Of a DNA stretch of 58,594 bases, positions 1-58,594 are shown in pieces. This stretch comes from a virus. Below the pieces are notes generated by a model, which saw only the letters and a list, made by a program, of their open reading frames with translations, had not been told where the DNA came from and did not search any database. Each line of letters begins with the position of its first letter. Positions within the stretch are counted from its first letter, which is position 1. The DNA lies in the IMG/VR virus record IMGVR_UViG_3300025520_000140, positions 1 to 58,594 of that record. One strand, 5' to 3'. A program made the position numbers and the translations under genes.

Positions 1-372
1 ATGTCTACCAAGATGTGGGTCGACCTGCCGAATCGCGAGCGCATTCGCATTCACCAGCATTGGCTGGGGGCGATTATAATTGCGTTTGAGCCTCCTTCGC
101 ATCCTAACCAAGTGCACGTGCTAAAGGGCATAGTGCCGGTTGGGACTGTGGGTAAGGTAAGCCTCTTTACCTACCTGCAAGAGGCGAGTCTAGCGAACGA
201 CTTTGTGGAGGCACCGCACAGCTTTCACTTTCGCGGGCACCAGCTGCGCATTGACGCCACGCTAGAGGAATACTCGTTGTTTGGGTTTATCCCGATGCCG
301 AAGTGGATAGTGCAGGCCATTCACGTTACGCTCTGGGTAGACGGGGGGCGGTACCGCGAGTTCGTGTTTTAG
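1..372 (+). CDS. hypothetical protein, 123 aa
   Basis: I do not recognise this protein. The frame opens with ATG at the first base and runs 123 codons to TAG, so it is probably complete, although an upstream start outside the window cannot be excluded. It has no obvious signal peptide, membrane segment or metal-binding cluster. Aromatic and hydrophobic stretches near residues 20-30 and 90-110 suggest a small soluble globular fold. It lies 40 bases upstream of smpB on the same strand and could be co-transcribed with it. The usual smpB neighbour rnr (RNase R) is not what is seen here. Confidence 0.6.
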   Translation: MSTKMWVDLPNRERIRIHQHWLGAIIIAFEPPSHPNQVHVLKGIVPVGTVGKVSLFTYLQEASLANDFVEAPHSFHFRGHQLRIDATLEEYSLFGFIPMPKWIVQAIHVTLWVDGGRYREFVF

Positions 373-412
373 TAATGATGTCGCCGCACAAAGGGCGAAA
401 GGGACGTAAAAT

Positions 413-892
413 ATGACTAAGAAAGAAACTACTATAAAAGTTTTTGCCGAAAATCGCAAAGCCTACCACGACTATTTCATAGAAGAAACCTACGAGGCCG
501 GCGTCGCTTTAGTCGGCACGGAGGTTAAATCTATTCGCGCGGGGAAAGCAAACTTGCGCGACAGTTATGCTAGCATTGCTAACGGCGAGTGCATGCTCTA
601 TAATGTTCATATCAGCCCGTATGAACAAGGCAACCAATTTAACCGCGACCCGCGCCGCGCACGCAAGTTGCTCTTGCACAAGCGCGAGATCGCCCGTTTG
701 TTTGGTCTTGTTCAGCAAAAAGGCTTTACCTTAGTGGCGCTTAAGCTCTATCAAAAGGACGGACGCATCAAAGTCGAACTTGGCCTTGCGCGCGGCAAAA
801 AGCAGCACGACAAGCGCGACGCGGCCGCCGACAAAGAAGCTAAGCGCGACATCGAGCAAGCTTTTCGTCTTCGCCAAAAAGGCGAGCTATAA
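413..892 (+). CDS. smpB: SsrA-binding protein SmpB
   Basis: SmpB binds the tRNA-like domain of tmRNA and delivers it to stalled ribosomes for trans-translation. The 159-aa length is normal. Recognisable family features are the N-terminal [20 protein letters not shown] segment, the [18 protein letters not shown] motif, and the HISPYEQGN stretch (around residues 65-73). The C-terminal tail is basic and lysine/arginine-rich ([20 protein letters not shown]), and in this family the tail becomes helical in the ribosomal mRNA channel. The ssrA gene begins 2 bases after its stop codon, the classic smpB-ssrA pairing, so protein and RNA partner are probably co-expressed. The ribosome-binding site is a weak purine stretch (GAAAGGGACG). 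Confidence 0.97.
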
Positions 893-894
893 TT

Positions 895-1246
895 GGGGGC
901 GAAAAGGTTTCGACGGGGGTAGAGTGGGTTGGGGTAGCGAGTCGGGGTCCCGACACCCGTAAAACAGGGAAAAAACAAAACAAACGCAAACGAACGTTTC
1001 GCGTTCGCTGCCTAGATAGGTAGCCGTCGGCCCGCACTTTTCCTGCGAGGGCGGTCACCGGCGTCATGAAAGCAGGAGTAGTGTTACTAAGCGCCTAGTA
1101 AGTAACGCGAAAATAATAGGCTAGCGACATCCTGAGCCTGTCGGAGGGCGCAGGAAAGGGCGAATCACCAAATCACCGACTGCACTCGGAGAAGCCCTGA
1201 TCAGCATGCCTTCGGACGGTGGGTTCAACTCCCCCCGCCTCCACCA
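895..1246 (+). ncRNA. ssrA: transfer-messenger RNA (tmRNA)
   Basis: The 5' end GGGGGCGAAAAGG with a following TTTCGAC is the tmRNA signature. Its first seven bases pair with CGCCTCC at 1236-1242 (one G-U) to form the acceptor stem, followed by an encoded ACCA (1243-1246). GGTTCAACTCC at 1222-1232 is the T-loop. The tag frame reads from a likely GGA resume codon at 968 to TAG at 1013 and gives GKNKTNANERFAFAA, with the terminal AA needed for protease recognition. The 3' 61 bases (1182-1242) are duplicated at 56889-56949. The gene is therefore the integration target of the prophage, and its 3' end, including the CCA, is supplied or restored by the element. Confidence 0.95.
1182..1242 (+). repeat. 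attL: 61-bp attachment repeat within ssrA
   Basis: This stretch covers the 3' part of the tmRNA, from GCACTCGG to the end of the acceptor stem CGCCTCC. It is identical over 61 bases to 56889-56949. Identity stops exactly at 1181 (T against G) and 1243 (A against G). Because the 5' part of the tmRNA is on this side, everything right of 1242 is element DNA. Confidence 0.93.
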
Positions 1247-1456
1247 AATAATCTACCATCTATTGATAAAAAGTTTTTTATCGGTGGGTGGTTTTGTTTT
1301 TGCCCGAAAGTGCCTGAAATCAGCCGCTTTCGGGCTTTGTGCGTTCTGCCTTGTAGCAATAGGTGGTTGTGTTGAATCGCCGTTTTTGGAGGACACTTGA
1401 CTTGAACCGTGGCGGTTTTCAGGGCAGGTACACAGGCAAATCGTTAAAAGAAAGCA

Positions 1457-1476
1457 AATCGTTAAACTTTGCACCG
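1457..1476 (+). repeat. imperfect terminal direct repeat, left copy
   Basis: AATCGTTAAACTTTGCACCG is matched at 18 of 20 positions by 55915-55934, near the other end of the element and in the same orientation. It lies 215 bases inside the left attachment site. It may be coincidental or a binding site for a recombination or packaging protein. Confidence 0.35.
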
Positions 1477-1484
1477 AAAATCGG

Positions 1485-1530
1485 GCTATCTTTTAACGAT
1501 ACACCGACACGTTAAAAGATAGCTCTTTTT
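1485..1530 (+). terminator. intrinsic terminator downstream of ssrA
   Basis: Perfect 14-base arms GCTATCTTTTAACG (1485-1498) and CGTTAAAAGATAGC (1510-1523) enclose an 11-base loop and are followed by TCTTTTT. The orientation would stop transcription leaving ssrA before it opposes the recombinase operon. Confidence 0.75.
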
Positions 1531-1542
1531 CACAAACACAGG

Positions 1543-1571
1543 CAAAAAAAACAGCCCGCCCGAAGGCGAGC
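1543..1571 (-). terminator. intrinsic terminator after the recombinase operon
   Basis: Read on the minus strand, GCTCGCC-TTCG-GGCGGGC forms a seven-base-pair stem with a UUCG tetraloop, followed by TGTTTTTTTT. It lies 17 bases past the stop codon of the second recombinase and ends the long leftward transcript. Confidence 0.85.
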
Positions 1572-1587
1572 CACGGATTTTCAGATG

Positions 1588-3183
1588 TTATGCGACGACT
1601 TCCGAGCCGTTCCTGAGCCTGAATGTCATCGTGCCATCCCTGCTGACGATCGCTTGGTCAATGACGGCGAGCCATAGCTTTTCGTCGAACTCGGTGATGG
1701 CGAGCGGTCGGCTCTCGATATCCCGAATGAAGCCCTCGATAATCTTCGCTTTGCCGAGCCGCTCCCGTTTGGCGGCTTCCAATTCGTCAATCCGTTCCAA
1801 GACTTTGCGGTGGCGTTCAAGGTAGGCCTTGTTGCGCTCCGCCCATTCCGTCTGGTTGACAGCGGTTCGGGCATTCTCGTAAATGGCCTTTCGGGAAAGT
1901 TCTGTGACTACCTCAATCTCGCGGTGCAGTTCGGCGAGTTCCGCATCAATCGCCGCGGTGTCGCAGAGGACGCCCTGGGCAAGGCGGCAGTCCTCGATCA
2001 ACCCGTCGCGGTCGCTCATCAGGCTGTTGAACGCCGTGAGGAAACGGGATTTGATTTCGTCCTCAATGATATGCGGCGTACTGCAGCCCTTGCCCGGCTT
2101 GCCGAGCCGCTTGTACTTGTCGTTGCACTGCCAGACTTCCTTTCGGTAAGTCTTATCGCCCTTGTAACTGCCCCAGACCTTTTTGCCAAACCGCCCACCG
2201 CAGTCGGCGCAAAGAATCTTCGCTGCGAAAATGCTCGTGCAGCTTGTTGGTTTGCCAATCGAGCGGCGGCGCTCTATCTCTACCTGAACCGCGTCAAATT
2301 CGTCTGCCTCGATGATGGCGGGATGGCTGTCCTCGACGTAGTATTGCTGTACCTGACCAGTATTCTTGACCATCTTCTTGGTGAGGAAGTCCGTGCAGTA
2401 GGTCTTTTGCAAAAGCGCGTGGCCTTTGTATTTTTCATTGGTCAGGATTGACCGCACCACCGCCGTCTGCCATGTTTTCTTACCCGCCGGTGAAGGGATG
2501 CCATAACTGCCGAGGTACTTGGCGATTGCCGAGAAGGTCTTGCCCTCTATATATAGCCTGAATATCAACCGCACAATATCCGCTTCGGCGGGGACTACCT
2601 TCGGCAAACCGTCCTCGCCCTTTTCGTAACCGAGGAACTGGGCATACGGAAGGCTCACCTTGCCGTCGGCCATGCGCTTGCGCTGACCCCAAGTCACATT
2701 CTCCGAAATAGAACGGCTCTCTTCCTGTGCCAGCGAGGACATTATCGTAATCAGCAATTCGCCCTTGCTGTCCAAAGTGTATATGTTCTGTTCCTCGAAC
2801 CATATCTCGCAGCCGACCTCTTTCAGCTTGCGGACGGTGGTCAGGCTGTCCACGGTGTTTCGGGCAAAGCGGCTTACCGACTTCGTGACGAGCAAGTCAA
2901 ACTTGCCCGCCAAGCCGTCGGAGACCATTTGCTTGAAGCCTTCCCGCCGTTTGGTGTTCACCCCCGAAATGCCCTCGTCCGTGTACCCGCCGACGAATTC
3001 CCAGTCGGGATGGCTCTGAATAAATTTCGTGTAGTAGTCCACTTGGGCGTTGTATGAAGTCTTTTGCTCGGAAGAGTCGGTGCTGACGCGAGCGTAGAAA
3101 GCGACGCGCCGCTTGACCGCCGGGTTCCTTTCCTGTGCAGAGAGGACGGGAACAGTGGCGGGGATGACCCGTACATTAGCCAT
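1588..3183 (-). CDS. large serine recombinase (second of tandem pair), 531 aa
   Basis: A site-specific DNA recombinase of the large serine family, expected to help integrate and excise the prophage at ssrA. The N-terminal resolvase domain (about residues 25-170) carries the catalytic serine in FYARVSTDSSEQ. A recombinase domain follows (about 190-300), then a zinc ribbon with Cys pairs in LCADCGGRF and a distal WQCNDKYKRL...GCS. Next is a coiled-coil stretch (about 410-490), typical of serine integrases that control directionality. The start at 3183 has GGGAGG upstream and lies one base after the stop of the first recombinase, so the two are translationally coupled. It is the terminal gene of the operon. 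Which of the two proteins is catalytic at ssrA, or whether both are needed, cannot be read from sequence. Confidence 0.93.
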   Translation of the reverse strand: MANVRVIPATVPVLSAQERNPAVKRRVAFYARVSTDSSEQKTSYNAQVDYYTKFIQSHPDWEFVGGYTDEGISGVNTKRREGFKQMVSDGLAGKFDLLVTKSVSRFARNTVDSLTTVRKLKEVGCEIWFEEQNIYTLDSKGELLITIMSSLAQEESRSISENVTWGQRKRMADGKVSLPYAQFLGYEKGEDGLPKVVPAEADIVRLIFRLYIEGKTFSAIAKYLGSYGIPSPAGKKTWQTAVVRSILTNEKYKGHALLQKTYCTDFLTKKMVKNTGQVQQYYVEDSHPAIIEADEFDAVQVEIERRRSIGKPTSCTSIFAAKILCADCGGRFGKKVWGSYKGDKTYRKEVWQCNDKYKRLGKPGKGCSTPHIIEDEIKSRFLTAFNSLMSDRDGLIEDCRLAQGVLCDTAAIDAELAELHREIEVVTELSRKAIYENARTAVNQTEWAERNKAYLERHRKVLERIDELEAAKRERLGKAKIIEGFIRDIESRPLAITEFDEKLWLAVIDQAIVSRDGTMTFRLRNGSEVVA

Positions 3184-3184
3184 T

Positions 3185-4492
3185 CTAATCGCCTCCCTTC
3201 AAAGCCTTTTCACGGGCGGATTGCTTCATCTCGTCCGTCCAGCTTTCGCGGCGGGAGCGGTTCTCCCAAATGACCGCCCGCTCCGAACCGTCCTTAAAGG
3301 TAAATACCAGAACGCCGTCGTCTGGAACGGTTATCGAGGGGACCTTGGCCGCAAACACGGCGTCGTCATACTTTTCAAGCCCCAGAGCCTCGGCGCATTT
3401 CTCTTTGAGGATATCTTCGGGTATCCGCTTGGCGGCGCACTCGTGCTTGCCGCGATAGGTGTAGGTCGCGCAAGCCCACGAAGCCTTGGCGTACTTCGTG
3501 CCGACGCCGTTCATCTTCTTGCGGAATTTTGCCCCGCACCGACCGCAGGTGATCACTCCCGAAAATTCGCTAAAAGTACGCTTGCGGGGGTGGTTCGCCT
3601 TTGCCGCCCGCCGTGCCATTTCAACCTGAGCTGCATTGAAAGTCTCTCTGTCGATAATCGCCTCGTGAGAACCTTCGACGTAGTATTTCGGCAGTTCGCC
3701 GTTGTTTTGCTTCTGGCGTTTGGTGATATGGTCGGCGACGAAGCCCTTTTGCAGGCACATATCGCCGATGAATTTTTCGTTGGTGAGGATAGAACCCACC
3801 GTGCTTTCCGACCATCGGCCGCCGCATTTCGTCGGCACTCCGAGCCTGACCAGCTTCTTCATAATGGCGTTCTTGCCAAGCCCCGAAAGGTAGTCGGCAA
3901 ATATCATCCGCACGACCTCAGCTTCCGCCGGAATGACGGTCAGTTTGCCGTCCTTGTAGTCGAACCCGTATATGCGGATGTTGTTGGAGGGCCTGCCCTC
4001 CTTGAAGTCCTTGCGGATACGCCACTTGCAGTTTTCGCTGACCGAGCGGCTCTCTTCCTGTGCGTAGCTTGCAAGGATAGTGAGCATTAACTCCCCGTCG
4101 CCCGAAAGCGAGTGCAGGTTCTGCTCCTCAAAAAACACGCCGACGCTTAAGGTTTTGAGTTCTCGGACAGTTTCGAGCAAGGTCACGGTATTCCTCGCAA
4201 AGCGGCTGATTGACTTTGTGAGGACGAGGTCGATACGCCCTGCCCGGCAGTCGGCAAGCAGCCGCTGAAATTCCGGCCTGCTGCCCTTTGTGCCGGTTTC
4301 CGCTTCATCGGCGTACACGCCGACATACTCCCATTCCGGCTTGCTTTGTATCAGGTTGCTGTAAAAGCTGACCTGAGCCGCCAGAGAGTGGAGCATTTCG
4401 TCTTTCCCGCAGGAAACGCGGGCATAGGCCGCGACCCGTTGTCTGGTTGGCATCTGCGCCATAGGTTCAATTCTCGTTATCTTTCTGCCCAT
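3185..4492 (-). CDS. large serine recombinase (first of tandem pair), 435 aa
   Basis: Serine recombinase with an N-terminal resolvase domain (catalytic Ser in AAYARVSCGKDE), a central recombinase domain, and a zinc ribbon (ITCGRCGAKF, with partners in WACATYTYRGKHECAAK). Unlike its neighbour it has only a short C-terminal region and no long coiled coil, so the pair is asymmetric, reminiscent of two-recombinase systems such as CcrA/CcrB. I chose the ATG at 4492 because AAAGGAGG lies just upstream. An in-frame ATG at 4516 is possible but lacks a site. A promoter-like element (4514-4545), shared with two other prophage genes, lies directly upstream, inside the 3' end of the preceding gene. Confidence 0.92.
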   Translation of the reverse strand: MGRKITRIEPMAQMPTRQRVAAYARVSCGKDEMLHSLAAQVSFYSNLIQSKPEWEYVGVYADEAETGTKGSRPEFQRLLADCRAGRIDLVLTKSISRFARNTVTLLETVRELKTLSVGVFFEEQNLHSLSGDGELMLTILASYAQEESRSVSENCKWRIRKDFKEGRPSNNIRIYGFDYKDGKLTVIPAEAEVVRMIFADYLSGLGKNAIMKKLVRLGVPTKCGGRWSESTVGSILTNEKFIGDMCLQKGFVADHITKRQKQNNGELPKYYVEGSHEAIIDRETFNAAQVEMARRAAKANHPRKRTFSEFSGVITCGRCGAKFRKKMNGVGTKYAKASWACATYTYRGKHECAAKRIPEDILKEKCAEALGLEKYDDAVFAAKVPSITVPDDGVLVFTFKDGSERAVIWENRSRRESWTDEMKQSAREKALKGGD

Positions 4493-4706
4493 AACGGCCT
4501 CCTTTCGCAGTACCATATATCACTCTGTTTTCCTTACATAGCAAGTCTTTTTCGAGGAATATACTGCGCGAGGATAAACCGTATTTCTGAGCGAGCATTG
4601 TATTAATTGCCAACAGGTCGGCTTCGGTAATAACGCCATCCAAAAACCAATTCTTGAACACAGACATTGACGCCTTGTAGCGGAGGATTGCTTCTTCCTT
4701 GTTCAT
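4467..4706 (-). CDS. SHOCT-domain small protein, 79 aa
   Basis: Short protein starting at an ATG with AGGAGGGC upstream. The first 55 residues (MNKEEAILRYKASMSVFKNW, LDGVITEADLLAINTMLAQKYGLSS) match the SHOCT-type helix pair with the typical G(V/L)ITE turn and the closing KYGL. Such proteins commonly accompany serine-recombinase genes in Clostridial mobile elements. Their role is not established; a regulatory or recombination-accessory function is inference. Its start overlaps the end of the upstream zinc/HTH gene by 4 bases, and its 3' end contains the recombinase promoter-like element and overlaps the recombinase start. Confidence 0.8.
   Translation of the reverse strand: MNKEEAILRYKASMSVFKNWFLDGVITEADLLAINTMLAQKYGLSSRSIFLEKDLLCKENRVIYGTAKGGRYGQKDNEN
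4514..4545 (-). promoter_or_regulatory. promoter-like element, copy A (recombinase genes)
   Basis: On the minus strand the sequence is CTTGCTAT, exactly 10 bases, then CAGAGTGATATATG. The same arrangement with the same 10-base spacing occurs at 24588-24619 and 25582-25613, each time just upstream of a start codon. TTGCTA resembles a -35 box and GATATA or TATATG a -10 region. It would start a transcript about 15-20 bases before the recombinase ATG at 4492. Confidence 0.6.
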
Positions 4707-5104
4707 ACGGAAGCCCTCCTCGCCGCTCCGAAACAAGCTCTGGAGCAGTATTTGCGGCGGGCGTTGCCATAGCTTTCGAACTCCGCTCCGCAGGCCGGGC
4801 AGGCGAAACGGTAGACTGCCTTGCGGTTTACGGCTTCGGGGTGGGCCTTCCACCACACCATACGGCATTTGTCGGAGCAGAAGCGCTTCCGCTTCGCCCC
4901 CGGCGTATGTTCAAGGGGGCGGCCGCAGTTGGCGCAAGCGTCCATAGTGGCGGCTTGTTCGGCTTTCTCACCGATGCCGATATTGCTCCGGCGGCAGTAG
5001 GACTTGACGGTGTTTTCGGATATGCCGAGCGCATCGGCGATAGCGGCGTAGCTGTCGCCTTTGCCGCGCAAATACGCGATTCGTTGTTTTTGCGTGTTGG
5101 TCAT
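4703..5104 (-). CDS. HTH and zinc-finger protein (sigma-region-4-like), 133 aa
   Basis: The first 45 residues form a helix-turn-helix of the sigma region 4 or transposase type (RIAYLRGKGDSYAAIADALGISENTVKSYCRR). Two zinc-binding segments follow: CANCGRPLEH with CSDKCRMVWW, and CPACGAEF with CSRACF. This combination suggests a DNA-binding regulator. Similar genes sit next to serine recombinases in Clostridial elements, so a role in controlling recombination or late expression is plausible but unproven. A copy of the intergenic hairpin family (5140-5182) lies in its upstream leader, after the amidase stop codon. Confidence 0.75.
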   Translation of the reverse strand: MTNTQKQRIAYLRGKGDSYAAIADALGISENTVKSYCRRSNIGIGEKAEQAATMDACANCGRPLEHTPGAKRKRFCSDKCRMVWWKAHPEAVNRKAVYRFACPACGAEFESYGNARRKYCSRACFGAARRASV

Positions 5105-5139
5105 ACGGTCGCCTCCATTCCGAGGGGGAAAGGAAAAAA

Positions 5140-5182
5140 CCCCTCACCATCCACAGGACAGCGAGGGGTCGGTTGGCAACCG
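5140..5182 (-). repeat. intergenic hairpin family, copy 1
   Basis: On the minus strand CCCCTCGCTGTCC (ending the left arm), loop TGT, then GGATGGTGAGGGG form a near-continuous 13-pair stem that includes G-U pairs (5140-5168). It is preceded by CGGTTGCCAACCG (5170-5182). Closely similar copies lie at 35454-35496 and 40318-40367. All three sit between the stop codon of one minus-strand gene and the ribosome-binding site of the next. A terminator is unlikely because only this copy is followed by a T run. Confidence 0.75.
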
Positions 5183-5193
5183 AAACGTGCGAA

Positions 5194-5937
5194 TTATTCG
5201 GTTTTGATGAAAGCGTCGACAAACCCCTCCGCCTTTACCTTGGCGAGCATCGCGTCGGCATTTGCCTTGGAGTTGAACGCCCCGACCTGAACGCGGTACA
5301 GCTTTTTCGGTTCGGTGGGCGCTGGCGCGGGAGCGGGTGGTTTTGGTGTTTCGAGCGACGTGAGCAGCCGCTTGACCTCAGCGCGGAAGGTGTCCATCGA
5401 CTTCCCGTGCCTTGGAAACCAGTGACCGGGGTCTGCGTGGTTGGAAGCGATGCCGCGCCTATGCCCCTCGAAATGCCCGATGATAACGCCGTCAGCCATT
5501 GGATCAAAGGTGTATTCCTTGCAGAGGAAAGCGCACAGTTCGGCGGCTTCCTTGTACACGGCGTTGAAATAGGCGGCGTCGGTCAGGTTATCCTCGCAGA
5601 TCTCAAATGAGATGTGCGTGTCGTTGCCGGAGCCTCTCGCGCCTCTGCCGCAGTGCCAGCCGCGATGGTTCCACGGCAAAGTCTGGTAAGTGGCAATCGA
5701 GCCGTCGGCAAGCTTCCCGATAAAGGCATGGACGCACACCTGCCTGCCATCCGGCCTGTCCTGGTTCCAGTGGTTGTTATGCCTATTTCTTCCCAACAGC
5801 CCGTCGTCCGGGCCGACATAACGCCGCAGCCACGGGTTGTTCGCGCCGGTGGAATGCACCATGATGCCTCTTGGCGAAATCGTCCTGCCCGCTTTGTAGC
5901 AGGCGTTGTTGGTGAGAATTAACGTGCGCAGGTTCAT
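5194..5937 (-). CDS. N-acetylmuramoyl-L-alanine amidase endolysin with SPOR domain
   Basis: Phage endolysin of the Amidase_2 family (247 aa). It cleaves the amide bond between MurNAc and the peptide stem of peptidoglycan. The zinc site is visible as His in IMVHSTGANN near residue 27 and as the HFEGHRRGIASNHADPGHWF region near 160-180. Residues 203-212 are a Pro/Ala linker (PKPPAPAPAP). The last 35 residues (LYRVQVGAFNSKANADAMLAKVKAEGF) are a SPOR repeat that binds denuded glycan strands. The start overlaps the holin stop by 4 bases (ATGA), giving the usual holin-endolysin lysis pair at the end of the late operon. No signal peptide is present, so release needs the holin. Confidence 0.93.
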   Translation of the reverse strand: MNLRTLILTNNACYKAGRTISPRGIMVHSTGANNPWLRRYVGPDDGLLGRNRHNNHWNQDRPDGRQVCVHAFIGKLADGSIATYQTLPWNHRGWHCGRGARGSGNDTHISFEICEDNLTDAAYFNAVYKEAAELCAFLCKEYTFDPMADGVIIGHFEGHRRGIASNHADPGHWFPRHGKSMDTFRAEVKRLLTSLETPKPPAPAPAPTEPKKLYRVQVGAFNSKANADAMLAKVKAEGFVDAFIKTE

Positions 5938-6350
5938 TTGTCTGCCCCCTCGTCATCGCGGGAGCCCATCTGCGCCAACATCGTCTTAAGCTTCTCGGGG
6001 ATGGGCAGCCCCACGCGCGCGGCGTTCTCCAGGATGGAAATGCCTTCGTTGCTCAAATAAAAGAAAATTACCGCCGTGCGGATCGCGCCGCCGTCGCCAA
6101 TCACCTGACTGTCGACGATATGCCCCACGCCCACCAGCACAAAGATGAGCACCTTCTTAAAGATGCCCCTGGCACCGATCTCGCTGGATAGTTTCTTCTC
6201 CATGACGGCACGCATCACGCCGGTCAGGTAGTCAATTACCACAAAGGCGATTAAGGCATAGAGAAATCCGTCCAGTCCGCCTAAAAACCAGCCGAGAAAA
6301 CCGCCGATGGCGGTAAAGGCCGCCTGTACCCAGTTCCAGAATACTTTCAT
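5934..6350 (-). CDS. phage holin (TcdE/Cph1 type), 138 aa
   Basis: Small membrane protein that permeabilises the cytoplasmic membrane at the end of infection so the amidase reaches the wall. I chose the ATG at 6350, preceded by AAGGGGGCAA, giving the start MKVFWNWVQAA. Upstream ATGs would read back into the tail gene. Hydrophobic segments lie at about residues 10-32 (AFTAIGGFLGWFLGGLDGFLYAL), 33-45, 65-80 and 88-100, and the C-terminus is charged. The family motif FLYALIAFVVIDYLTGVMRAV is clear. A related reading frame lies outside the prophage at 58352-58594, with about 70 percent identity over the shared 70 residues by eye. Confidence 0.92.
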   Translation of the reverse strand: MKVFWNWVQAAFTAIGGFLGWFLGGLDGFLYALIAFVVIDYLTGVMRAVMEKKLSSEIGARGIFKKVLIFVLVGVGHIVDSQVIGDGGAIRTAVIFFYLSNEGISILENAARVGLPIPEKLKTMLAQMGSRDDEGADK

Positions 6351-6400
6351 TAAAAATTGCCCCCTTTCACCGTATCCGGGGTTTAGCTTCGTAAGAGTGC

Positions 6401-8908
6401 CTAAACGACTCCTGAACGCAATCGAAATACCAGCGGGTCCTGGTGCCCGAGCGCCCATAACCCAACCCCTTTTAACCTCCATCTGTGCTTCGCCAGGTTA
6501 GCCAGCATGTCGAAATGCTCGGCGTCGGAGTAGTGGGCGATGGAGAAGCCCCTTGCGTCTCCCAGGAAAAGCTGGGTAAGCCACAGGCCCCGGTCGCGCA
6601 GCCGGAAGGTAACAGCCCTGTCGCTGTCAAAAGCCGCGAAAGAATCAGTGTGTAGATAGTCAAAATCTGTGGAGACGCTTTCCTGCCTGGTCGCCGATTC
6701 TTCCCCGAGGCCTTCAAAGCGGAAGTAGTCCCAAGGTTCAAGCCATGTCACGTCGCTGCGCAAAATGCGCCCCAGTGTCTGGATTTGCCCATCCGGCAGC
6801 GCCACGTCAAGGGCCTCCTGCGGCACAAAAACATAGGGGTCTCCCGCATCCAGCAGGCCGCACTCACAGGCCGCGCCGCTGGTGCGCAGCCCAAAGCCAC
6901 CGGAGACGGGGAGAGCCGCCGTCAAATTAAACACCCTGGTTGTCCCCACCCAGCAGTGCAGCTCGTTCCCCCGACTTCGCACCCGCAGCGTGTACCAAGT
7001 GTTTAAACTCACGCTCTGCGCCACGTCCGGCTGCAGCCTTGTCCATATCCCGCCTTGCCTTTGCCAAAGCTCCGCCGTCTGCGTGCCGCGCCGCAGCAGG
7101 AATAAATACAGATCGTTTGCCCCCTGGGCTTTGAAAACCACGCCCATGGTGCCGTTCCCCGCCGTCATGCGCAGCCTGGCCCGGATGTTCAGGTCGCCAA
7201 ACCCGTCGTGGGAGAGGTGCGCCTGGGCGTCCGCGCTTGCCTGGTCGGACTGGATTAACACCCGCCTTGCCGGGTCCGTATCCATGCTCCAAGTCCCGCC
7301 GCTGCGGCTGTAGAAGGCGAGCGTGTTGTCCCTAAAGTCGTCATACCAGACCCAGGCGTGTTCCGGGGCGCTCCGCAGCACTTCAGGGGTGAGGATAAAC
7401 TGCTCCGGTAAAACCCAGCTGCCGTTTACGTCTTTTAGCCTCCTTGGGGTGAGGGTAAATTCCGCCTCGCCGCCGGTCATGCTAAAATTAAACTGCGAGC
7501 AGACCCTAAAGCCCCAAAACTGCGTCCCGTACTGGCTGCCCGCGCCGTGCACCTCCAGCGTGTGGCTTCCGGCAGATAAATAAAAACGCCCGGCCTTCAG
7601 CCAGTGGGTGCGGCGATGGAGGGGATACCAGTCGGGAAACGGCCCGATTTGCAGCGGTGTCCCGTTTAGCCGCAGCTGTAAAACCTGACGGTCCCACCAG
7701 GGGCAGTTCACCCTTGCCGCCAGGTCATATTCCCCCGAGTGGGGGACGGAAAAAGAAAAAAGGGCCAAGCCCTCTTCTTCCAGCACAGGCTGAGTCCCGG
7801 GTGGCGAACCCGGCGGGACGGGGAGAAGCTGGGGCGCCCTGGGGGAAATCCAGCCGCTGCCTACCGTCATAGCGCCGGAAACCTCGTCAAAGCCGCTGCC
7901 TGTCCTGTCCGTAACCTGCCCGGTAAACTCATAGCGGGGCTCTTTTTCATAGGCGACCAGGTAGTTCCGCCTGACCCGGCCCGCCTGGCCGGAAACCTTA
8001 AAGATGGGGCTTGTAGCCCGCGCCGCGTCCATGCCTTCCTGGTAATCGTAGATGTGCAGGAGAAGGTATGGGCTTTGGCTGTCCTCGTCCAGAAACCCGG
8101 CAAAGGGAAGACGCGGCTGCAGCTCGTGAAATGTAAAATCCCCTTGCTGCCAGCCTAGCCAGGCGAGGAAGGTGCCGCCGCTGCCCCGGTAAGCGCCCGG
8201 AACAGGCCGCCTATCAATGCGCCAGTTGAAGCCGAAGCCGGGGATGCCGAGAAAGATTTTCTCCTTTGGTATCCGCGTTACCGAATAGTCATAGATCTCC
8301 TCCATCCACCACACCGGGCTGATGGGCCCGGGAGCGCTGCCCGCCCAGGCAAAGGCGTAGCTCATGATCACGCAGGTATCGAAGTATGGCTCCATCCGGC
8401 GGTAATCGCACCAGCGCTCCCAGGACGGCGCGCCGTCCCCGGTCATGGGAGGCAAGTCCCAATGCACATAGCGTTGTGTCGGGCGGCTCTTGATGCTCTC
8501 GTAGATCCTCTTTGCCAAGGCTACCACGCCGTCCGGGTTGTCGTTCGGCCCTTTTTCCAGGTCGATATCCACCCCGGCAGCGAAAGGGTACATATCCAGA
8601 ATGCGGTGCAGCTCGCTGATGAACATGTCCTGAACGGCCTTGTCCTCAACGATGGCCCGAAAGCGGGACAGTATCCCGTCGTTTCTGACCGTCAGCAGGT
8701 GGGTGATATGCGGCCAGCGCGCTACCCTTTCCAAATCTGCGGCGGGGATAACGCCCTCAATCCTGCCGGTGTTGTCGAGCACCAGAAAATCAAACAGCCC
8801 CATATGGGTTATCCTGTCGCCGTAATCCCGCCATTCCTGCCTGGCCCGGGTGGTCTTTAAAAAAGACCAGGTCATAAACTCCCGGCCTTCCTGCCGCATA
8901 CCGCTCAT
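6401..8908 (-). CDS. tail protein with GH18-type glycosidase domain, 835 aa
   Basis: Large tail or baseplate protein. The N-terminal 300 residues have a GH18 TIM-barrel pattern. YPFAAGVDIDLEKGP carries the DxDxE catalytic motif, preceded by strands such as MGLFDFLVLD and followed by VIMSYAFAWAGS and FLGIPGFGFNW. This suggests cleavage of a GlcNAc-containing wall or capsule polymer during adsorption. Middle and C-terminal parts look like beta-sandwich carbohydrate-binding or concanavalin-like modules (for example ARLRMTAGNGTMGVVFKAQG, LYLFLLRRGTQTAELWQ). The start at 8908 has GGGGGGAAAAGG upstream and overlaps the preceding stop by 4 bases. The exact substrate is unknown. Confidence 0.78.
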   Translation of the reverse strand: MSGMRQEGREFMTWSFLKTTRARQEWRDYGDRITHMGLFDFLVLDNTGRIEGVIPAADLERVARWPHITHLLTVRNDGILSRFRAIVEDKAVQDMFISELHRILDMYPFAAGVDIDLEKGPNDNPDGVVALAKRIYESIKSRPTQRYVHWDLPPMTGDGAPSWERWCDYRRMEPYFDTCVIMSYAFAWAGSAPGPISPVWWMEEIYDYSVTRIPKEKIFLGIPGFGFNWRIDRRPVPGAYRGSGGTFLAWLGWQQGDFTFHELQPRLPFAGFLDEDSQSPYLLLHIYDYQEGMDAARATSPIFKVSGQAGRVRRNYLVAYEKEPRYEFTGQVTDRTGSGFDEVSGAMTVGSGWISPRAPQLLPVPPGSPPGTQPVLEEEGLALFSFSVPHSGEYDLAARVNCPWWDRQVLQLRLNGTPLQIGPFPDWYPLHRRTHWLKAGRFYLSAGSHTLEVHGAGSQYGTQFWGFRVCSQFNFSMTGGEAEFTLTPRRLKDVNGSWVLPEQFILTPEVLRSAPEHAWVWYDDFRDNTLAFYSRSGGTWSMDTDPARRVLIQSDQASADAQAHLSHDGFGDLNIRARLRMTAGNGTMGVVFKAQGANDLYLFLLRRGTQTAELWQRQGGIWTRLQPDVAQSVSLNTWYTLRVRSRGNELHCWVGTTRVFNLTAALPVSGGFGLRTSGAACECGLLDAGDPYVFVPQEALDVALPDGQIQTLGRILRSDVTWLEPWDYFRFEGLGEESATRQESVSTDFDYLHTDSFAAFDSDRAVTFRLRDRGLWLTQLFLGDARGFSIAHYSDAEHFDMLANLAKHRWRLKGVGLWALGHQDPLVFRLRSGVV

Positions 8909-9537
8909 ATCCTTTTCCCCCCTTCCGCCAGCTGCCATTCCTGCAGTGCGACGAGCACCCTGGCCGAAGGCTCCGGCCGCAAAGCCGCCTGTCCCGAGTC
9001 CAGCCCCAGGAGAGTGACGGGGAAGCGGGGATTGCCCCAGGCGGCATAGAGGAACCGGCCTTTAAACTGAACGGGGCTGCCGTTTTGCAGTACTTGCCGC
9101 TCAGTGCCGATAACCGCTAACTCCTGGTTGCTCGCCAATACTTGCGGGAAATAAAAAAGCCTGTTCAGCATGTCCTGCCCCAAGGCGATGCCTTGGCTTA
9201 AGTTTTCCTTTGCCCTGATGTGAAAGTCCAAGGCCGTGGGCACAATTACCGCCCCCGGTTCCACCGCCCAGTAGAAGCCGCGGTTGGGGATAATCAGGGT
9301 TTTAGCGCCCCGCACCACGGCGTTGTAGTGCTTTGGCGGGGACGGGCTGCCGTTTTCCCGCAGTTTTTGCAGCAGCTCCTTGGTATTCTGGGCGTAGCCG
9401 GTTAGATGCTTTCCTTCCTGGAGCATCACGTCCGTAAAGGAAAAAGAGCCCGCGGCGTCAGAGATTACCGCTTGGGCCCGGATACTGGCCACCCGTTTCC
9501 CCTCTTCCGGCGCGAAACGAAACAAATAGCGCTTCAT
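8905..9537 (-). CDS. phage tail-region structural protein, 210 aa, unknown
   Basis: I do not recognise a named family. The protein is soluble, rich in beta-prone segments, with no signal peptide or membrane helix. It lies in the distal tail block between the Gp37-like tail protein and the GH18 tail protein, with 8 bases or less to each neighbour, so it is probably a minor tail component or an assembly factor for the GH18 protein. Confidence 0.7.
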   Translation of the reverse strand: MKRYLFRFAPEEGKRVASIRAQAVISDAAGSFSFTDVMLQEGKHLTGYAQNTKELLQKLRENGSPSPPKHYNAVVRGAKTLIIPNRGFYWAVEPGAVIVPTALDFHIRAKENLSQGIALGQDMLNRLFYFPQVLASNQELAVIGTERQVLQNGSPVQFKGRFLYAAWGNPRFPVTLLGLDSGQAALRPEPSARVLVALQEWQLAEGGKRI

Positions 9538-9545
9538 CTGCTCAC

Positions 9546-9731
9546 CTACTCAAAGGAGAAGCGAAGCTCCGCGGGGTGGCCGTTCCACAGTGTAGCCAGC
9601 CTGCCGCCCTGCAGCACGATGTCGGCGACGTTGACCTGGCCGCTTGCGTCCTCCAGGCAAAGGCGCACTTCGATTCTATCAACTTTTTTGCTTGGGGACA
9701 CAGACTGCACATAAGGTTCAAAAAACGCCAT
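9546..9731 (-). CDS. small tail-region protein, 61 aa
   Basis: Starts at the ATG at 9731 with AAGGAG upstream; longer in-frame starts run into the previous gene. The sequence (MAFFEPYVQSVSPSKK..., VNVADIVLQGGRLATLWNGHPAELRF) has no motif I can name. Its tight packing in the tail operon suggests a small structural or chaperone role. Confidence 0.65.
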   Translation of the reverse strand: MAFFEPYVQSVSPSKKVDRIEVRLCLEDASGQVNVADIVLQGGRLATLWNGHPAELRFSFE

Positions 9732-9744
9732 GGCGCATAACTCC

Positions 9745-11208
9745 TTACTCAAGGACCAGGGAAACAAACTGCGTTTCGCTGCTGCCGTCCTCGTAATGGA
9801 TAACCACCTCAACCCCGACCCTGCCGTTTGGCCCCAGCTGGATATTTTCCAGGGCCGCGCGCAGGCTTAACACATAGCTGTCCCGGTGGGCGGGATGCAC
9901 GGTCTGCGTCAGCGTCTTGGATACGCCCAGCGCACCCACAGCTTTAAAAGACGCGCCGCCTGAATAGCCCTTTGTGCCGTCCACCGTCCAGCCATCGTTT
10001 ATCCAGTAAGCGGTACCGCTCTCCGCCCGGGAGTTTAAAAGAAGGTTAAAGACGGAGAGCTGCTCGATGTCTTTTTTGTCCACCATATCAGCCGTATCAA
10101 ACAAGGCCACGGAGTGCTTAACCTGGCTGAGCGTCTCCGAGAGGTCTTTGCGGACGGCGGCCAGCTCGATTTCGCTCCGCCAGGGCTCCTCCACAAAATA
10201 GCGCATGCGCACGACCCTTGTCTTGACGTGTATGCCGGAGCCCTCGTCGTAAACCGTCACCACGTCCCCCAGGCTGACCTTTTCCCCCTCATAACCCGGC
10301 AGGGCGGAGAGGTCGACAATACCGCACTCATAGCTTACCTGCGCCTGGCTGACGGCGGAAAGAAACGCCTGGGCATATTCTTTCAGCTGGTTGGGGTCGG
10401 TGAATTCCTCTGCGACAAGGACTGCGGAAGGAGGGGGATCGTAGCCGCTCTCCACCTCTAAATAGGGGATGCCGCTGTTCACCGTGGCGATAGTCAGGCC
10501 GCCCCTGCCCCGGGGATAAACCCTGGTCGCCTGTTCGATTACGTTTCTTTCCTCCTGGGCCCGGCGCAGGTTTTTCCCCCTTAAAAAGAAAACGTTGCGT
10601 TCTTCCCCCGCGGCGTCCCGGAGGGACACCGTCTTTTGCTTTGTCTGGAAACCCAGCTCCACTTGAAAGATGCGCTCCATCTCCCGCAGCGCTTCCAGGC
10701 GGTTGCAGCCGCCCCGGAAAACGAAGGGCCGTACGGAGGAGGGGGTAGCATTCCCCGCCTGCCAGCCTGTGCCTGATAAGAGGTAGGCAAGCACATCCGC
10801 CGCTGCGGCGTTTTCCCATTCCCGCGCGGGCGCGTCCGGAGCTTTCAGCAAATCGTACCACAGCGCCCAGGCTTCAACCTGCCAGTACCTGGCCCCCGAG
10901 TCGTCCTCCTCGTTGGCAAGCACCATCGCCCGGTAAACGCTCCCTGCCAGGTCAAGCATCATGCCGGTCTCCAAAGCTTCCACGCCGGGCTTTACCGGCA
11001 GCTTGAACTCCAGCCGGTCTTCGCTGCCCAGGGTCTGGTGCACGATGATCTCATAAGCGTCGTGCAGGAGGGCGACCGGCTCAAGCTGCTTGTTGACGAC
11101 GACAGGCACGGCGAAGCCCAGCCGGTCATACCAGGGAACCGGGTGCCAGGGGAGAAGGATGCGGTTGTAAAGATGCCCTGTGTTATACCGCCTGCCGCTG
11201 TTATACAC
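9745..11208 (-). CDS. siphovirus tail protein, ReqiPepy6 Gp37-like
   Basis: The 487-aa protein matches the siphovirus Gp37-like or tail-endopeptidase-like group. Residues 40-200 (AVPVVVNKQLEPVALLHDAYEIIVHQTLGSEDRLEFKLPVKP and the following WQVEAWALWYDLL) form the gp44/hub-like beta domains usually encoded directly after Dit. The C-terminal 120 residues (VVIHYEDGSSETQFVSLVLE) look like an added carbohydrate-binding beta domain. Expected role: tail tip hub joining the Dit ring to receptor-binding proteins. Gene order relative to Dit and the tape measure supports this. Confidence 0.78.
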   Translation of the reverse strand: MYNSGRRYNTGHLYNRILLPWHPVPWYDRLGFAVPVVVNKQLEPVALLHDAYEIIVHQTLGSEDRLEFKLPVKPGVEALETGMMLDLAGSVYRAMVLANEEDDSGARYWQVEAWALWYDLLKAPDAPAREWENAAAADVLAYLLSGTGWQAGNATPSSVRPFVFRGGCNRLEALREMERIFQVELGFQTKQKTVSLRDAAGEERNVFFLRGKNLRRAQEERNVIEQATRVYPRGRGGLTIATVNSGIPYLEVESGYDPPPSAVLVAEEFTDPNQLKEYAQAFLSAVSQAQVSYECGIVDLSALPGYEGEKVSLGDVVTVYDEGSGIHVKTRVVRMRYFVEEPWRSEIELAAVRKDLSETLSQVKHSVALFDTADMVDKKDIEQLSVFNLLLNSRAESGTAYWINDGWTVDGTKGYSGGASFKAVGALGVSKTLTQTVHPAHRDSYVLSLRAALENIQLGPNGRVGVEVVIHYEDGSSETQFVSLVLE

Positions 11209-11210
11209 TG

Positions 11211-12191
11211 CTACGCCCTCCTTAGGAAAACAGCGGGCCTGGCCCCGGTGATCTGCGCCGCGCCTAATGGGAAGGCGGCGGGAAAGCCGTCAGCGTAGAC
11301 CCTGGCCAGCCGGTAGCCGGTAATCCAGGCCGCCCCCAAATCCTCGCTGCCCAGCGCCAGCATGCCCGTGCTGGCCAGGCCCTGCAGGCTCGGCGTAGCG
11401 TCTTGCAGTCGCGCCAGCCAATAAAGGCCGGGCATAAGCGTTAAATTCGCCTCCAGCCACCTGATGCCCGTCGTGCCTGTGGTCACTACCCCGGCGTCAA
11501 GGATCAGCGCGCCCGGATAGACCGCGCCGCTGTCGGCGTATACCCCGAGCCGCGCGTTGCCCGCGGCGGCGGTAGTGACGTTGACGGCGACGCGGTCGAA
11601 AGACTGGGCGGCCGGCACATAAAACGGCAGCAGGTCGATGTTGTTGGCCGAAGTGGTCAAGGGAGCCATACCGGCGGCGGTGATACCGGCGTGGTATAGC
11701 CCGAGCCGCCGGTAACGCAGATAATCCAGCGCGTCCAGCCGCAGCTTGTCGCCCGCCGTCATAAACCCAGCCGTTTCAGCCGTCGCGGAGGCGTGGGCTG
11801 TGCCGCCCGCGCCCACGTGGCCGCTAAAGGGCGAGGTAGAGTGCACATAAGAAAAATCCGCAGCGATAGTGACGCCGGGGGGTTGCTGCTCATGAAAGAC
11901 GACCATCCCCTGGGCGGCGTACAGAATATATTCCCCCGCGGGAACGGTTTCGCCGCTTCGCCTGATCACAGGCGCGGGGCTTTCCAGCCAGTTGCGCATA
12001 TCCCCTTCATAAATCCGCCGGTGCAGGGCTTCCTCCGGCTGGTCTTCCACGGGGGAAAGCGTATGGTTCTCAATACTGGCTACATCCATCTCCAACACTG
12101 TTTCCAGTTTGTTGACCGCGTCCTGCAGCCCGGAGATATCCGCCCCGTAGATCTCTCTGCTTGCTACTCTTTTAAATGGCGTCTTAGCCAC
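11211..12191 (-). CDS. tail tip / receptor-binding-type protein, 326 aa
   Basis: No firm family assignment. Residues 1-50 look helical (GLQDAVNKLETVLEMDVASIENH), as in trimerisation stems of tail fibres. The centre carries the SGHVGAGGTAHASATAETAGFMTAGDKLRLDAL segment often found in phage tail-fibre proteins. The C-terminal half is beta-rich and Ala/Gly-rich. It sits between Dit and the Gp37-like hub. A fibre or receptor-binding role is inferred from composition and position. Confidence 0.65.
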   Translation of the reverse strand: MAKTPFKRVASREIYGADISGLQDAVNKLETVLEMDVASIENHTLSPVEDQPEEALHRRIYEGDMRNWLESPAPVIRRSGETVPAGEYILYAAQGMVVFHEQQPPGVTIAADFSYVHSTSPFSGHVGAGGTAHASATAETAGFMTAGDKLRLDALDYLRYRRLGLYHAGITAAGMAPLTTSANNIDLLPFYVPAAQSFDRVAVNVTTAAAGNARLGVYADSGAVYPGALILDAGVVTTGTTGIRWLEANLTLMPGLYWLARLQDATPSLQGLASTGMLALGSEDLGAAWITGYRLARVYADGFPAAFPLGAAQITGARPAVFLRRA

Positions 12192-12203
12192 GGTATCCCT
12201 CCT

Positions 12204-12965
12204 TTACAGCCAGCGGTTGCGGCAGCTTATCTCTAAGTTTGACCAGGAAGCGCCACCTGCCGCGACCACTTGAATGGTGTTGGCCCCCGGCGTGAGCTGG
12301 GGAAAGCTTGGCCGCTCCAGCAGGTGCAAGGCTTTTTCCCTGGCTTCCCCCCTCACGAGAGCGGCCGTTTTATGCCGGCAATCAACCTCCAGCCGCTCCC
12401 CCGCGGAGAGCGCTCCCCGGTAGGTGAACTGCTCCTCATTGACTCTGACCGTCAGAAACTGGCTGCCGCCGCCCGATATGCCCCGCAGCAAAAAGAGAGG
12501 GTCTGACGGCGCCGTCCCCCTTTGGTAGTGGGTGTAGGGGCTTGTCGTTATGAGCAACTCATCCGGCGCGAGGTCGTAGGCGAAGGGGTCGTCGCAGACC
12601 ATCCGCAGCGTAATCAGCCCCTGGCTTGCCGTCACCTGGATTTGCAGATCCGCATCCGTCCAGGTGGCCAGATAATATCTGTCCGGCCAGTCGTCAAAGA
12701 CCAGCCGCTGCGCTCCCCGCATCGGGTTTAACCAGGAGCGCAGCCGGTCCAGCTGCTGATGGAGCTCCCCATATGACGCGATTTTAAGCCAGCAGTCCAG
12801 GCTAAGCACGCGAGCTTCAAAGTCGGGCGGCATCCTGAAGACGCCATGCCTGCCCGGCATGACGATCACCTTTTCCCGCGCCCCTGGGAAAAGGGAGAGA
12901 GGGGAGCGCAGGAGATAGACGGAGTAGTTGCCGCAGTGTTCCCCGGCAAACGAGAAATGCCCCAT
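12204..12965 (-). CDS. distal tail protein (Dit family), 253 aa
   Basis: Dit forms the hexameric ring joining tail tube to tip. The N-terminal Sipho_tail pattern (GNYSVYLLRSPLSLFPGAREKVIVMPGRHGVFRMPPDFEARVLSLDCWL) and the LRSWLNPMRGAQRLVFDDWPDRYYLATWTD segment are characteristic. The start codon overlaps the tape-measure stop by 1 base, the usual gene order. Confidence 0.88.
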   Translation of the reverse strand: MGHFSFAGEHCGNYSVYLLRSPLSLFPGAREKVIVMPGRHGVFRMPPDFEARVLSLDCWLKIASYGELHQQLDRLRSWLNPMRGAQRLVFDDWPDRYYLATWTDADLQIQVTASQGLITLRMVCDDPFAYDLAPDELLITTSPYTHYQRGTAPSDPLFLLRGISGGGSQFLTVRVNEEQFTYRGALSAGERLEVDCRHKTAALVRGEAREKALHLLERPSFPQLTPGANTIQVVAAGGASWSNLEISCRNRWL

Positions 12966-15022
12966 TACAATCTCCCCCTCCCCCGGTTGGCGGCCTCGAT
13001 ATAACGGTACAGCCTACGGCTAATCTCCTCGATATCCGTTTCCGCGCGCACGGTCATATTCTCCACCACCACCAGCGGGCCGCCCTGGCCGTATGCTCCC
13101 GCCGCTACCGGCTGCGCTGGCGGCTCCGGCGGCAATGTCAACGCGGGAAGGCTTACTTCCAGCAGGCTGCCAAGCATCCGTTCCGCCTTGGGGATAGCGT
13201 TTTTGATGCTTTCGATCAGCGGGCCGCTGAAATCCAACTTGTCCAAATCCTTCAGCGGACCCTCTTTAGCCGGGGAAAAGGGCAGGAAAGACCTGACCCG
13301 GGCCACGACGCCTTTGACGCTGTCGACGACCCTGGCGGCGGCGCTGGCGATGCCGCTGGCGATACTGGCGATCAGGCTGCGCCCGGCGTCAAAAAAGCTC
13401 TTGCCCAGGCCCGTGACTATGGAGAGCGCCTGGTTCATGGCGCTTCGGATATTGCCCGCCAAAGCGCCCAGCGCCCGCGTGATGCCGCCTGTCAGGCTCT
13501 CGGCCAAGCGCACCCCGCTTGCCACAAGGCCGCTGATCCAGTTTCTGATGTTGTCAAAAGCGCTTTTAATCCCGGCGGCCATATTGGCGGCCGCGTCCTT
13601 AATGCTGTCCCATACGGCGATCACCGCGTTGCGGAAACCCTCGTTGGTCTTCCACAGATGGATAATGATGGCCACCAGCGCCGCTATGGCCACGATCACA
13701 AGCCCGATGGGGTTGGCCGCCATCACCGCGTTCAGGACCTTTTGCGCCACCGCCGCTACTTTCTGCGCCGCGGTCAGGGCATGGGTCTTAAGCGCGGCCA
13801 GGTTCTTGGCGTCGGCCAGCCATTTCACCGCTTTGACCGCGGAGCTGACGCCGTTTGCGAGTGTGCCCACCAGCGTCAAGAGCGGCCCGATGGCGGCGGC
13901 GATGCCAAGAAATGAGAGGATCAGCTTCTGCGAGCCGCCGCTTAAGTTCGCAAACCAGTCCACTAAAGCGGTGAGCCTGCCGATCAGCCCTTCAATGGCG
14001 GGCATGGCGGAGTTGACGGCCTGCATCAAAGAAGTCCCCAGCGGCTCCAGGGCCACGGCCGCCTTGTTCCGCATCACGGCAAGCTGCTCCGCGAAGTCCA
14101 TCGTCTCAAAGGCCGCGCCGTTAATCGTTTCCCCGCTGGCTTTTAAGGTTGTTACCAGCTCTGAGAGCTCAAAGCGGCCTTCTCTGATGGCCGCCGCCAT
14201 GTCCGGGCCGATGCGGGCGCCGAACATCTCCAGAGCGATGGCGTTGGCCTCGCCGGTGGAGCCTGCTTCCTTGATCCTTTTGGTGACTTCTTCCAGCGCC
14301 GCCTTGGTGTCCGTAATGCCCGCTTTGGCCATTTTGCCCAGCGCGATGCGCAGGCCGCCCAGGACAAGCTCGGTGTTGACCCCTTCTTTTTCAAACTTCC
14401 CCAGCATGGCCGCCGCCGTTTCCAGGTCAAAGCCCATCTGCCGCAGGGGCGCGCCAAACTGCACCAGCTTGGCGTTAAGATCGTTAAAGCCGATGCCGGT
14501 GCTCTGGGATACCTTGAAAAGGTAGTCCATAGTTCCCGCGGTATCGTCCGCCGCTATGCTCCAGTCGCCGAACAGGCGGGAGGAGCCGGCGATCATGCCG
14601 GAGAGCTCCTCGCCGGTGATGCGGGAGAGGTTGAGCATCTGCGTGGACAGCTCCCGCAGCGGTTTCCCGGCGAGGCCCGTCCTGGTGTTCAGATCGGCGA
14701 TGGCGCTGCTCACCTCGGCCATCCCCGCGGGAACAGTGGAGTAAACCGCCCGGAAATCGTCCTGCAATCCTGCCAGGGCCTCGCCGGTAGCGCCGGTGCC
14801 GACGCGAATCTTGTCGAAAGCGTCGTCAAAATCCGTTCCCAGCTTTAAGATTCCCGCCGTCGCGGCCGCGATGGGAAGGGTCAGCCCTGTTGTGAGCGTC
14901 CCGCCGATGGAGGTGAGGGTTTCGCCCGCCTTATCCAGGGTTTTGGACGCCTCGTTTAAGCTTTTTTGCAGCTCGGAGATATCCGCGCCGATTTTCACGA
15001 CTACATTGCGCAGTACCGCCAT
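12965..15022 (-). CDS. tail tape measure protein, 685 aa
   Basis: Determines tail length and is ejected with DNA. The N-terminus (VVVKIGADISELQKSLNEASKTLDKAGETLTSIGGTLT) and the TP901-type core (LTTGLTLPIAAATAGILKLGTDFDDAFDKIRVGTGATG) are typical. A hydrophobic segment at about residues 435-455 (ANPIGLVIVAIAALVAIIIHLW) could cross the host membrane. At roughly 0.15 nm per residue, an established rule of thumb, 685 residues correspond to a tail near 100 nm. The antisense strand also has a long open frame (13188-14525), a composition artefact. Confidence 0.95.
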   Translation of the reverse strand: MAVLRNVVVKIGADISELQKSLNEASKTLDKAGETLTSIGGTLTTGLTLPIAAATAGILKLGTDFDDAFDKIRVGTGATGEALAGLQDDFRAVYSTVPAGMAEVSSAIADLNTRTGLAGKPLRELSTQMLNLSRITGEELSGMIAGSSRLFGDWSIAADDTAGTMDYLFKVSQSTGIGFNDLNAKLVQFGAPLRQMGFDLETAAAMLGKFEKEGVNTELVLGGLRIALGKMAKAGITDTKAALEEVTKRIKEAGSTGEANAIALEMFGARIGPDMAAAIREGRFELSELVTTLKASGETINGAAFETMDFAEQLAVMRNKAAVALEPLGTSLMQAVNSAMPAIEGLIGRLTALVDWFANLSGGSQKLILSFLGIAAAIGPLLTLVGTLANGVSSAVKAVKWLADAKNLAALKTHALTAAQKVAAVAQKVLNAVMAANPIGLVIVAIAALVAIIIHLWKTNEGFRNAVIAVWDSIKDAAANMAAGIKSAFDNIRNWISGLVASGVRLAESLTGGITRALGALAGNIRSAMNQALSIVTGLGKSFFDAGRSLIASIASGIASAAARVVDSVKGVVARVRSFLPFSPAKEGPLKDLDKLDFSGPLIESIKNAIPKAERMLGSLLEVSLPALTLPPEPPAQPVAAGAYGQGGPLVVVENMTVRAETDIEEISRRLYRYIEAANRGRGRL

Positions 15023-15026
15023 CCCA

Positions 15027-15296
15027 TCACCTCCATTTCGCCGGGACTTTGAGCCCCTTGCTCCGCGCGATTTTCATCAGCTGTTCCGTGGAAAGGCGGC
15101 TTGGCGCGGCCTTTTTTCTCCCGCTTTCTTTGAGCATTTTCTTCAGGCTAGGTAGCCGCTTCTGCCTGGCGAAGGCTTCGATGTGCCAGGCCAGGTAGAT
15201 GAGCTCTTGCCTTCGCTCCGCTTTTTCCTCGGCGTAGCCCTCAAAGAAAAGCCCCAGCTCAAAGGGGGTCAGCTCCCAGACTTGAGCCGGGTGCAT
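15027..15296 (-). CDS. tail assembly chaperone, second part (gpT-like), 89 aa
   Basis: Small charged helical protein (MHPAQVWELTPFELGLFFEGYAEEKAERRQELIYLAWHIEAFAR) lying between the 106-aa chaperone and the tape measure. In lambda-like phages this position holds the second chaperone, made by a programmed frameshift. Here it has its own ATG and possible independent initiation, and I see no obvious slippery heptamer. Confidence 0.75.
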   Translation of the reverse strand: MHPAQVWELTPFELGLFFEGYAEEKAERRQELIYLAWHIEAFARQKRLPSLKKMLKESGRKKAAPSRLSTEQLMKIARSKGLKVPAKWR

Positions 15297-15337
15297 TTTG
15301 AGTCTCTTTACGGCGGCGGAGAACAGCTCAGCAAAGC

Positions 15338-15658
15338 CTATTTCCCGGCTGCCTCCACCGCCTGCGGGTTTCCCGGCTGCGCGCCGAAGGCCAGCGTCAT
15401 CGCTTCGCCCAGTTTCCCGGCCACCGTGGTAATGTCGCTGTACTCGTCAATTAAGTCCGCGCACTTTTCCGGGGTCAGCTCTTTGTCCTCATGAAAAAGA
15501 CCGGCGTAGACAATTGTCCGCAGGTCTTTCACAGAGATGTTATCAAGATCTAGCTTTGTCAGGTTCTTGCCCGTCAGCTCCTCGATTTTAATCAACGCGT
15601 TCATGCCGTAGCGGAGCGTCCTCGGTTTGTCCAGCTCTATGGTGACGCCTGGTTTCAT
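15338..15658 (-). CDS. tail assembly chaperone (gpG-like), 106 aa
   Basis: Starts at the ATG at 15658 (MKPGVTIELDKPRTLRYGMNALIKIEEL) preceded by GGGAGGA. The pattern is typical of phage tail chaperones: a beta hairpin, then acidic helices (KDLRTIVYAGLFHEDKELTPEKCADLIDEY). It is encoded between the major tail proteins and the tape measure, and coats the tape measure during tail assembly. Confidence 0.8.
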   Translation of the reverse strand: MKPGVTIELDKPRTLRYGMNALIKIEELTGKNLTKLDLDNISVKDLRTIVYAGLFHEDKELTPEKCADLIDEYSDITTVAGKLGEAMTLAFGAQPGNPQAVEAAGK

Positions 15659-15662
15659 GTCC

Positions 15663-16277
15663 TCAGTCCTCCCTGTAATACAGATTGCCGCTGCCCTCAA
15701 ACTCAATGCCCTCGCTTACCACATCGTCGGCGGCCAATTCAATGCTGTCGCCCGCGATGAGCGCGTAGCCCTCATAGCGTTTTTTGCCTGGCCCTGCATC
15801 TAAATACAGAGCCACGATGATTTCCTGGCCGAGCCTTTCCGACAAGCGCCCGTCCGCCCAGTAGCTCTCCGCGGAGGCCGTAAAGCCCTTTACGGCGGGC
15901 AGGTGTTCCTTCCAGCCGTCGCTCGCAAAGGTGGTTACCTCCGCCGTGTCCGCCGCCAGCTCGGCGCTCCAGTTGAAGAAGCCGCCCGCCTGATCAACTT
16001 TTACGCTTTTGCCGCTGACCGTCACCGCGTCTCCTTCAAGTAGTGGCGCTAAAAAGCGTATCACGCCGCCCAAATGTTCTACGGTAAATCCGCCGCTGAC
16101 CACCATATCGTTGACGTACACCACAACGGGCGCGTTTTTGTCCAGATACCTTAAGGTCTCATTCTCAATGGTATAGGCCGTCCTCTGCGGGTTGCCCAAG
16201 GTGTTCTCCTTCGTAAAGGCCACCGGCTCAGCTTCCGTCTGCAGGAATACCGCGCCTACTTTGCCAGCTAAAGGCAT
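15663..16277 (-). CDS. major tail protein paralogue, 204 aa
   Basis: Tail tube-like protein. The C-terminal 90 residues (STFASDGWKEHLPAVKGFTASAESYW..., ending IEFEGSGNLYYRED) match the neighbouring 127-aa tube protein in pattern and ending (FEFQGTGALEYN). The N-terminal 100 residues are an additional beta domain with VNDMVVSGGFTVEHLGGVIRFLAPLLEGDAVTVSG. Two tandem tube-like genes may supply core and decorated subunits or a tube-terminator variant. Confidence 0.78.
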   Translation of the reverse strand: MPLAGKVGAVFLQTEAEPVAFTKENTLGNPQRTAYTIENETLRYLDKNAPVVVYVNDMVVSGGFTVEHLGGVIRFLAPLLEGDAVTVSGKSVKVDQAGGFFNWSAELAADTAEVTTFASDGWKEHLPAVKGFTASAESYWADGRLSERLGQEIIVALYLDAGPGKKRYEGYALIAGDSIELAADDVVSEGIEFEGSGNLYYRED

Positions 16278-16291
16278 GATTTTTCACCGCC

Positions 16292-16675
16292 TTAGTTGTA
16301 TTCCAGCGCGCCGGTGCCCTGGAACTCAAAGGAGATACTGACCGTATCGTCCACCGGGTCCTCCACGGACAGGCCGGAGATATGGGCGCTGCCGGAATAA
16401 TAGTTTGTGGCGTTGACATAGAGCCTGAGCGAGACTTCCGCGCCGTTTAAGTACGCCTCCTGCAGCGCCCTCTGGCCGGTGGCGTCCGTATGCACCGAGT
16501 AGAAGCCTTCGGCCGACGCCGACCATTCCTTTAAGCCGGCGATGAATTTCTTCCAGTCGTCGCCGAGGGCCGTTACGTCAAGCGTATCCGCGCCCAGCTC
16601 CAACGACCAGCTGCTGATATCCATAACGGCGCTTGCGCCCAGCCCCAGTTTGCCGCTTTTACCTGCTATGGCCAT
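16292..16675 (-). CDS. tail tube protein, 127 aa
   Basis: A small tail tube protein of the phi13/TP901-1 type. MDISSWSLELGADTLDVTALGDDWKKFIAGLKEWSASAEGFY contains the characteristic GxDxWK and SxxG patterns, and the protein ends in a beta hairpin (ISFEFQGTGALEYN). Encoded immediately after the tail terminator, as expected. Likely the main subunit of the tube. Confidence 0.85.
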   Translation of the reverse strand: MAIAGKSGKLGLGASAVMDISSWSLELGADTLDVTALGDDWKKFIAGLKEWSASAEGFYSVHTDATGQRALQEAYLNGAEVSLRLYVNATNYYSGSAHISGLSVEDPVDDTVSISFEFQGTGALEYN

Positions 16676-16678
16676 GGT

Positions 16679-17056
16679 TTAACCCTCCTCAAACTGAAAT
16701 TCAAATTCTAATGATACGGAATAAAGCCCCGTATCCTGTTCATAGTCGGGCACTTCATCCAGGAGCAAGACAGCGCCGATGGTCAGGCCGTTCATCGCTC
16801 CGGAGAAGTTCTGCAGCGCCCCTTGGATGGTCTTAGCCGTCTCTATCGCCTGTCTATATGACTTGGCAAAGCAGCTAAACTGCAGCCGCTGCTTTACAAA
16901 GCCGGTGTCCGCTGTCAGGCTGTGCAGCCGCTCCACCGAGACGGGGAAGTAGGCCACGGCCGGAAGATCGCGCTTTTGCGGCAAGAGGAACGGGTAGAGC
17001 GCGCCCTTTAGTTTTGGCTGCAGATAGCCGCTGACCGCTTCCTCCAGTCTCATCAT
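16679..17056 (-). CDS. tail completion/terminator protein (DUF3168-like), 125 aa
   Basis: Minor protein capping the head-proximal end of the tail. The pattern LPAVAYFPVSVERLHSLTADTGFVKQRLQFSCFAKSYRQAIETAKTIQGAL with a C-terminal VSLEFEFQFE fits the phage gp17-like terminator group. It overlaps the HK97-gp10-like gene by 4 bases. Confidence 0.78.
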   Translation of the reverse strand: MMRLEEAVSGYLQPKLKGALYPFLLPQKRDLPAVAYFPVSVERLHSLTADTGFVKQRLQFSCFAKSYRQAIETAKTIQGALQNFSGAMNGLTIGAVLLLDEVPDYEQDTGLYSVSLEFEFQFEEG

Positions 17057-17460
17057 CTCACCCTCCCGATGGCTTTTAACAGCTCGTCGTTTACCGCCTT
17101 GGCGACGCTGCTCTTGTTCTCGTCAATAGCCGGGCGGAGAAAGGGCTGGGCCTTCATTTTAGATGTCCCCAGCTCCACCGGGGCGAAATGATCCGCCCCT
17201 TTTCCCCTGGTCACCACATGCTCGCTTTTGATATGGGGCTTGCGCACCTTGCTTTTTTTGAGCGTTAAGCTGTCCCGCAAAAGCCCGGTATCCACCGGCG
17301 CTTTTTGTTTGGCTGCTGCCAGCACAATTTCGGCCCCGGCCCCTGAGGCTTTGTCCAGCGCGTCTGCCGCCGCGTCGCCCAGCTGCTCCACGAGCTTTAT
17401 GACCTCGTCCAAGCCCTCGATATGCGTTTTTAGCTTCTTTACCCGCAGCCGCTTAGCCAT
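17053..17460 (-). CDS. HK97 gp10-family head-tail protein, 135 aa
   Basis: Typical features are an N-terminal helix (IEGLDEVIKLVEQLGDAAADALDKASGAGAEIVLAAAKQKAPVDTGLLRDSL) with the family motif APVDTGxLRxS, and the C-terminal AQPFLRPAIDENK. It is a neck component joining head and tail. I chose the ATG at 17460 with GGAGAG eight bases upstream; an ATG 9 bases earlier is possible. Confidence 0.85.
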   Translation of the reverse strand: MAKRLRVKKLKTHIEGLDEVIKLVEQLGDAAADALDKASGAGAEIVLAAAKQKAPVDTGLLRDSLTLKKSKVRKPHIKSEHVVTRGKGADHFAPVELGTSKMKAQPFLRPAIDENKSSVAKAVNDELLKAIGRVR

Positions 17461-17779
17461 CCGGGACACTCTCCTTGCACATGAGATTCAGCTCGACGCC
17501 GCGCTCCTCAAAATTCAGCGCGGAGATAATCTCAAAAATACGCGCGCCAAAGACGACGCGCATTTTCGGCGTGATCCCGCTGCGATAGCGCATGGTGATC
17601 TTTGTGGAAACCTCGGCGTTGGTTTGGGCGGAAGCGAAGTACTCCTTGCCGGAAACGGGTGTAATGCTGGCCCAGACCGTGGCCACGTCCGTCCACGCGG
17701 GTTCCTCCGCGCCAAAGCTGTCTCTGCCGGCGGTATATGCCTGAATCCTGACCCGGTGCCGCAGTTTCCCGATCTTCAT
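17453..17779 (-). CDS. head closure protein (SPP1 gp16-like), 108 aa
   Basis: Starts MKIGKLRHRVRIQAYTAGRDSFGAEEPAWTDVATVWASITPVSGKEYF. This is the standard head-tail adaptor pattern with a conserved W(A)xIxPxSGxE. The C-terminus (VVFGARIFEIISALNFEERGVELNLMCKE) completes the beta barrel. It seals DNA in the filled capsid. Its ends overlap both neighbouring genes by a few bases. Confidence 0.88.
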   Translation of the reverse strand: MKIGKLRHRVRIQAYTAGRDSFGAEEPAWTDVATVWASITPVSGKEYFASAQTNAEVSTKITMRYRSGITPKMRVVFGARIFEIISALNFEERGVELNLMCKESVPDG

Positions 17780-18057
17780 CACCACTCCGCCTTTCGGTAG
17801 GAGAAGAGCAGGGCTTTGAGCACCTGGGTCAGCTCGTCATGTTTCAAGTCGTTTCGCTCCTCAAAAAGCTTGGCCACGGCGTAGTAAATAGCGTGCTTGA
17901 CCGGCTCGGGCGCGCTTCCCGCAAACTCGCTCAGAGGGAAGCGGAGGACGCCTTCCACCAGTTCCTCTGCCGCTTCGATCAGGCTTTCGATGAGCGCGTC
18001 CTCCGCCTCACCGTCAACTCTCAGCCACGCTTTTGTATCATGAAGTGTGACCGCCAT
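17779..18057 (-). CDS. head-tail connector protein (gp6-like), 92 aa
   Basis: Start MAVTLHDTKAWLRVDGEAEDALIESLIEAAEELVEGVL is the helical gp6-like adaptor signature (lead KxWLRVD-x-DD). It binds under the portal. The ATG at 18057 is preceded by AAAGGGGGGC; a longer frame from 18078 lacks a site. A strong hairpin (18084-18111) separates it from the capsid gene. Confidence 0.88.
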   Translation of the reverse strand: MAVTLHDTKAWLRVDGEAEDALIESLIEAAEELVEGVLRFPLSEFAGSAPEPVKHAIYYAVAKLFEERNDLKHDELTQVLKALLFSYRKAEW

Positions 18058-18076
18058 CGCGCCCGCCCCCCTTTCC

Positions 18077-18111
18077 AAAACTGGGCAGGCAGCCGTTTAG
18101 GGCTGCCTGCC
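18077..18111 (-). terminator. strong hairpin between capsid and connector genes
   Basis: Eleven perfect base pairs, GGCAGGCAGCC (18084-18094) against GGCTGCCTGCC (18101-18111), with a six-base loop. On the minus strand CAGTTTT follows. The short T run suggests a leaky terminator or mRNA-stabilising hairpin that raises capsid expression above downstream neck genes. Confidence 0.7.
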
Positions 18112-18122
18112 GTAAGATAAAA

Positions 18123-19316
18123 CTACGCCTTTTGCTGCAATATCTTGATGGCCTCCGGCAGCACTAGCTTGCCGTCCACCCGCTGGGTGGCGATGAAGCC
18201 TACCTGCCCGGTGGGGGCGAACAGCTCGCTTAGCCGCTTGAACACCCGGCCCTGGCGGTCAGCCACCCAGTAGTAGCCGAAGTCGCCGAATACCACGGTC
18301 TTGGCACCCGCCTCGATTACCGGCACAAAGGCCGAGGTGTACAAGGGGCGGTTGAGGATGGTGTCGGGTGTTGCTTCCTTGATGGACGGCTGCCATAGAT
18401 ACTGGCCGGTGCTGTCTTTGAGCTTGCGGATGGCCTTGACCGTGGCGTCGTTCATGACAAAGACGGCTTTTTTGCGGTAAGGGGACTTGAGGCTGTAGAA
18501 CAGGTCCAGTATTTCGTCTAAGGTGATGGCTGCCGCGGCGGCCGTGGTCGCGCCAACCTGCCCGCCGCCAGTGGCGGCAAGGATGCCGGTGGGTTTCCCT
18601 AGGCCGTCGCCCACAAAGAAGGCTTCCTCCTCCTTGGCTCCTATGCGGCGGGCGAACTCCCTGGCGATGTAGTTCTCCAGATTGAAGACGCTGTCGTTTA
18701 ACAGCTCCTCGCTGACCTTAATCATGGTGGCCAGCTTGAAAGCGCCGATGGACACCTGCCCGAAGCTGTCGTCGCTTTCGGGGATCTGCCCTTCCTCATC
18801 CACCCAGGAGGCGGTGCCTTTGCTTGCCACCACGGGGATCTTGCGGTCGCCACTGGAGGTGGTAATGACATTGGCCAGCTGCCGGAAGATGTTTTCTTCC
18901 TCAAGCGACTTCACCAAGGTGCGCTCAAACTCGTCGGGTACCAGGTAGCCGCCCTCGGTATCCTCGCCGACTTGCAGCGCGTTTTGGATATCGGCGGTGC
19001 GCTTGCCGCGCATGGCGTTCCAGAAGGCCCGCTTGTACTCGGCCGCGGCCCGGCCGCTCTTGCTCTCGCCGTGGGCAGACGGCTTGTTGGTGATGGGGTT
19101 ATTGGTCGGGTGGGAAAGCTCCGCGTCAAGGGCGGCCTGACGCTCCAGCCGCTCGATTTCCCTGCCCAGCGCCACCACGTCGCCCTCCATCTTTTCGTAG
19201 GCGGCGGTATCTTCCGCGGACAAAAGCCCGTCGCCGCCCCGCTTGCTGTCAAGGTAGGCCTTTGCCGCTTCCCATGCCTTGGCGCGCTTTTCGCGCAGTT
19301 CCAGGATTTTGCTCAT
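18123..19316 (-). CDS. HK97-family major capsid protein, 397 aa
   Basis: The first 100 or so residues form the charged coiled-coil delta domain (LELREKRAKAWEAAKAYLDSKRGGDG..., VALGREIERLERQAALDAEL), which acts as internal scaffold and is removed by the upstream protease. The rest shows the HK97 fold: TEGGYLVPDEFERTLVKSLEEENIFRQLANVI, then KIPVVASKGTASWVDEEGQIPESDDSFGQVSIGAFKLATMIKVSEELLNDS, and the closing GQVGFIATQRVDGKLVLPEAIKILQ. Length is normal. It follows the protease in the canonical portal-protease-capsid order. Confidence 0.95.
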   Translation of the reverse strand: MSKILELREKRAKAWEAAKAYLDSKRGGDGLLSAEDTAAYEKMEGDVVALGREIERLERQAALDAELSHPTNNPITNKPSAHGESKSGRAAAEYKRAFWNAMRGKRTADIQNALQVGEDTEGGYLVPDEFERTLVKSLEEENIFRQLANVITTSSGDRKIPVVASKGTASWVDEEGQIPESDDSFGQVSIGAFKLATMIKVSEELLNDSVFNLENYIAREFARRIGAKEEEAFFVGDGLGKPTGILAATGGGQVGATTAAAAAITLDEILDLFYSLKSPYRKKAVFVMNDATVKAIRKLKDSTGQYLWQPSIKEATPDTILNRPLYTSAFVPVIEAGAKTVVFGDFGYYWVADRQGRVFKRLSELFAPTGQVGFIATQRVDGKLVLPEAIKILQQKA

Positions 19317-19337
19317 TGTGTTTGTCCTCCTTAAAAT

Positions 19338-20027
19338 TTAGTGGGAAATTAATGAGAGCCGCTTATCCAGCGACTCGATGGGGGTACCCGTTTTCGGTTT
19401 GGCCTTGGGGATTTTCCCAAGCAGGGAGTTGGCGACCGCCATGCGGCTGAAGATCAGGCCTTCTCCTGAGTCCTTCGGGTCCTCGCCGGATGTGAACAGG
19501 ATTTTGTCCGCAAAGCCAAGTTCCACAGCTTTTTTGGCGTTCATCCAGGTTTCCGCGTCCATCAGGTGGGAGAGTTTCACCCTTGAGAGGCCGGATTTCA
19601 GCTCATAAGCGTTGATGATGCTCTCCTTGACCTCATCCAGCAAGGCCTTAGCGCGGAGCATCTCCTCACTGTCGCCGATGGCGATGGTCGAGGGGTTGTG
19701 GATCATCAGCATGGAGACGGGCGACATGTACACCTCGCCGCCGGCCATGGCGATGACCGAGGCGGCGCTGGCGGCCAAGCCGTCAATTTTGACGGTGACC
19801 TGCCCGGCATAGTCCATGAGCATGTTGTAAATTTGCGCCGCCGCGAAAACATCGCCGCCGGGAGAGTTGATCCACACCGTGATGTCGCCCGCGCCCGCCA
19901 ACAGCTCGCCCTTAAACAGCTTGGGCGTCACCTCGTCGCCCCACCAGGATTCCTCGGCGATGGGGCCGTTAAGATAGAGGGTGCGCTCTTCGTCCGAATT
20001 GCGCACCCAGTTCCAGAATTTCCTCAT
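19338..20027 (-). CDS. ClpP-like prohead protease, 229 aa
   Basis: Head maturation protease of the ClpP/S14 family, which cleaves the capsid delta domain. The catalytic serine lies in GLAASAASVIAMAGG and the histidine in SMLMIHNPST, and an acidic third residue is expected further on near LMDAETW. The N-terminal INSPGGDVFAAAQIYNML motif is typical. It overlaps the portal gene by 4 bases. Confidence 0.93.
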   Translation of the reverse strand: MRKFWNWVRNSDEERTLYLNGPIAEESWWGDEVTPKLFKGELLAGAGDITVWINSPGGDVFAAAQIYNMLMDYAGQVTVKIDGLAASAASVIAMAGGEVYMSPVSMLMIHNPSTIAIGDSEEMLRAKALLDEVKESIINAYELKSGLSRVKLSHLMDAETWMNAKKAVELGFADKILFTSGEDPKDSGEGLIFSRMAVANSLLGKIPKAKPKTGTPIESLDKRLSLISH

Positions 20028-21277
20028 GTGCTGACCTCCTTCGGTTGATGGTTGGCAAAGACGCCCGCCTCAGCCAGCTTCGTCATATTGCCGTTGACCA
20101 GATACAAGTCCCCGCCCTCCTCGGCGGGGATGCGGTTCATATCCTCAAGTTCGCGGATGTCGTTCGCCGACAGCCAGCCGTTCTGTCGTCCCGTGGCGTA
20201 ACCGGTCATGCGGCTTTGGTAGTCGCCCCGCAGCAGCCCGTCCACATTGAACCGCACAAAGTAGCGGGGCTTTTCCGAAGGCAGGAGGAGGGACTGCTGC
20301 AAAGCCTGTTCCCAGCGCACCACCCACGGGTCGAGGGTGTACTTGACGAATTCCAGCGACTGCTGCTCGATATTGGAAAAGCTCGACTTCTCAAGGTCGC
20401 CGACCATGTGGGGCGGGACACGGAAAATGCGGGCGATCTCATTGATCTGGAATTTGCGTGTCTCCAGAAACTGCGCCTGTTCCGGCGGGATGCCGATGGC
20501 CTGGAATTTCATGCCCTCTTCCAGCACGGCGATGCGGTGGGCGTTGCCGCTCCCCTGATAGACCGCGTTCCAGCTTTCCCGCACCCTTTTGGGGTCTTTG
20601 ACCACGCCCGGATGCTCCAGCACGCCGCCTGGATTGGCTCCGTTGGCGAAGAAGGAGGCGCCGTACTCCTCCGTCGCCATGGCCATGCCGATGGCGTTCT
20701 TGGCAATGGCGATGGGCGAGTAGCCGACCAGCCCGTCAAAGCCAAGGCCGGGGATATGCAAGACCTCGTCCCGGCGCAGGGTCACTGTTCCGCTATCCGG
20801 GTTAATCCGGCTTTCCTCGGCGTCGCGGCGGTAGGTATAGGTTAGTTCGCCGTTTGCGGCTCTCGCCACATCCATCTTGTTCGGCAGCAGGGGGTAGAGG
20901 GCCATTACCTGGCCGCGCCCGTCCCGGATCACCTGCGCGTAGGCGTTGCCCCAAAGCAGAAGATGGCTCATCAGCGTTTCCCTGAACACAAATGAAGTCA
21001 TCTCCGGGTTTGGTTCGCTATGGAGGAGGTAGTACAGCCGGTGCCCCACCGCTTTCTCCTTGCCGCCATCGGCTTTGTAGCGGTATACGCGAAGCGGCAG
21101 CCCGGCTATAGCTTCGGCCAGTATGCGCACGCAGGCATACACCGCCGTGGCCTGCATGGCTGTCCGCTCGTTGACCATCTTGCCGCTGGCCGTGCCGCCG
21201 AACAGGAAGGAGAACCCGCTGCCCACGCGGTTTTGCGGCCTATCCCGCGTTCGGAACAGCCGGGAAAATATGCTCAT
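20024..21277 (-). CDS. HK97-type portal protein, 417 aa
   Basis: Dodecameric DNA channel of the capsid vertex. Family marks are NERTAMQATAVYACVRILAEAIAGLPLRVYR near residue 40, NPEMTSFVFRETLMSHLLLWGNAYAQVIRDGRGQVMALYPLLP, HIPGLGFDGLVGYSPIAIAKNAIG, and EIARIFRVPPHMVGDLEKSSFSNIEQQSLEFVKYTLDPW. Length is normal. Start overlaps the terminase stop by 4 bases. Confidence 0.95.
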   Translation of the reverse strand: MSIFSRLFRTRDRPQNRVGSGFSFLFGGTASGKMVNERTAMQATAVYACVRILAEAIAGLPLRVYRYKADGGKEKAVGHRLYYLLHSEPNPEMTSFVFRETLMSHLLLWGNAYAQVIRDGRGQVMALYPLLPNKMDVARAANGELTYTYRRDAEESRINPDSGTVTLRRDEVLHIPGLGFDGLVGYSPIAIAKNAIGMAMATEEYGASFFANGANPGGVLEHPGVVKDPKRVRESWNAVYQGSGNAHRIAVLEEGMKFQAIGIPPEQAQFLETRKFQINEIARIFRVPPHMVGDLEKSSFSNIEQQSLEFVKYTLDPWVVRWEQALQQSLLLPSEKPRYFVRFNVDGLLRGDYQSRMTGYATGRQNGWLSANDIRELEDMNRIPAEEGGDLYLVNGNMTKLAEAGVFANHQPKEVST

Positions 21278-22878
21278 AAGATCAATAACCCCCTCTCATC
21301 ATAGACTGAAGCGCCGCCATCGCCGGAGCCGCAGCGCAGGGCCCGGTCAAGCGCCATAATAGTCGCCACCGCGCCATCGATTCGTTCCGTGGATTTTTCT
21401 TTGTCTGGCTTGATGTTGCCGGCGGGATCGGTGCGAATGTAGATATTGTCCATCATCCAGCGCAGCACCGGATGCCCGCCGTGGGCGATTTTCTCCTCCA
21501 GCGTCAACTTCATCAGCTCCTTGGTGGGCGGCGACATATCCTTAAAGCCCTGCCCAAAGGGGACGACAGTAAAGCCCAGCCCCTCAAGGTTCTGTACCAT
21601 CTGCACCGCGCCCCAGCGGTCAAAGGCGATTTCGCGGATGTTGTACTTTTCGCCTAAGTTTTCAATGAATCGCTCGATGAAGCCGTAATGCACCACGTTC
21701 CCCTCGGTGGTCAGCAAATATCCCTGCTTCTCCCAGTGGTCGTACTGCACATGGTCTCGCCGCACCCGCAGGCCGATATTGTTCTCCGGCATCCAGAAGA
21801 AGGGGAGGACGCTGTATTTGCCGTCCTCATCTTCCGGCGGGAACACCAGCACAAAGGCGGTAATGTCAGTAGTAGAGGAGAGGTCAAGCCCGCCGTAGCA
21901 GACCCGCCCCTCGAGGCTCGCCGCATCCACCGGGAAGGCGCAGGCATCCCATTTCGCCATGGGCATCCAACGGACGGCCTGTTTGACCCATTGATTCAGG
22001 CGCAATTGCCGGAAGCTATTCTCCTCGGCGGGGTTCTGTTTGGCCGACTCGCAGGCCGCCCTCACTTTGTCCATGCCCACCGTAATGCCTAAACTTGGGT
22101 TCACTTTCTTCCACACCTTGGGGTCAGTCCAGTCGTCGTCCTCCTTCGCCCCGTAGATCACGGGATAGAAGGTGGGGTCGCGCTTCCTGCCTTCGAGGAT
22201 ATCTTTGGCCTTCTGGTGCGTCTCGTAGCAGATGCTCTGGTTGTCCGTTCCCGCCGTGGTAATCAGGAAGTAGAGCGGCTGCCGCCGCGCGTCGCCGGAG
22301 CCTTTGGTCATCACGTCAAAGAGCTTGCGGTTAGGCTGGGTATGCAACTCGTCGAACACAACGCCGTGGATGTTGAAACCGTGCTTGGAGTACGCCTCCG
22401 CGCTCAGCACCTGGTAGAAGCTGTTGGTCGGCAGGTATACCAGCCGTTTGGTGGATGCGAGCAATTTCACTCGCTTTGACAGCGCCGGGCACATCCGCAC
22501 CATATCGGCAGCCACCTCGAACACGATGGAGGCCTGCTGGCGGTCGGCGGCGCAGCCGTACACCTCGGCGCGCTCCTCGCCGTCGCCGCAGGTAAGCAGC
22601 AGGGCGATGGCGGCGGCCAGTTCAGACTTACCTTGTTTTTTGGGGATCTCCACATAGGCCGTGTTGAACTGCCTGCAGCCGTTGGGCTTGAGGATGCCGA
22701 AAAGGTCGCGGACAATCTGCTCCTGCCAGTCGATCAGTTCAAAGGGCTTCCCCGCCCAGGCGCCTTTGGTGTGGGAGAGGGCCTGGATAAAAGAAACGGC
22801 GTAATCGGCGGCGGCCTTCTCGTAGTACGAGCCTTCCGCCATGAAGGAGGTCGGCCTGTATTTTTTCAGTTTGCGCAT
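21274..22878 (-). CDS. terL: terminase large subunit, 534 aa
   Basis: ATP-driven packaging motor and nuclease. The ATPase domain has a Walker A-like AYVEIPKKQGKSELAAA and a Walker B HGVVFDELHTQ. The RNase H-like nuclease domain shows its acidic residues in CYGGLDLSSTTDITAFVLVF and IAFDRWGAVQMVQNLEGLGF. I chose the ATG at 22878 with GGAGG eight bases upstream. It is separated from terS by about 5.3 kb of modification and cassette genes, and a terminator-like hairpin lies just upstream. Confidence 0.95.
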   Translation of the reverse strand: MRKLKKYRPTSFMAEGSYYEKAAADYAVSFIQALSHTKGAWAGKPFELIDWQEQIVRDLFGILKPNGCRQFNTAYVEIPKKQGKSELAAAIALLLTCGDGEERAEVYGCAADRQQASIVFEVAADMVRMCPALSKRVKLLASTKRLVYLPTNSFYQVLSAEAYSKHGFNIHGVVFDELHTQPNRKLFDVMTKGSGDARRQPLYFLITTAGTDNQSICYETHQKAKDILEGRKRDPTFYPVIYGAKEDDDWTDPKVWKKVNPSLGITVGMDKVRAACESAKQNPAEENSFRQLRLNQWVKQAVRWMPMAKWDACAFPVDAASLEGRVCYGGLDLSSTTDITAFVLVFPPEDEDGKYSVLPFFWMPENNIGLRVRRDHVQYDHWEKQGYLLTTEGNVVHYGFIERFIENLGEKYNIREIAFDRWGAVQMVQNLEGLGFTVVPFGQGFKDMSPPTKELMKLTLEEKIAHGGHPVLRWMMDNIYIRTDPAGNIKPDKEKSTERIDGAVATIMALDRALRCGSGDGGASVYDERGLLIL

Positions 22879-22900
22879 AGGCACCGCCTCCTTTTTTGGG

Positions 22901-22930
22901 CAAAAGAAAAGAGCCTCCGCAGGAAGCTCT
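22901..22930 (-). terminator. terminator-like hairpin upstream of terL
   Basis: On the minus strand AGAGCTTCC, loop TGC, and GGAGGCTCT pair with one mismatch and are followed by TTTTCTTTTG. It sits between the DUF5049 gene and terL, so it would partly isolate the amidoligase cassette from the structural operon. Confidence 0.6.
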
Positions 22931-22958
22931 GTTTCTAATTGTTGTCGTTGATTATGAT

Positions 22959-23144
22959 TTATTCCATGTCCGCTTCACCGGTCAGGATAAAGCGGCTGTA
23001 CTCGGCTTTGTGCTCCTCCAGGTACAGCACAAGTTCGTAGAAGCCGCGCACATATGCCTCGTGCTGGACGCGCGGCAGGTCAAACATATTGGTGACGCCG
23101 CTGTCCCGGATGGCGAGGATCTGCTCCTTTATCTTTTCATTCAT
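22959..23144 (-). CDS. DUF5049-type small protein, 61 aa
   Basis: Starts at the ATG at 23144 (MNEKIKEQILAIRDSGVTNMFDLPRVQHEAYVRGFYELVLYLEEHKAEYSRFI). The pattern of a single helix, a TNMFD turn and a long terminal helix matches the small DUF5049 family found in Firmicutes phages near packaging genes. No function is known. It overlaps the cyclotransferase gene by 8 bases. Confidence 0.8.
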   Translation of the reverse strand: MNEKIKEQILAIRDSGVTNMFDLPRVQHEAYVRGFYELVLYLEEHKAEYSRFILTGEADME

Positions 23145-23601
23145 AGGCGGTTTCCTCCGTTTCCGCGGAATCGATGGTCGCCTGGCGCAGGATCTCCACA
23201 TCGAAGCCCGCGTCCCTGTAGCCTTCGAGGATAACCGAGTAATAATAGCAGCTTGGCTGGCCAAGCGGCCTGCCCTCGTTCATGACATACACCATCGCGC
23301 TGACGGTCTTGCCACTTAGCTTCACTTTCACCGTTTCCTTGCGGTAAAAGAACGGCCAGCCCTCGTAGCGGTCGAGCGCCACTTCGTCAGCCGGGGTGAT
23401 CTCCCAGACCAGTACGGGGACGCTGCCGCTTGGGCAAGGCTCCACCGTCGCCACCGCGTTTTCGCGCGCGCCCCGGAACAGGAGCCGCCAGCCATCCATC
23501 ATGCTTGCCCCCAGCACCCTCGCCGTGGGGCATCTGTCCGCCATCTGCTCCCGGTTTAAGTTGGAACCGTAGGCGATGTACAGCTTGTTGCGCTTATCCA
23601 T
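23137..23601 (-). CDS. gamma-glutamylcyclotransferase-like (AIG2/GGCT) protein, 154 aa
   Basis: GGCT-fold protein. It starts with YIAYGSNLNREQM, the substrate-binding YGSN loop, and has VEPCPSGSVPVLVWEITPADEVALDRYEGWPFFYRKETV, where the E in the YEGxPxFYxK region is the catalytic glutamate of the family. It would release 5-oxoproline from gamma-glutamyl amines or reverse a gamma-glutamyl linkage. Its neighbour, 37 bases away on the same strand, is an amidoligase that could form such a linkage. Family relatives pairing with amidoligases in phages are established knowledge; the substrate here is unknown. Confidence 0.88.
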   Translation of the reverse strand: MDKRNKLYIAYGSNLNREQMADRCPTARVLGASMMDGWRLLFRGARENAVATVEPCPSGSVPVLVWEITPADEVALDRYEGWPFFYRKETVKVKLSGKTVSAMVYVMNEGRPLGQPSCYYYSVILEGYRDAGFDVEILRQATIDSAETEETAYE

Positions 23602-23638
23602 TGTCCATGCCCTCCTTGCTCTTGGCTGCGGGGGCGGC

Positions 23639-24538
23639 TCAGGCCGCCCGAAACCGCCAGGCCGCCGAGCCGTTTAAGTGTGCGGTCAAGTGCTCCCGAC
23701 AGTTGGCGAACTCCTCGCCGATGAAGCCAATGCGGTTTAGGTAGGTCCGCATGGCGAATTTTTCGTTCTCGGCCTGAGGCTTTTTTGCTGAGGCGCATTT
23801 TTGCGTCAGCGCCTGGTGATTCAAGGCCAGGGCGAGGACTATGTAGCTGCGAATTTTGCCGGCGTGAAGCTCGCTGTTGAAACCTCTCAGCTCGACCGTG
23901 CGGTTGCCTGTGAAAAAGCTGTGCAGGTTGAGGAAATGGTACCGGCTGTGGTGGTAATGCCGGTCGCGGCTTTCACTGTAGCCCTCGTACCAGATCTCCT
24001 CAATCGTCCGCAGGGTTTTAGGTCTGCGCCTGTTCATCTTCTCCACCAGCAGGCTGTCCATCTTCTTGCAGTAGCTCATCCGCTCCGGCGCAATCTGCAG
24101 CGCTTTGTAGAAAAGGTCGTTCTTGCTGGCGATGATGTTCACGAAGTTGCGGATGCTGCGCGGCGTGTGGCTTGCCCCGTCAAGGTGGAGGTGGATGCCG
24201 CAGGTGGCGCTGGCGAAGGCTCCGGCCTTGCGCAGTTTGCGCACCAGCTCCTGCAGGGTGGCGATATCCTCGCGGTAGGTGAGGATGGGGCTGACCAGCT
24301 CCACGCTGTATTCGCGGCTGGCCGGAACCCGCTGCCGCCCTTGCCTCATTTGGCAGGTGATGCTGCCGTCGCTCATAAATTTCCAAACCCTGCCGTCCGG
24401 TGCCGTGACCTTCTTGGTGTCGTAGGAGTCGCCTGCGCTTGTCACCGTTCCGCTGAGGTGTTCCGCCGCGATGCGCGCCGCCTCGCTTCTGGTGATGCCC
24501 GTGAACTCGATCTCAATCCCGAATCTTCCCGTTAGCAT
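23639..24538 (-). CDS. amidoligase-family protein, 299 aa
   Basis: ATP-dependent carboxylate-amine ligase-like protein of the glutamine-synthetase-related amidoligase superfamily. The N-terminal RFGIEIEFTGI carries the metal-binding ExE; SCQMRQGRQRV, CGIHLHLDGASHTP (His pair) and TVELRGFNSELHAGKIRSYIVLALAL (RGF...Arg) are the later nucleotide and metal motifs. Residues 265-299 (AENEKFAMRTYLNRIGFIGEEFANCREHLTAHLNGSAAW) closely resemble the C-terminus of the 224-aa protein two genes upstream. A promoter-like element lies at 24588-24619. Likely product: amide bond between a small molecule or peptide and a Glu/Asp side chain; substrate unknown. Confidence 0.88.
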   Translation of the reverse strand: MLTGRFGIEIEFTGITRSEAARIAAEHLSGTVTSAGDSYDTKKVTAPDGRVWKFMSDGSITCQMRQGRQRVPASREYSVELVSPILTYREDIATLQELVRKLRKAGAFASATCGIHLHLDGASHTPRSIRNFVNIIASKNDLFYKALQIAPERMSYCKKMDSLLVEKMNRRRPKTLRTIEEIWYEGYSESRDRHYHHSRYHFLNLHSFFTGNRTVELRGFNSELHAGKIRSYIVLALALNHQALTQKCASAKKPQAENEKFAMRTYLNRIGFIGEEFANCREHLTAHLNGSAAWRFRAA

Positions 24539-24587
24539 GCTGTTTATCCTCCTTTAAGGGCGTTTGTGGTGTGCCTTCCGGCATACA

Positions 24588-24619
24588 CATATATCACTCT
24601 GAAAGGGGATAATAGCAAG
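24588..24619 (-). promoter_or_regulatory. promoter-like element, copy C (amidoligase)
   Basis: Minus-strand CTTGCTAT, 10 bases, CAGAGTGATATATG, identical in both conserved blocks to the copies at 4514 and 25582. It lies about 50 bases upstream of the amidoligase ATG, which also has AAAGGAGG. The intergenic stretch 24539-24656 holds nothing else I can see. Confidence 0.6.
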
Positions 24620-24656
24620 CTATTTCTGCGGAAAAAGCACATAAATATCAGGGATT

Positions 24657-24881
24657 TCACAGCTTTTTTACCGCGTCCTCGCCGTAGACCACGCCAAGGC
24701 GAGAGCCGCTGTCCCAGATGCAAAACAGGGTGCCGCTGTCGTCGACGAAGTCCACGGTTCCCTTGTCGCCGGGCTGCAGCCTGGAGTAGGGGTCGTTCAT
24801 GCGCACCAGCTCCACGCGGGTGCCGTGGGGATACTCTTTGCGCAGCCGCTCCACCATTTCTTTCGAGGGGAACTTAGGCAT
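24657..24881 (-). CDS. DUF4314-type small protein, 74 aa
   Basis: MPKFPSKEMVERLRKEYPHGTRVELVRMNDPYSRLQPGDKGTVDFVDDSGTLFCIWDSGSRLGVVYGEDAVKKL fits the DUF4314 family, a small SH3-like beta barrel (GTRVELVxMNDPYxxLxPGxxGTV). It overlaps the end of the 224-aa gene by 8 bases, so it is translated with it. Function unknown; SH3-like barrels often bind protein or nucleic acid. Confidence 0.82.
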   Translation of the reverse strand: MPKFPSKEMVERLRKEYPHGTRVELVRMNDPYSRLQPGDKGTVDFVDDSGTLFCIWDSGSRLGVVYGEDAVKKL

Positions 24882-25548
24882 CGGCGTCCACCTCCGTTTT
24901 GGCAGGGGCGCCGCTCTTAAACGCGCTGTTACCGGAGAGGTTTTTTAAAAGGATTTTCCGCGCCTCCTTGTAATCGTCGCCCACAAAGCCGAGGCGAAGG
25001 AGGAATACCCGGAAGGCGTACTTCTCGTTCTCCACCGCTTTTTCCCTGCCTGTGACCCGTTTCTGCTCCTTGGCCGCCGCGCACAGGGCGCCGATGAAGC
25101 GGGAGTAGGCGGCGACTGTTGCGCCATCTATGCCGAACTTAAACCAGGGGAACTTCAGCGTCGTTTCCGACCGCTCGACGGGGAGAGAGTCCGCGCCGAC
25201 GGCTTTCTTAATCAGCGCCGCCTTGCCGGCGATGAGCCGGTCGAGGTTCTCCAGCTCAGCCTCGGAGAAGCCCGCCAGCGGCATCTCGATGGTCAGCGTA
25301 TCGGGGTCGATTTCCACTTCTGCCGGGACAAAGCCCATCTCCCGCAACTTGCCGAGCAGATGCAGTATGGCCGCCTCGTCCGTGCGCTCATCCCAGGTAA
25401 GGGTGCCATTGCGGCTGATGGTGATATTGCTGACCACATAGCCGAAGCTTGGCGCTCCCTTGTAGACCGGCTCCCAGCCGAGGGCTTCTCCTGCCGCCTT
25501 GACGAGCGCTTTGCGGGCCTCGCCGGTTACTTTGAATTTTACTTCCAT
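24874..25548 (-). CDS. phage protein with amidoligase-linked C-terminal module, 224 aa
   Basis: The first 140 residues (MEVKFKVTGEARKALVKAAGEALGWEPVYKGAPSFGYVVSNITISRNGTLTWDERT...) form an alpha/beta domain I do not recognise; relatives in Firmicutes phages are often labelled virulence-related proteins without functional proof. The C-terminal 60 residues (VENEKYAFRVFLLRLGFVGDDYKEARKILLKNLSGNSAF) share a clear pattern with the amidoligase C-terminus, ENEK(F/Y)A-R--L-R(I/L)GF(I/V)G. This suggests a common docking, tagging or substrate segment. It has its own promoter-like copy at 25582-25613 and is likely the first gene of the cassette. Confidence 0.75.
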   Translation of the reverse strand: MEVKFKVTGEARKALVKAAGEALGWEPVYKGAPSFGYVVSNITISRNGTLTWDERTDEAAILHLLGKLREMGFVPAEVEIDPDTLTIEMPLAGFSEAELENLDRLIAGKAALIKKAVGADSLPVERSETTLKFPWFKFGIDGATVAAYSRFIGALCAAAKEQKRVTGREKAVENEKYAFRVFLLRLGFVGDDYKEARKILLKNLSGNSAFKSGAPAKTEVDADA

Positions 25549-25581
25549 TTTTCATAAGCCTCCTTAGCTTCTTGGTGACTA

Positions 25582-25613
25582 CATATATCACTCTGAAGCT
25601 GTGGAATAGCAAG
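25582..25613 (-). promoter_or_regulatory. promoter-like element, copy B (cassette start)
   Basis: Minus-strand CTTGCTAT, 10 bases, CAGAGTGATATATG. It lies about 35 bases upstream of the ATG at 25548 and 25 bases past the methyltransferase stop codon at 25638. Together with copy C it would allow the cassette to be expressed apart from the packaging genes. Confidence 0.6.
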
Positions 25614-25637
25614 TTATTTATGCGAAATATGAGGGAA

Positions 25638-26882
25638 TTATTGTGCAGCGGATCGCAACTGCTCCACGTCGCCAAAAGCTGCCTTCACGCCGTTCCGGAT
25701 AAGGAATATATTCTCCGCGCCGCCCACCTGCTCGATGTACCTTTTGACGATCACGTCGCAGAACTTTTCGTCCAGCTCCACCGTGTAACAAACCCTGTCC
25801 GTCTGCTCGCAAGCGATGAGGGTGGAGCCGCTCCCACCGAAGGGGTCGAGCACGATACAGCCCGTCAGGCTGGAGTTGAGTATTGGGTAAGCCAAAAGCG
25901 GCACCGGCTTCATTGTGGGGTGGTCGGCGTTCTTCCGGGGCTTGTCAAACTCCCAGATGGTCGACTGCTTGCGGTCAGAGTACCAGGCGTGCTTGCCGGA
26001 CTTCTTCCAGCCAAAGAGGATCGGTTCGTGCTGCCAGTGGTATGGCGAACGCCCCAGCACCAGCGACTGCTTCTTCCAGATGCATGCGCCGGAGAGGTAG
26101 AAACCGGCGTCCGCAAAGGCCTTACGGAAGTTTAGCCCTTCGGTGTCGGCGTGGAAGACATAGATGCTCGCGTCTTTGGCCATCGCCTTTTCGGTCAGCG
26201 TAAAAGCATCCAGCAGAAAACGATAGAAGGCTTCATCCGCCATGTGGTCGTTTTTGATCTTGCCCGCCGCGCCTTCATAATTGACATTATATGGAGGGTC
26301 GGTCACCGTGAGGTTGGCGAGCTTGCCGTCCATAAGCAGGGTGAAGGTTTCGGCGCGGGTGGAATCGCCGCAGACAAGGCGGTGCCTGCCTAAAAGCCAC
26401 AGGTCGCCCGGCTTCGTCACCGCGGGTTTCCGCAGCTCGCTCTCCACATCAAAATCGTCGTCTTTTACGCCGTCCGCAATGGTGTCCTTGAACAGCACGT
26501 CGATTTCGGCGGGGTCAAAGCCGGTAAGCGAAAGATCAAAGTCCGCCCCCTGCAGGTCGGCGATGACCAGGGCCAGCTTCTCCTGGTCCCAGTCGCCCTG
26601 AATCTTATTGAGGGCGAGGTTGAGCGCCTTTTCCTTTGCGGCGTCCAGTTCCACCACCACGCAGTCGATGTCGGCAGCGCCGTCCGCCAGCAGTATTTTT
26701 AGCCGCTGGTGCCCGCCTACCACATTGCCTGTGGTCTTGTTCCAGACGACAGGTTCCACATAGCCAAACTCCGCCATGGAGCGGCGGAGCTTCTCGTATT
26801 CCGCGTCGCCTGGTTTTAAGTCTTTACGGGGATTGTATTTTGCCGCCTTAATTTTTGTGACGGGGATTTTTTGTATCTCCAA
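25638..26882 (-). CDS. ParB-domain DNA adenine-type methyltransferase 1, 414 aa
   Basis: Two domains. Residues 1-110 are a ParB/Srx-like domain (KIKAAKYNPRKDLKPGDAEYEKLRRSMAEFGYVEPVVWNKTTGNVVGGHQRLKIL). A beta-class N6/N4 methyltransferase follows, with motif IV TDPPYNVNYEG and motif I LDPFGGSGSTLIACEQTDR. It uses a TTG start (26880-26882) with GGAGG upstream. It probably protects phage DNA from host restriction or helps mark packaging sites. It is adjacent and paralogous to the next gene. Target sequence unknown. Confidence 0.9.
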   Translation of the reverse strand: MEIQKIPVTKIKAAKYNPRKDLKPGDAEYEKLRRSMAEFGYVEPVVWNKTTGNVVGGHQRLKILLADGAADIDCVVVELDAAKEKALNLALNKIQGDWDQEKLALVIADLQGADFDLSLTGFDPAEIDVLFKDTIADGVKDDDFDVESELRKPAVTKPGDLWLLGRHRLVCGDSTRAETFTLLMDGKLANLTVTDPPYNVNYEGAAGKIKNDHMADEAFYRFLLDAFTLTEKAMAKDASIYVFHADTEGLNFRKAFADAGFYLSGACIWKKQSLVLGRSPYHWQHEPILFGWKKSGKHAWYSDRKQSTIWEFDKPRKNADHPTMKPVPLLAYPILNSSLTGCIVLDPFGGSGSTLIACEQTDRVCYTVELDEKFCDVIVKRYIEQVGGAENIFLIRNGVKAAFGDVEQLRSAAQ

Positions 26883-26885
26883 GCC

Positions 26886-28184
26886 TTATCCCTCCAGTTT
26901 GAGCGCTTTTGCGCCGGTGAAAGCCTCCCAGCGTTTGACCGCCAAGTCGCAGTAAACGGGGGATAGCTCCATGGCGCAGCAGCGGCGCTCGGTCTGCTCC
27001 GCCGCGATGATGGTGGTGCCGCTGCCGGAGAACGGCTCCAAAACAATGCCGCCCCGGTCTGAGTGCATCTTGATGCAGCGCCAGGGCAGCTCCACCGGGA
27101 ACATGGCCGGATGCTCCTTATTGGCGCGCACCGTGGTCATCTCCCAGATACCAGCGTAGCCCCATTTTTTGCGCTCGTCTTTAGTCAGCCGCTTGACGAA
27201 GCGGTAGCTGTGCCCGGCGAAAGCCGAAAGCCACAGATATTCCTGATCGTTATACTCCTCGGCCTCGCCGTTTTTGCTGAAGGTTGAAATGTACTCGTAC
27301 TGCTGCACCGGTTTGTTGGAAACGAGGTGATAAGGGCCGACGCCGAAATTCATCCCTTGCTTTTTCCAAACGCGGATCCAGATCGGGCGGTAGCCGTTTT
27401 CGACAAACATATTGACGGAATAGACGCTGGTCGGCTCGATGAACTGGGAGCCGGTGGCGTATAGGTCGCCTAAGTTCCAGCAGACGATGTCCGCGTATCT
27501 GCACAGGTTCTTGATCACCGGCCGGATGGTTTGAAACCACGGCTCGATGCCCGCCTTTTCATATTCCTTGCCCACGCCGTAAGGCGGCGAGGTGACCGCT
27601 GCCTGGGCGCGGCCGCCGTCCATGAGCTTGGCAAAATCAGCCGCGCTGGTGGAGTCGCCGCACATCAGGCGGTGTCTCCCCAAAAGCCAGATATCCCCCG
27701 GCAATGTTTGCGCGCCTTCGACTTCGATGCGTTCCTTTTCCTTGTCCACATCGAAGTCGTCCTGCACCGCTTCCTTGGCGTGCCAGCGATTGAGCAGCTC
27801 GTCGACCTCCGCGGCGTCAAAGCCGGTGAGGGAGACGTCGAAGGCGCCCGCGTCAAGCTCCGCCATCAACTCCGCCAGCTTGTTTTCGTCCCAGTCGCCC
27901 TGAATTTTGTTGAGGGCGAGGTTGAGCGCCTTTTCTTTCTGCGGGTCAAGCTCCACCACCACGCAGTCGATCTCGCTGTGGCCTAAATCAAGCAGCACCT
28001 TCAGGCGCTGGTGGCCGCCCACCACATTGCCGGTCCGGCGATTAAAGATTACCGGCTCCACATAGCCGAATTCCTCGATGGAGCGGCGGAGCTTTTGATA
28101 TTCCTTATCGCCGGGCCTTAAATCCTTGCGCGGGTTGTATTGGGCGGGCCTTAGAAGCTCCGCCTTGATTTTTTCTATCTTCAT
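26886..28184 (-). CDS. ParB-domain DNA methyltransferase 2, 432 aa
   Basis: Same layout as its neighbour: N-terminal ParB-like domain (ELLRPAQYNPRKDLRPGDKEYQKLRRSIEEFGYVEPVIFNRRTGNVVGGHQRLKVLL) and a C-terminal methyltransferase. Motif IV is TSPPYGVGKEYEKA, typical of N4-cytosine or some N6-adenine enzymes, and motif I is LEPFSGSGTTIIAAEQTERR. The ATG at 28184 follows GGAGGGGCGAC and overlaps the terS stop by 4 bases; longer in-frame starts read inside terS. Divergence in motif IV suggests a different target base or site from methyltransferase 1. Confidence 0.9.
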   Translation of the reverse strand: MKIEKIKAELLRPAQYNPRKDLRPGDKEYQKLRRSIEEFGYVEPVIFNRRTGNVVGGHQRLKVLLDLGHSEIDCVVVELDPQKEKALNLALNKIQGDWDENKLAELMAELDAGAFDVSLTGFDAAEVDELLNRWHAKEAVQDDFDVDKEKERIEVEGAQTLPGDIWLLGRHRLMCGDSTSAADFAKLMDGGRAQAAVTSPPYGVGKEYEKAGIEPWFQTIRPVIKNLCRYADIVCWNLGDLYATGSQFIEPTSVYSVNMFVENGYRPIWIRVWKKQGMNFGVGPYHLVSNKPVQQYEYISTFSKNGEAEEYNDQEYLWLSAFAGHSYRFVKRLTKDERKKWGYAGIWEMTTVRANKEHPAMFPVELPWRCIKMHSDRGGIVLEPFSGSGTTIIAAEQTERRCCAMELSPVYCDLAVKRWEAFTGAKALKLEG

Positions 28185-28762
28185 CTGTCGCCCCTCCTGG
28201 CGGAGAGCAGCCTCTCCATCACGTCGTCCTGCGGATTGCCGACAAAAGCGGTGGTGCAGTTTTGCTTGACGATGTCGAAAATCTCGTACCAGAGAAGGTT
28301 CGCCTGCTTCTGGAACGACTGACTCATCTGCACGAACGGGCTGGCTATGGCGCCGCCCGTGGTCGGGTGCTTGCCCAAAAGCCCGTAGGTGCTGATGGCT
28401 TCCTCGCACTGGATGTAGCGCGTGAAGGCCTGGGCGTAGGCTTCAATCAGCCGCGGGTTGACGAATTTCTCACAGCCGCGATCTTTTAGCCATTTCCACG
28501 TCTCAATGAACAGCGCGTCCGCGCCGAGCGGTTTTCCGTCTCTTTGCCGTGCGCTTAAGTAGTCGCTTGGGGCGGGCATATCCTCGCCGAATAAATCCGC
28601 CGTGCCGCCCAGTTCGCCCGCTTCAAGCAGCGGCTCAGGAGGCAGTTTAGGGGGTTCCAAAACGCGGGCGGCCTTGCCCGCCGTGATTTTCTCCGCGAGG
28701 GGCTGCGGCTTGTCGCCAGCGCGCACGCGGCGGCCGCCCCTGTTTGTTCCGTCTTTTGCCAC
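28181..28762 (-). CDS. terS: terminase small subunit (P27 family), 193 aa
   Basis: Recognises the packaging site and loads TerL. Features of the P27 family are the basic N-terminus, SDYLSARQRDGKPLGADALFIETWKWLKDRGCEKFVNPRLIEAYAQAFTRYIQCEEAISTYGLLGKHPTTGGAIASPFVQMSQSFQKQANLLWYEIFDIV. It is separated from terL by the methyltransferases and amidoligase cassette, which is unusual though seen in Clostridial phages. Confidence 0.88.
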   Translation of the reverse strand: MAKDGTNRGGRRVRAGDKPQPLAEKITAGKAARVLEPPKLPPEPLLEAGELGGTADLFGEDMPAPSDYLSARQRDGKPLGADALFIETWKWLKDRGCEKFVNPRLIEAYAQAFTRYIQCEEAISTYGLLGKHPTTGGAIASPFVQMSQSFQKQANLLWYEIFDIVKQNCTTAFVGNPQDDVMERLLSARRGDR

Positions 28763-28877
28763 GCGCCCTCACCTCCTTGCCGCGGCGGGGCTTAATCCCC
28801 TGTTTGAACCGTGATTTTTTCGCGCGATGCCCGCCGCCCGTTGCCCGGGGCGAGGGTTGCAGAGATTTTGACCGCCC

Positions 28878-29234
28878 CTACCGTCCCCAGCGTCCACCTT
28901 CACGGGCGGTGATCTCCGAATGGCAGGAAGTACACAAAGCCGTGAGGTTGTCGTCGTCGTTGGTGCCGCCTTGCGCGAGTGGCTTGATATGGTGGACTTC
29001 CTGCGTTGGCGTTACCCGTCCCTGCTCTAAGCAGCGTTCGCAGAGTGGATGAGCCGCGCGGTAGCGGTCGCGCACCTTCCGCCACGTCCGTCCGTAGAGC
29101 TTGCGCGTCGCCGGGTTGCGTTGGTAGCGTTCGTATCGTCTTGCTTCCTGCTTGGTATGCTCCTCGCAAAACTGGCCATCCGTCAGCTTGGGACAGCCGG
29201 GATGGGAGCAGGGCCGCTTGGGCTTAAGGGGCAT
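28878..29234 (-). CDS. HNH endonuclease, 118 aa
   Basis: Small nuclease next to terS, as in many HK97-type phages where it is needed for DNA packaging. Two CxxC zinc pairs (CSHPGCPKL, CERCLEQ) and the HNH core (VHHIKPLAQGGTNDDDNLTALCTSCHSEITAREG) are clear. A 115-base gap with no visible gene separates it from terS. Confidence 0.92.
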   Translation of the reverse strand: MPLKPKRPCSHPGCPKLTDGQFCEEHTKQEARRYERYQRNPATRKLYGRTWRKVRDRYRAAHPLCERCLEQGRVTPTQEVHHIKPLAQGGTNDDDNLTALCTSCHSEITAREGGRWGR

Positions 29235-29257
29235 CGGGTCACCTCATTTTCGGCAAA

Positions 29258-29289
29258 GTAAAAGGACGCCCACGGTGTGACGAGCGCCC
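29258..29289 (-). terminator. intrinsic terminator between regulator and HNH gene
   Basis: On the minus strand GGGCGC (29284-29289) pairs with GCGTCC (29264-29269), including one G-U pair, and is followed by TTTTAC. It separates early or middle genes from the packaging operon. Confidence 0.55.
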
Positions 29290-29337
29290 TCTCAGATATT
29301 TTGCTATTCTAATGCTATCAAACTTTTGGTGTGACAT

Positions 29338-29766
29338 TCAACAGATTATAGTGACATCTTTTACCCGCTCCGAGCAGGCGGCTAACGCTTCACCGTGTAT
29401 TCGGTGAACGTGGCGTACGCTGCAATGAAAATCCGCCGCGATTTCATCCCATGTCTTGAAGCAGAGATAGCGCAGTTCCAGGAGCACCCTGTAATCTGGG
29501 CTGTTCAAAGAACGGATAGCATTCGCAATGTCCCGCTTCAAGTCGACGAGCCTGTCGATGTCTAAGTTTATTTCATTCTCCAGATCCAGCATTTTGGCGA
29601 TGATCTCCTCCATGCGGTGGACATTGCGCGTCTCGCTCGGCGGTGTCGGCGAGAGAGTGGAGGTGGCTTTGGCGGCGAGCTCCCGAAGTGTTCTTACCTG
29701 CTCTAATTTTGCGTCTATAAGGCGGTTTATCCGCCGCGTTTGGGCCAAGTATTCCTTAACCGTCAT
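29338..29766 (-). CDS. DUF1492 / sigma-region-4-like late regulator, 142 aa
   Basis: The N-terminal 75 residues are a coiled coil (YLAQTRRINRLIDAKLEQVRTLREL..., MEEIIAKMLDLENEINLDIDRLVDLKRDIANAI). The C-terminal part is a sigma region 4-like HTH (YRVLLELRYLCFKTWDEIAADFHCSVRHVHRIHGEALAAC). DUF1492/ArpU-like proteins are transcription regulators placed before late genes of Firmicutes phages, and the position before the HNH-terS operon agrees. It may direct polymerase to late promoters. Confidence 0.83.
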   Translation of the reverse strand: MTVKEYLAQTRRINRLIDAKLEQVRTLRELAAKATSTLSPTPPSETRNVHRMEEIIAKMLDLENEINLDIDRLVDLKRDIANAIRSLNSPDYRVLLELRYLCFKTWDEIAADFHCSVRHVHRIHGEALAACSERVKDVTIIC

Positions 29767-29978
29767 AAGCTCCGCCTCCTTTCCCCAAGCTCACACCCTG
29801 TCCAAGTTATCCGCAACCGCTTGTCGCCATTTGGCGTGATGTTTAGCAGGCACCTGTGATACTCGCTTTTATCGTTGCCGCACTGGAAAGCCGTCCATGC
29901 CCTGCTGCTAGCCGATTCGTCGGGACGCGCGAACCTGCAAGCCGCGCATCTGATACGTTCTGTTGTTGCTTCGCTCAT
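29763..29978 (-). CDS. small cysteine-containing protein, 71 aa
   Basis: Not recognised. Residues 8-14 (IRCAACRF) with later cysteines (FQCGNDK, HRCLLN, GCEL) suggest a zinc-binding fold. Starts at an ATG with GGAGG eight bases upstream and overlaps the DUF1492 gene by 4 bases, so they are co-translated. Confidence 0.72.
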   Translation of the reverse strand: MSEATTERIRCAACRFARPDESASSRAWTAFQCGNDKSEYHRCLLNITPNGDKRLRITWTGCELGERRRSL

Positions 29979-30057
29979 AAGCCTACCTCCGATTCGGTTT
30001 TGTTTCCCTCGGATTGGCAGCTCTTGGCTTTAGCTGTCGTTTATTTACTCCGTAGGT

Positions 30058-31410
30058 TTACAAATTTGCCTTAACCGCCTCAATCAGGGCGGTCTGGGTT
30101 TTGTCCTTTCGCTTGAGGGCGGCCATGACCTGTTCGTCAATCGTCTCTTTGGCGATGATATGGTGGATAACCACCGTATCCTTCTGGCCCTGCCGCCAGA
30201 GCCGGGCGCCTGTCTGCTGGTAGAGTTCCAGGCTCCAGGTAAGCCCGAACCATATGAGGGTTGAGCCGCCGACCTGCAGGTTCAGCCCATGCCCGGCGGC
30301 AGCGGGGTGGATGACCGCCACCGGGATGTCGCCGTCATTCCACCGTCTAATGGAGTCGGCGCTGTCCAGCTTTTCCGCGGGGAACCGCTCCAGTATCCGC
30401 GCCAGGTCGTGCTTGAACCAGTAGGCGATTAAAACGGGCTTGCCGTTCGCTGCCTCAATCAGATCTTCCAGCGCGTCCAGCTTGCGGTCGTGGATGTGGT
30501 GGACTTCGCCATCGTCGCCGTAGACCGCGCCGTTCGCTATCTGGCAGAGCTTCCCTGACAGGGCGGCGGCGTTGGCGGCGGTCACTTCGTCGCCCGACAG
30601 TCTCAGCACCAAGTCCTGCCGTAGCTCGTCATACCGCTCCCGCTCTTTGTCCGACAGCCGAACGGGGTGCTCGGCGGTCACCAGTTCCGGCATTTGTATA
30701 TGGTCGGTGGACTTCATGGATATAGTGATGTCGGCGATTTTGCCGTAGATGTTCCTTTCGGCGTTGGGCAGGGGTTTGTAGCTATAGACGACCTGACCGT
30801 TTCGCTTATCGGGCAGGAAGTACGCCGCCCTGTACTGCCCGATGAACCGCCCCAGCCGCTGACCCATGTCGAGTAGCCGAAACTCAGCCCACAAATCCAT
30901 CAGCCCGTTGCTGCTCGGCGTTCCCGTCAGCCCTACGACGCGCCTTACCTTGGGGCGGACCTTCATCAAAGACCGGAACCTTTTTGACTGGTGGTTCTTG
31001 AAAGACGAGAGTTCGTCCGCCACCACCATGTCGTAGTCGAATGGCAGCCCGCTTTCCTCGATGAGCCATTGGACGTTCTCGCGGTTGATGATGTAGATGT
31101 CGGCTTTGGCTTTGAGCGCCGCTTTCCGCTCCGTTTCGCTTCCGATAGCAACTGAACATTGCAGAAAGTGCAGATGGCTCCATTTTTTAATCTCATCTAC
31201 CCATATAATCCCGACGCGGAGAGGACAAATAACCAGAACTTTGTGTACCTCGAAGCTGTCAAACAACAGATCCAAGAGGGCAGTCAGGGTGATAACCGTC
31301 TTGCCAAGCCCCATAGACAGTAAGATTGCGCTCACGGTATTTGTTTTTATAAATTCAACGCCATATCTCTGATAATCGTGAAGGTCAGCCCTTGCTAATA
31401 AGCCTTCCAT
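30058..31410 (-). CDS. SNF2-family DEAD/DEAH helicase, 450 aa
   Basis: Phage replication or recombination helicase. Motif I is LSMGLGKTVITL, motif II VVADELSSF, motif III GLTGTPSSNGLMDLWAEF, and motifs V-VI are in LIWFGLTWSLELYQQTGARLWRQGQKDTV. The start at 31410 (MEGLLARADLHDYQRYGVEF) has AGGTGAG upstream. It overlaps the VRR-NUC gene by 26 bases; the helicase-nuclease pair is standard in Clostridial phage replication modules. Confidence 0.93.
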   Translation of the reverse strand: MEGLLARADLHDYQRYGVEFIKTNTVSAILLSMGLGKTVITLTALLDLLFDSFEVHKVLVICPLRVGIIWVDEIKKWSHLHFLQCSVAIGSETERKAALKAKADIYIINRENVQWLIEESGLPFDYDMVVADELSSFKNHQSKRFRSLMKVRPKVRRVVGLTGTPSSNGLMDLWAEFRLLDMGQRLGRFIGQYRAAYFLPDKRNGQVVYSYKPLPNAERNIYGKIADITISMKSTDHIQMPELVTAEHPVRLSDKERERYDELRQDLVLRLSGDEVTAANAAALSGKLCQIANGAVYGDDGEVHHIHDRKLDALEDLIEAANGKPVLIAYWFKHDLARILERFPAEKLDSADSIRRWNDGDIPVAVIHPAAAGHGLNLQVGGSTLIWFGLTWSLELYQQTGARLWRQGQKDTVVIHHIIAKETIDEQVMAALKRKDKTQTALIEAVKANL

Positions 31411-31687
31411 TTGCACATCTCACCTCATTAAGAATTTGTTGTATCTGCCCTTCATCGTCCAAGACGTAGACTTTGAACCCCAGCCGCCGGAGCAGCCCAT
31501 GTCTAGCTTCTTGCAATGGGCTGGGCTTCTCCCCGTGCCGCTTGACTTCCACAAAAGCTATTTTATTCGGCAGAAGCACAAGGCGGTCAGGCATCCCATC
31601 GAAGCCCGGGCTTATGAATTTGGGCGCGATACCGCCCATCGCCCTTACTGCTTGGACAAGTTTCCGCTCTATGGTTTTCTCTCTCAT
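31385..31687 (-). CDS. VRR-NUC domain nuclease, 100 aa
   Basis: Structure-specific nuclease of the PD-(D/E)xK superfamily. KFISPGFDGMPDRLVLLPNKIAFVEVKRHGEKPSPLQ holds the catalytic D and ExK, with Q following. The start MREKTIERKLVQAVRAMGG at 31687 has CGGAGG upstream; a longer frame from 31714 exists. Likely works with the neighbouring SNF2 helicase on replication or recombination intermediates. About 170 bases of AT-rich sequence without a gene lie upstream. Confidence 0.92.
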   Translation of the reverse strand: MREKTIERKLVQAVRAMGGIAPKFISPGFDGMPDRLVLLPNKIAFVEVKRHGEKPSPLQEARHGLLRRLGFKVYVLDDEGQIQQILNEVRCANGRLISKG

Positions 31688-31884
31688 GTCGACCTCCGTT
31701 TTTGTGTTGCCCAACTTGCCGTTTTTCCCTATAGACCTTACGCGCGCGTATTACGCATGCCTGTTTCTCTTTTTACTATAAAAATAAGATTTAATAAGGA
31801 ATTTATAGGCATATGGGCAATTTGCAGCCACATAACGCCGATTTATAAAGGGCTTGCGACTTTGCCGATGTCGTTGCCGAAGCC

Positions 31885-34230
31885 TCAATCGTCAATGCTG
31901 AGCACGCAATCTGCTCTGATAAAGACTTGTTGGGGTCCATACATAGGCACATAGCGTTTGCCCGTTTTGCCGCCACTGAACTTAACCCACCCTCCGAGCC
32001 TGTTCAGGATGCTTTGGATTTCGTAGGAGTCGGCCTTCTTGATGGATTCGCGGGACTTCCCGAAGCACTCGCACCAGATTTCCATCACGCAAACCTGGCT
32101 CCTGCGGATGTTGCCCTTCGCCCCCGTGGGGTCGCCTGGGGAGCGGATATATTCCAGCCTGCGGTAGATGTCCATCGCATCCCAGTTTTCAGGGAGCAGG
32201 GCGTCGAGGTATTCGGCGACAAGCCCCTCGCGGTCGTCATTCTCCATCGCGTCCCGCTGCTCGGCGAAAGCCGCCGCAAGCGTATCGCCTGTTAGGAACA
32301 GTTCCTCGCCGCCTTGGTGTTTAACAAGGGCTTCCGCCCAAATCTGGTCTATATCCGTGAGCTCCCAAGCGTTGTATTTGCCTTCGCCTGACACCCGCAC
32401 GGGCCAGAAGCGGCGGTTGCCGGTGATGTCGCGCAGGAAACCGCCGTCCGAGTTGGTCGTGCCGACGATGATGCACTGGCGGGGGTGGCTCTCGACCGCA
32501 CGGCCGTATGAGGGGCGGTACTTGTCGTCCACGCGGGTTATAAAGGACTTCACGGTCTCCACATCCATCTTCTTGATGCCCGCGAGTTCCCCAAGCTCCA
32601 GTATCCAGTAGCCCTGCAGCTTCTCCGGCGCGGTCTTGTCCTTCATGTCCGATATGGAAAGGCTGTCGGAGTACCATTGCTGGCCTAGTTTTGAGAATAA
32701 CGTGGACTTCCCGATGCCCTGCTTGCCGTTCAGCACAAGGATGGAGTCGAGCTTCGCGCCCGGATTCAAGATTCTCGCCACCGCCGCCACGAGCGTCTTT
32801 CGGGTAACGGCTCTGACGTAAGGCGTGTCCTCCGCGCCGAGGTAGTCGATGAGCAGGGTGTCGATCCGGGGGATCGTGTCCCATGCGGGGAGGGCGCCGA
32901 GGTATTCACGGATAGGATGGTAAGCGCGGTCATCGGCGACCTTGGTGAGGGCAAGCTCGTAGTTGCGCGCCGAGAACGCGCCGTAGCGTTTGTCGATGCA
33001 GGCCACAAGCTGGGCGGTGTCGGCGTCCCGCCAAGGCGGGTGCGGCCGCTCCCACGGCAGCTTATCCCCGTATATCTGGTTGGCTAGCCGGTTGTGGCGG
33101 ATGCCCGCGAAGTCTTCGTCGTTATTTAAGATAAGGAGCAGATTGCCCAGGGTGTTGGACAATACGCCGCTTTTCTCGCGGGCAAGCAGGGACTTCCAGT
33201 CGCCGCTCCTGTCAAAGTCCTTTTCGGCGGCGGCGATCCGCTCCTCGGCGAGCAACAGCTTTACTTTTTCGTCCTTCACGGCAAACTCGCTCATCGCCTT
33301 GAAGCCCGCCTTCTCGTCAAGGTCAGGGAATCTGTGGATACGGACGAGGTCAAAGGCATTCAGCAGCCGGCCGCAGGCGGGGTCGGTGGCATGGTGGGAA
33401 TACGCCCACTTTCCCTCGTACAGCACAACGCCCGCTGAGCTGTCGGCGGGGATGTAGTCGTAGCGGCCGCTTATCGCCGACGGCTCGTATACGTCGGGAA
33501 GGAACGCCGCGATTACGTCCTCTATCGGGTATGCGCGGCAGAAAGCCCCGACCAAGCCTTCCTTGGCGAGCGGGTCTTGCTGCTGGCGGATGCTCCGCTG
33601 GATTACCTCGGACTGGCGGCTTGACGTAGGCCAGAGCGAGCAGTCCCGCCAGTCGGACAGTTTTAAGAGGTATGCGTCGGGATCGAGGGTGTTGCCGTCG
33701 ATTATTTTGAAGATATATTCCCCGTCCGAGGGCGTGGACGGCCAGTACATCAGGCGTTCCGGCTCGTAGGTGCTGTCGTCGAAATAGTCCATGCCGACGA
33801 CCTCCGCCACCAGCCGGGAGAGTGCGGCGTATTCATCCGGCGAAACCTCGCGGGCAAGCGGGATAACTACACGAAGCCGCGGTTCCTCCGGCGTGTGGCT
33901 GTGGGTGGAGTAGACCGCGCACCTGTGCGGGAACAGCATCTCCAGAGCATGGATAAAACTGCTATCGGCGTGGTCTGCGTCGAGGGTGATCCCCGAACGG
34001 CTCTCGACCGTGTCTTTCTTGCGCCTGCCGCCCTTGAGGTGCCCGAGGACGTAGCCGCCCACGTCCTTGGCGGCGTCGCGCTTATCTTTGGTGAATTTCT
34101 TGTATTCGGCGACCGTCTCGGTTGTGCGGCGGGTAACCTTGAAACGCTCGCATAACTCATCGAAGGTGGTTTTCTTGTTGACCCACCGCTTTGACAGGCG
34201 GCTGTCGCCGTATGCGATTTTAAGTTCCAT
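31885..34230 (-). CDS. VapE-type primase-helicase, 781 aa
   Basis: Replication initiation protein. The N-terminal half looks like an archaeo-eukaryotic primase-polymerase domain (SRSGITLDADHADSSFIHALEMLFPHRCAVYSTHSHTPEEPRLRVVIPLAR with the DxD, then the MDYFDDSTYEPERLMYWPS motif). The C-terminal half is the VapE/SF3-like helicase: Walker A LVLNGKQGIGKSTLFSKL, Walker B-like region GYWILELGELAGIKKMD, and IIVGTTNSDGGFLRDITGNRRFWPV. The ATG at 34230 (MELKIAYGDSRLSKRW) is chosen because upstream in-frame codons lie in the DUF4406 gene. Confidence 0.92.
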   Translation of the reverse strand: MELKIAYGDSRLSKRWVNKKTTFDELCERFKVTRRTTETVAEYKKFTKDKRDAAKDVGGYVLGHLKGGRRKKDTVESRSGITLDADHADSSFIHALEMLFPHRCAVYSTHSHTPEEPRLRVVIPLAREVSPDEYAALSRLVAEVVGMDYFDDSTYEPERLMYWPSTPSDGEYIFKIIDGNTLDPDAYLLKLSDWRDCSLWPTSSRQSEVIQRSIRQQQDPLAKEGLVGAFCRAYPIEDVIAAFLPDVYEPSAISGRYDYIPADSSAGVVLYEGKWAYSHHATDPACGRLLNAFDLVRIHRFPDLDEKAGFKAMSEFAVKDEKVKLLLAEERIAAAEKDFDRSGDWKSLLAREKSGVLSNTLGNLLLILNNDEDFAGIRHNRLANQIYGDKLPWERPHPPWRDADTAQLVACIDKRYGAFSARNYELALTKVADDRAYHPIREYLGALPAWDTIPRIDTLLIDYLGAEDTPYVRAVTRKTLVAAVARILNPGAKLDSILVLNGKQGIGKSTLFSKLGQQWYSDSLSISDMKDKTAPEKLQGYWILELGELAGIKKMDVETVKSFITRVDDKYRPSYGRAVESHPRQCIIVGTTNSDGGFLRDITGNRRFWPVRVSGEGKYNAWELTDIDQIWAEALVKHQGGEELFLTGDTLAAAFAEQRDAMENDDREGLVAEYLDALLPENWDAMDIYRRLEYIRSPGDPTGAKGNIRRSQVCVMEIWCECFGKSRESIKKADSYEIQSILNRLGGWVKFSGGKTGKRYVPMYGPQQVFIRADCVLSIDD

Positions 34231-34645
34231 GCCCCAACACCTCGCATTTGTGGTTAAAGTATTTGATGGGCATCCCGCGCTTCTTCGCCTTGGCGATTTC
34301 GGCGGCCATGCCTGTGCTGATTTTCTCCCCAAAAACCCAGAGCTCGTCGCACTTGCCGAGCAGGACGAGGGCAAAGAACAACCCCAGTTCCCGTTCTTCC
34401 TTGTCGCCGTCGTCCATAAACTGCGGGTAGAGCAAGTGCGGGGCAAGAGGGATGCACCCTTTGGACACGGCGAAGCGGCAATACCCCCGCGCCTTAGATA
34501 TGTTGTATTCCGTTTCCCCGGCAAAGGGCGAAGCGATGTATACAAGCGGCCGGTATTGCTTTGCCGGGGTTTCGGTTTTGGCTACCGCCGTCAACGCTTC
34601 ATAAGCCGTCAGGTCAAGGTAGCCTTCTGCGTTATATCTGTCCAT
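34220..34645 (-). CDS. DUF4406-type protein, 141 aa
   Basis: The central part YRPLVYIASPFAGETEYNISKARGYCRFAVSKGCIPLAPHLLYPQFMDDGDKEERELGLFFALVLLGKCDELWVFGEKISTGMAAEIAKAKKRGMPI has the Rossmann-like nucleoside-2-deoxyribosyltransferase/DUF4406 pattern (YIASPF..., GMxxEI). It could act on a nucleotide or nucleotide sugar, though biochemical function is not established. It overlaps VapE by 11 bases and the antirepressor by 14. Confidence 0.85.
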   Translation of the reverse strand: MDRYNAEGYLDLTAYEALTAVAKTETPAKQYRPLVYIASPFAGETEYNISKARGYCRFAVSKGCIPLAPHLLYPQFMDDGDKEERELGLFFALVLLGKCDELWVFGEKISTGMAAEIAKAKKRGMPIKYFNHKCEVLGHGT

Positions 34646-35414
34646 CGCGACCCCTTTCCCCAAGGAAGAGGTTGATGAAATATTGCTGCCCCTTACCCGT
34701 GACCTTGGTCGTTTTACTGATGGTGACGTGGCCGTCCGAGTGCGTGATGGCGGTTTCTTTGACCTTGAACAGCCCCAGTTCCATCGCTCTCTGGGTCGGG
34801 GCGTTGTAATCCGTACCCTTTCGCTTGATGAGGTAACCGTCCTGACGGAGCCTTTCAAAAAGGCGGTTCTGCCCGATTTCGATTCCGTTGCCCTTGAGGA
34901 TTTTTGCCAATTCACCGATAAGGATCGTACCCTCGGATACGGAAACGGCATCGGCAAATATCACCTTTGGCTTGTTTTCGATAGCTTCCAGCTGCAATCG
35001 TTCCTTTGCCGCGCGTTCTTCTTTAAGGGCGGTCAGCACTTTAATCCAAGCGTCGGGGTCGTTCATCAATTCCTCCAGCTTGGCGGGGGTGACATACGCG
35101 CCATGCCTGCGGATGGCTGGAAGCACCTCGTGGGTGACCCAACGCTTGAATTTTTTGGCTTCGGGCTTGTCGGAACGGAGGATGACGTTGTAGAGGCCGC
35201 TCTCGTTCACGGCGTACATTTCGCGGGCCTGTCCGCCTGACACGAATTTGACTCGGGTCAGCTCATCGCCGTCCAAACGTTCCGCCACCTTGTTCGTGTC
35301 CGACAGCCCAAGCACATCGCACACATCCTTCAGCACCCAGAGCGTTTCGTCGCCTTGGCGTACTGTTCTTACGTCGTTCCCTTTATAGGAGAAAACTTGC
35401 AGTTCGCTGCTCAT
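34632..35414 (-). CDS. phage antirepressor (BRO-N and KilAC domains), 260 aa
   Basis: Residues 1-105 are a BRO-N domain (VFSYKGNDVRTVRQGDETLWVLKDVCDVLGLSDTNKVAERLDGDE..., FKRWVTHEVLPAIRRHGAYV). The C-terminal 100 residues are KilAC (IGELAKILKGNGIEIGQNRLFERLRQDGYLIKRKGTDYNAPTQRAMELGLFKVKETAI). Such proteins relieve lysogenic repression or act in early regulation. It starts at the ATG at 35414 with AGGAGG upstream. A copy of the intergenic hairpin lies in its leader. Confidence 0.93.
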   Translation of the reverse strand: MSSELQVFSYKGNDVRTVRQGDETLWVLKDVCDVLGLSDTNKVAERLDGDELTRVKFVSGGQAREMYAVNESGLYNVILRSDKPEAKKFKRWVTHEVLPAIRRHGAYVTPAKLEELMNDPDAWIKVLTALKEERAAKERLQLEAIENKPKVIFADAVSVSEGTILIGELAKILKGNGIEIGQNRLFERLRQDGYLIKRKGTDYNAPTQRAMELGLFKVKETAITHSDGHVTISKTTKVTGKGQQYFINLFLGERGRDGQI

Positions 35415-35453
35415 AATAAACCTCCTGAAAATGTATTTTCGAGAGGTTAAGAA

Positions 35454-35496
35454 CCCCTCACCATCCACAGGACAGCGAGGGGCAGCTTGGCAACCG
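35454..35496 (-). repeat. intergenic hairpin family, copy 2
   Basis: Stem CCCCTC...GAGGGG at 35454-35482 with the same inner CTGTCC/GGATGG pairing and TGT loop as copy 1, and the associated GGTTGCC segment to 35496. It lies between the DNA polymerase stop (35502) and the antirepressor ribosome-binding site. Confidence 0.75.
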
Positions 35497-35501
35497 AACC
35501 G

Positions 35502-37496
35502 TTAATCTTTTTTGTAAAATGGGCAATCAAACCCATCGGCAAGGAGCAGGAGCCCCTTCGCCCACGGCGGCGTCCGGCTCATTTGCCGGCAGAGAGCCTT
35601 GGTGGACATCCTTTTGTCGGCTTCGATCACAATCTCATCGTGGACGTGCATCACGATGGAACAGTGGCGAAGCGTCCGCATGGCGTAAGCGAGGATATCG
35701 CGGCTCGTCGCTTGTACGATGTTCTCCACAAATTTGGGGCCGTAGCTTTCGATCCGTTCCCATTTCTTTGTGCCGCCGACGCCCTCGTAGGTCACGCAGT
35801 CCGAGCCGAACCGGTTTGTGCCGCTGCGGGGCTTGACGTAGCAGAGCCGTCTGCCGGAAGGAAGGGTGATGAACAGCATCCCGCTCTGATAGCCGAAGCG
35901 GATGCCGTGGGTTTCGGTAACCGTCCTGTCCCTGACCGCCGTCATGGCGGCGCGGTCAACGTCCCACCAGAACCGCACGATGTTCGGGTTGGATGCCCGC
36001 CAAGCCGTGACGAGCGGGCGCAGTTCATCCTCCGACAAGCCCATCTCCAGCGCGCCCATCGCTTTGAGCGCGCCGACCGAGCCGCCGTAGCCAAGGGCGA
36101 GTTCGGCGATTTTGCCCTTCTGCCGGAGCAGGCTGCCCTTAGTGACGGCCTCAAGCGGCACATTAAACATCTGGCTTGCCGACGCTTCATAGATTTTGCC
36201 GTGGGTGGCAAACACCTCGTTACGCCAATGCTCGCCCGCAAGCCATGCAATAACACGTGCTTCAATCGCCGAGAAATCAGCGACGATTAGCTTGTGGCCG
36301 TTTTTCGGCACAAACGCCGTGCGAATTAACTGGGAAAGGACATCGGGAATGTTTTCGTAGAGCAGCTCAAGGGCGGCGAAGTCTCCATTTCTGACAAGGC
36401 TCCGCGCTTGTTCGAGGTCTGATAAGTGGTTCTGAGGGAGGTTTTGCAACTGTATAAGCCGCCCCGCCCATCTCCCAGTCCGGTTCGCCCCGTAGAACAA
36501 AAACATCCCCCTTGCCCGACCATCGGCACAAACGCAACTTTGCATAGCTTGATACTTCTTAACTGACGATTTTGCCAGCTGCTGACGGAGAGCCAGCGCT
36601 TTAGCGAGCGGCTCCGGCGCATCCTTGAGCAGTTCCGCGACCGCCTTTTTGCCGAGGGTATCTGTCTCCATGCCGTTGTCAGCGAGCCACTGCTTCATCT
36701 GCTGCACGGAGTTCGGGTTGTCAAGGTCGGTGAGTTCCTTCATCAGCCGGGTCAATTCGGCGCGGGAACGGGAATCCGCTTTGATGGCGCAGCGGACGAG
36801 CGTCATATCCAAGGCCACGCCACGGTCGTTTATTTCCTGGTCGAGGGCATACTCATCCCAAATGGAATCCGGCACGGGGAACTTGGCGAGTCTCTCTTGA
36901 ATAGACAGTTCCGCTTCCACATCGCGGCGGTTGTATGCTTTGAACGCTTCCCATTTTTCGGGGTCGTGTTCTGGGAGGTTGCGTGTTCGCTGCCCGCCCG
37001 CGGCGGTTGGCTTGCAGGGCGAGCAGAAATAGCGGATGAGTTCCTTGCCTTCGGTCAGCTTCTGTTTTTCAAGCCCCAGCACCGCGCCCGCGCCTTCAAG
37101 CGAGAGCGGCAGCCCCATGTACGCCGACCATACCATCGCGCAGCGCCACGATTTGGGGTTTAGGTATTTCGCCTTGCCAAGGACAACGGCGGAATGGTGG
37201 TTGTCGGCGAAGTGGTCAAGGCATATGCCCATGTCCGACAGATACCGCGACAGGCAGACCCGCTCGAAGTTGGCGTTGAACGCCCATTTCTCTACGGTAT
37301 CGTCCGTCAATGCGTCGAGTACTTCGGCAGGAACGGTCTCGCCGTTTGCAAGGTCAACGATATGAACCTCGCCGCCGTCCACGGAATAACCAAAAAGCAG
37401 AATTTCAAAGTCATCTGCCTCAGCGTATTTGTATGTGCCACATTTGGCAAGGTCTACTGACGAGAATGTTTCCAAATCCAGGCTAAGTGTTATCAC
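35502..37496 (-). CDS. family A DNA polymerase, 664 aa
   Basis: Phage replicative polymerase with 3'-5' exonuclease and polymerase domains. Exonuclease: SLDLETFSS (DxE) at the N-terminus and AFNANFERVCL. Polymerase: motif A LIVADFSAIEARVIAWLAGE, motif B RQKGKIAELALGYGGSVGALKAMG, motif C MHVHDEIVIE. I chose the GTG at 37496, with AAAGGAGG upstream; the reading frame extends further but only through the overlapping endonuclease gene, in another frame. No 5'-3' exonuclease domain is present, as usual for phage enzymes. Confidence 0.95.
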   Translation of the reverse strand: MITLSLDLETFSSVDLAKCGTYKYAEADDFEILLFGYSVDGGEVHIVDLANGETVPAEVLDALTDDTVEKWAFNANFERVCLSRYLSDMGICLDHFADNHHSAVVLGKAKYLNPKSWRCAMVWSAYMGLPLSLEGAGAVLGLEKQKLTEGKELIRYFCSPCKPTAAGGQRTRNLPEHDPEKWEAFKAYNRRDVEAELSIQERLAKFPVPDSIWDEYALDQEINDRGVALDMTLVRCAIKADSRSRAELTRLMKELTDLDNPNSVQQMKQWLADNGMETDTLGKKAVAELLKDAPEPLAKALALRQQLAKSSVKKYQAMQSCVCADGRARGMFLFYGANRTGRWAGRLIQLQNLPQNHLSDLEQARSLVRNGDFAALELLYENIPDVLSQLIRTAFVPKNGHKLIVADFSAIEARVIAWLAGEHWRNEVFATHGKIYEASASQMFNVPLEAVTKGSLLRQKGKIAELALGYGGSVGALKAMGALEMGLSEDELRPLVTAWRASNPNIVRFWWDVDRAAMTAVRDRTVTETHGIRFGYQSGMLFITLPSGRRLCYVKPRSGTNRFGSDCVTYEGVGGTKKWERIESYGPKFVENIVQATSRDILAYAMRTLRHCSIVMHVHDEIVIEADKRMSTKALCRQMSRTPPWAKGLLLLADGFDCPFYKKD

Positions 37497-38016
37497 AGGC
37501 GAGCAACCTCCTTTCAGCATTGATTCTGGCGGACACAGCATCATCCAGTTCTTTATACCAGCCGATATAATGATGAGTTCGGTTATGGCTAATGGTAACT
37601 TGGTAACCGCCGCTATGCGCACCAACACCAGCAACGCCAGTCTTGTTGTCAGAGCGTAAAGGTCGCCTAAAGTCAGTGCGCCCGTTCCTGTAGGCGTGTT
37701 CAAAATTGTCGCTTCGCGTGACCCATTCCAAGTTGGATGCGTGGTTATTGGTTTTGTCGAGGTCTATGTGGTTGACTTCGCGGCGGGCATTGTCGGGTGG
37801 AGCAAGGAAACAAAGAGCCACGAGACGGTGAATGTAGAAACGCCGCTTTTCACCGTCTTTGCAGAGGGTGACAGCGCGGTATCCCTTTCCCGCTCTTTTG
37901 TTTGTGAGTATTCTATTGTGATGGACACTCCAAATGCGACCGCAGCTGCTGGCTTGGTATCGTCCCTCATAGCCGGGTATGTCTTTCCATATTTCAGTTT
38001 TCATAAGCGTTTTCAT
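37483..38016 (-). CDS. NUMOD4-HNH-AP2 homing endonuclease, 177 aa
   Basis: Three modules are visible: NUMOD4 (TEIWKDIPGYEGRYQASSCGRIWSVHHNRIL), the HNH core (REVNHIDLDKTNNHASNLEWVTRSDNFEHA), and a C-terminal AP2-like DNA-binding domain (NKTGVAGVGAHSGGYQVTISHNRTHHYIGWYKELDDAVSARINAE). It is a free-standing homing endonuclease. It overlaps the start of the DNA polymerase gene by 14 bases. No intron is evident in the polymerase. Its neat fit suggests insertion into the pol upstream region without damage. Confidence 0.92.
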   Translation of the reverse strand: MKTLMKTEIWKDIPGYEGRYQASSCGRIWSVHHNRILTNKRAGKGYRAVTLCKDGEKRRFYIHRLVALCFLAPPDNARREVNHIDLDKTNNHASNLEWVTRSDNFEHAYRNGRTDFRRPLRSDNKTGVAGVGAHSGGYQVTISHNRTHHYIGWYKELDDAVSARINAERRLLACDNT

Positions 38017-38082
38017 AAGCCCCCCATAGCGTGAAAGGGCGGCAAGTTTCTCGCCGCCCTCCGCTTTTTCGTATCCCGCCGT

Positions 38083-38670
38083 TTAACTGAGGAAGTCCTC
38101 TTCGTCGTAGGTGGCGAAGTCGTCCTCGGCGCGGGATTTGCCGCCGAGGGGTTCGCCGTCGCGGATTTTCTGCAGGTTGTTCAGCCCGCAGGCGATGCCC
38201 TTGTTGCCATTCGAGTTGAAGGCGTAGAAGTTCACGCTCGCCCTGCCGTATACGCCACTGTACACCTCCGAGCGGTTCAGGATTTCCTGGCGGTCGGCGT
38301 CCACGATGCCAGGCGCGGTCGCGCTGTTGGCGTTGATGAAGTAAGCATTGGCGTAGGCGGGGTCGTCGGGGCGTTCGGTGTCGCCGTCGCGGAGCGGGGT
38401 CTTAAGGGCGGCGAGGGGCGGTACGGACTTGCCGTTGCCCTTCAGTTTAGCCTCGCCCTCGCGGTAGGCCGCTTCAATCGCCGCCTTGACTTTAGCGACT
38501 GTCTTGGTATCGGACTTTGGGATGATGAGCGACACCGAGAACTTCGGCGTGCCGCCGTTTATGGATTTCGCTTCCCACACGTTGGCGTAAGACCAGCGGG
38601 TGTCGGGGCCGGTAATGACCTTCATGGGGTTGGAAGCCTGCTTATTTACGTTGTTTGCCTGGTTAGCCAT
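38083..38670 (-). CDS. DUF2815 ssDNA-binding-like protein, 195 aa
   Basis: Matches the DUF2815 family of phage replication proteins, thought to be OB-fold single-strand DNA-binding proteins: SNPMKVITGPDTRWSYANVWEAKSINGGTPKFSVSLIIPKSDTKTVAKVKAAIEAAY, an acidic C-terminus (AEDDFATYDEEDFLS), and YSGVYGRASVNFYAFNSNGNKGIACGLNNLQKI. It overlaps the DUF2800 gene by 8 bases. The acidic tail fits an SSB-like protein-recruiting tail. Confidence 0.9.
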   Translation of the reverse strand: MANQANNVNKQASNPMKVITGPDTRWSYANVWEAKSINGGTPKFSVSLIIPKSDTKTVAKVKAAIEAAYREGEAKLKGNGKSVPPLAALKTPLRDGDTERPDDPAYANAYFINANSATAPGIVDADRQEILNRSEVYSGVYGRASVNFYAFNSNGNKGIACGLNNLQKIRDGEPLGGKSRAEDDFATYDEEDFLS

Positions 38671-39799
38671 TGGAATTTTCCTCCTCATTGAAATCTTGTT
38701 TTGCCGTATTCATTGCCGGACGTTTATCGTTCGCCGGCACGAGCGTCGGCTTGCCTTGGGGCTTCTCGACCAGACTGCCGATTAATTCGGCGAATCTTGC
38801 CTTGCCGAGGGTCTTTTCCATTGCGGTGATGCCCAGCACCTTGCGTTCGTAAGGATCGAAGCCCGCCGCGCTGACGGCATTAGCGACCGCTTCCTCGTTT
38901 GTATACCTGCGGTTGGATCGGCCTTCGACCAATTTCCAGCCTGACCAGTGCTTGCCGCCGAGGGCGGCTTGCAGGGCGTAGTCCTTGATGTCCGAGGCCC
39001 ACGACACGAGGTCGTCAATCCTGCCGAGGATGGATTCAATTTCATCATCCTCCAAAAGTGGCGGCAGCTTGAATTCGTACTTTGCGAGTTCAATGTTACG
39101 CTCCGCCCGTTTGCGGCAGTCGTGCTTCGCCTTGCAGAACTGACACCAGTCGCCGCAACGGAATTCTCCTTCCCCGGCGTAGGCCAGTGCGGCGGCGGGC
39201 TTCAGCACTTCCTCCGCCCACTGATAGAGAGATTCCTTGAAAACCGTGTGAGTGGCGACGTTCTCGCGCCGGGGCTGATATACCGTCGTGCTGACCGTGC
39301 CGATGTCATAGATGCCGTCGAACAGCTCCAATGCGCCTAAGGCGTACAGCTTCATTTGCGGATTGTCGGTCACTTCGACCAAAACGCCCTGACCATGCTT
39401 GTAGTCCACGATGTGGAGCGTCCCGTCGGCGATGATTACGCAGTCGCCCGTTCCAAAACCGCCCTCCACGTACTTGGAGAAGTCGAGCCGCTGCTCGATA
39501 AGGATAACGGGGTCGGTGCAAGTCTGCTTTGCCGTTTCCACCAGTTCGAGGATATAGGCGGCGTAGCCGCTGGCGCATTCCTCCATCTCCTCCGAGTAAT
39601 ATGAGAGGTTGGCAGTCGGGTCTTTCGCCTTGATGCCGAGGGCTGTTTTCAGCTTGTACTCGCCGAGAGTATGGGCGTCCGTGCCTTCGGCGGCGTAGCT
39701 GCTGCCCCTGTCCTCGTATTGCTCGCAGAGCCGCGCAGACGGCGGGCAGTTCATCCACCGATGGCTTGAGGAAGCCGAGAGCAGGGCGTGTTTACCCAT
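38663..39799 (-). CDS. DUF2800 RecB/Cas4-like nuclease, 378 aa
   Basis: PD-(D/E)xK exonuclease. HALLSASSSHRWMNCPPSARL at the start, a Cys-containing core, LHIVDYKHGQGVLVEV (catalytic D and K), and the cysteine cluster CGDWCQFCKAKHDCRKRAE typical of Cas4-like Fe-S or zinc binding. It starts at the ATG at 39799. Together with DUF2815 it forms the recombination part of the replication module. Confidence 0.92.
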   Translation of the reverse strand: MGKHALLSASSSHRWMNCPPSARLCEQYEDRGSSYAAEGTDAHTLGEYKLKTALGIKAKDPTANLSYYSEEMEECASGYAAYILELVETAKQTCTDPVILIEQRLDFSKYVEGGFGTGDCVIIADGTLHIVDYKHGQGVLVEVTDNPQMKLYALGALELFDGIYDIGTVSTTVYQPRRENVATHTVFKESLYQWAEEVLKPAAALAYAGEGEFRCGDWCQFCKAKHDCRKRAERNIELAKYEFKLPPLLEDDEIESILGRIDDLVSWASDIKDYALQAALGGKHWSGWKLVEGRSNRRYTNEEAVANAVSAAGFDPYERKVLGITAMEKTLGKARFAELIGSLVEKPQGKPTLVPANDKRPAMNTAKQDFNEEENSNG

Positions 39800-40118
39800 T
39801 TCCCAGTACCTCCGCTTCCGCGAGCAAGGCAGCATACTTGGCGGGGTTAATCTCCGATAGCTTCGCCGCGCTGTGCTTTTCGAGCAGTGCCCGAACCTCG
39901 GCGGTGTGGCCGTCGCGGGATTTTTCCGCAAGGACGGCTCGCACTTGCTCCAAAGTTATGGACTTTGGTTTCGGGGCGGGTAGTTCGGCTCCGTCCGGCA
40001 CCGGCGATGCGGCGGCTTGGCTATAAAAATTCCTTAAACCATCACAAGCACTAATGAGGGCTTGCGCGGCGGCGTGGAATTCCTGCAATACCAAATCAAG
40101 TTCACTCATCCTGCCCAT
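39792..40118 (-). CDS. conserved phage protein, 108 aa
   Basis: Function unknown. Relatives in Clostridial phages are often labelled rRNA biogenesis protein rrp5 without evidence, and I would not use that name. Helical protein with two parts: a leading coil (SELDLVLQEFHAAAQALISACDGLRNF) and a trailing repeat-like region (ITLEQVRAVLAEKSRDGHTAEVRALLEKHSAAKLSEINPAKYAALLAEAEVL). AAGGAGG precedes the ATG at 40118. Confidence 0.75.
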   Translation of the reverse strand: MGRMSELDLVLQEFHAAAQALISACDGLRNFYSQAAASPVPDGAELPAPKPKSITLEQVRAVLAEKSRDGHTAEVRALLEKHSAAKLSEINPAKYAALLAEAEVLGNG

Positions 40119-40284
40119 CAGGTGCACCTCCTTCCCCGGCAGGTTCGTCCCGCCTCTGCAGCGCGAGCAGCTTCTTGGCGAGGCGTTTGGACACGACGCT
40201 GATTGCGGTCAGGATGCCTGCTAATTCCTCGTCAAGGTTGCCGTCGCGCAAGTCCGTGTCCGTGTTTTTGGCCTTTGTTTCCAT
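40102..40284 (-). CDS. small helical protein, 60 aa
   Basis: Unrecognised. METKAKNTDTDLRDGNLDEELAGILTAISVVSKRLAKKLLALQRRDEPAGEGGAPDGQDE has a single amphipathic helix. It starts at the ATG at 40284 with CGGAGG upstream. A hairpin-family copy (40318-40367) lies in its leader, and its end overlaps the next gene by 17 bases. Confidence 0.65.
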   Translation of the reverse strand: METKAKNTDTDLRDGNLDEELAGILTAISVVSKRLAKKLLALQRRDEPAGEGGAPDGQDE

Positions 40285-40317
40285 TGATCTACCTCCGTTT
40301 CCGGGGGAGGTCGTTCT

Positions 40318-40367
40318 CCCCTCACCATCCACAGGACAGCGAAAGGGGCGTTGGCAACCAACACCCC
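40318..40367 (-). repeat. intergenic hairpin family, copy 3
   Basis: Same core as the other two copies, with a two-base expansion in one outer arm (CCCCTTTC against GAGGGG, 40318-40348). The GTTGGCAAC segment follows. It lies between the stop of the sigma-like gene (40383) and the ribosome-binding site of the 60-aa gene. Confidence 0.72.
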
Positions 40368-40382
40368 TGCGGTTTTTGAGAA

Positions 40383-40847
40383 TTATTTGTCTGCGCCCAT
40401 AATGCCGCGCAGCTTCTCGATGACTTTTTGCTTGCGTTTGCCGATAGCCTGATGGGAGATGCCGATTTCGGCGGCGTATTCCCGCTCAGTGCGGTCGTTG
40501 TAGAAAAGCGCGTTGATAAGTGACCGTTCGTCCGATTCCAGATCGTCAAGGGCGACCGCCAGTTGTTCAAGCAGCAGCTTGTCTGCCACGAATTCAGCTA
40601 AATCCACCGGATCGGTGATTTCATAGCCGTCGTCTGAGAATTTGTCTATTGAGAGGTCACCGCCATCGCGGAGTTTGGGGCATAACTTGCAATCTTTGGT
40701 GCAGCGAACCCCCTTCTCGTCGCGACACCGCTTGGCACGTTCTTTCCTCTTGTGCTCCGCCCATGCCGGACGCTTGTAAGCGCGGTATACTTCTTCTGTA
40801 ACGGGGATTTGCTCGCCGTCGATTTTGATAAAGCGTTGGTTTTCCAT
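40383..40847 (-). CDS. sigma-70-like regulator, 154 aa
   Basis: Middle cysteine cluster (RCRDEKGVRCTKDCKLCPKLRD), followed by a C-terminal sigma region 4-type HTH (LDDLESDERSLINALFYNDRTEREYAAEIGISHQAIGKRKQKVIEKLRGIM). Likely an early transcription regulator or sigma-like factor of the phage. A long structured leader (40878-40980) lies immediately upstream on the same strand, and AAAGGAGTCGAAC precedes the ATG. Confidence 0.82.
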   Translation of the reverse strand: MENQRFIKIDGEQIPVTEEVYRAYKRPAWAEHKRKERAKRCRDEKGVRCTKDCKLCPKLRDGGDLSIDKFSDDGYEITDPVDLAEFVADKLLLEQLAVALDDLESDERSLINALFYNDRTEREYAAEIGISHQAIGKRKQKVIEKLRGIMGADK

Positions 40848-40877
40848 GTTCGACTCCTTTGCTTGTCAGGAATCCCT

Positions 40878-40980
40878 GAATCCGCCGGAGTCGCTGAATC
40901 CGCCACAAGACAGAAATAGACGACAGCGTGAACGCCCTTTCGGGTCGCCCGCACTGTCGTCAAAGCAATCTGGCGGATTC
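40878..40980 (-). other. nested hairpin leader upstream of the sigma-like gene
   Basis: Outer arms GAATCCGCC (40896-40904, with a second copy at 40878-40886) and GGCGGATTC (40972-40980). Inside them is GACGACAG (40919-40926) against CTGTCGTC (40954-40961), enclosing CCC-GAAA-GGG on the minus strand. The two alternative left copies could permit switching between two outer pairings. It ends about 30 bases before the start codon at 40847, so it would be in the leader of that mRNA. A leader ORF in this stretch is also open; I cannot tell whether it is translated. Confidence 0.55.
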
Positions 40981-41028
40981 GGGTTTATTTGATTATGGGT
41001 TGCGTGTTGCGCGAATATTGGCGCACTC

Positions 41029-41208
41029 TTAAGAAGCGATAATGTAAACTTCTTCAGCTGCGCCGTTCCCTGAATCAAAACGAATCTTCAGTCCGTTTGT
41101 GGGGATCTCAATCATCGTGATTTTCTTGCCGTCCTTGATATAAAGGGTGCGTGTGCGCGCATCGACCATTCCGATGAGTTTCCCTTTTTGGGTTCTGACC
41201 TCGCTCAT
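41029..41208 (-). CDS. 59-aa conserved-looking early protein
   Basis: Reads from the ATG at 41206-41208 to TAA at 41029-41031, with AAAGGAGG at the right distance upstream. The protein begins MSEVRTQKGKLIGMVDARTR, continues with TLYIKDGKKITMIEIPTNGL, and ends KIRFDSGNGAAEEVYIIAS. The pattern of short alternating beta strands suggests a small DNA- or protein-binding barrel. It is the first leftward gene beside the divergent control region, a position typical of an early gene. A frame in a different register overlaps it and is a shadow. Confidence 0.75.
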   Translation of the reverse strand: MSEVRTQKGKLIGMVDARTRTLYIKDGKKITMIEIPTNGLKIRFDSGNGAAEEVYIIAS

Positions 41209-41267
41209 GAAGGTTGTCCTCCTTTCTCTTAATCCTATTTTTGTTGCTTAACGTGTCTTTACAACTC

Positions 41268-41280
41268 TTAATGCTATTAA
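41268..41280. promoter_or_regulatory. candidate operator upstream of the rightward promoter
   Basis: TTAAT-GCT-ATTAA, a 5-base-arm palindrome ending 3 bases before the -35 box at 41284. It shares the TTAAT core with the 41328-41351 repeat. Confidence 0.45.
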
Positions 41281-41283
41281 ATC

Positions 41284-41312
41284 TTGACAAACTCCATATT
41301 ATGGTGTAAAAT
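41284..41312 (+). promoter_or_regulatory. strong sigma-A-type promoter of the defence island
   Basis: TTGACA (41284-41289), 17-base spacer, TAAAAT (41307-41312). It faces right, into the 297-aa gene at 41489, leaving an mRNA leader of about 170 bases. Confidence 0.8.
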
Positions 41313-41327
41313 GTTTTAAAGTTTGCC

Positions 41328-41351
41328 TTAACGCTTGTAGATGAGCATTAA
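41328..41351. promoter_or_regulatory. candidate operator downstream of the rightward promoter
   Basis: Inverted repeat TTAACGCT (41328-41335) and AGCATTAA (41344-41351) with an 8-base spacer and one mismatch, 16 bases past the -10 box. Likely a repressor site controlling the defence transcript. Confidence 0.5.
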
Positions 41352-41488
41352 CGTTGTTTGACCGTCGTCTGTATTAATGGTACAACGGCTTGTCCTTAGA
41401 AGCAGGAGCGCGAATGGGGGTCTTTTGCAGGGCGAAGGTGACTTTTTGGTGACTTTTTATAGCAACTCAAATTGGGAGGAAGGAAGGC

Positions 41489-42382
41489 ATGCGCTTCTGT
41501 GATTTTTTAAATAAGCTTTACGACCGTTTTCCTTGCTCCAATCAAGGTCAGTTCGCACTCGAAATCTTCTCTGCGCTTTGCGGTGAAACGAACCCTGTTA
41601 AAGCTAATAGACCCAATGACTTTGCATTTAGCAGTTGCTTGCCCTCTGGCTTGAGTGGCAGTGACCAAACAAGCAGAAAACGACTCTACGGTAATAACAG
41701 CAGATACAAGGGCTTGACAAACCCGGTAAAGACGCACATTCTAGCGAATGCCAGCAAAGCCACATTTGTTGCCTATTGCGAAGCCTTTATATCGGTGGAG
41801 GCATTAAAAGGATTATGTGACGATTTCGGCGTTTCCGCAGATGTGGGCAGGGCACTGGTTTTCGAAGGCCTCTTTGCGCAGTTCTTGGAATTTGCTAAAT
41901 CCGGTAGGGATAGTGCCCCCGATACCTTTGTCGCCGACTTCGTGACTGAGCGTCTGATGAACCCACCCGAGAAGACCGCCGAAAAAGAAAAAGCAGATTC
42001 CGCGCCAGTGCCCCTTTGCGCCGGAGATGACTTCCGCTTGGTAAGGCAAAACCCATCGAGACCACACAAAGCCGCTTTTTACGGTATGCTGACCCATCAC
42101 TGGGTAATCAAGAACAGCGGCGAGGCTGTTTGGGACGGGCGGTATATGGATTTTGTCAATGTCGGGGAAACGCCGCTGAAGCTGAGGCCGGAGGGCACTT
42201 GCATTGAAATAGAAAAAACCCCGCCGGGCAGCGAGGTTACAATAACTATCAATGTTGAAGCACGACACATTGAAGGAACACACGAGATTGTATTAGATAT
42301 GAAAGACAGCGAAGGGCGCCTCTGCTTCCCCGACAAAAGAGCAGAACTGCGCTTGCAGGTGACTGTGGGGTGGACAAAATGA
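41489..42382 (+). CDS. unrecognised protein with C-terminal NBR1-like Ig domain, 297 aa
   Basis: The N-terminal part (residues 1-155) is helical. A segment SRKRLYGNNSRYKGLTNPVK...KATFVAYCEAFISVEALKGLCDDFGV recalls small N-terminal domains attached to bacterial conflict-system proteins; this is tentative. Residues 185-297 resemble the NBR1 central Ig fold: HHWVIKNSGEAVW, then PPGSEVTITINVEARHIEGTHEIVLDMKDSEGRLCFPD, a Trp/Asn-Gly pattern with a PG-E-V-I strand. No catalytic motif is visible. It starts with GGAGGAAGG upstream, is first after the defence promoter, and overlaps the start region of the HTH gene. Role unknown; adaptor or sensor is an inference. Confidence 0.65.
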   Translation: MRFCDFLNKLYDRFPCSNQGQFALEIFSALCGETNPVKANRPNDFAFSSCLPSGLSGSDQTSRKRLYGNNSRYKGLTNPVKTHILANASKATFVAYCEAFISVEALKGLCDDFGVSADVGRALVFEGLFAQFLEFAKSGRDSAPDTFVADFVTERLMNPPEKTAEKEKADSAPVPLCAGDDFRLVRQNPSRPHKAAFYGMLTHHWVIKNSGEAVWDGRYMDFVNVGETPLKLRPEGTCIEIEKTPPGSEVTITINVEARHIEGTHEIVLDMKDSEGRLCFPDKRAELRLQVTVGWTK

Positions 42383-42417
42383 AATCTGAATCCAAGTCAA
42401 AAAACGGAGGTTTAAGA

Positions 42418-42639
42418 ATGCCGAGGCATGATATTGAAAAATGGGCTTCGATGAATGAATTATTGGAATACCTCGATGTGAGCCGCGAAGCGGTTCTGCG
42501 GTGGATTGCCCATCGAAATATGCCCGCGCACAAGGTCGGGCGGCTATGGAAGTTCAAATTTTCTGAAGTAGATGAATGGATTCGTTCTGGCGGAGCGGAC
42601 GATCGCGACGACCAAAAAGATACGCAAACGGAGGAATAA
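42418..42639 (+). CDS. excisionase-like HTH DNA-binding protein, 73 aa
   Basis: MerR/excisionase-type winged [57 protein letters not shown] chose the ATG at 42418 because ACGGAGG precedes it; ATG 42379 also exists, overlapping the previous stop. Such genes often accompany type I restriction genes in the Bacillota, possibly controlling hsdM. Excisionase function for the prophage is an alternative. hsdM begins 4 bases after its stop. Confidence 0.8.
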
Positions 42640-42643
42640 GACA

Positions 42644-44233
42644 ATGGGGAGAGCTAAGAAAGAAGTAAAAGAACAGCCTGTCGAGCAGGTGCTTTGGGCA
42701 TCTGCCGATAAGCTGCGTAAAAATATGGATGCCGCGGAGTATAAGCACGTTGTCCTTGGGCTTATCTTCCTTAAATACATATCAGATAACTTCTATGAGT
42801 TGTATCACAAACTTGAGTCTGGCGAAGGCGATTATGCCGGAGCCGACCCGAACGACCCATATGAGTACCGAGCGGAGAATGTCTTTTATGTGCCGCCACA
42901 GGCTCGCTGGGACTACCTGCAAGGCCGGGCAAAACTTGCTACCATCGGAAAAGACGTAGACGATGCTATGGATGCGATTGAAAAGGACAACCCGTCCCTT
43001 AAGGGGGTATTGCCAAAAGAATATGCTAAAGAAAAACTGGACAAGCAGTCGCTTGGCGGGTTAATTGACATCATCAGCACCATTGCACTCGGTGACAGTG
43101 TTTCGCGCTCCAATGACGTACTTGGTAGGGTTTATGAATACTTCCTCGGTCAATTTGCCCTAGCTGAGGGTAAGAAGGGCGGACAGTTCTATACGCCGCG
43201 ATGCGTTGTTCAACTGCTCGTTGAGATGCTCGAGCCGTACGAAGGCCGAGTATTTGATCCATGTTGCGGTTCAGGCGGTATGTTTGTACAAAGCGAGAAA
43301 TTTATCGAAGCTCATGCTGACCGTTATAATGGCAAGGCAAAGGAAATCGATAAGCTGTTTGAGAGCGTTGTGTCTGTTTATGGGCAGGAAAGCAACCAGA
43401 CCACTTGGCGGCTGTGTAAGATGAATCTTGCTATGCGCGGTATCGACAGCTCCAACGTGAAATGGAACAACGAAGGTTCCTTTCTTAATGATGCGCATCC
43501 CGATCTCAAGGCTGACTTCGTCATCGCCAATCCGCCGTTTAACGACAGCGACTGGTCCGGTGAACTGCTCCGTACGGACGGACGTTGGCAATACAGTAAA
43601 GAAACCCCGCCACCTGCAGGCAACGCTAACTATGCTTGGATTCAGCACTTTATCTATCACTTAAATCCGAAAGGTACGGCGGGCTTTGTGCTTGCAAAAG
43701 GCTCTCTCTCCTCAAAGACGAACGGCGAGGACAAAATCCGCAAGGCGCTGATTGATGCAGGGCTTGTAGACTGCATTGTGAATTTACCAACAAAATTGTT
43801 CCTCAATACGCAGATACCAGCTTGCCTGTGGTTTCTTTCACGTGCTAAGGAAAATGATCCGAACCACCCGCGACGTGATAAGATTCTATTCATTGACGCT
43901 CGGAATATGGGGACACTCATCAGCCGTAAAACTCGTGAGCTTACTGCTGAGGACATCAAGATGATTGCTGCGACCTATCACAACTGGAAAACAGGCAAAG
44001 ATTACGAGGATATGCCGGGTTTCTGCAAGTCTGCGCTTGTATCTGAAGTCTCCACACTTGATTATATTCTCACGCCAGGGCGGTACATTGGTTTACCCGA
44101 TGATGAAGATGATTTTAACTTTGAAGAGCGTGTCAAAACGCTGACGTCTGAGCTAAATGCGCAGATGGAGGAAAGCGCAAAGTTGGACGTAAGAATAAAG
44201 GAAAACCTGGTAAAAGTGGGGATTGAGCTATGA
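42644..44233 (+). CDS. hsdM: type I restriction-modification methyltransferase subunit HsdM
   Basis: N6-adenine methyltransferase subunit (529 aa). The N-terminal helical HsdM domain ([37 protein letters not shown]) is followed by the catalytic domain: motif [14 protein letters not shown], motif [15 protein letters not shown], and the [16 protein letters not shown] signature. It acts as M2S1 with HsdS. GGAGG precedes the ATG at 42644. It overlaps hsdS by 4 bases. Confidence 0.97.
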
Positions 44234-45390
44234 CGGAGTGGAGAGAGTGTAAGCTTAGGGAATTAGCAGACTTTAATCCTGATAGTTTAGCTGCTAATAA
44301 TAAACTGCAATTTATTAGTTATTTAGATACAGGTAGTATAACAAAAGGCAAAATTAATACTGTACAGCATTTAAATTTGTCTGTTGATAAAGTTCCAAGC
44401 AGAGCGAAAAGAATTGTTAATAAAAATGATATTGTTTACTCAACAGTAAGACCAAATCAAGAACACTATGGAATTATTAAAAATCCAGTTGATAATATGA
44501 TAGTCTCAACTGGTTTTACAGTAATACGCTCAAAAGAAGATAAATGTTATAGTGATTTTCTGTATTATTTTTTAACATTACCAGAAAACACAGGGTATTT
44601 ATCAAATGTTGCAGAAGATTCAACAACAGCATATCCGTCTATAACACCGAATGTCATTATGGATATGGATATTTTCCTCCCCCCCCTTCCCGAGCAAGAA
44701 GCCATAGCGGAGGTTTTATCCTCCCTCGACGACAAAATCGACCTGCTAATGAGGCAGAATACTACGCTTGAAACCTTAGCGCAAACCTACTTCCGGCAGT
44801 GGTTTGTGGAAGGTGCGAACGAGGATTGGGAAGAAAAGGGGCTTGATGAGATCGCTGATTTCCTAAATGGATTGCCACTTCAAAAATATCCGTACAAATA
44901 TGGCGAGCCGGTATACGCTATCAAAATTAAAGAGCTTAACAGCGGATATAGCGACAATTCCGACATATGCTCAGCAGACGTGCCAGAAAAGTATATTGTC
45001 AATCCTGGTGATATTGTGTTTTCGTGGTCGGGTAGTCTGGTGGTTGACATATGGAAGTACGGGAAAGGGGCATTAAATCAACACCTGTTCAAGGTGACAT
45101 CCGACAAGTATCCGAAGTGGTTTTACTACTACTGGATTAAGTATCACCTGCCAGAGTTTCGGATTATTGCTGAATCAAAGGCGACAACGATGGGGCATAT
45201 ACAGCGCGGTCATCTCACCGCTGCAAAAGTCCTCGTTCCGAGTGACTGCGAACTAACGGTAATGGATAAAACGATGCAACCACTAATTGAAAAAATAGAA
45301 CAAAATAACGCACAAATCCTGACCCTACAAAAACTCCGCGACACGCTGCTGCCTAAACTAATCAGCGGTGAAGTTCGCGTTAAACAATAA
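44230..45390 (+). CDS. hsdS: type I restriction-modification specificity subunit HsdS
   Basis: Two target-recognition domains separated by a helical spacer ([42 protein letters not shown]) with a matching C-terminal helix ([34 protein letters not shown]). TRD1 (44250-44680) is strikingly AT-rich compared with the second half and with hsdM and hsdR, and its codon choice (AAT, TTA, ATA) differs from its neighbours. This points to a domain exchange from an AT-rich source. Target unknown. Confidence 0.95.
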
Positions 45391-45404
45391 GGAGGTGCCC
45401 GTCA

Positions 45405-45521
45405 ATGCCTAAACTGTGTGAATCCGCAGTAGAAGAAATGGTTATCGAGGAACTGCAAAACCTAGGCTACATCTACATAGCAGGTGTTGACCTTGCGCCC
45501 GATGCACTTAATCCCGAATGA
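45405..45521 (+). pseudogene. hsdR: detached N-terminus of HsdR ending in an in-frame TGA
   Basis: An ATG at 45405 with GGAGGTGCCCGTCA upstream opens MPKLCESAVEEMVIEELQNLG, the canonical HsdR beginning. It ends at a TGA at 45519-45521, in the same frame as the downstream 1026-aa frame. Family sequences read DxxPERxSYEDVLL here, so the TGA stands where an arginine codon (CGA) is expected. A single substitution would explain it. Readthrough or sequencing error cannot be ruled out. Confidence 0.75.
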
Positions 45522-45545
45522 AAAAGCTACGGGGATGTTCTGCTT

Positions 45546-48500
45546 ATGAGGAGACTTCAGGGGGCACTTTCCAAGCTAAATCCGACCATACCCGCTGATG
45601 CTATTCAGGGCGCGATTCGTAAATTATCAAGGATAGCCACCTCGAATATGCTCGCTGACAACGAGGAGTTCCACCGTATGCTCGTTGATGGCATACCTGT
45701 GGAATACCGTAAAGGCGCAGACATTAAGGGTGACTATGTCCATGTGGTTGACTTTGAGAACCCGCTGAACAACGAGTTCCTCGTAGTTAACCAGTATACC
45801 ATCGTTCAAAACAATAACAACAAACGCCCCGACGTGCTGCTGTTCGTCAACGGCATTCCGCTTGTAATATTCGAACTGAAAAACCCCGCCGATGAGAACG
45901 CCACCTGCCACAAGGCGTTTGACCAGTTACAGGCGTACAAGCTGGCGATACCGGGGCTTTTCACCTACAACGAAATCTGCGTCATCTCCGATGGCTTAGA
46001 GGCAAAGGCGGGGTCGCTGACCGCGTCTTATTCCCGTTTCAGCGCGTGGAAGACGAAGGATGGCATCAAAGAAGCAGCCAAGTTTGATGACGAACTATCG
46101 ACGCTGATACATGGGCTTTGTGCTCCAACGACGCTTATTGATTACATACAAAGTTTCATAACCTACGAAAAGACTCATACCGAGGATAAAGAAACCAAAA
46201 TCGTTAAGGTGGAGACAGTCAAAAAAATAGCGGCTTATCATCAGTATTACGCTGTGAACAAGGCAGTGGAACAGACTATCCGTGCCAGTGGGGTAACTAC
46301 ATCCTCTCTAATGTTTCGTGAAGACCCTGAAAAGTACGGACTTCCGGCCGCTAAAGACCAGCCGAGGGGAGACCGTAAGGCGGGCGTGGTATGGCACACA
46401 CAGGGTGCTGGCAAGTCGCTTTCGATGGTGTTCTATGCGGGCAAAATCGTGAGAAAGCTAAACAATCCAACTATTCTTGTCATAAACGATCGCAATGATC
46501 TCGACGACCAGTTATTCGATACATTCGCCGGCAACAGCGATCTCCTGCGCCAGCCGCCGCAACAAGCGGATTCTTGCGAGGAACTGAAAACTATGCTGAA
46601 AGTTGCATCCGGCGGCATCGTGTTTACCACCATACAGAAGTTCATTCCCGATAACAATGCCTCGGTCTATGAACTGCTGTCTTCCCGTAACAATATCGTG
46701 GTTATTGCAGATGAAGCGCACCGTACTCAGTACGGCTTCAACGCTAGGCTCCGCGACATCAAAGAGAACGGTGAGGTTGTCGGTCAGCGAATTGCTTACG
46801 GCTTTGCCAAATATATCCGCGACGCACTACCGAACGCGACGTTTATTGGCTTTACTGGTACACCTGTCGAAAAGCAGGACGCGAACACCCCTGCCGTTTT
46901 CGGCAACTATATCGACATCTACGACATCGCTCAAGCGGTGGAAGATAACGTGACCGTCCGCATATTCTACGAAAGTCGCCTCGCAAAAGTGAACCTCACC
47001 GAAGAAGGGAAGCATCTTGTGGAGCAGTTTGACGCGGAACTGGACGAGGTGGGGGAAACCGACGAAGCAACTGCTGCCAAGATAAAATGGGCAAAGCTGG
47101 AAGCCATCGTTGGTAACGAAGACAGGATTCGAATCCTCGCCAATGACATCGTTACCCACTTTGAGGAGCGGCAGAAGGTATTCGAGGGGAAAGCTCTCAT
47201 TGTCGCGATGAGTCGCCGAATTGCTGTCTCCTTATATGATGCGATAATTAAGCTGCGCCCCGAATGGCACAGTGACGACTTGGATAAAGGCGTTATAAAA
47301 GTCGTGATGACTTCGAGCAGTTCGGACGGTGCGGCGATTCAAAAGCACCATACAACAAAAGCACAACGGAAAGCCCTCGCCCTTCGGCTGAAGGACGAGA
47401 ATGACCCGTTGAAAATAGTCATTGTCCGCGATATGTGGCTCACAGGTTTTGATGCTCCGTGTCTGAACACAATGTACATTGACAAACCGATGAAAGACCA
47501 CAACCTTATGCAGGCCATCGCCCGTGTCAATCGTGTTTTCAAAGACAAGCCCGGCGGTTTGATAGTTGACTACATCGGTATAGCCACGAATCTAAAAAAG
47601 GCTCTTGGCTTCTACGCTGAAAGCGGGGGCAAAGGCGTCCCCGCTGAAACACACCAGAAAGCTGTTGAGATCATGCTTGAAAAACTGCAGGTCGTGCGTG
47701 GCATCCTTCACGGCTTCGATTACTCAGCATTTTTCTCCGGCGCTGTTAAGGATAAGCTGTCGCTTATCCTACAAACAGAGGACTTCATTCTCGGTGTAGA
47801 CGACGGTAAAAACCGTTATGTCCGAGAGGTGTCGCTACTCGGGCAGGCATACGCTCTTGCGAAGCCCGACCCAAAGACTTTTGAACATGCGGAGGAGATA
47901 GCGTTTTTCCAAGCGGTCAAGGCTCGGCTGACAAAGTTTGAGACCGGCGGCACCGGCAGGGACGATAGTTACGATTCGGTCATACGCAACATAGTAAACT
48001 CCGCCATCGCCTCTGACCAAGTGGTGGATATCTTTAGTGCAGCTGGGCTTGAAAAGCCGGAACTCTCCATTCTTTCGGAGGAATTCCTGAAAGAAATTGA
48101 GGGGATGAAGTACAAGAACGTCGCCATTGAACTGCTGAAGAAGCTGCTTTCCGATGAGATAAAACTACGCTCCAAGCATAACCTGGCCAAATCAAAGTCG
48201 CTGATGGAGATGCTTGACGGGGCGATAAAACGATATCAGAACAATCTGCTGACCACGGCAGAGATTATCGAGGAACTCATCCGCATAGCCCGTGAAATCA
48301 ATGCTGCAGACAAGCGCGGTCAGGATATGGGGCTTTCGGAGGACGAGCTCGCGTTCTATGACGCTCTCGAAACGAACGACAGCGCGGTGAAGGTTTTGGG
48401 TGACGACCAGTTGCGGGCAATCGCACGGGAGATAGCAGACAAGGTCAGAAAAAATGCGACCATCGACTTTGCTATCAAGGAAACAGCCCGCGCCCGGATT

Positions 48501-48626
48501 ATGGTTATCGTTCGGAGGATACTTAACAAGTACGGCTATCCTCCGGATAAACAGCCTGCTGCCATAGATCTTGTTATGAAGCAGGCGGAAAATCTGGCAG
48601 ATATCTGGACTGCAGAGTTGAAATAG
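45546..48626 (+). CDS. hsdR: type I restriction endonuclease subunit HsdR, 1026 aa, missing its N-terminus
   Basis: Restriction and translocation subunit. The PD-(D/E)xK nuclease is present (KRPDVLLFVNGIPLVIFELKNP) and the SF2 motor has VVWHTQGAGKSLSMVFYAG (Walker A), VIADEAHRTQYG (Walker B) and GFTGTP. The C-terminal helical domain is present. The frame begins at an ATG at 45546 in the same register as the 38 codons upstream of the TGA at 45519, so about 47 family residues are lost if translation restarts here (a GGGGA about 10 bases upstream is a weak site). The protein may still be partly functional or may have been silenced. Confidence 0.9.
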   Translation: MRRLQGALSKLNPTIPADAIQGAIRKLSRIATSNMLADNEEFHRMLVDGIPVEYRKGADIKGDYVHVVDFENPLNNEFLVVNQYTIVQNNNNKRPDVLLFVNGIPLVIFELKNPADENATCHKAFDQLQAYKLAIPGLFTYNEICVISDGLEAKAGSLTASYSRFSAWKTKDGIKEAAKFDDELSTLIHGLCAPTTLIDYIQSFITYEKTHTEDKETKIVKVETVKKIAAYHQYYAVNKAVEQTIRASGVTTSSLMFREDPEKYGLPAAKDQPRGDRKAGVVWHTQGAGKSLSMVFYAGKIVRKLNNPTILVINDRNDLDDQLFDTFAGNSDLLRQPPQQADSCEELKTMLKVASGGIVFTTIQKFIPDNNASVYELLSSRNNIVVIADEAHRTQYGFNARLRDIKENGEVVGQRIAYGFAKYIRDALPNATFIGFTGTPVEKQDANTPAVFGNYIDIYDIAQAVEDNVTVRIFYESRLAKVNLTEEGKHLVEQFDAELDEVGETDEATAAKIKWAKLEAIVGNEDRIRILANDIVTHFEERQKVFEGKALIVAMSRRIAVSLYDAIIKLRPEWHSDDLDKGVIKVVMTSSSSDGAAIQKHHTTKAQRKALALRLKDENDPLKIVIVRDMWLTGFDAPCLNTMYIDKPMKDHNLMQAIARVNRVFKDKPGGLIVDYIGIATNLKKALGFYAESGGKGVPAETHQKAVEIMLEKLQVVRGILHGFDYSAFFSGAVKDKLSLILQTEDFILGVDDGKNRYVREVSLLGQAYALAKPDPKTFEHAEEIAFFQAVKARLTKFETGGTGRDDSYDSVIRNIVNSAIASDQVVDIFSAAGLEKPELSILSEEFLKEIEGMKYKNVAIELLKKLLSDEIKLRSKHNLAKSKSLMEMLDGAIKRYQNNLLTTAEIIEELIRIAREINAADKRGQDMGLSEDELAFYDALETNDSAVKVLGDDQLRAIAREIADKVRKNATIDFAIKETARARIMVIVRRILNKYGYPPDKQPAAIDLVMKQAENLADIWTAELK

Positions 48627-48679
48627 AAAAGGCGGCAATCGCGTAGAAGTAAACAGCTTATGGGGGAGGGAGAAGGCAA

Positions 48680-49609
48680 ATGGCGATATTGGGAAAGACA
48701 CTTATGGATGCCGGGTTTGATGGCATCTTCTCCGAGGTGTCACACGATGAAAAACTGGGGCTGATAAATCCCCACCATTTGCGCTTGTTCCAACTAAGTG
48801 TGGTTGACAATGCGTTTACTTTTGATGCGCTGAAGAGATTTCTTCTCATTAATATCGGGCAGTACATCTACTCGCGGGAACGCATCAAGAAATTTATGGA
48901 CGAAAAAGAGATTACGCTTATCGGTTTAAAAGCGGTAGAACTGCTGCGTAATCGCTGCAATGGCGATTTGACTTGGCTCGGCGACGAATTGGGTGACCTT
49001 ATGCTGTATGTCTTTTTGGAGCAGATTCTTAACGCTCCGAAGGTGTTTAGCAAGTTTGACTTTCCTGCTGATGGGTATCTTGTGCCGGGGAGCAGCGGCG
49101 TACACCTGCTTCAACCTGACAACGTTATTCCGACTTACCAGATGGTTTTTGGCAAGTCACGCATCGTCGGCGACCCGCGTGACGCGATAGATGCAGCCTT
49201 TGTTACGCTTGAAGCCATAAAGAATGATACTTCCCGCGAAATGCGGCTCGTGGAAAGCACGGCGTTTGACAAGCAGTTCGCGCCGGAAGTCGCCGATCTT
49301 CTGCAAAGCCTCATTCTGCCAAGCAAAGGTCAATCTCCCACCCACGACACGGCTTTTGGCGTATTCCTTGGCTACTCGCTGGGATTAGATGTAGATGGCT
49401 ACACATCAGAGCAGTTCCGCGCCGAGTTGGAGCGGAAAATGAAACTCGACATTAAGAACCACGTCACCTACATAGTAGACAAAATCAAGGCCGCAAAAAT
49501 GGAGAGGTATTCGTTTTACTTTTACTTTTTGCCCTTCAACAAGGCAGATGGCGAGAAGCAGAGCATAATGGGTTCGCTCCTCGGGCTTAAGGGAGGGGCT
49601 GTAGGATGA
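48680..49609 (+). CDS. hamA: Hachiman-like HamA (DUF1837) protein, 309 aa
   Basis: First gene of a Hachiman-type anti-phage pair. The C-terminal region fits DUF1837: PGSSGVHLLQPDN..., then YQMVFGKSRIVGDPRDAIDAAFVTLEAIKND. In DUF1837/HamA the nuclease signature is expected around the VFGxS(R/K) strand as ExK; here GKSR stands in that place, so the catalytic residues may be shifted or diverged. The pair partner hamB overlaps by 4 bases. Ribosome-binding site GGGAGGGAGAAGG. HamA is a nuclease released on DNA damage detection by HamB in studied systems. Confidence 0.82.
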   Translation: MAILGKTLMDAGFDGIFSEVSHDEKLGLINPHHLRLFQLSVVDNAFTFDALKRFLLINIGQYIYSRERIKKFMDEKEITLIGLKAVELLRNRCNGDLTWLGDELGDLMLYVFLEQILNAPKVFSKFDFPADGYLVPGSSGVHLLQPDNVIPTYQMVFGKSRIVGDPRDAIDAAFVTLEAIKNDTSREMRLVESTAFDKQFAPEVADLLQSLILPSKGQSPTHDTAFGVFLGYSLGLDVDGYTSEQFRAELERKMKLDIKNHVTYIVDKIKAAKMERYSFYFYFLPFNKADGEKQSIMGSLLGLKGGAVG

Positions 49610-52230
49610 CTGACAAATATGGCATCAGCTTGGGCAATGTTATCTTTGCAGGCATCGACCGCAACCCTTACCTGATTGAGTTGTACAACCATATACTGTA
49701 CAACTATGCATTGTCCCTCTTTGGCATCACACAGATGGAGCCGAAAGAGGTTGATGTCGAGGCAGCTCTCCGTTTTGCCGATGTCCTCTCGAAGTCCACC
49801 GACAAGGAGAAGTCCGACAGACACAAGATTTGGGCGCAGGAAATCGTTGCGCTTTTAAAGGCGACCCAACCTGACAATCCCGCCGTGCTTGAATATTTTG
49901 GTTCAGTTCTTATGAGTACCGAGAACTTTCGCGGTCTTGCTATGAATGCACCTCAATTTCAGAGTCGAACGTTGCTCGACAGGTTCTACACGGAATTTTG
50001 CAGGGAGCTTCTAAGCATCCCGGCTGACAAAGAGAAACAGTTCTTCCGTTCACAGAAGGAAGTTTACGACCGCCTGACCGAACCGTACTTTAGTTATTCG
50101 GGACCAACCTCAATGGGCAAGTCTTTTGTTATGCGCATGTTTATCAAAAAGCAGGTTATGGACGGCTCGAACCTGAACTTTGCCATCCTTGTCCCAACGA
50201 AGGCTCTGATAAACGAAGTATACAGCAAAATCATCGAGGACTTAAAAATCGATGAAAAGAGAGGCTATCTCGCCGAGCGCAATTACACTCTTGTGACCGC
50301 GGCAGGTGCGCTGCAATTAAAAAAAGGCGACATGAACTTCATCTTTGTCCTTACGCCGGAGCGGTTGCTATACTTGCTTATCGGGAAGCCAGATGTGAGG
50401 ATTGACTACCTCTTCATCGACGAGGCACACAAGATTTCAGCAAAGGACAGCCGCAGTGCGTTCTACTACAAGGTTGTGGATATGATTTCCCAAAGGCAAA
50501 AACCGCACGTCATATTTGCTTCGCCGAATATCCCAAACCCAGAGGTGTATTTAAAACTACTGCCCGACGCGGATATGGAAGCCGACCGTAAACTGGCCAC
50601 CTCGTTTTCGCCGGTCAGCCAGATAAAGATTCTGGTGGATTTGATATGCGGCGAGATAAAGACATTTAACTCCTATACCGAGCAGCTTGATACGGTGACG
50701 AGTTTTCCGCACGGGGTAAACCTCCACCAGATTATCGTTTCGGTATGCCGTCGACAGGACGATCGAAAAATGCAGAATATCGTCTATTTCAATTCAAAGG
50801 AAAAGGCGGTTGAATATGCGCTCGACTTTGCCAAGAATGTGCCGGAGCAAAACGATGAGGCTCTGACCTCGTTAGCGAAAGAAATAAGGAACGAGGTTCA
50901 CGGCGATTACTACCTTGCCGATATAGTCACAAAGGGTGTGGCTTACCATATTGGCTACTTGCCCGCTTCTATTCGGGTGAGAATAGAGGATCTGTATCGC
51001 GACCGTAAAATCCACACGTTGTTCTGTACCAGCACCTTATTGGAGGGAGTTAATCTGCCTGCTGACAACCTGTTTATTACTACCTATGGCAAAGGTCGTG
51101 GCAGGTCAAAGATGAAGGCCGTTGACTTCAAGAATCTAATAGGGCGCGTGGGGCGTATTGAGTACAATCTCTACGGCAACGTCTTTCTTGTTCGACTCGA
51201 AAGTAAGACTACTACCGAGGGCTTTATTGAGTTGCTTAAGCAAGAAGTGCCGAAACAGGAACTGTCCCTTGTTTCTGAACTGACAGACAGTCACAAGAAA
51301 CAGATTGTGGCTTGCCTTCTGGAGGGCGACATTGGACTTGATAATGTGAAAATCAAATCTAAAGAGTTGTACAAGCTAATCCGTAAATTTGCCTTGATAC
51401 TGTTGCGCGATATAACCCAGGACAACAACAGCATTGTCCGCCGCGAGTTTGCGCCATACTTGCAGGGCAATACCGAGGCTAAAATTAAAGAAGCTTTTCG
51501 CAAGATGGACAGCGCGCCGGACGATGACATTAATATATCCGTTGATCAGACGAAAAGCCTGTATGGAGCCATAGCGAATGGTCTCAGTTATCCTTCGCTT
51601 ACTGCCGAGCGAAATGTCGACTATAATACCTTGATGGATTTCCTGACAGAGTTAAGCGGAGTATTCAATTGGAGAAAATATGACAGCGAGAGCATTGGCA
51701 ACAACAACCGCTTAAAATGGTACGGCGTAGTACTGAGTCGCTGGATTAACGGCCACGGACTGAGCTTCATCATGAAAGAGTCAATCGACTACTATAGAAG
51801 GAATCCAGAAAAGAAGGTTCAAATCAACAACAAGCTGGAGGTATACAACGGCTCCAAGCGGCACATAAACAGTCTGATTGGTGAAACATTGGAAGCTATT
51901 GAGCGGGTTATCCTATTCAGCCTTTCAAACTACTTCTTGAAGTTTTCGGAAGCGTACAAGCGGTATCATCATATCGAGGGTGATCTGAAGAATGATTGGT
52001 ATGAGTATGTCGAATATGGGACAACGAATCCGCTCACGATATTTCTTCAGCGAAACGGATTCTCACGTGAAACGGCTATGTATATACGGCAGCACCGCAC
52101 CGAATACGTCACCGGTTTAGAAGTTGCCGACCCCAAGCTGAAGCAAAGCCTTGCCCAATGCGGCAACTTTAGCGTCGAACTTGAGGTCGCAGATATGATG
52201 TATAACAATCCCGAGCTGTTTGTGGATTGA
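49606..52230 (+). CDS. hamB: Hachiman-like HamB helicase, 874 aa
   Basis: SF2 helicase partner of HamA. Walker A YSGPTSMGKSFVMRMF, Walker B YLFIDEAHKIS, motif III FASPNIPNP, motif V FCTSTLLEGVNLPADNLFITTYGKGRG, motif VI NLIGRVGRIEYN. N-terminal 150 residues precede the helicase core, and the C-terminal half is a large helical domain. Directly coupled to hamA (4-base overlap). In known systems it holds HamA inactive until DNA ends or damage are sensed. Confidence 0.88.
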   Translation: MTDKYGISLGNVIFAGIDRNPYLIELYNHILYNYALSLFGITQMEPKEVDVEAALRFADVLSKSTDKEKSDRHKIWAQEIVALLKATQPDNPAVLEYFGSVLMSTENFRGLAMNAPQFQSRTLLDRFYTEFCRELLSIPADKEKQFFRSQKEVYDRLTEPYFSYSGPTSMGKSFVMRMFIKKQVMDGSNLNFAILVPTKALINEVYSKIIEDLKIDEKRGYLAERNYTLVTAAGALQLKKGDMNFIFVLTPERLLYLLIGKPDVRIDYLFIDEAHKISAKDSRSAFYYKVVDMISQRQKPHVIFASPNIPNPEVYLKLLPDADMEADRKLATSFSPVSQIKILVDLICGEIKTFNSYTEQLDTVTSFPHGVNLHQIIVSVCRRQDDRKMQNIVYFNSKEKAVEYALDFAKNVPEQNDEALTSLAKEIRNEVHGDYYLADIVTKGVAYHIGYLPASIRVRIEDLYRDRKIHTLFCTSTLLEGVNLPADNLFITTYGKGRGRSKMKAVDFKNLIGRVGRIEYNLYGNVFLVRLESKTTTEGFIELLKQEVPKQELSLVSELTDSHKKQIVACLLEGDIGLDNVKIKSKELYKLIRKFALILLRDITQDNNSIVRREFAPYLQGNTEAKIKEAFRKMDSAPDDDINISVDQTKSLYGAIANGLSYPSLTAERNVDYNTLMDFLTELSGVFNWRKYDSESIGNNNRLKWYGVVLSRWINGHGLSFIMKESIDYYRRNPEKKVQINNKLEVYNGSKRHINSLIGETLEAIERVILFSLSNYFLKFSEAYKRYHHIEGDLKNDWYEYVEYGTTNPLTIFLQRNGFSRETAMYIRQHRTEYVTGLEVADPKLKQSLAQCGNFSVELEVADMMYNNPELFVD

Positions 52231-52309
52231 GATATGGGCTTGTGATCCGACAAGAACTTCTCGTTGCACAAAAACAGATTTACGCGGACGCAGTAAGTAG
52301 GTATTCTGT

Positions 52310-52325
52310 CTTTAGTATACTAAAG
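52310..52325. promoter_or_regulatory. perfect 16-base palindrome upstream of gajA
   Basis: CTTTAGTATACTAAAG, a perfect palindrome ending 25 bases before the gajA ATG. TATACT within it could serve as a -10 element, so a dimeric repressor bound here would block that promoter. Confidence 0.55.
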
Positions 52326-52350
52326 CCCAAACACTCCGAAGGAGGCCTAT

Positions 52351-54078
52351 ATGAGGATAACTTGTGTTAAGGTTTCAAATTACAGGAACATCGATGGAAT
52401 AAACGTCAATTTCAACCCGGAGTGTAATTACATCATTGGGGAGAACAACCTTGGAAAAAGCAATTTCCTTTCTCTCCTCAGCACCATATGCAACGGAAAG
52501 GGTTTTGACGACAATGACTTCACTGATCCCGCAAAGCCCATAGAAATTGAAATGGATATAAAACTGCTCCCGAATGAGCAGGGTTTTTTTGGAGACAATT
52601 TTTCGCCCGAAGATGCTTCGTTGCTAAAGATTCGCTATCAACAAGCAATGAGGGACGCTTACCCGACCATCGTCAGCGCAGACTCAAACGAAAGCATCCA
52701 GACACGGCTCATAAGGAAAATCAACTTCCTTAAATATGAGACTACTTCTATTCCAAGCAGGGAATTACGCCTTGATTCGCAAAAAGGTGCTGGGCTTCTC
52801 ATAGGTAGAATAATTGAGATGTTTATCACTGATGGAGCGCCGGTATTCCTGAATGACGAGCAGGTTGGCGACTTAATAGATTTCATCAACAAGCATTTGG
52901 GGAAAATCCGTAGCTTTCGCGACTATTCCATTAAGGCAACGGTCTCACCAAATACAACCGAAATGTTGACGAGACTTTTTTATCTGTCTGATGGTGATAG
53001 AAAAATAGACACAACGGGCAGCGGTGTCCAATATATGGCGATGGCTTCTATAAACATCCTGTGCCAAATTATGGAGTTGTACAAAAGCAAGTCAACTCCG
53101 TTTGAGGAACAGATTTATACGGACGACAACGGCAAAAAGCTATTGCCGCTAGTACTATCGATTGACGAACCTGAGGTGCATCTTAACCCTTATTTGCAGA
53201 GGTCGCTCATCGGCTACTACAAAAGGATTCTACGTAACGAGGATGCCGAGTTTGCAGAACTGCTAAAGAGCTGCTTTAACGTGGATGGCATCGCCGGACA
53301 GTTGATTATCGTCACCCACTCGACGGACGCTTTGGTTGGGGATTACCGTAACCTAATCCGTTTCTACAAGGATGGGGAAAGGACTGCGGTCGTAAGCGGT
53401 GCAGACCCAAGCATGAGTTTTACTTCCGTTAACGAAAAACACCTGATAATGCATTTCCCTGAAATAAAGGAAGCTTTCTACGCTAAATGCGCCATGGTGA
53501 TTGAGGGCGAAACGGAGTACGGGTGCGTAAACACTTTTGCCGACAAAGGTGGCGTCGCTTTGGACGACTACGGAATTTGCGTGATAAATGCAAGGGGCGA
53601 GGGTTCAATTAAACCGCTCCGACAGCTACTGGAACGATTCCATGTGCCGAGCATCGCTATTTACGACGGCGATGTAAAGGCGGGTCATACGGCAGCCGCT
53701 GACGAGTTTTATACAACGGAATTGTGCTTTGAAATCGAGATTGTCAAAGCGCTGTACGCCAACGGCAATGCCTCACTTGTCCGCCAGATAGCGCTGGATT
53801 TAGATAACAAAGCTGAATCGATAACAATGGATGCAGATTTCGTTCGTAAGCACTTCAAAAAGATGGGCATAGATATCAATAGCTACTCACCAAAGAAGCT
53901 GTCAGATGTAAGCGACACCAACGAAATTGAGTTCTGTCAGATGTATTCAGCGTGGTTCATGGCTAAAAAAGGCGTCCTCCTTGGGCGGATTATTGGCGAC
54001 ACGCTTCCCTCCGAACTTATTCCCGCATGCTATATCAATGCGATAAAAAAAGCGCAGGAGGTAGCTGCGAATGGCTAA
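52351..54078 (+). CDS. gajA: Gabija-like GajA: ATPase with TOPRIM nuclease domain, 575 aa
   Basis: Class 2 OLD-family nuclease. ABC-type ATPase: Walker A NYIIGENNLGKSNFLS, signature region DTTGSGVQYMAM, Walker B LPLVLSIDEPEVHLNP, then QLIIVTHSTDAL. The TOPRIM domain shows the catalytic glutamate in AMVIEGETEYG and DxD in IAIYDGDVKAG. It is followed with an 8-base overlap by a UvrD-type helicase, the arrangement that defines Gabija. Known GajA enzymes nick DNA when nucleotide pools fall during infection. Ribosome-binding site GAAGGAGG. Confidence 0.87.
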   Translation: MRITCVKVSNYRNIDGINVNFNPECNYIIGENNLGKSNFLSLLSTICNGKGFDDNDFTDPAKPIEIEMDIKLLPNEQGFFGDNFSPEDASLLKIRYQQAMRDAYPTIVSADSNESIQTRLIRKINFLKYETTSIPSRELRLDSQKGAGLLIGRIIEMFITDGAPVFLNDEQVGDLIDFINKHLGKIRSFRDYSIKATVSPNTTEMLTRLFYLSDGDRKIDTTGSGVQYMAMASINILCQIMELYKSKSTPFEEQIYTDDNGKKLLPLVLSIDEPEVHLNPYLQRSLIGYYKRILRNEDAEFAELLKSCFNVDGIAGQLIIVTHSTDALVGDYRNLIRFYKDGERTAVVSGADPSMSFTSVNEKHLIMHFPEIKEAFYAKCAMVIEGETEYGCVNTFADKGGVALDDYGICVINARGEGSIKPLRQLLERFHVPSIAIYDGDVKAGHTAAADEFYTTELCFEIEIVKALYANGNASLVRQIALDLDNKAESITMDADFVRKHFKKMGIDINSYSPKKLSDVSDTNEIEFCQMYSAWFMAKKGVLLGRIIGDTLPSELIPACYINAIKKAQEVAANG

Positions 54079-55894
54079 TGCTAATCTTGGGGAAATCAAG
54101 GATAAAATCTCAAGGCAACACGAGGGTGATGAGAAGCAGCTTGAAGTCATTTTCTCCGACAGTCCTCGTATTATTGTAGAAGCACCAGCGGGCTATGGGA
54201 AGACCACGACTATGATTAGCCGGATTGCTTATTTGTTTGCTTCCGGCGGCATTCCGAATCCCAAACGGATTCTTGGATTGACCTTTAGCGTCAACGCTGC
54301 GTTGAAAGTTAAGCGTGAGGTAGCCGAAAAACTGCCCGCTCTACTCGGCTCTCAAAACAGTCTTGTGTCATTGAGCGATAAAGTTACCGTCACGAACTAC
54401 CACGGTTTTTGTAAGGGGATTCTAAAAAAGTATGGTTACCTCATTGCCGATGCTTTGAGAAAGGACGTTAATCTTTTTCGGGCAGTCGGTGACAGTGAGA
54501 TTGATAGGCATGCAAACCTTAAAACCGCTTTGTTGCTGCAGGAACTTGAGCAACTCAAAGCTGTAGAAACCGCAATAAAGGAAGCTCGCATCCCCGATTT
54601 GCAGACTATACGCAACTACAACGAAATAGTCATCAAGAAGCTGTTGCCATTGGATTTTATTACCCACAATGCAATACTTCTGCTTGTTATAGAAATTTTC
54701 GACCTCTTTGCCGAAATAAGGAAGTTCTACCAAAGCTACTTTCCTCTTATAGTCGTCGACGAGTTTCAAGACACAAATTGTATTGCGTGGAGTTTGCTCG
54801 AAGCAGTTATTACCGACCGCACCCAGTTGGTTTTTCTAGGTGACCCGCTACAACGGATATACGGTTTCATCGGCGCATTACCGGATATAATGACGACGGT
54901 CGCCGAAAAATACTGCATGACCAAGGTGGTTTTGTCAAAGAACTACAGGTTTCGCAACAATCCAGAAATGCTCAAGCTTGATAGAAACATCAGAGAAAAC
55001 GCCGCCTCCTGTTTTACATCAATATTTCAAGATGCAGACGTGGCGCAATTGCCGGCATTCTGGGGTAGCACACAACAAGACGAGGCAAATAAGGTCGCTG
55101 CGAAAGTACAAAGCCTTATGAGTAGCGGCACAGATAAAATTGCGATCCTTTTTAGGAGCCGTGGCAAAAACGCTGAAATTGTAGAAGCTGAACTCGCGAA
55201 GCGCAGTGTGCCGTACTTCTACGGAATGTTTACCGATGAAGACCCCGACTATGTTGACTTTCATAACAAGTGCCACGAGATGTTCATTAAAAAGTTTGGG
55301 AAATTCAAGAATATAAATAAGAAAGCGTTGATTACTTTTTCAGATAGCGTAAAAATGGCGTATGCATTAACAAGCGGCAAGACGGTCAATTCCCTACTTC
55401 GGCTGCTTGATGCCCTCGTTGAAAAAGTCTCTATAGACTACGCTGACCTTTTGTCCGAGGATAAATATGGATTGCTTCTGGACATATTTGAGAATCGGCA
55501 GTTGAAACAGGCAATGGAATATGTAGACTCGCAAGTCATCCTTTCGACCGTTCACGGCGCGAAAGGTCTTGAATGGGACTATGTTATCCTTTCGGATGTG
55601 GAACAGTGGGTGCTTACATTCATTTGCCATTCGTGTACAAGTGCCGATAAGAATAACTCAACCATCAACTATTGCCGCCTACCCCAGATGATTCCTGATA
55701 ATATGAAAACCACCATACTTGATGACCTTTGTGTCTTTTATGTTGGATTAACGAGAGCAAGAAAGCAAGCGTATATATCGGCGAGCGCCGAACGGTTCAA
55801 TGCACAGGGGCGGCAATTTACTAACGGCAAGATTTGCTGCTTGGCTTTGATTAACGGCGTAAAACTTGTTAAAGCGGAGTCTGTCGCTATTTAG
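54071..55894 (+). CDS. gajB: Gabija-like GajB: UvrD-family helicase, 607 aa
   Basis: SF1 helicase: motif I VEAPAGYGKTTTM, II LIVVDEFQDTN, III FLGDPLQRIYGF, IV LSKNYRFRNN, V STVHGAKGLEWDYVIL, VI DDLCVFYVGLTRARKQAYIS. Smaller than chromosomal UvrD (about 720 aa), as usual for GajB. It overlaps gajA and ends before two terminator-like hairpins at 55928 and 56004. It partners GajA in phage defence. Confidence 0.87.
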   Translation: MANANLGEIKDKISRQHEGDEKQLEVIFSDSPRIIVEAPAGYGKTTTMISRIAYLFASGGIPNPKRILGLTFSVNAALKVKREVAEKLPALLGSQNSLVSLSDKVTVTNYHGFCKGILKKYGYLIADALRKDVNLFRAVGDSEIDRHANLKTALLLQELEQLKAVETAIKEARIPDLQTIRNYNEIVIKKLLPLDFITHNAILLLVIEIFDLFAEIRKFYQSYFPLIVVDEFQDTNCIAWSLLEAVITDRTQLVFLGDPLQRIYGFIGALPDIMTTVAEKYCMTKVVLSKNYRFRNNPEMLKLDRNIRENAASCFTSIFQDADVAQLPAFWGSTQQDEANKVAAKVQSLMSSGTDKIAILFRSRGKNAEIVEAELAKRSVPYFYGMFTDEDPDYVDFHNKCHEMFIKKFGKFKNINKKALITFSDSVKMAYALTSGKTVNSLLRLLDALVEKVSIDYADLLSEDKYGLLLDIFENRQLKQAMEYVDSQVILSTVHGAKGLEWDYVILSDVEQWVLTFICHSCTSADKNNSTINYCRLPQMIPDNMKTTILDDLCVFYVGLTRARKQAYISASAERFNAQGRQFTNGKICCLALINGVKLVKAESVAI

Positions 55895-55914
55895 CAAGGG
55901 TGTGCATGGCTTAT

Positions 55915-55934
55915 AATCGTTAAAACTTGCACCG
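55915..55934 (+). repeat. imperfect terminal direct repeat, right copy
   Basis: AATCGTTAAAACTTGCACCG matches the left copy (1457-1476) at 18 of 20 positions. It lies about 955 bases inside the right attachment site and overlaps the terminator after gajB. Confidence 0.35.
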
Positions 55935-55960
55935 CCTTGAAATCAGGAGCGGTGCATTTT
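55928..55960 (+). terminator. intrinsic terminator after gajB
   Basis: TGCACCGC (55928-55935) and GCGGTGCA (55949-55956), an 8-base-pair stem followed by TTTT. It ends the defence transcript. Confidence 0.8.
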
Positions 55961-56003
55961 ATCAATTCATTGTTACTTTGCCAAAGAAATATTACGCGAA
56001 CAA

Positions 56004-56033
56004 GGCTACTGAGGAATCAGTAGCCGCTTTTCT
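56004..56033 (+). terminator. second hairpin after the defence operon
   Basis: GGCTACT (56004-56010) and AGTAGCC (56019-56025) with an 8-base loop, followed by GCTTTTCTT. Either a second terminator or a fold separating the toxin-antitoxin pair from the defence operon. Confidence 0.55.
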
Positions 56034-56100
56034 TGCTTGCCGTTACTCCAGTCAGGCCATGTTATATCACTAGAAGCGGTGGACTTGTCGGGCGTCTAGC

Positions 56101-56136
56101 TTGCTATCAGCCATACAATAGCGTACAATTGTTGTA
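56101..56136 (+). promoter_or_regulatory. toxin-antitoxin promoter with overlapping operator
   Basis: TTGCTA (56101-56106), 17-base spacer, TACAAT (56124-56129). A palindrome TACAA-TTG-TTGTA (56124-56136) overlaps the -10 box, a usual arrangement for autoregulation by a RelB/DinJ-type antitoxin. Confidence 0.65.
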
Positions 56137-56153
56137 AAGGGAGTGAAGCTGAA

Positions 56154-56471
56154 ATGCCCAAATCGTCTAGCATTTACACGCGGGTTGAACCTGAAATTAA
56201 AGAGCAGGCCGAACAGATACTGTCAAAGCTCGGCATTCCAGTAGCGAGTGCGGTGAATCTGTTTTTACATCAGGTTGTCTTGCGTAAAGGGATTCCATTC
56301 AGTGTCTGCCTGCCTCCCAACACGCCCTTTGACTATTCGGCTTTGACAGCCGAGCAGTTTGATGAGGAAATGCAAAAAGGCCTCACTAGCTTCGACGCTG
56401 GCAGGATTGTATCGTCTGCGGACGTGAGAGCCAAGATGCAACGGCAATACTGCGTATGCGATGGAAAGTGA
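56154..56471 (+). CDS. RelB/DinJ-family antitoxin, 105 aa
   Basis: The N-terminal ribbon-helix-helix pattern SIYTRVEPEIKEQAEQILSKLGIPVASAVNLFLHQVVLRKGIPFSV is typical of DinJ-like antitoxins (KxxAxxIxxxLGIxxSxAIxxFxxxxVxxxGxPF). It binds its operator as a dimer and neutralises the toxin through the C-terminal segment. AAGGGAGTGAAGCTGAA precedes the ATG. It overlaps the toxin start by 16 bases, giving coupling. Confidence 0.92.
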   Translation: MPKSSSIYTRVEPEIKEQAEQILSKLGIPVASAVNLFLHQVVLRKGIPFSVCLPPNTPFDYSALTAEQFDEEMQKGLTSFDAGRIVSSADVRAKMQRQYCVCDGK

Positions 56472-56785
56472 TTTACGCGGAAGATGCCGTGCAGGACCTG
56501 CAGGGCGTATTTGACTATATTTCCGATGTTTTGCTTGAGCCTATTGTAGCCGCAAGGCAAGTAGACCGAATCATGGATGCGGCAGATTCCCTTGACCACA
56601 TGCCGCTGCGTCATCGTCTGTATGATAGGGAGCCGTGGCGGTCTAGGGGTTTGCGCGTTATGCCTGTCGATAACTATCTGGTGTTTTATTTACCGGACGA
56701 AGCAAAGAAGATCGTTGCGATTATCCGCATAATGTACGGGAGGCGCGACATCGGCACGCACTTACTCCGGGATCCTAGCTGTTGA
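56456..56785 (+). CDS. RelE/ParE-family toxin, 109 aa
   Basis: RelE-fold protein: WKVIYAEDAVQDLQGVFDYI, DRIMDAADSLDHMPLRHRLYDREPWRSRGLRVMPVDNYLVFYLPDEAKKIVAIIRIMYGRRDIG with the closing RxxYxxRD. It would cleave mRNA at the ribosome (RelE) or poison gyrase (ParE); the sequence does not decide. As the last prophage gene before attR it would stabilise the element. Confidence 0.9.
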   Translation: MRWKVIYAEDAVQDLQGVFDYISDVLLEPIVAARQVDRIMDAADSLDHMPLRHRLYDREPWRSRGLRVMPVDNYLVFYLPDEAKKIVAIIRIMYGRRDIGTHLLRDPSC

Positions 56786-56888
56786 AACGGCGAAGACCTA
56801 AAGTCACACTAATCAAGGACTCGGGCAGAGCCCCAGTGAGGTTGCTAGGCCTCTTGCGTGATCCGCTTGCACTTGCGCATTGAGTCCG

Positions 56889-56949
56889 GCACTCGGAGAA
56901 GCCCTGATCAGCATGCCTTCGGACGGTGGGTTCAACTCCCCCCGCCTCC
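56889..56949 (+). repeat. attR: 61-bp attachment repeat (displaced ssrA 3' end)
   Basis: Identical to 1182-1242. It carries the T-arm and acceptor 3' strand but is not followed by ACCA (GGGG instead). Everything to its right is host DNA, so the uninterrupted host ssrA would have lacked an encoded CCA. GGCGAAGACCT occurs just after it (56952-56962) and again 90 bases before it (56789-56799). Confidence 0.92.
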
Positions 56950-56961
56950 GGGGCGAAGACC

Positions 56962-58077
56962 TCACCTCTGTTCGATTCTGACTAACTGTGCATAGCCAAA
57001 CCGATCCCTTCCCACATAAAAACGGCCTGAGAAGGATCGCACATATTCGGATATCGCTACGGGGGCTTCTCGGTCAACGTAGTTGTGGTACACCAAAACC
57101 TGTCCGGGGAAAATCCGATCGGGGTCTTTGATGCCGTTGCGTTCAAAGAATCGTTCACGCTCAGCCAGCCCAAACCTTATGCTCATTCTGTACTGCTGAG
57201 GCAGCGCATTGCCGATCCAGGCCAAGCTATTTCCCGGTTGAACAATAATCTCTGTGGTGCTTGCGTGTACCCACACATCATCGGGTCGATTCTCCACCTC
57301 GACGTAAGCGATCTCGTATTTGCCCGGTTCTATATAGAGCTCAGCGGGGAACACGCGCCTCCCATTTTTTATGACATACCAAAGCCCTGATTTTCTGTGC
57401 ACAAACCGGGCATTTTCTTCATCGTAGACGAAGCCTGGCAGTTGGATGGTTCTGTTGTACGCCGGGTGCAGTGCTTTTGGAAGCTTATCAATAGCATCGT
57501 AGTCGAGCATAAATATCTGTCGTTGCTCATCGTAAATCAGGTCAGGCTGCCCCTGCGGCAAATCGGCTATGGGAACACCTGAATAGCGGTAGGGCGCGAA
57601 GGTCGACGCTGACCGCAGGATGTTGCCATGCCGGTCGAGTAAAAGTTCAATTTGATAAATGCCGGTCCCAGTATAGATATGAGCCCTACGTCCATAGGCC
57701 ACATTCTCCATTCGAGGGACGCCATAAGGGCCACTGCCAGAGAATGAGGTGTGTATTAAGAATGCGATTGCACCTCGTTCCCTGTCTCGTGGGCTGACGG
57801 GATCGAAACTCCCATATTTCTCGTCAAGGAAGTCGGGGAACGGGTAATCCAGCAAGAACGCCTCAACTACTTGTCTGCAATAGATACTTCCGCCCTCCCC
57901 CCAGTTCACTACAGACGACAGACGTACACAACGTGCTACTTTGACTTGCTCACTCAGTGGCAAGTCGGCCACAAAAACTCCCGAATAGTCCTTGCTACAA
58001 CCAGGCATAACCAGCACAGCGGCTGCGGCTACGATAATAAGGCTGATTGTCAGAGCGGCAACGGCACCTCTTCGCAT
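56962..58077 (-). CDS. probable lipoprotein with LysM-like C-terminus, 371 aa
   Basis: Signal sequence with positively charged N-terminus, hydrophobic stretch (VAALTISLIIVAAAAVLV) and a cysteine at about residue 27 in MPGCSKDYSG, a plausible lipobox, so likely attached to the outer face of the membrane. The C-terminal part includes RFFERNGIKDPDRIFPGQVLVYHNY, a LysM-type repeat. The middle 200 residues have no motif I recognise. It is the first host gene right of the prophage; no partner genes are seen. Confidence 0.72.
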   Translation of the reverse strand: MRRGAVAALTISLIIVAAAAVLVMPGCSKDYSGVFVADLPLSEQVKVARCVRLSSVVNWGEGGSIYCRQVVEAFLLDYPFPDFLDEKYGSFDPVSPRDRERGAIAFLIHTSFSGSGPYGVPRMENVAYGRRAHIYTGTGIYQIELLLDRHGNILRSASTFAPYRYSGVPIADLPQGQPDLIYDEQRQIFMLDYDAIDKLPKALHPAYNRTIQLPGFVYDEENARFVHRKSGLWYVIKNGRRVFPAELYIEPGKYEIAYVEVENRPDDVWVHASTTEIIVQPGNSLAWIGNALPQQYRMSIRFGLAERERFFERNGIKDPDRIFPGQVLVYHNYVDREAPVAISEYVRSFSGRFYVGRDRFGYAQLVRIEQR

Positions 58078-58351
58078 GCAATTACACCTCTCTTCATTAG
58101 TCGATTAGCGGTATGGCGCGAGAATGATTCGCCGAAACCGCGCGTGTGTTACGCGAGTTAGGCTTAGCCCGAGTACCAGAAACACTGCGGTCGACGAGCG
58201 GAGACCTTGAGGAAACATTAACCTATTATGGGCCGAAAGTAAAGAAATGCGCACGTTCCAGGTGGAGCGTTGCGCGTAAACATGTCTTCTAAGGCACACT
58301 GCAGGGAGACATACTTAAATCCCCGGCAAGGGAAGGAGGCGATAGTTTGTT

Positions 58352-58594
58352 TTGAAGGGTTTTTGGAACGGGCTGCAGAGGGCTTTTGCTGCCGTCGGCG
58401 GTTTTCTGGGCTGGTTCCTCGGCGGCATGGACGGGTTTCTTTACGCGCTGATTGTTTTCGTCACGGTTGACTATGTGACTGGTGTCCTAAGTGCTGTTAT
58501 GGGTAGAAGGCTATCCAGTGTGGCCGGGGCTAAGGGCATCTTCAAGAAGGTGCTCATTTTTGTCTTGGTGGGAGGGAGTAGGACACATAATTGA
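58352..58594 (+). pseudogene. frameshifted phage holin remnant
   Basis: Residues 1-74 resemble the prophage holin, about 70 percent by eye (FWNGLQRAFAAVGGFLGWFLGGMDGFLYALIVF, VDYVTGVLSAVMGRRLSS, GAKGIFKKVLIFVLVG). It starts at a TTG with GGAGG upstream. After GTG GGA a 4-base insertion (GGAG-like, about 58574-58577) shifts the frame to end SRTHN-stop. Without it the sequence would read LVGVGHIID, as in the prophage holin. It lies outside attR and may be a remnant of another phage. The window ends at the stop codon. Confidence 0.8.

Follow-up and report, generated by a model that had tools for sequence, protein, structure and literature searches.

A prophage FW-domain protein at the head of exchangeable defence operons: a candidate autoregulatory switch of immune cargo

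Regulators encoded at the head of bacterial immune operons have been described in several forms. RptR (RMS-proximal transcriptional regulator) is encoded by the first gene before type I R-M genes and represses through direct repeats (PMC12255303), CapK-CapS is a constant regulator pair located upstream of diverse immune operons (PMC13373217), and the WYL regulators BrxR/CapW are found upstream of diverse, exchangeable immune operons (PMC9122601, PMC9122589, PMC9122588). In addition, FW (PF16158) domains occur in bacterial XRE-family regulators, and the FW domain of Nbr1 binds N-terminal peptides (PMC9233695). Here, we describe a prophage locus in which a two-domain protein with an FW domain is encoded as the first gene of a defence operon. 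We propose, with a confidence of about even chance, that this FW protein switches the cargo operon, including its own gene, by reading repeats with its N-terminal domain and receiving a protein signal through its FW domain. As far as the literature was searched, no earlier description of the place of the FW gene and of its operator arrays was found.

The analysed window, that is, the whole stretch of 58,594 nucleotides, is an IMG/VR prophage (IMGVR_UViG_3300025520_000140) with serine recombinases beside smpB at its left, and its minus strand carries the tail, capsid, terminase and early genes. The cargo operon lies on the plus strand (41489-55894), and its features are listed in Table 1. As stated in the original prediction, the FW gene heads a defence operon and is located upstream of the HTH_17 protein and hsdMSR, and HamAB and GajAB were identified further downstream. 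The ORF is a real gene, as indicated by its conserved start, ribosome-binding region and promoter (an SD-like GGGAGGAAGGAAGG precedes the ATG, and the start codon and upstream region are kept in the relatives L005 and L001) and by purifying selection (dN 0.073 and dS 0.293 for the window compared with L005). At the cargo end, an antitoxin of RelB/DinJ type is followed by a ParE/RelE-like ORF (56154-56785). Two similar holin-like genes lie one on each side of the prophage (5934-6482 and 58352-58594), and a second prophage may begin to show at the right end of the window.

Table 1. Features of the cargo operon, its leader and the FW protein (nucleotide positions in the window; domains in residues)
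Feature	Position	Strand	Remark
Sigma-70 region-4-like early phage gene	40383..40847	-	borders the cargo slot opposite the operon; phage context, outside the operon
Sigma-70-type promoter TTGACA-17-TAAAAT	41284..41312	+	predicted, for the cargo operon
Distal degenerate repeat copy GGGGGTCTTT	41416..41425	+	spacing to the following copy about 22 nt
Leader repeat copy GGTGACTTTT	41437..41446	+	conserved in L005 and L001
Leader repeat copy GGTGACTTTT	41448..41457	+	11 nt after the preceding copy
FW-domain (NBR1-like Ig) protein gene	41489..42382	+	297 aa; predicted autoregulatory sensor-switch
Helical N-terminal domain of the FW protein	residues about 1-160		eight helices in the model of a typical member
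FW domain of the window protein	residues about 176-297		C-terminal; profile and fold matches
HTH_17 (excisionase/MAD1-like) DNA-binding protein	42418..42639	+	constant partner of the FW gene
hsdM, type I R-M	42572..44233 (as listed)	+	translation probably starts at the ATG near 42644
hsdS	44230..45390	+	
hsdR	45546..48626	+	
HamA, Hachiman system	48680..49609	+	PF08878
HamB helicase, Hachiman	49606..52230	+	
GajA, Gabija system	52351..54078	+	
GajB (UvrD-like helicase), Gabija	54071..55894	+	

The NBR1-like Ig domain that had been read from the sequence was confirmed by structure prediction, which had been suggested as a check. A Foldseek search with the AlphaFold2 prediction for the window protein gave the NBR1 FW domain 4ole as top match (E 2e-7), followed by matches that included 6vhi and 7vqo, and the NBR1-type beta-sandwich fold is present. 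The family profile agrees, as its PDB search retrieved human NBR1 4ole (E 7e-6) and ILRUN 6vhi (E 0.0035). The window protein itself matched PF16158 N_BRCA1_IG with 20.2 bits (E 9e-4), below the curated cut-off of 28. Across the family, 34 of 36 members were matched at E<=0.01 (best 1.2e-10), L003 and L004 scored above the curated cut-off with 38 and 39 bits, and relatives with 21-22% identity to the window protein exceeded it. The C-terminal domain of the window protein is thus an FW domain, and we call it diverged because only two (W205 and W215) of the four conserved FW tryptophans remain; for example, position 269 is Leu in the window protein and Trp in most relatives.

The predicted helical N-terminal module also stood up to modelling, and the eight helices of a typical member were modelled with a pLDDT of 91. 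Searches against Pfam and PDB sequences gave chance-level matches only for this domain, and Foldseek matched no PDB fold, including DNA-binding folds. The weak matches that Foldseek returned from BFVD were A0A8S5TJH2 (prob 0.99, E 0.14) and A0A8S5Q7J1 (prob 0.69), both of them uncharacterised proteins of phages. An XRE/HTH N-terminus was sought by Pfam in 36 members, and PF16158 was the only domain matched. The N-terminal domain of the window protein is not basic (pI 5.9). When the FW protein was searched against PHROGs, NCBIfam and PADLOC, nothing useful was obtained, with 0 families matched in PADLOC-DB, and the remark that no defence system with such a component was known holds for these three collections, from which it is absent as a defence component.

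The FW gene has a non-random neighbourhood. Direct scans detected FW relatives at about 86% (L005, L006 and L007), 64% (L001), 46-47% (L008) and 21-22% (others), and no full-length relative was found in plasmid collections. Using the downstream HTH protein as an independent query against IMG/VR, 80 loci were obtained, and the FW gene was located immediately upstream of the HTH gene, with a gap within about 60 bp, in 37 of them, these contigs being partly non-independent and some coming from related samples. Random neighbourhoods, which had been named at the outset as the outcome that would speak against the reading, are excluded by this linkage. The FW-HTH head is constant, and it is followed either by R-M (type I of several clades, or type III-like) or immediately by Hachiman: the first cargo was HsdM in 25 of the 37 loci, HamAB in 5 and type III-like Mod/Res in 3, and the remaining 4 were contig ends or unclear. 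Because of this variety, the FW protein is not part of any single system. In the FW-first scans, L008 was the one locus without HTH among the contigs extending that far; there, the FW gene is followed by a DUF4209 protein of the candidate system PDC-S39 and two matchless proteins (11202-15450), with no HTH gene or R-M beside it. About 32 of the 37 FW-HTH loci carry recognisable early phage genes opposite (polA-like, DUF2800-like, DUF2815-like or sigma-like), and six HTH loci have the same early genes but no FW gene (L031, L041, L043, L034, L028 and L033). Elsewhere, genes for a HerA-like ATPase and a NurA-like nuclease precede a start-truncated FW gene in another phage contig (L013, 4985-8342), and the FW ORF of L058 (5166-5980) is split into two overlapping ORFs of 61 and 210 aa, of which L055 carries an intact relative.

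Upstream of the FW gene, a promoter and an array of direct repeats recur. A TTGAnn/TTGACA-17-TATAAT-like site was found in most relatives, its position relative to the start codon ranging from -163 to -208, and the promoter of the window lies at the same place in L005 (TAGAAT) and L001 (TATAAT). The strong promoter claimed originally is thus supported by its recurring position, but not by a scan of the window by itself, which gave 2 such sites compared with 2.1 in shuffles. An inverted repeat is often present between the promoter and the repeats (L008, L042, L051 and L029); its arms differ by locus, e.g. GCCCTGC...GCAGGGC and CCCGCTA...TAGCGGG, and its AT-rich centre resembles CATCTATAATTAGA.

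Most FW-family members have three to five direct-repeat copies of 6-8 bp directly upstream of the start codon. The spacing of the copies is constant (in order, 22/23 or 33 nt, 9 nt and 11/12 nt), with the two distal spacings differing by about one helical turn, while the sequence varies by locus (AGGACTT, AAGGGAC, TGGTACA, CAGGTAC, AGGTCCT, TAGGACA, TTAGGTA, TGGGACT and others). When an array was defined as four 7-mers with <=2 mismatches in total and spacings of 22/23 or 33, 9 and 11/12, four-site arrays were detected in 18 of 36 FW loci and in 1 of 600 random windows, and in none of the 24 HTH loci without an FW gene. In each of ten loci tested, the array was the sole cluster of its kind. 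The window has a shorter array of three sites (GGGGGTCTTT, GGTGACTTTT and GGTGACTTTT, with spacings of about 22 and 11), which contains 4 mismatches and is weak, as 18 of 4000 random windows equal it and it is not outstanding in the four-site scan. This shorter array of the window clade is kept in L005 and L001, and GGTGACTTTT has no further exact copy within the 58.6 kb window. No array is present in four loci (L050, L052, L061 and L068), whose promoter lies closer to the start codon, at -65 to -75.

Several explanations of the repeats were rejected. A leader peptide code was ruled out because the spacings of 22, 23 and 11 break the frame, and a conserved leader RNA structure was not supported, as single-sequence folds share no common fold. 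The repeat type is not set by the R-M type, because equal repeats precede different R-M in L037/L042 and L029/L036. The HTH_17 protein is an unlikely determinant of repeat identity, since its sequence is nearly invariant while the repeats differ; the HTH loci lacking the FW gene also have no array.

The origin of repeat specificity was examined in L045 and L056. These are near-identical up to the promoter and again from about codon 80 through the HTH gene, and the cargo differs from right after the HTH gene. Between -119 and +241, they are just 65-77% identical, compared with 90-100% outside this interval (93-98% in the flanks, with an identical HTH), and the limits of this diverged patch coincide with those of the repeats plus the first ~80 codons. 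The repeats differ jointly (AGGTACC vs AGGTCCT), dS is saturated in codons 1-82, and dN is 0.019 in codons 83-283. Uneven divergence of the same kind was observed in L036/L042 and L039/L040, and it is absent from L037/L042 and L062/L063, which have equal repeats. L036 and L044 share repeats and have identities of 66% in the N-terminal part and 60% in the FW part, while L036 and L042 differ in repeats and have identities of 42% and 71%, respectively. In these comparisons, the repeat sequence follows the N-terminal part and not the FW part, with the confounder that the repeats adjoin the N-terminal codons, so that joint travel is expected from physical linkage alone.

Since a constant gene stands before exchangeable cargo and the array diversifies with the N-terminal part of the same gene, the FW protein is best read as an array-reading controller. 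In the mechanism that we propose, the FW protein and the small HTH_17 protein would together form the constant controller of operons with exchangeable defence cargo, carried by a set of related prophages that are probably mostly of Clostridia type. The N-terminal helical domain would bind the leader direct repeats of its own operon, presumably as DNA rather than RNA, and this binding, which probably acts by autorepression or as a roadblock, would limit how strongly the FW protein and the cargo are expressed. The FW domain would bind a protein ligand, which by comparison with Nbr1 is probably a peptide at an exposed N-terminus, and ligand binding would alter the repression, by which the expression of R-M, Hachiman and Gabija may be tuned to establishment or infection. 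The operator and its reader would evolve as a single cassette, like heteroimmune phage repressors. By analogy, the fused FW domain is likely to be a sensor, and of the three roles offered originally (sensor, anti-restriction modulator or structural adaptor), that of a sensor fits best, although as an operon-level switch. Because the predicted promoter lies upstream of the arrays, control on the leader RNA instead of DNA is possible. The proposed mechanism is further weakened by the N-terminal model, which resembles no known DNA-binding fold, by the pI of 5.9 in the window protein, by the four loci that carry no array, by the weak array of the window and by the Leu at position 269 of its FW domain.

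The other two roles are disfavoured because the FW gene is retained ahead of cargo of unrelated kinds. That it modulates the structure or activity of type I R-M or Hachiman, e.g. by tuning restriction, might be expected from cargo that mostly begins with hsdM and frequently includes HamAB, but the FW gene also precedes type III-like R-M, HamAB directly without R-M, and PDC-S39 in L008, and the close pairs L045/L056 and L037/L042 keep it despite a change of R-M clade. We therefore regard such a modulator as highly improbable. A phage function bordering the cargo by chance, either a lysogeny immunity repressor or a replication/partition factor with iterons, is improbable too, if less so. Immunity and replication regions typically contain iteron-like arrays whose specificity differs between phages, and the FW gene directly faces the early replication module with the sigma-like gene. 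However, it has the same orientation as the cargo and only a short gap to the HTH gene, it is missing from the cargo phages L028 and L033, which retain the early module and whose cargo begins with the HTH gene, and a second array was not found in the loci tested.

The main rival is that the FW protein is a stand-alone defence or sensor-effector gene, placed first in a phage defence hot spot and regulated by the repeats, while another protein reads them. This has to be considered because Lamassu (LmuA, LmuC and LmuB) replaces the FW gene in L031 (2702-5967), directly before the HTH_17 gene and R-M, with ORFs like it in size and sequence in the FW slot of L041, L043 and L034, and because a PNP_UDP_1 nucleosidase domain is fused to an FW domain in a Bacteroidota chromosome (L024, 1474-2664, minus strand), the only PF16158 match over cut-off among about 200 Bacteroidota genomes. 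Nucleosidases of this class serve as effectors in bacterial conflict systems, and the occurrence of the FW gene in L008 without HTH and R-M points in the same direction. Against this reading, Pfam and fold searches with the N-terminal domain revealed neither an enzymatic motif nor a toxic fold of known type, and the FW and HTH genes are paired much more tightly than one interchangeable defence gene would be. It also leaves unexplained why the repeat sequence tracks the first 80 codons. We consider a stand-alone defence gene unlikely and prefer the autoregulatory switch.

The silencing or poising of mobile defence cargo is poorly known, and a constant head before changing systems can be a useful handle on it. 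The FW-HTH head can also be a route to new cargo, such as the PDC-S39-type set behind L008. Particularly, the NBR1-type domain, which has so far mainly been seen as an autophagy cargo reader, offers a testable case as a bacterial protein sensor, and the natural L045/L056 pair makes the question of repeat specificity directly testable. More tentatively, and at somewhat less than an even chance, we suggest that these loci represent a new class of phage-borne immune-cargo controller, which would combine a DNA-binding domain of unknown fold with an NBR1-type FW sensor, and in which operator and reader would be swapped as a cassette, giving prophage-specific specificity groups independent of the defence system behind.

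Compared with the known systems, the FW loci share single features with each of them. The HTH_17 partner resembles MAD1 of MADS (E 5e-16; 58.8 bits, below the equivalog cut-off of 80), but no other mad genes are present, the window operon consisting of hsdMSR, HamAB and GajAB, and the window hsdM scored 62.9 for NCBIfam MAD2 against a cut-off of 720. With eukaryotic NBR1 and ILRUN, the FW protein shares the FW fold and part of its conserved residues, a likeness of the domain only, whereas the PB1, ZZ, UBA and LIR parts and the autophagy context are absent. In bacterial XRE-FW regulators, an FW domain is likewise found within a DNA-binding protein, as predicted here, but they have an XRE helix-turn-helix, while the N-terminus of the FW protein was recognised neither by Pfam nor by fold search. 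As in CapK-CapS and BrxR/CapW, a constant regulator or pair heads exchangeable immune operons; in contrast to these, no kinase, STAS or WYL domain was found, and the FW loci have an HTH_17 partner, an FW sensor candidate and a prophage cargo setting. The likeness to RptR comprises the first position in a type I R-M operon and direct repeats that closely precede the regulator's own start codon. RptR, however, is small, a repressor of four helices that uses a conserved TAGCTA site, whereas the FW protein has 297 aa and two domains, its repeats differ between loci, and its cargo extends beyond type I R-M. RptR (PDB 9R2Z) was absent from the PDB sequence matches of the FW protein and from the fold matches listed, and by the tests made, neither RptR nor CapK-CapS appears to be a homologue. 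By analogy of position and repeats, RptR would be the closest functional analogue of the FW protein rather than a homologue.
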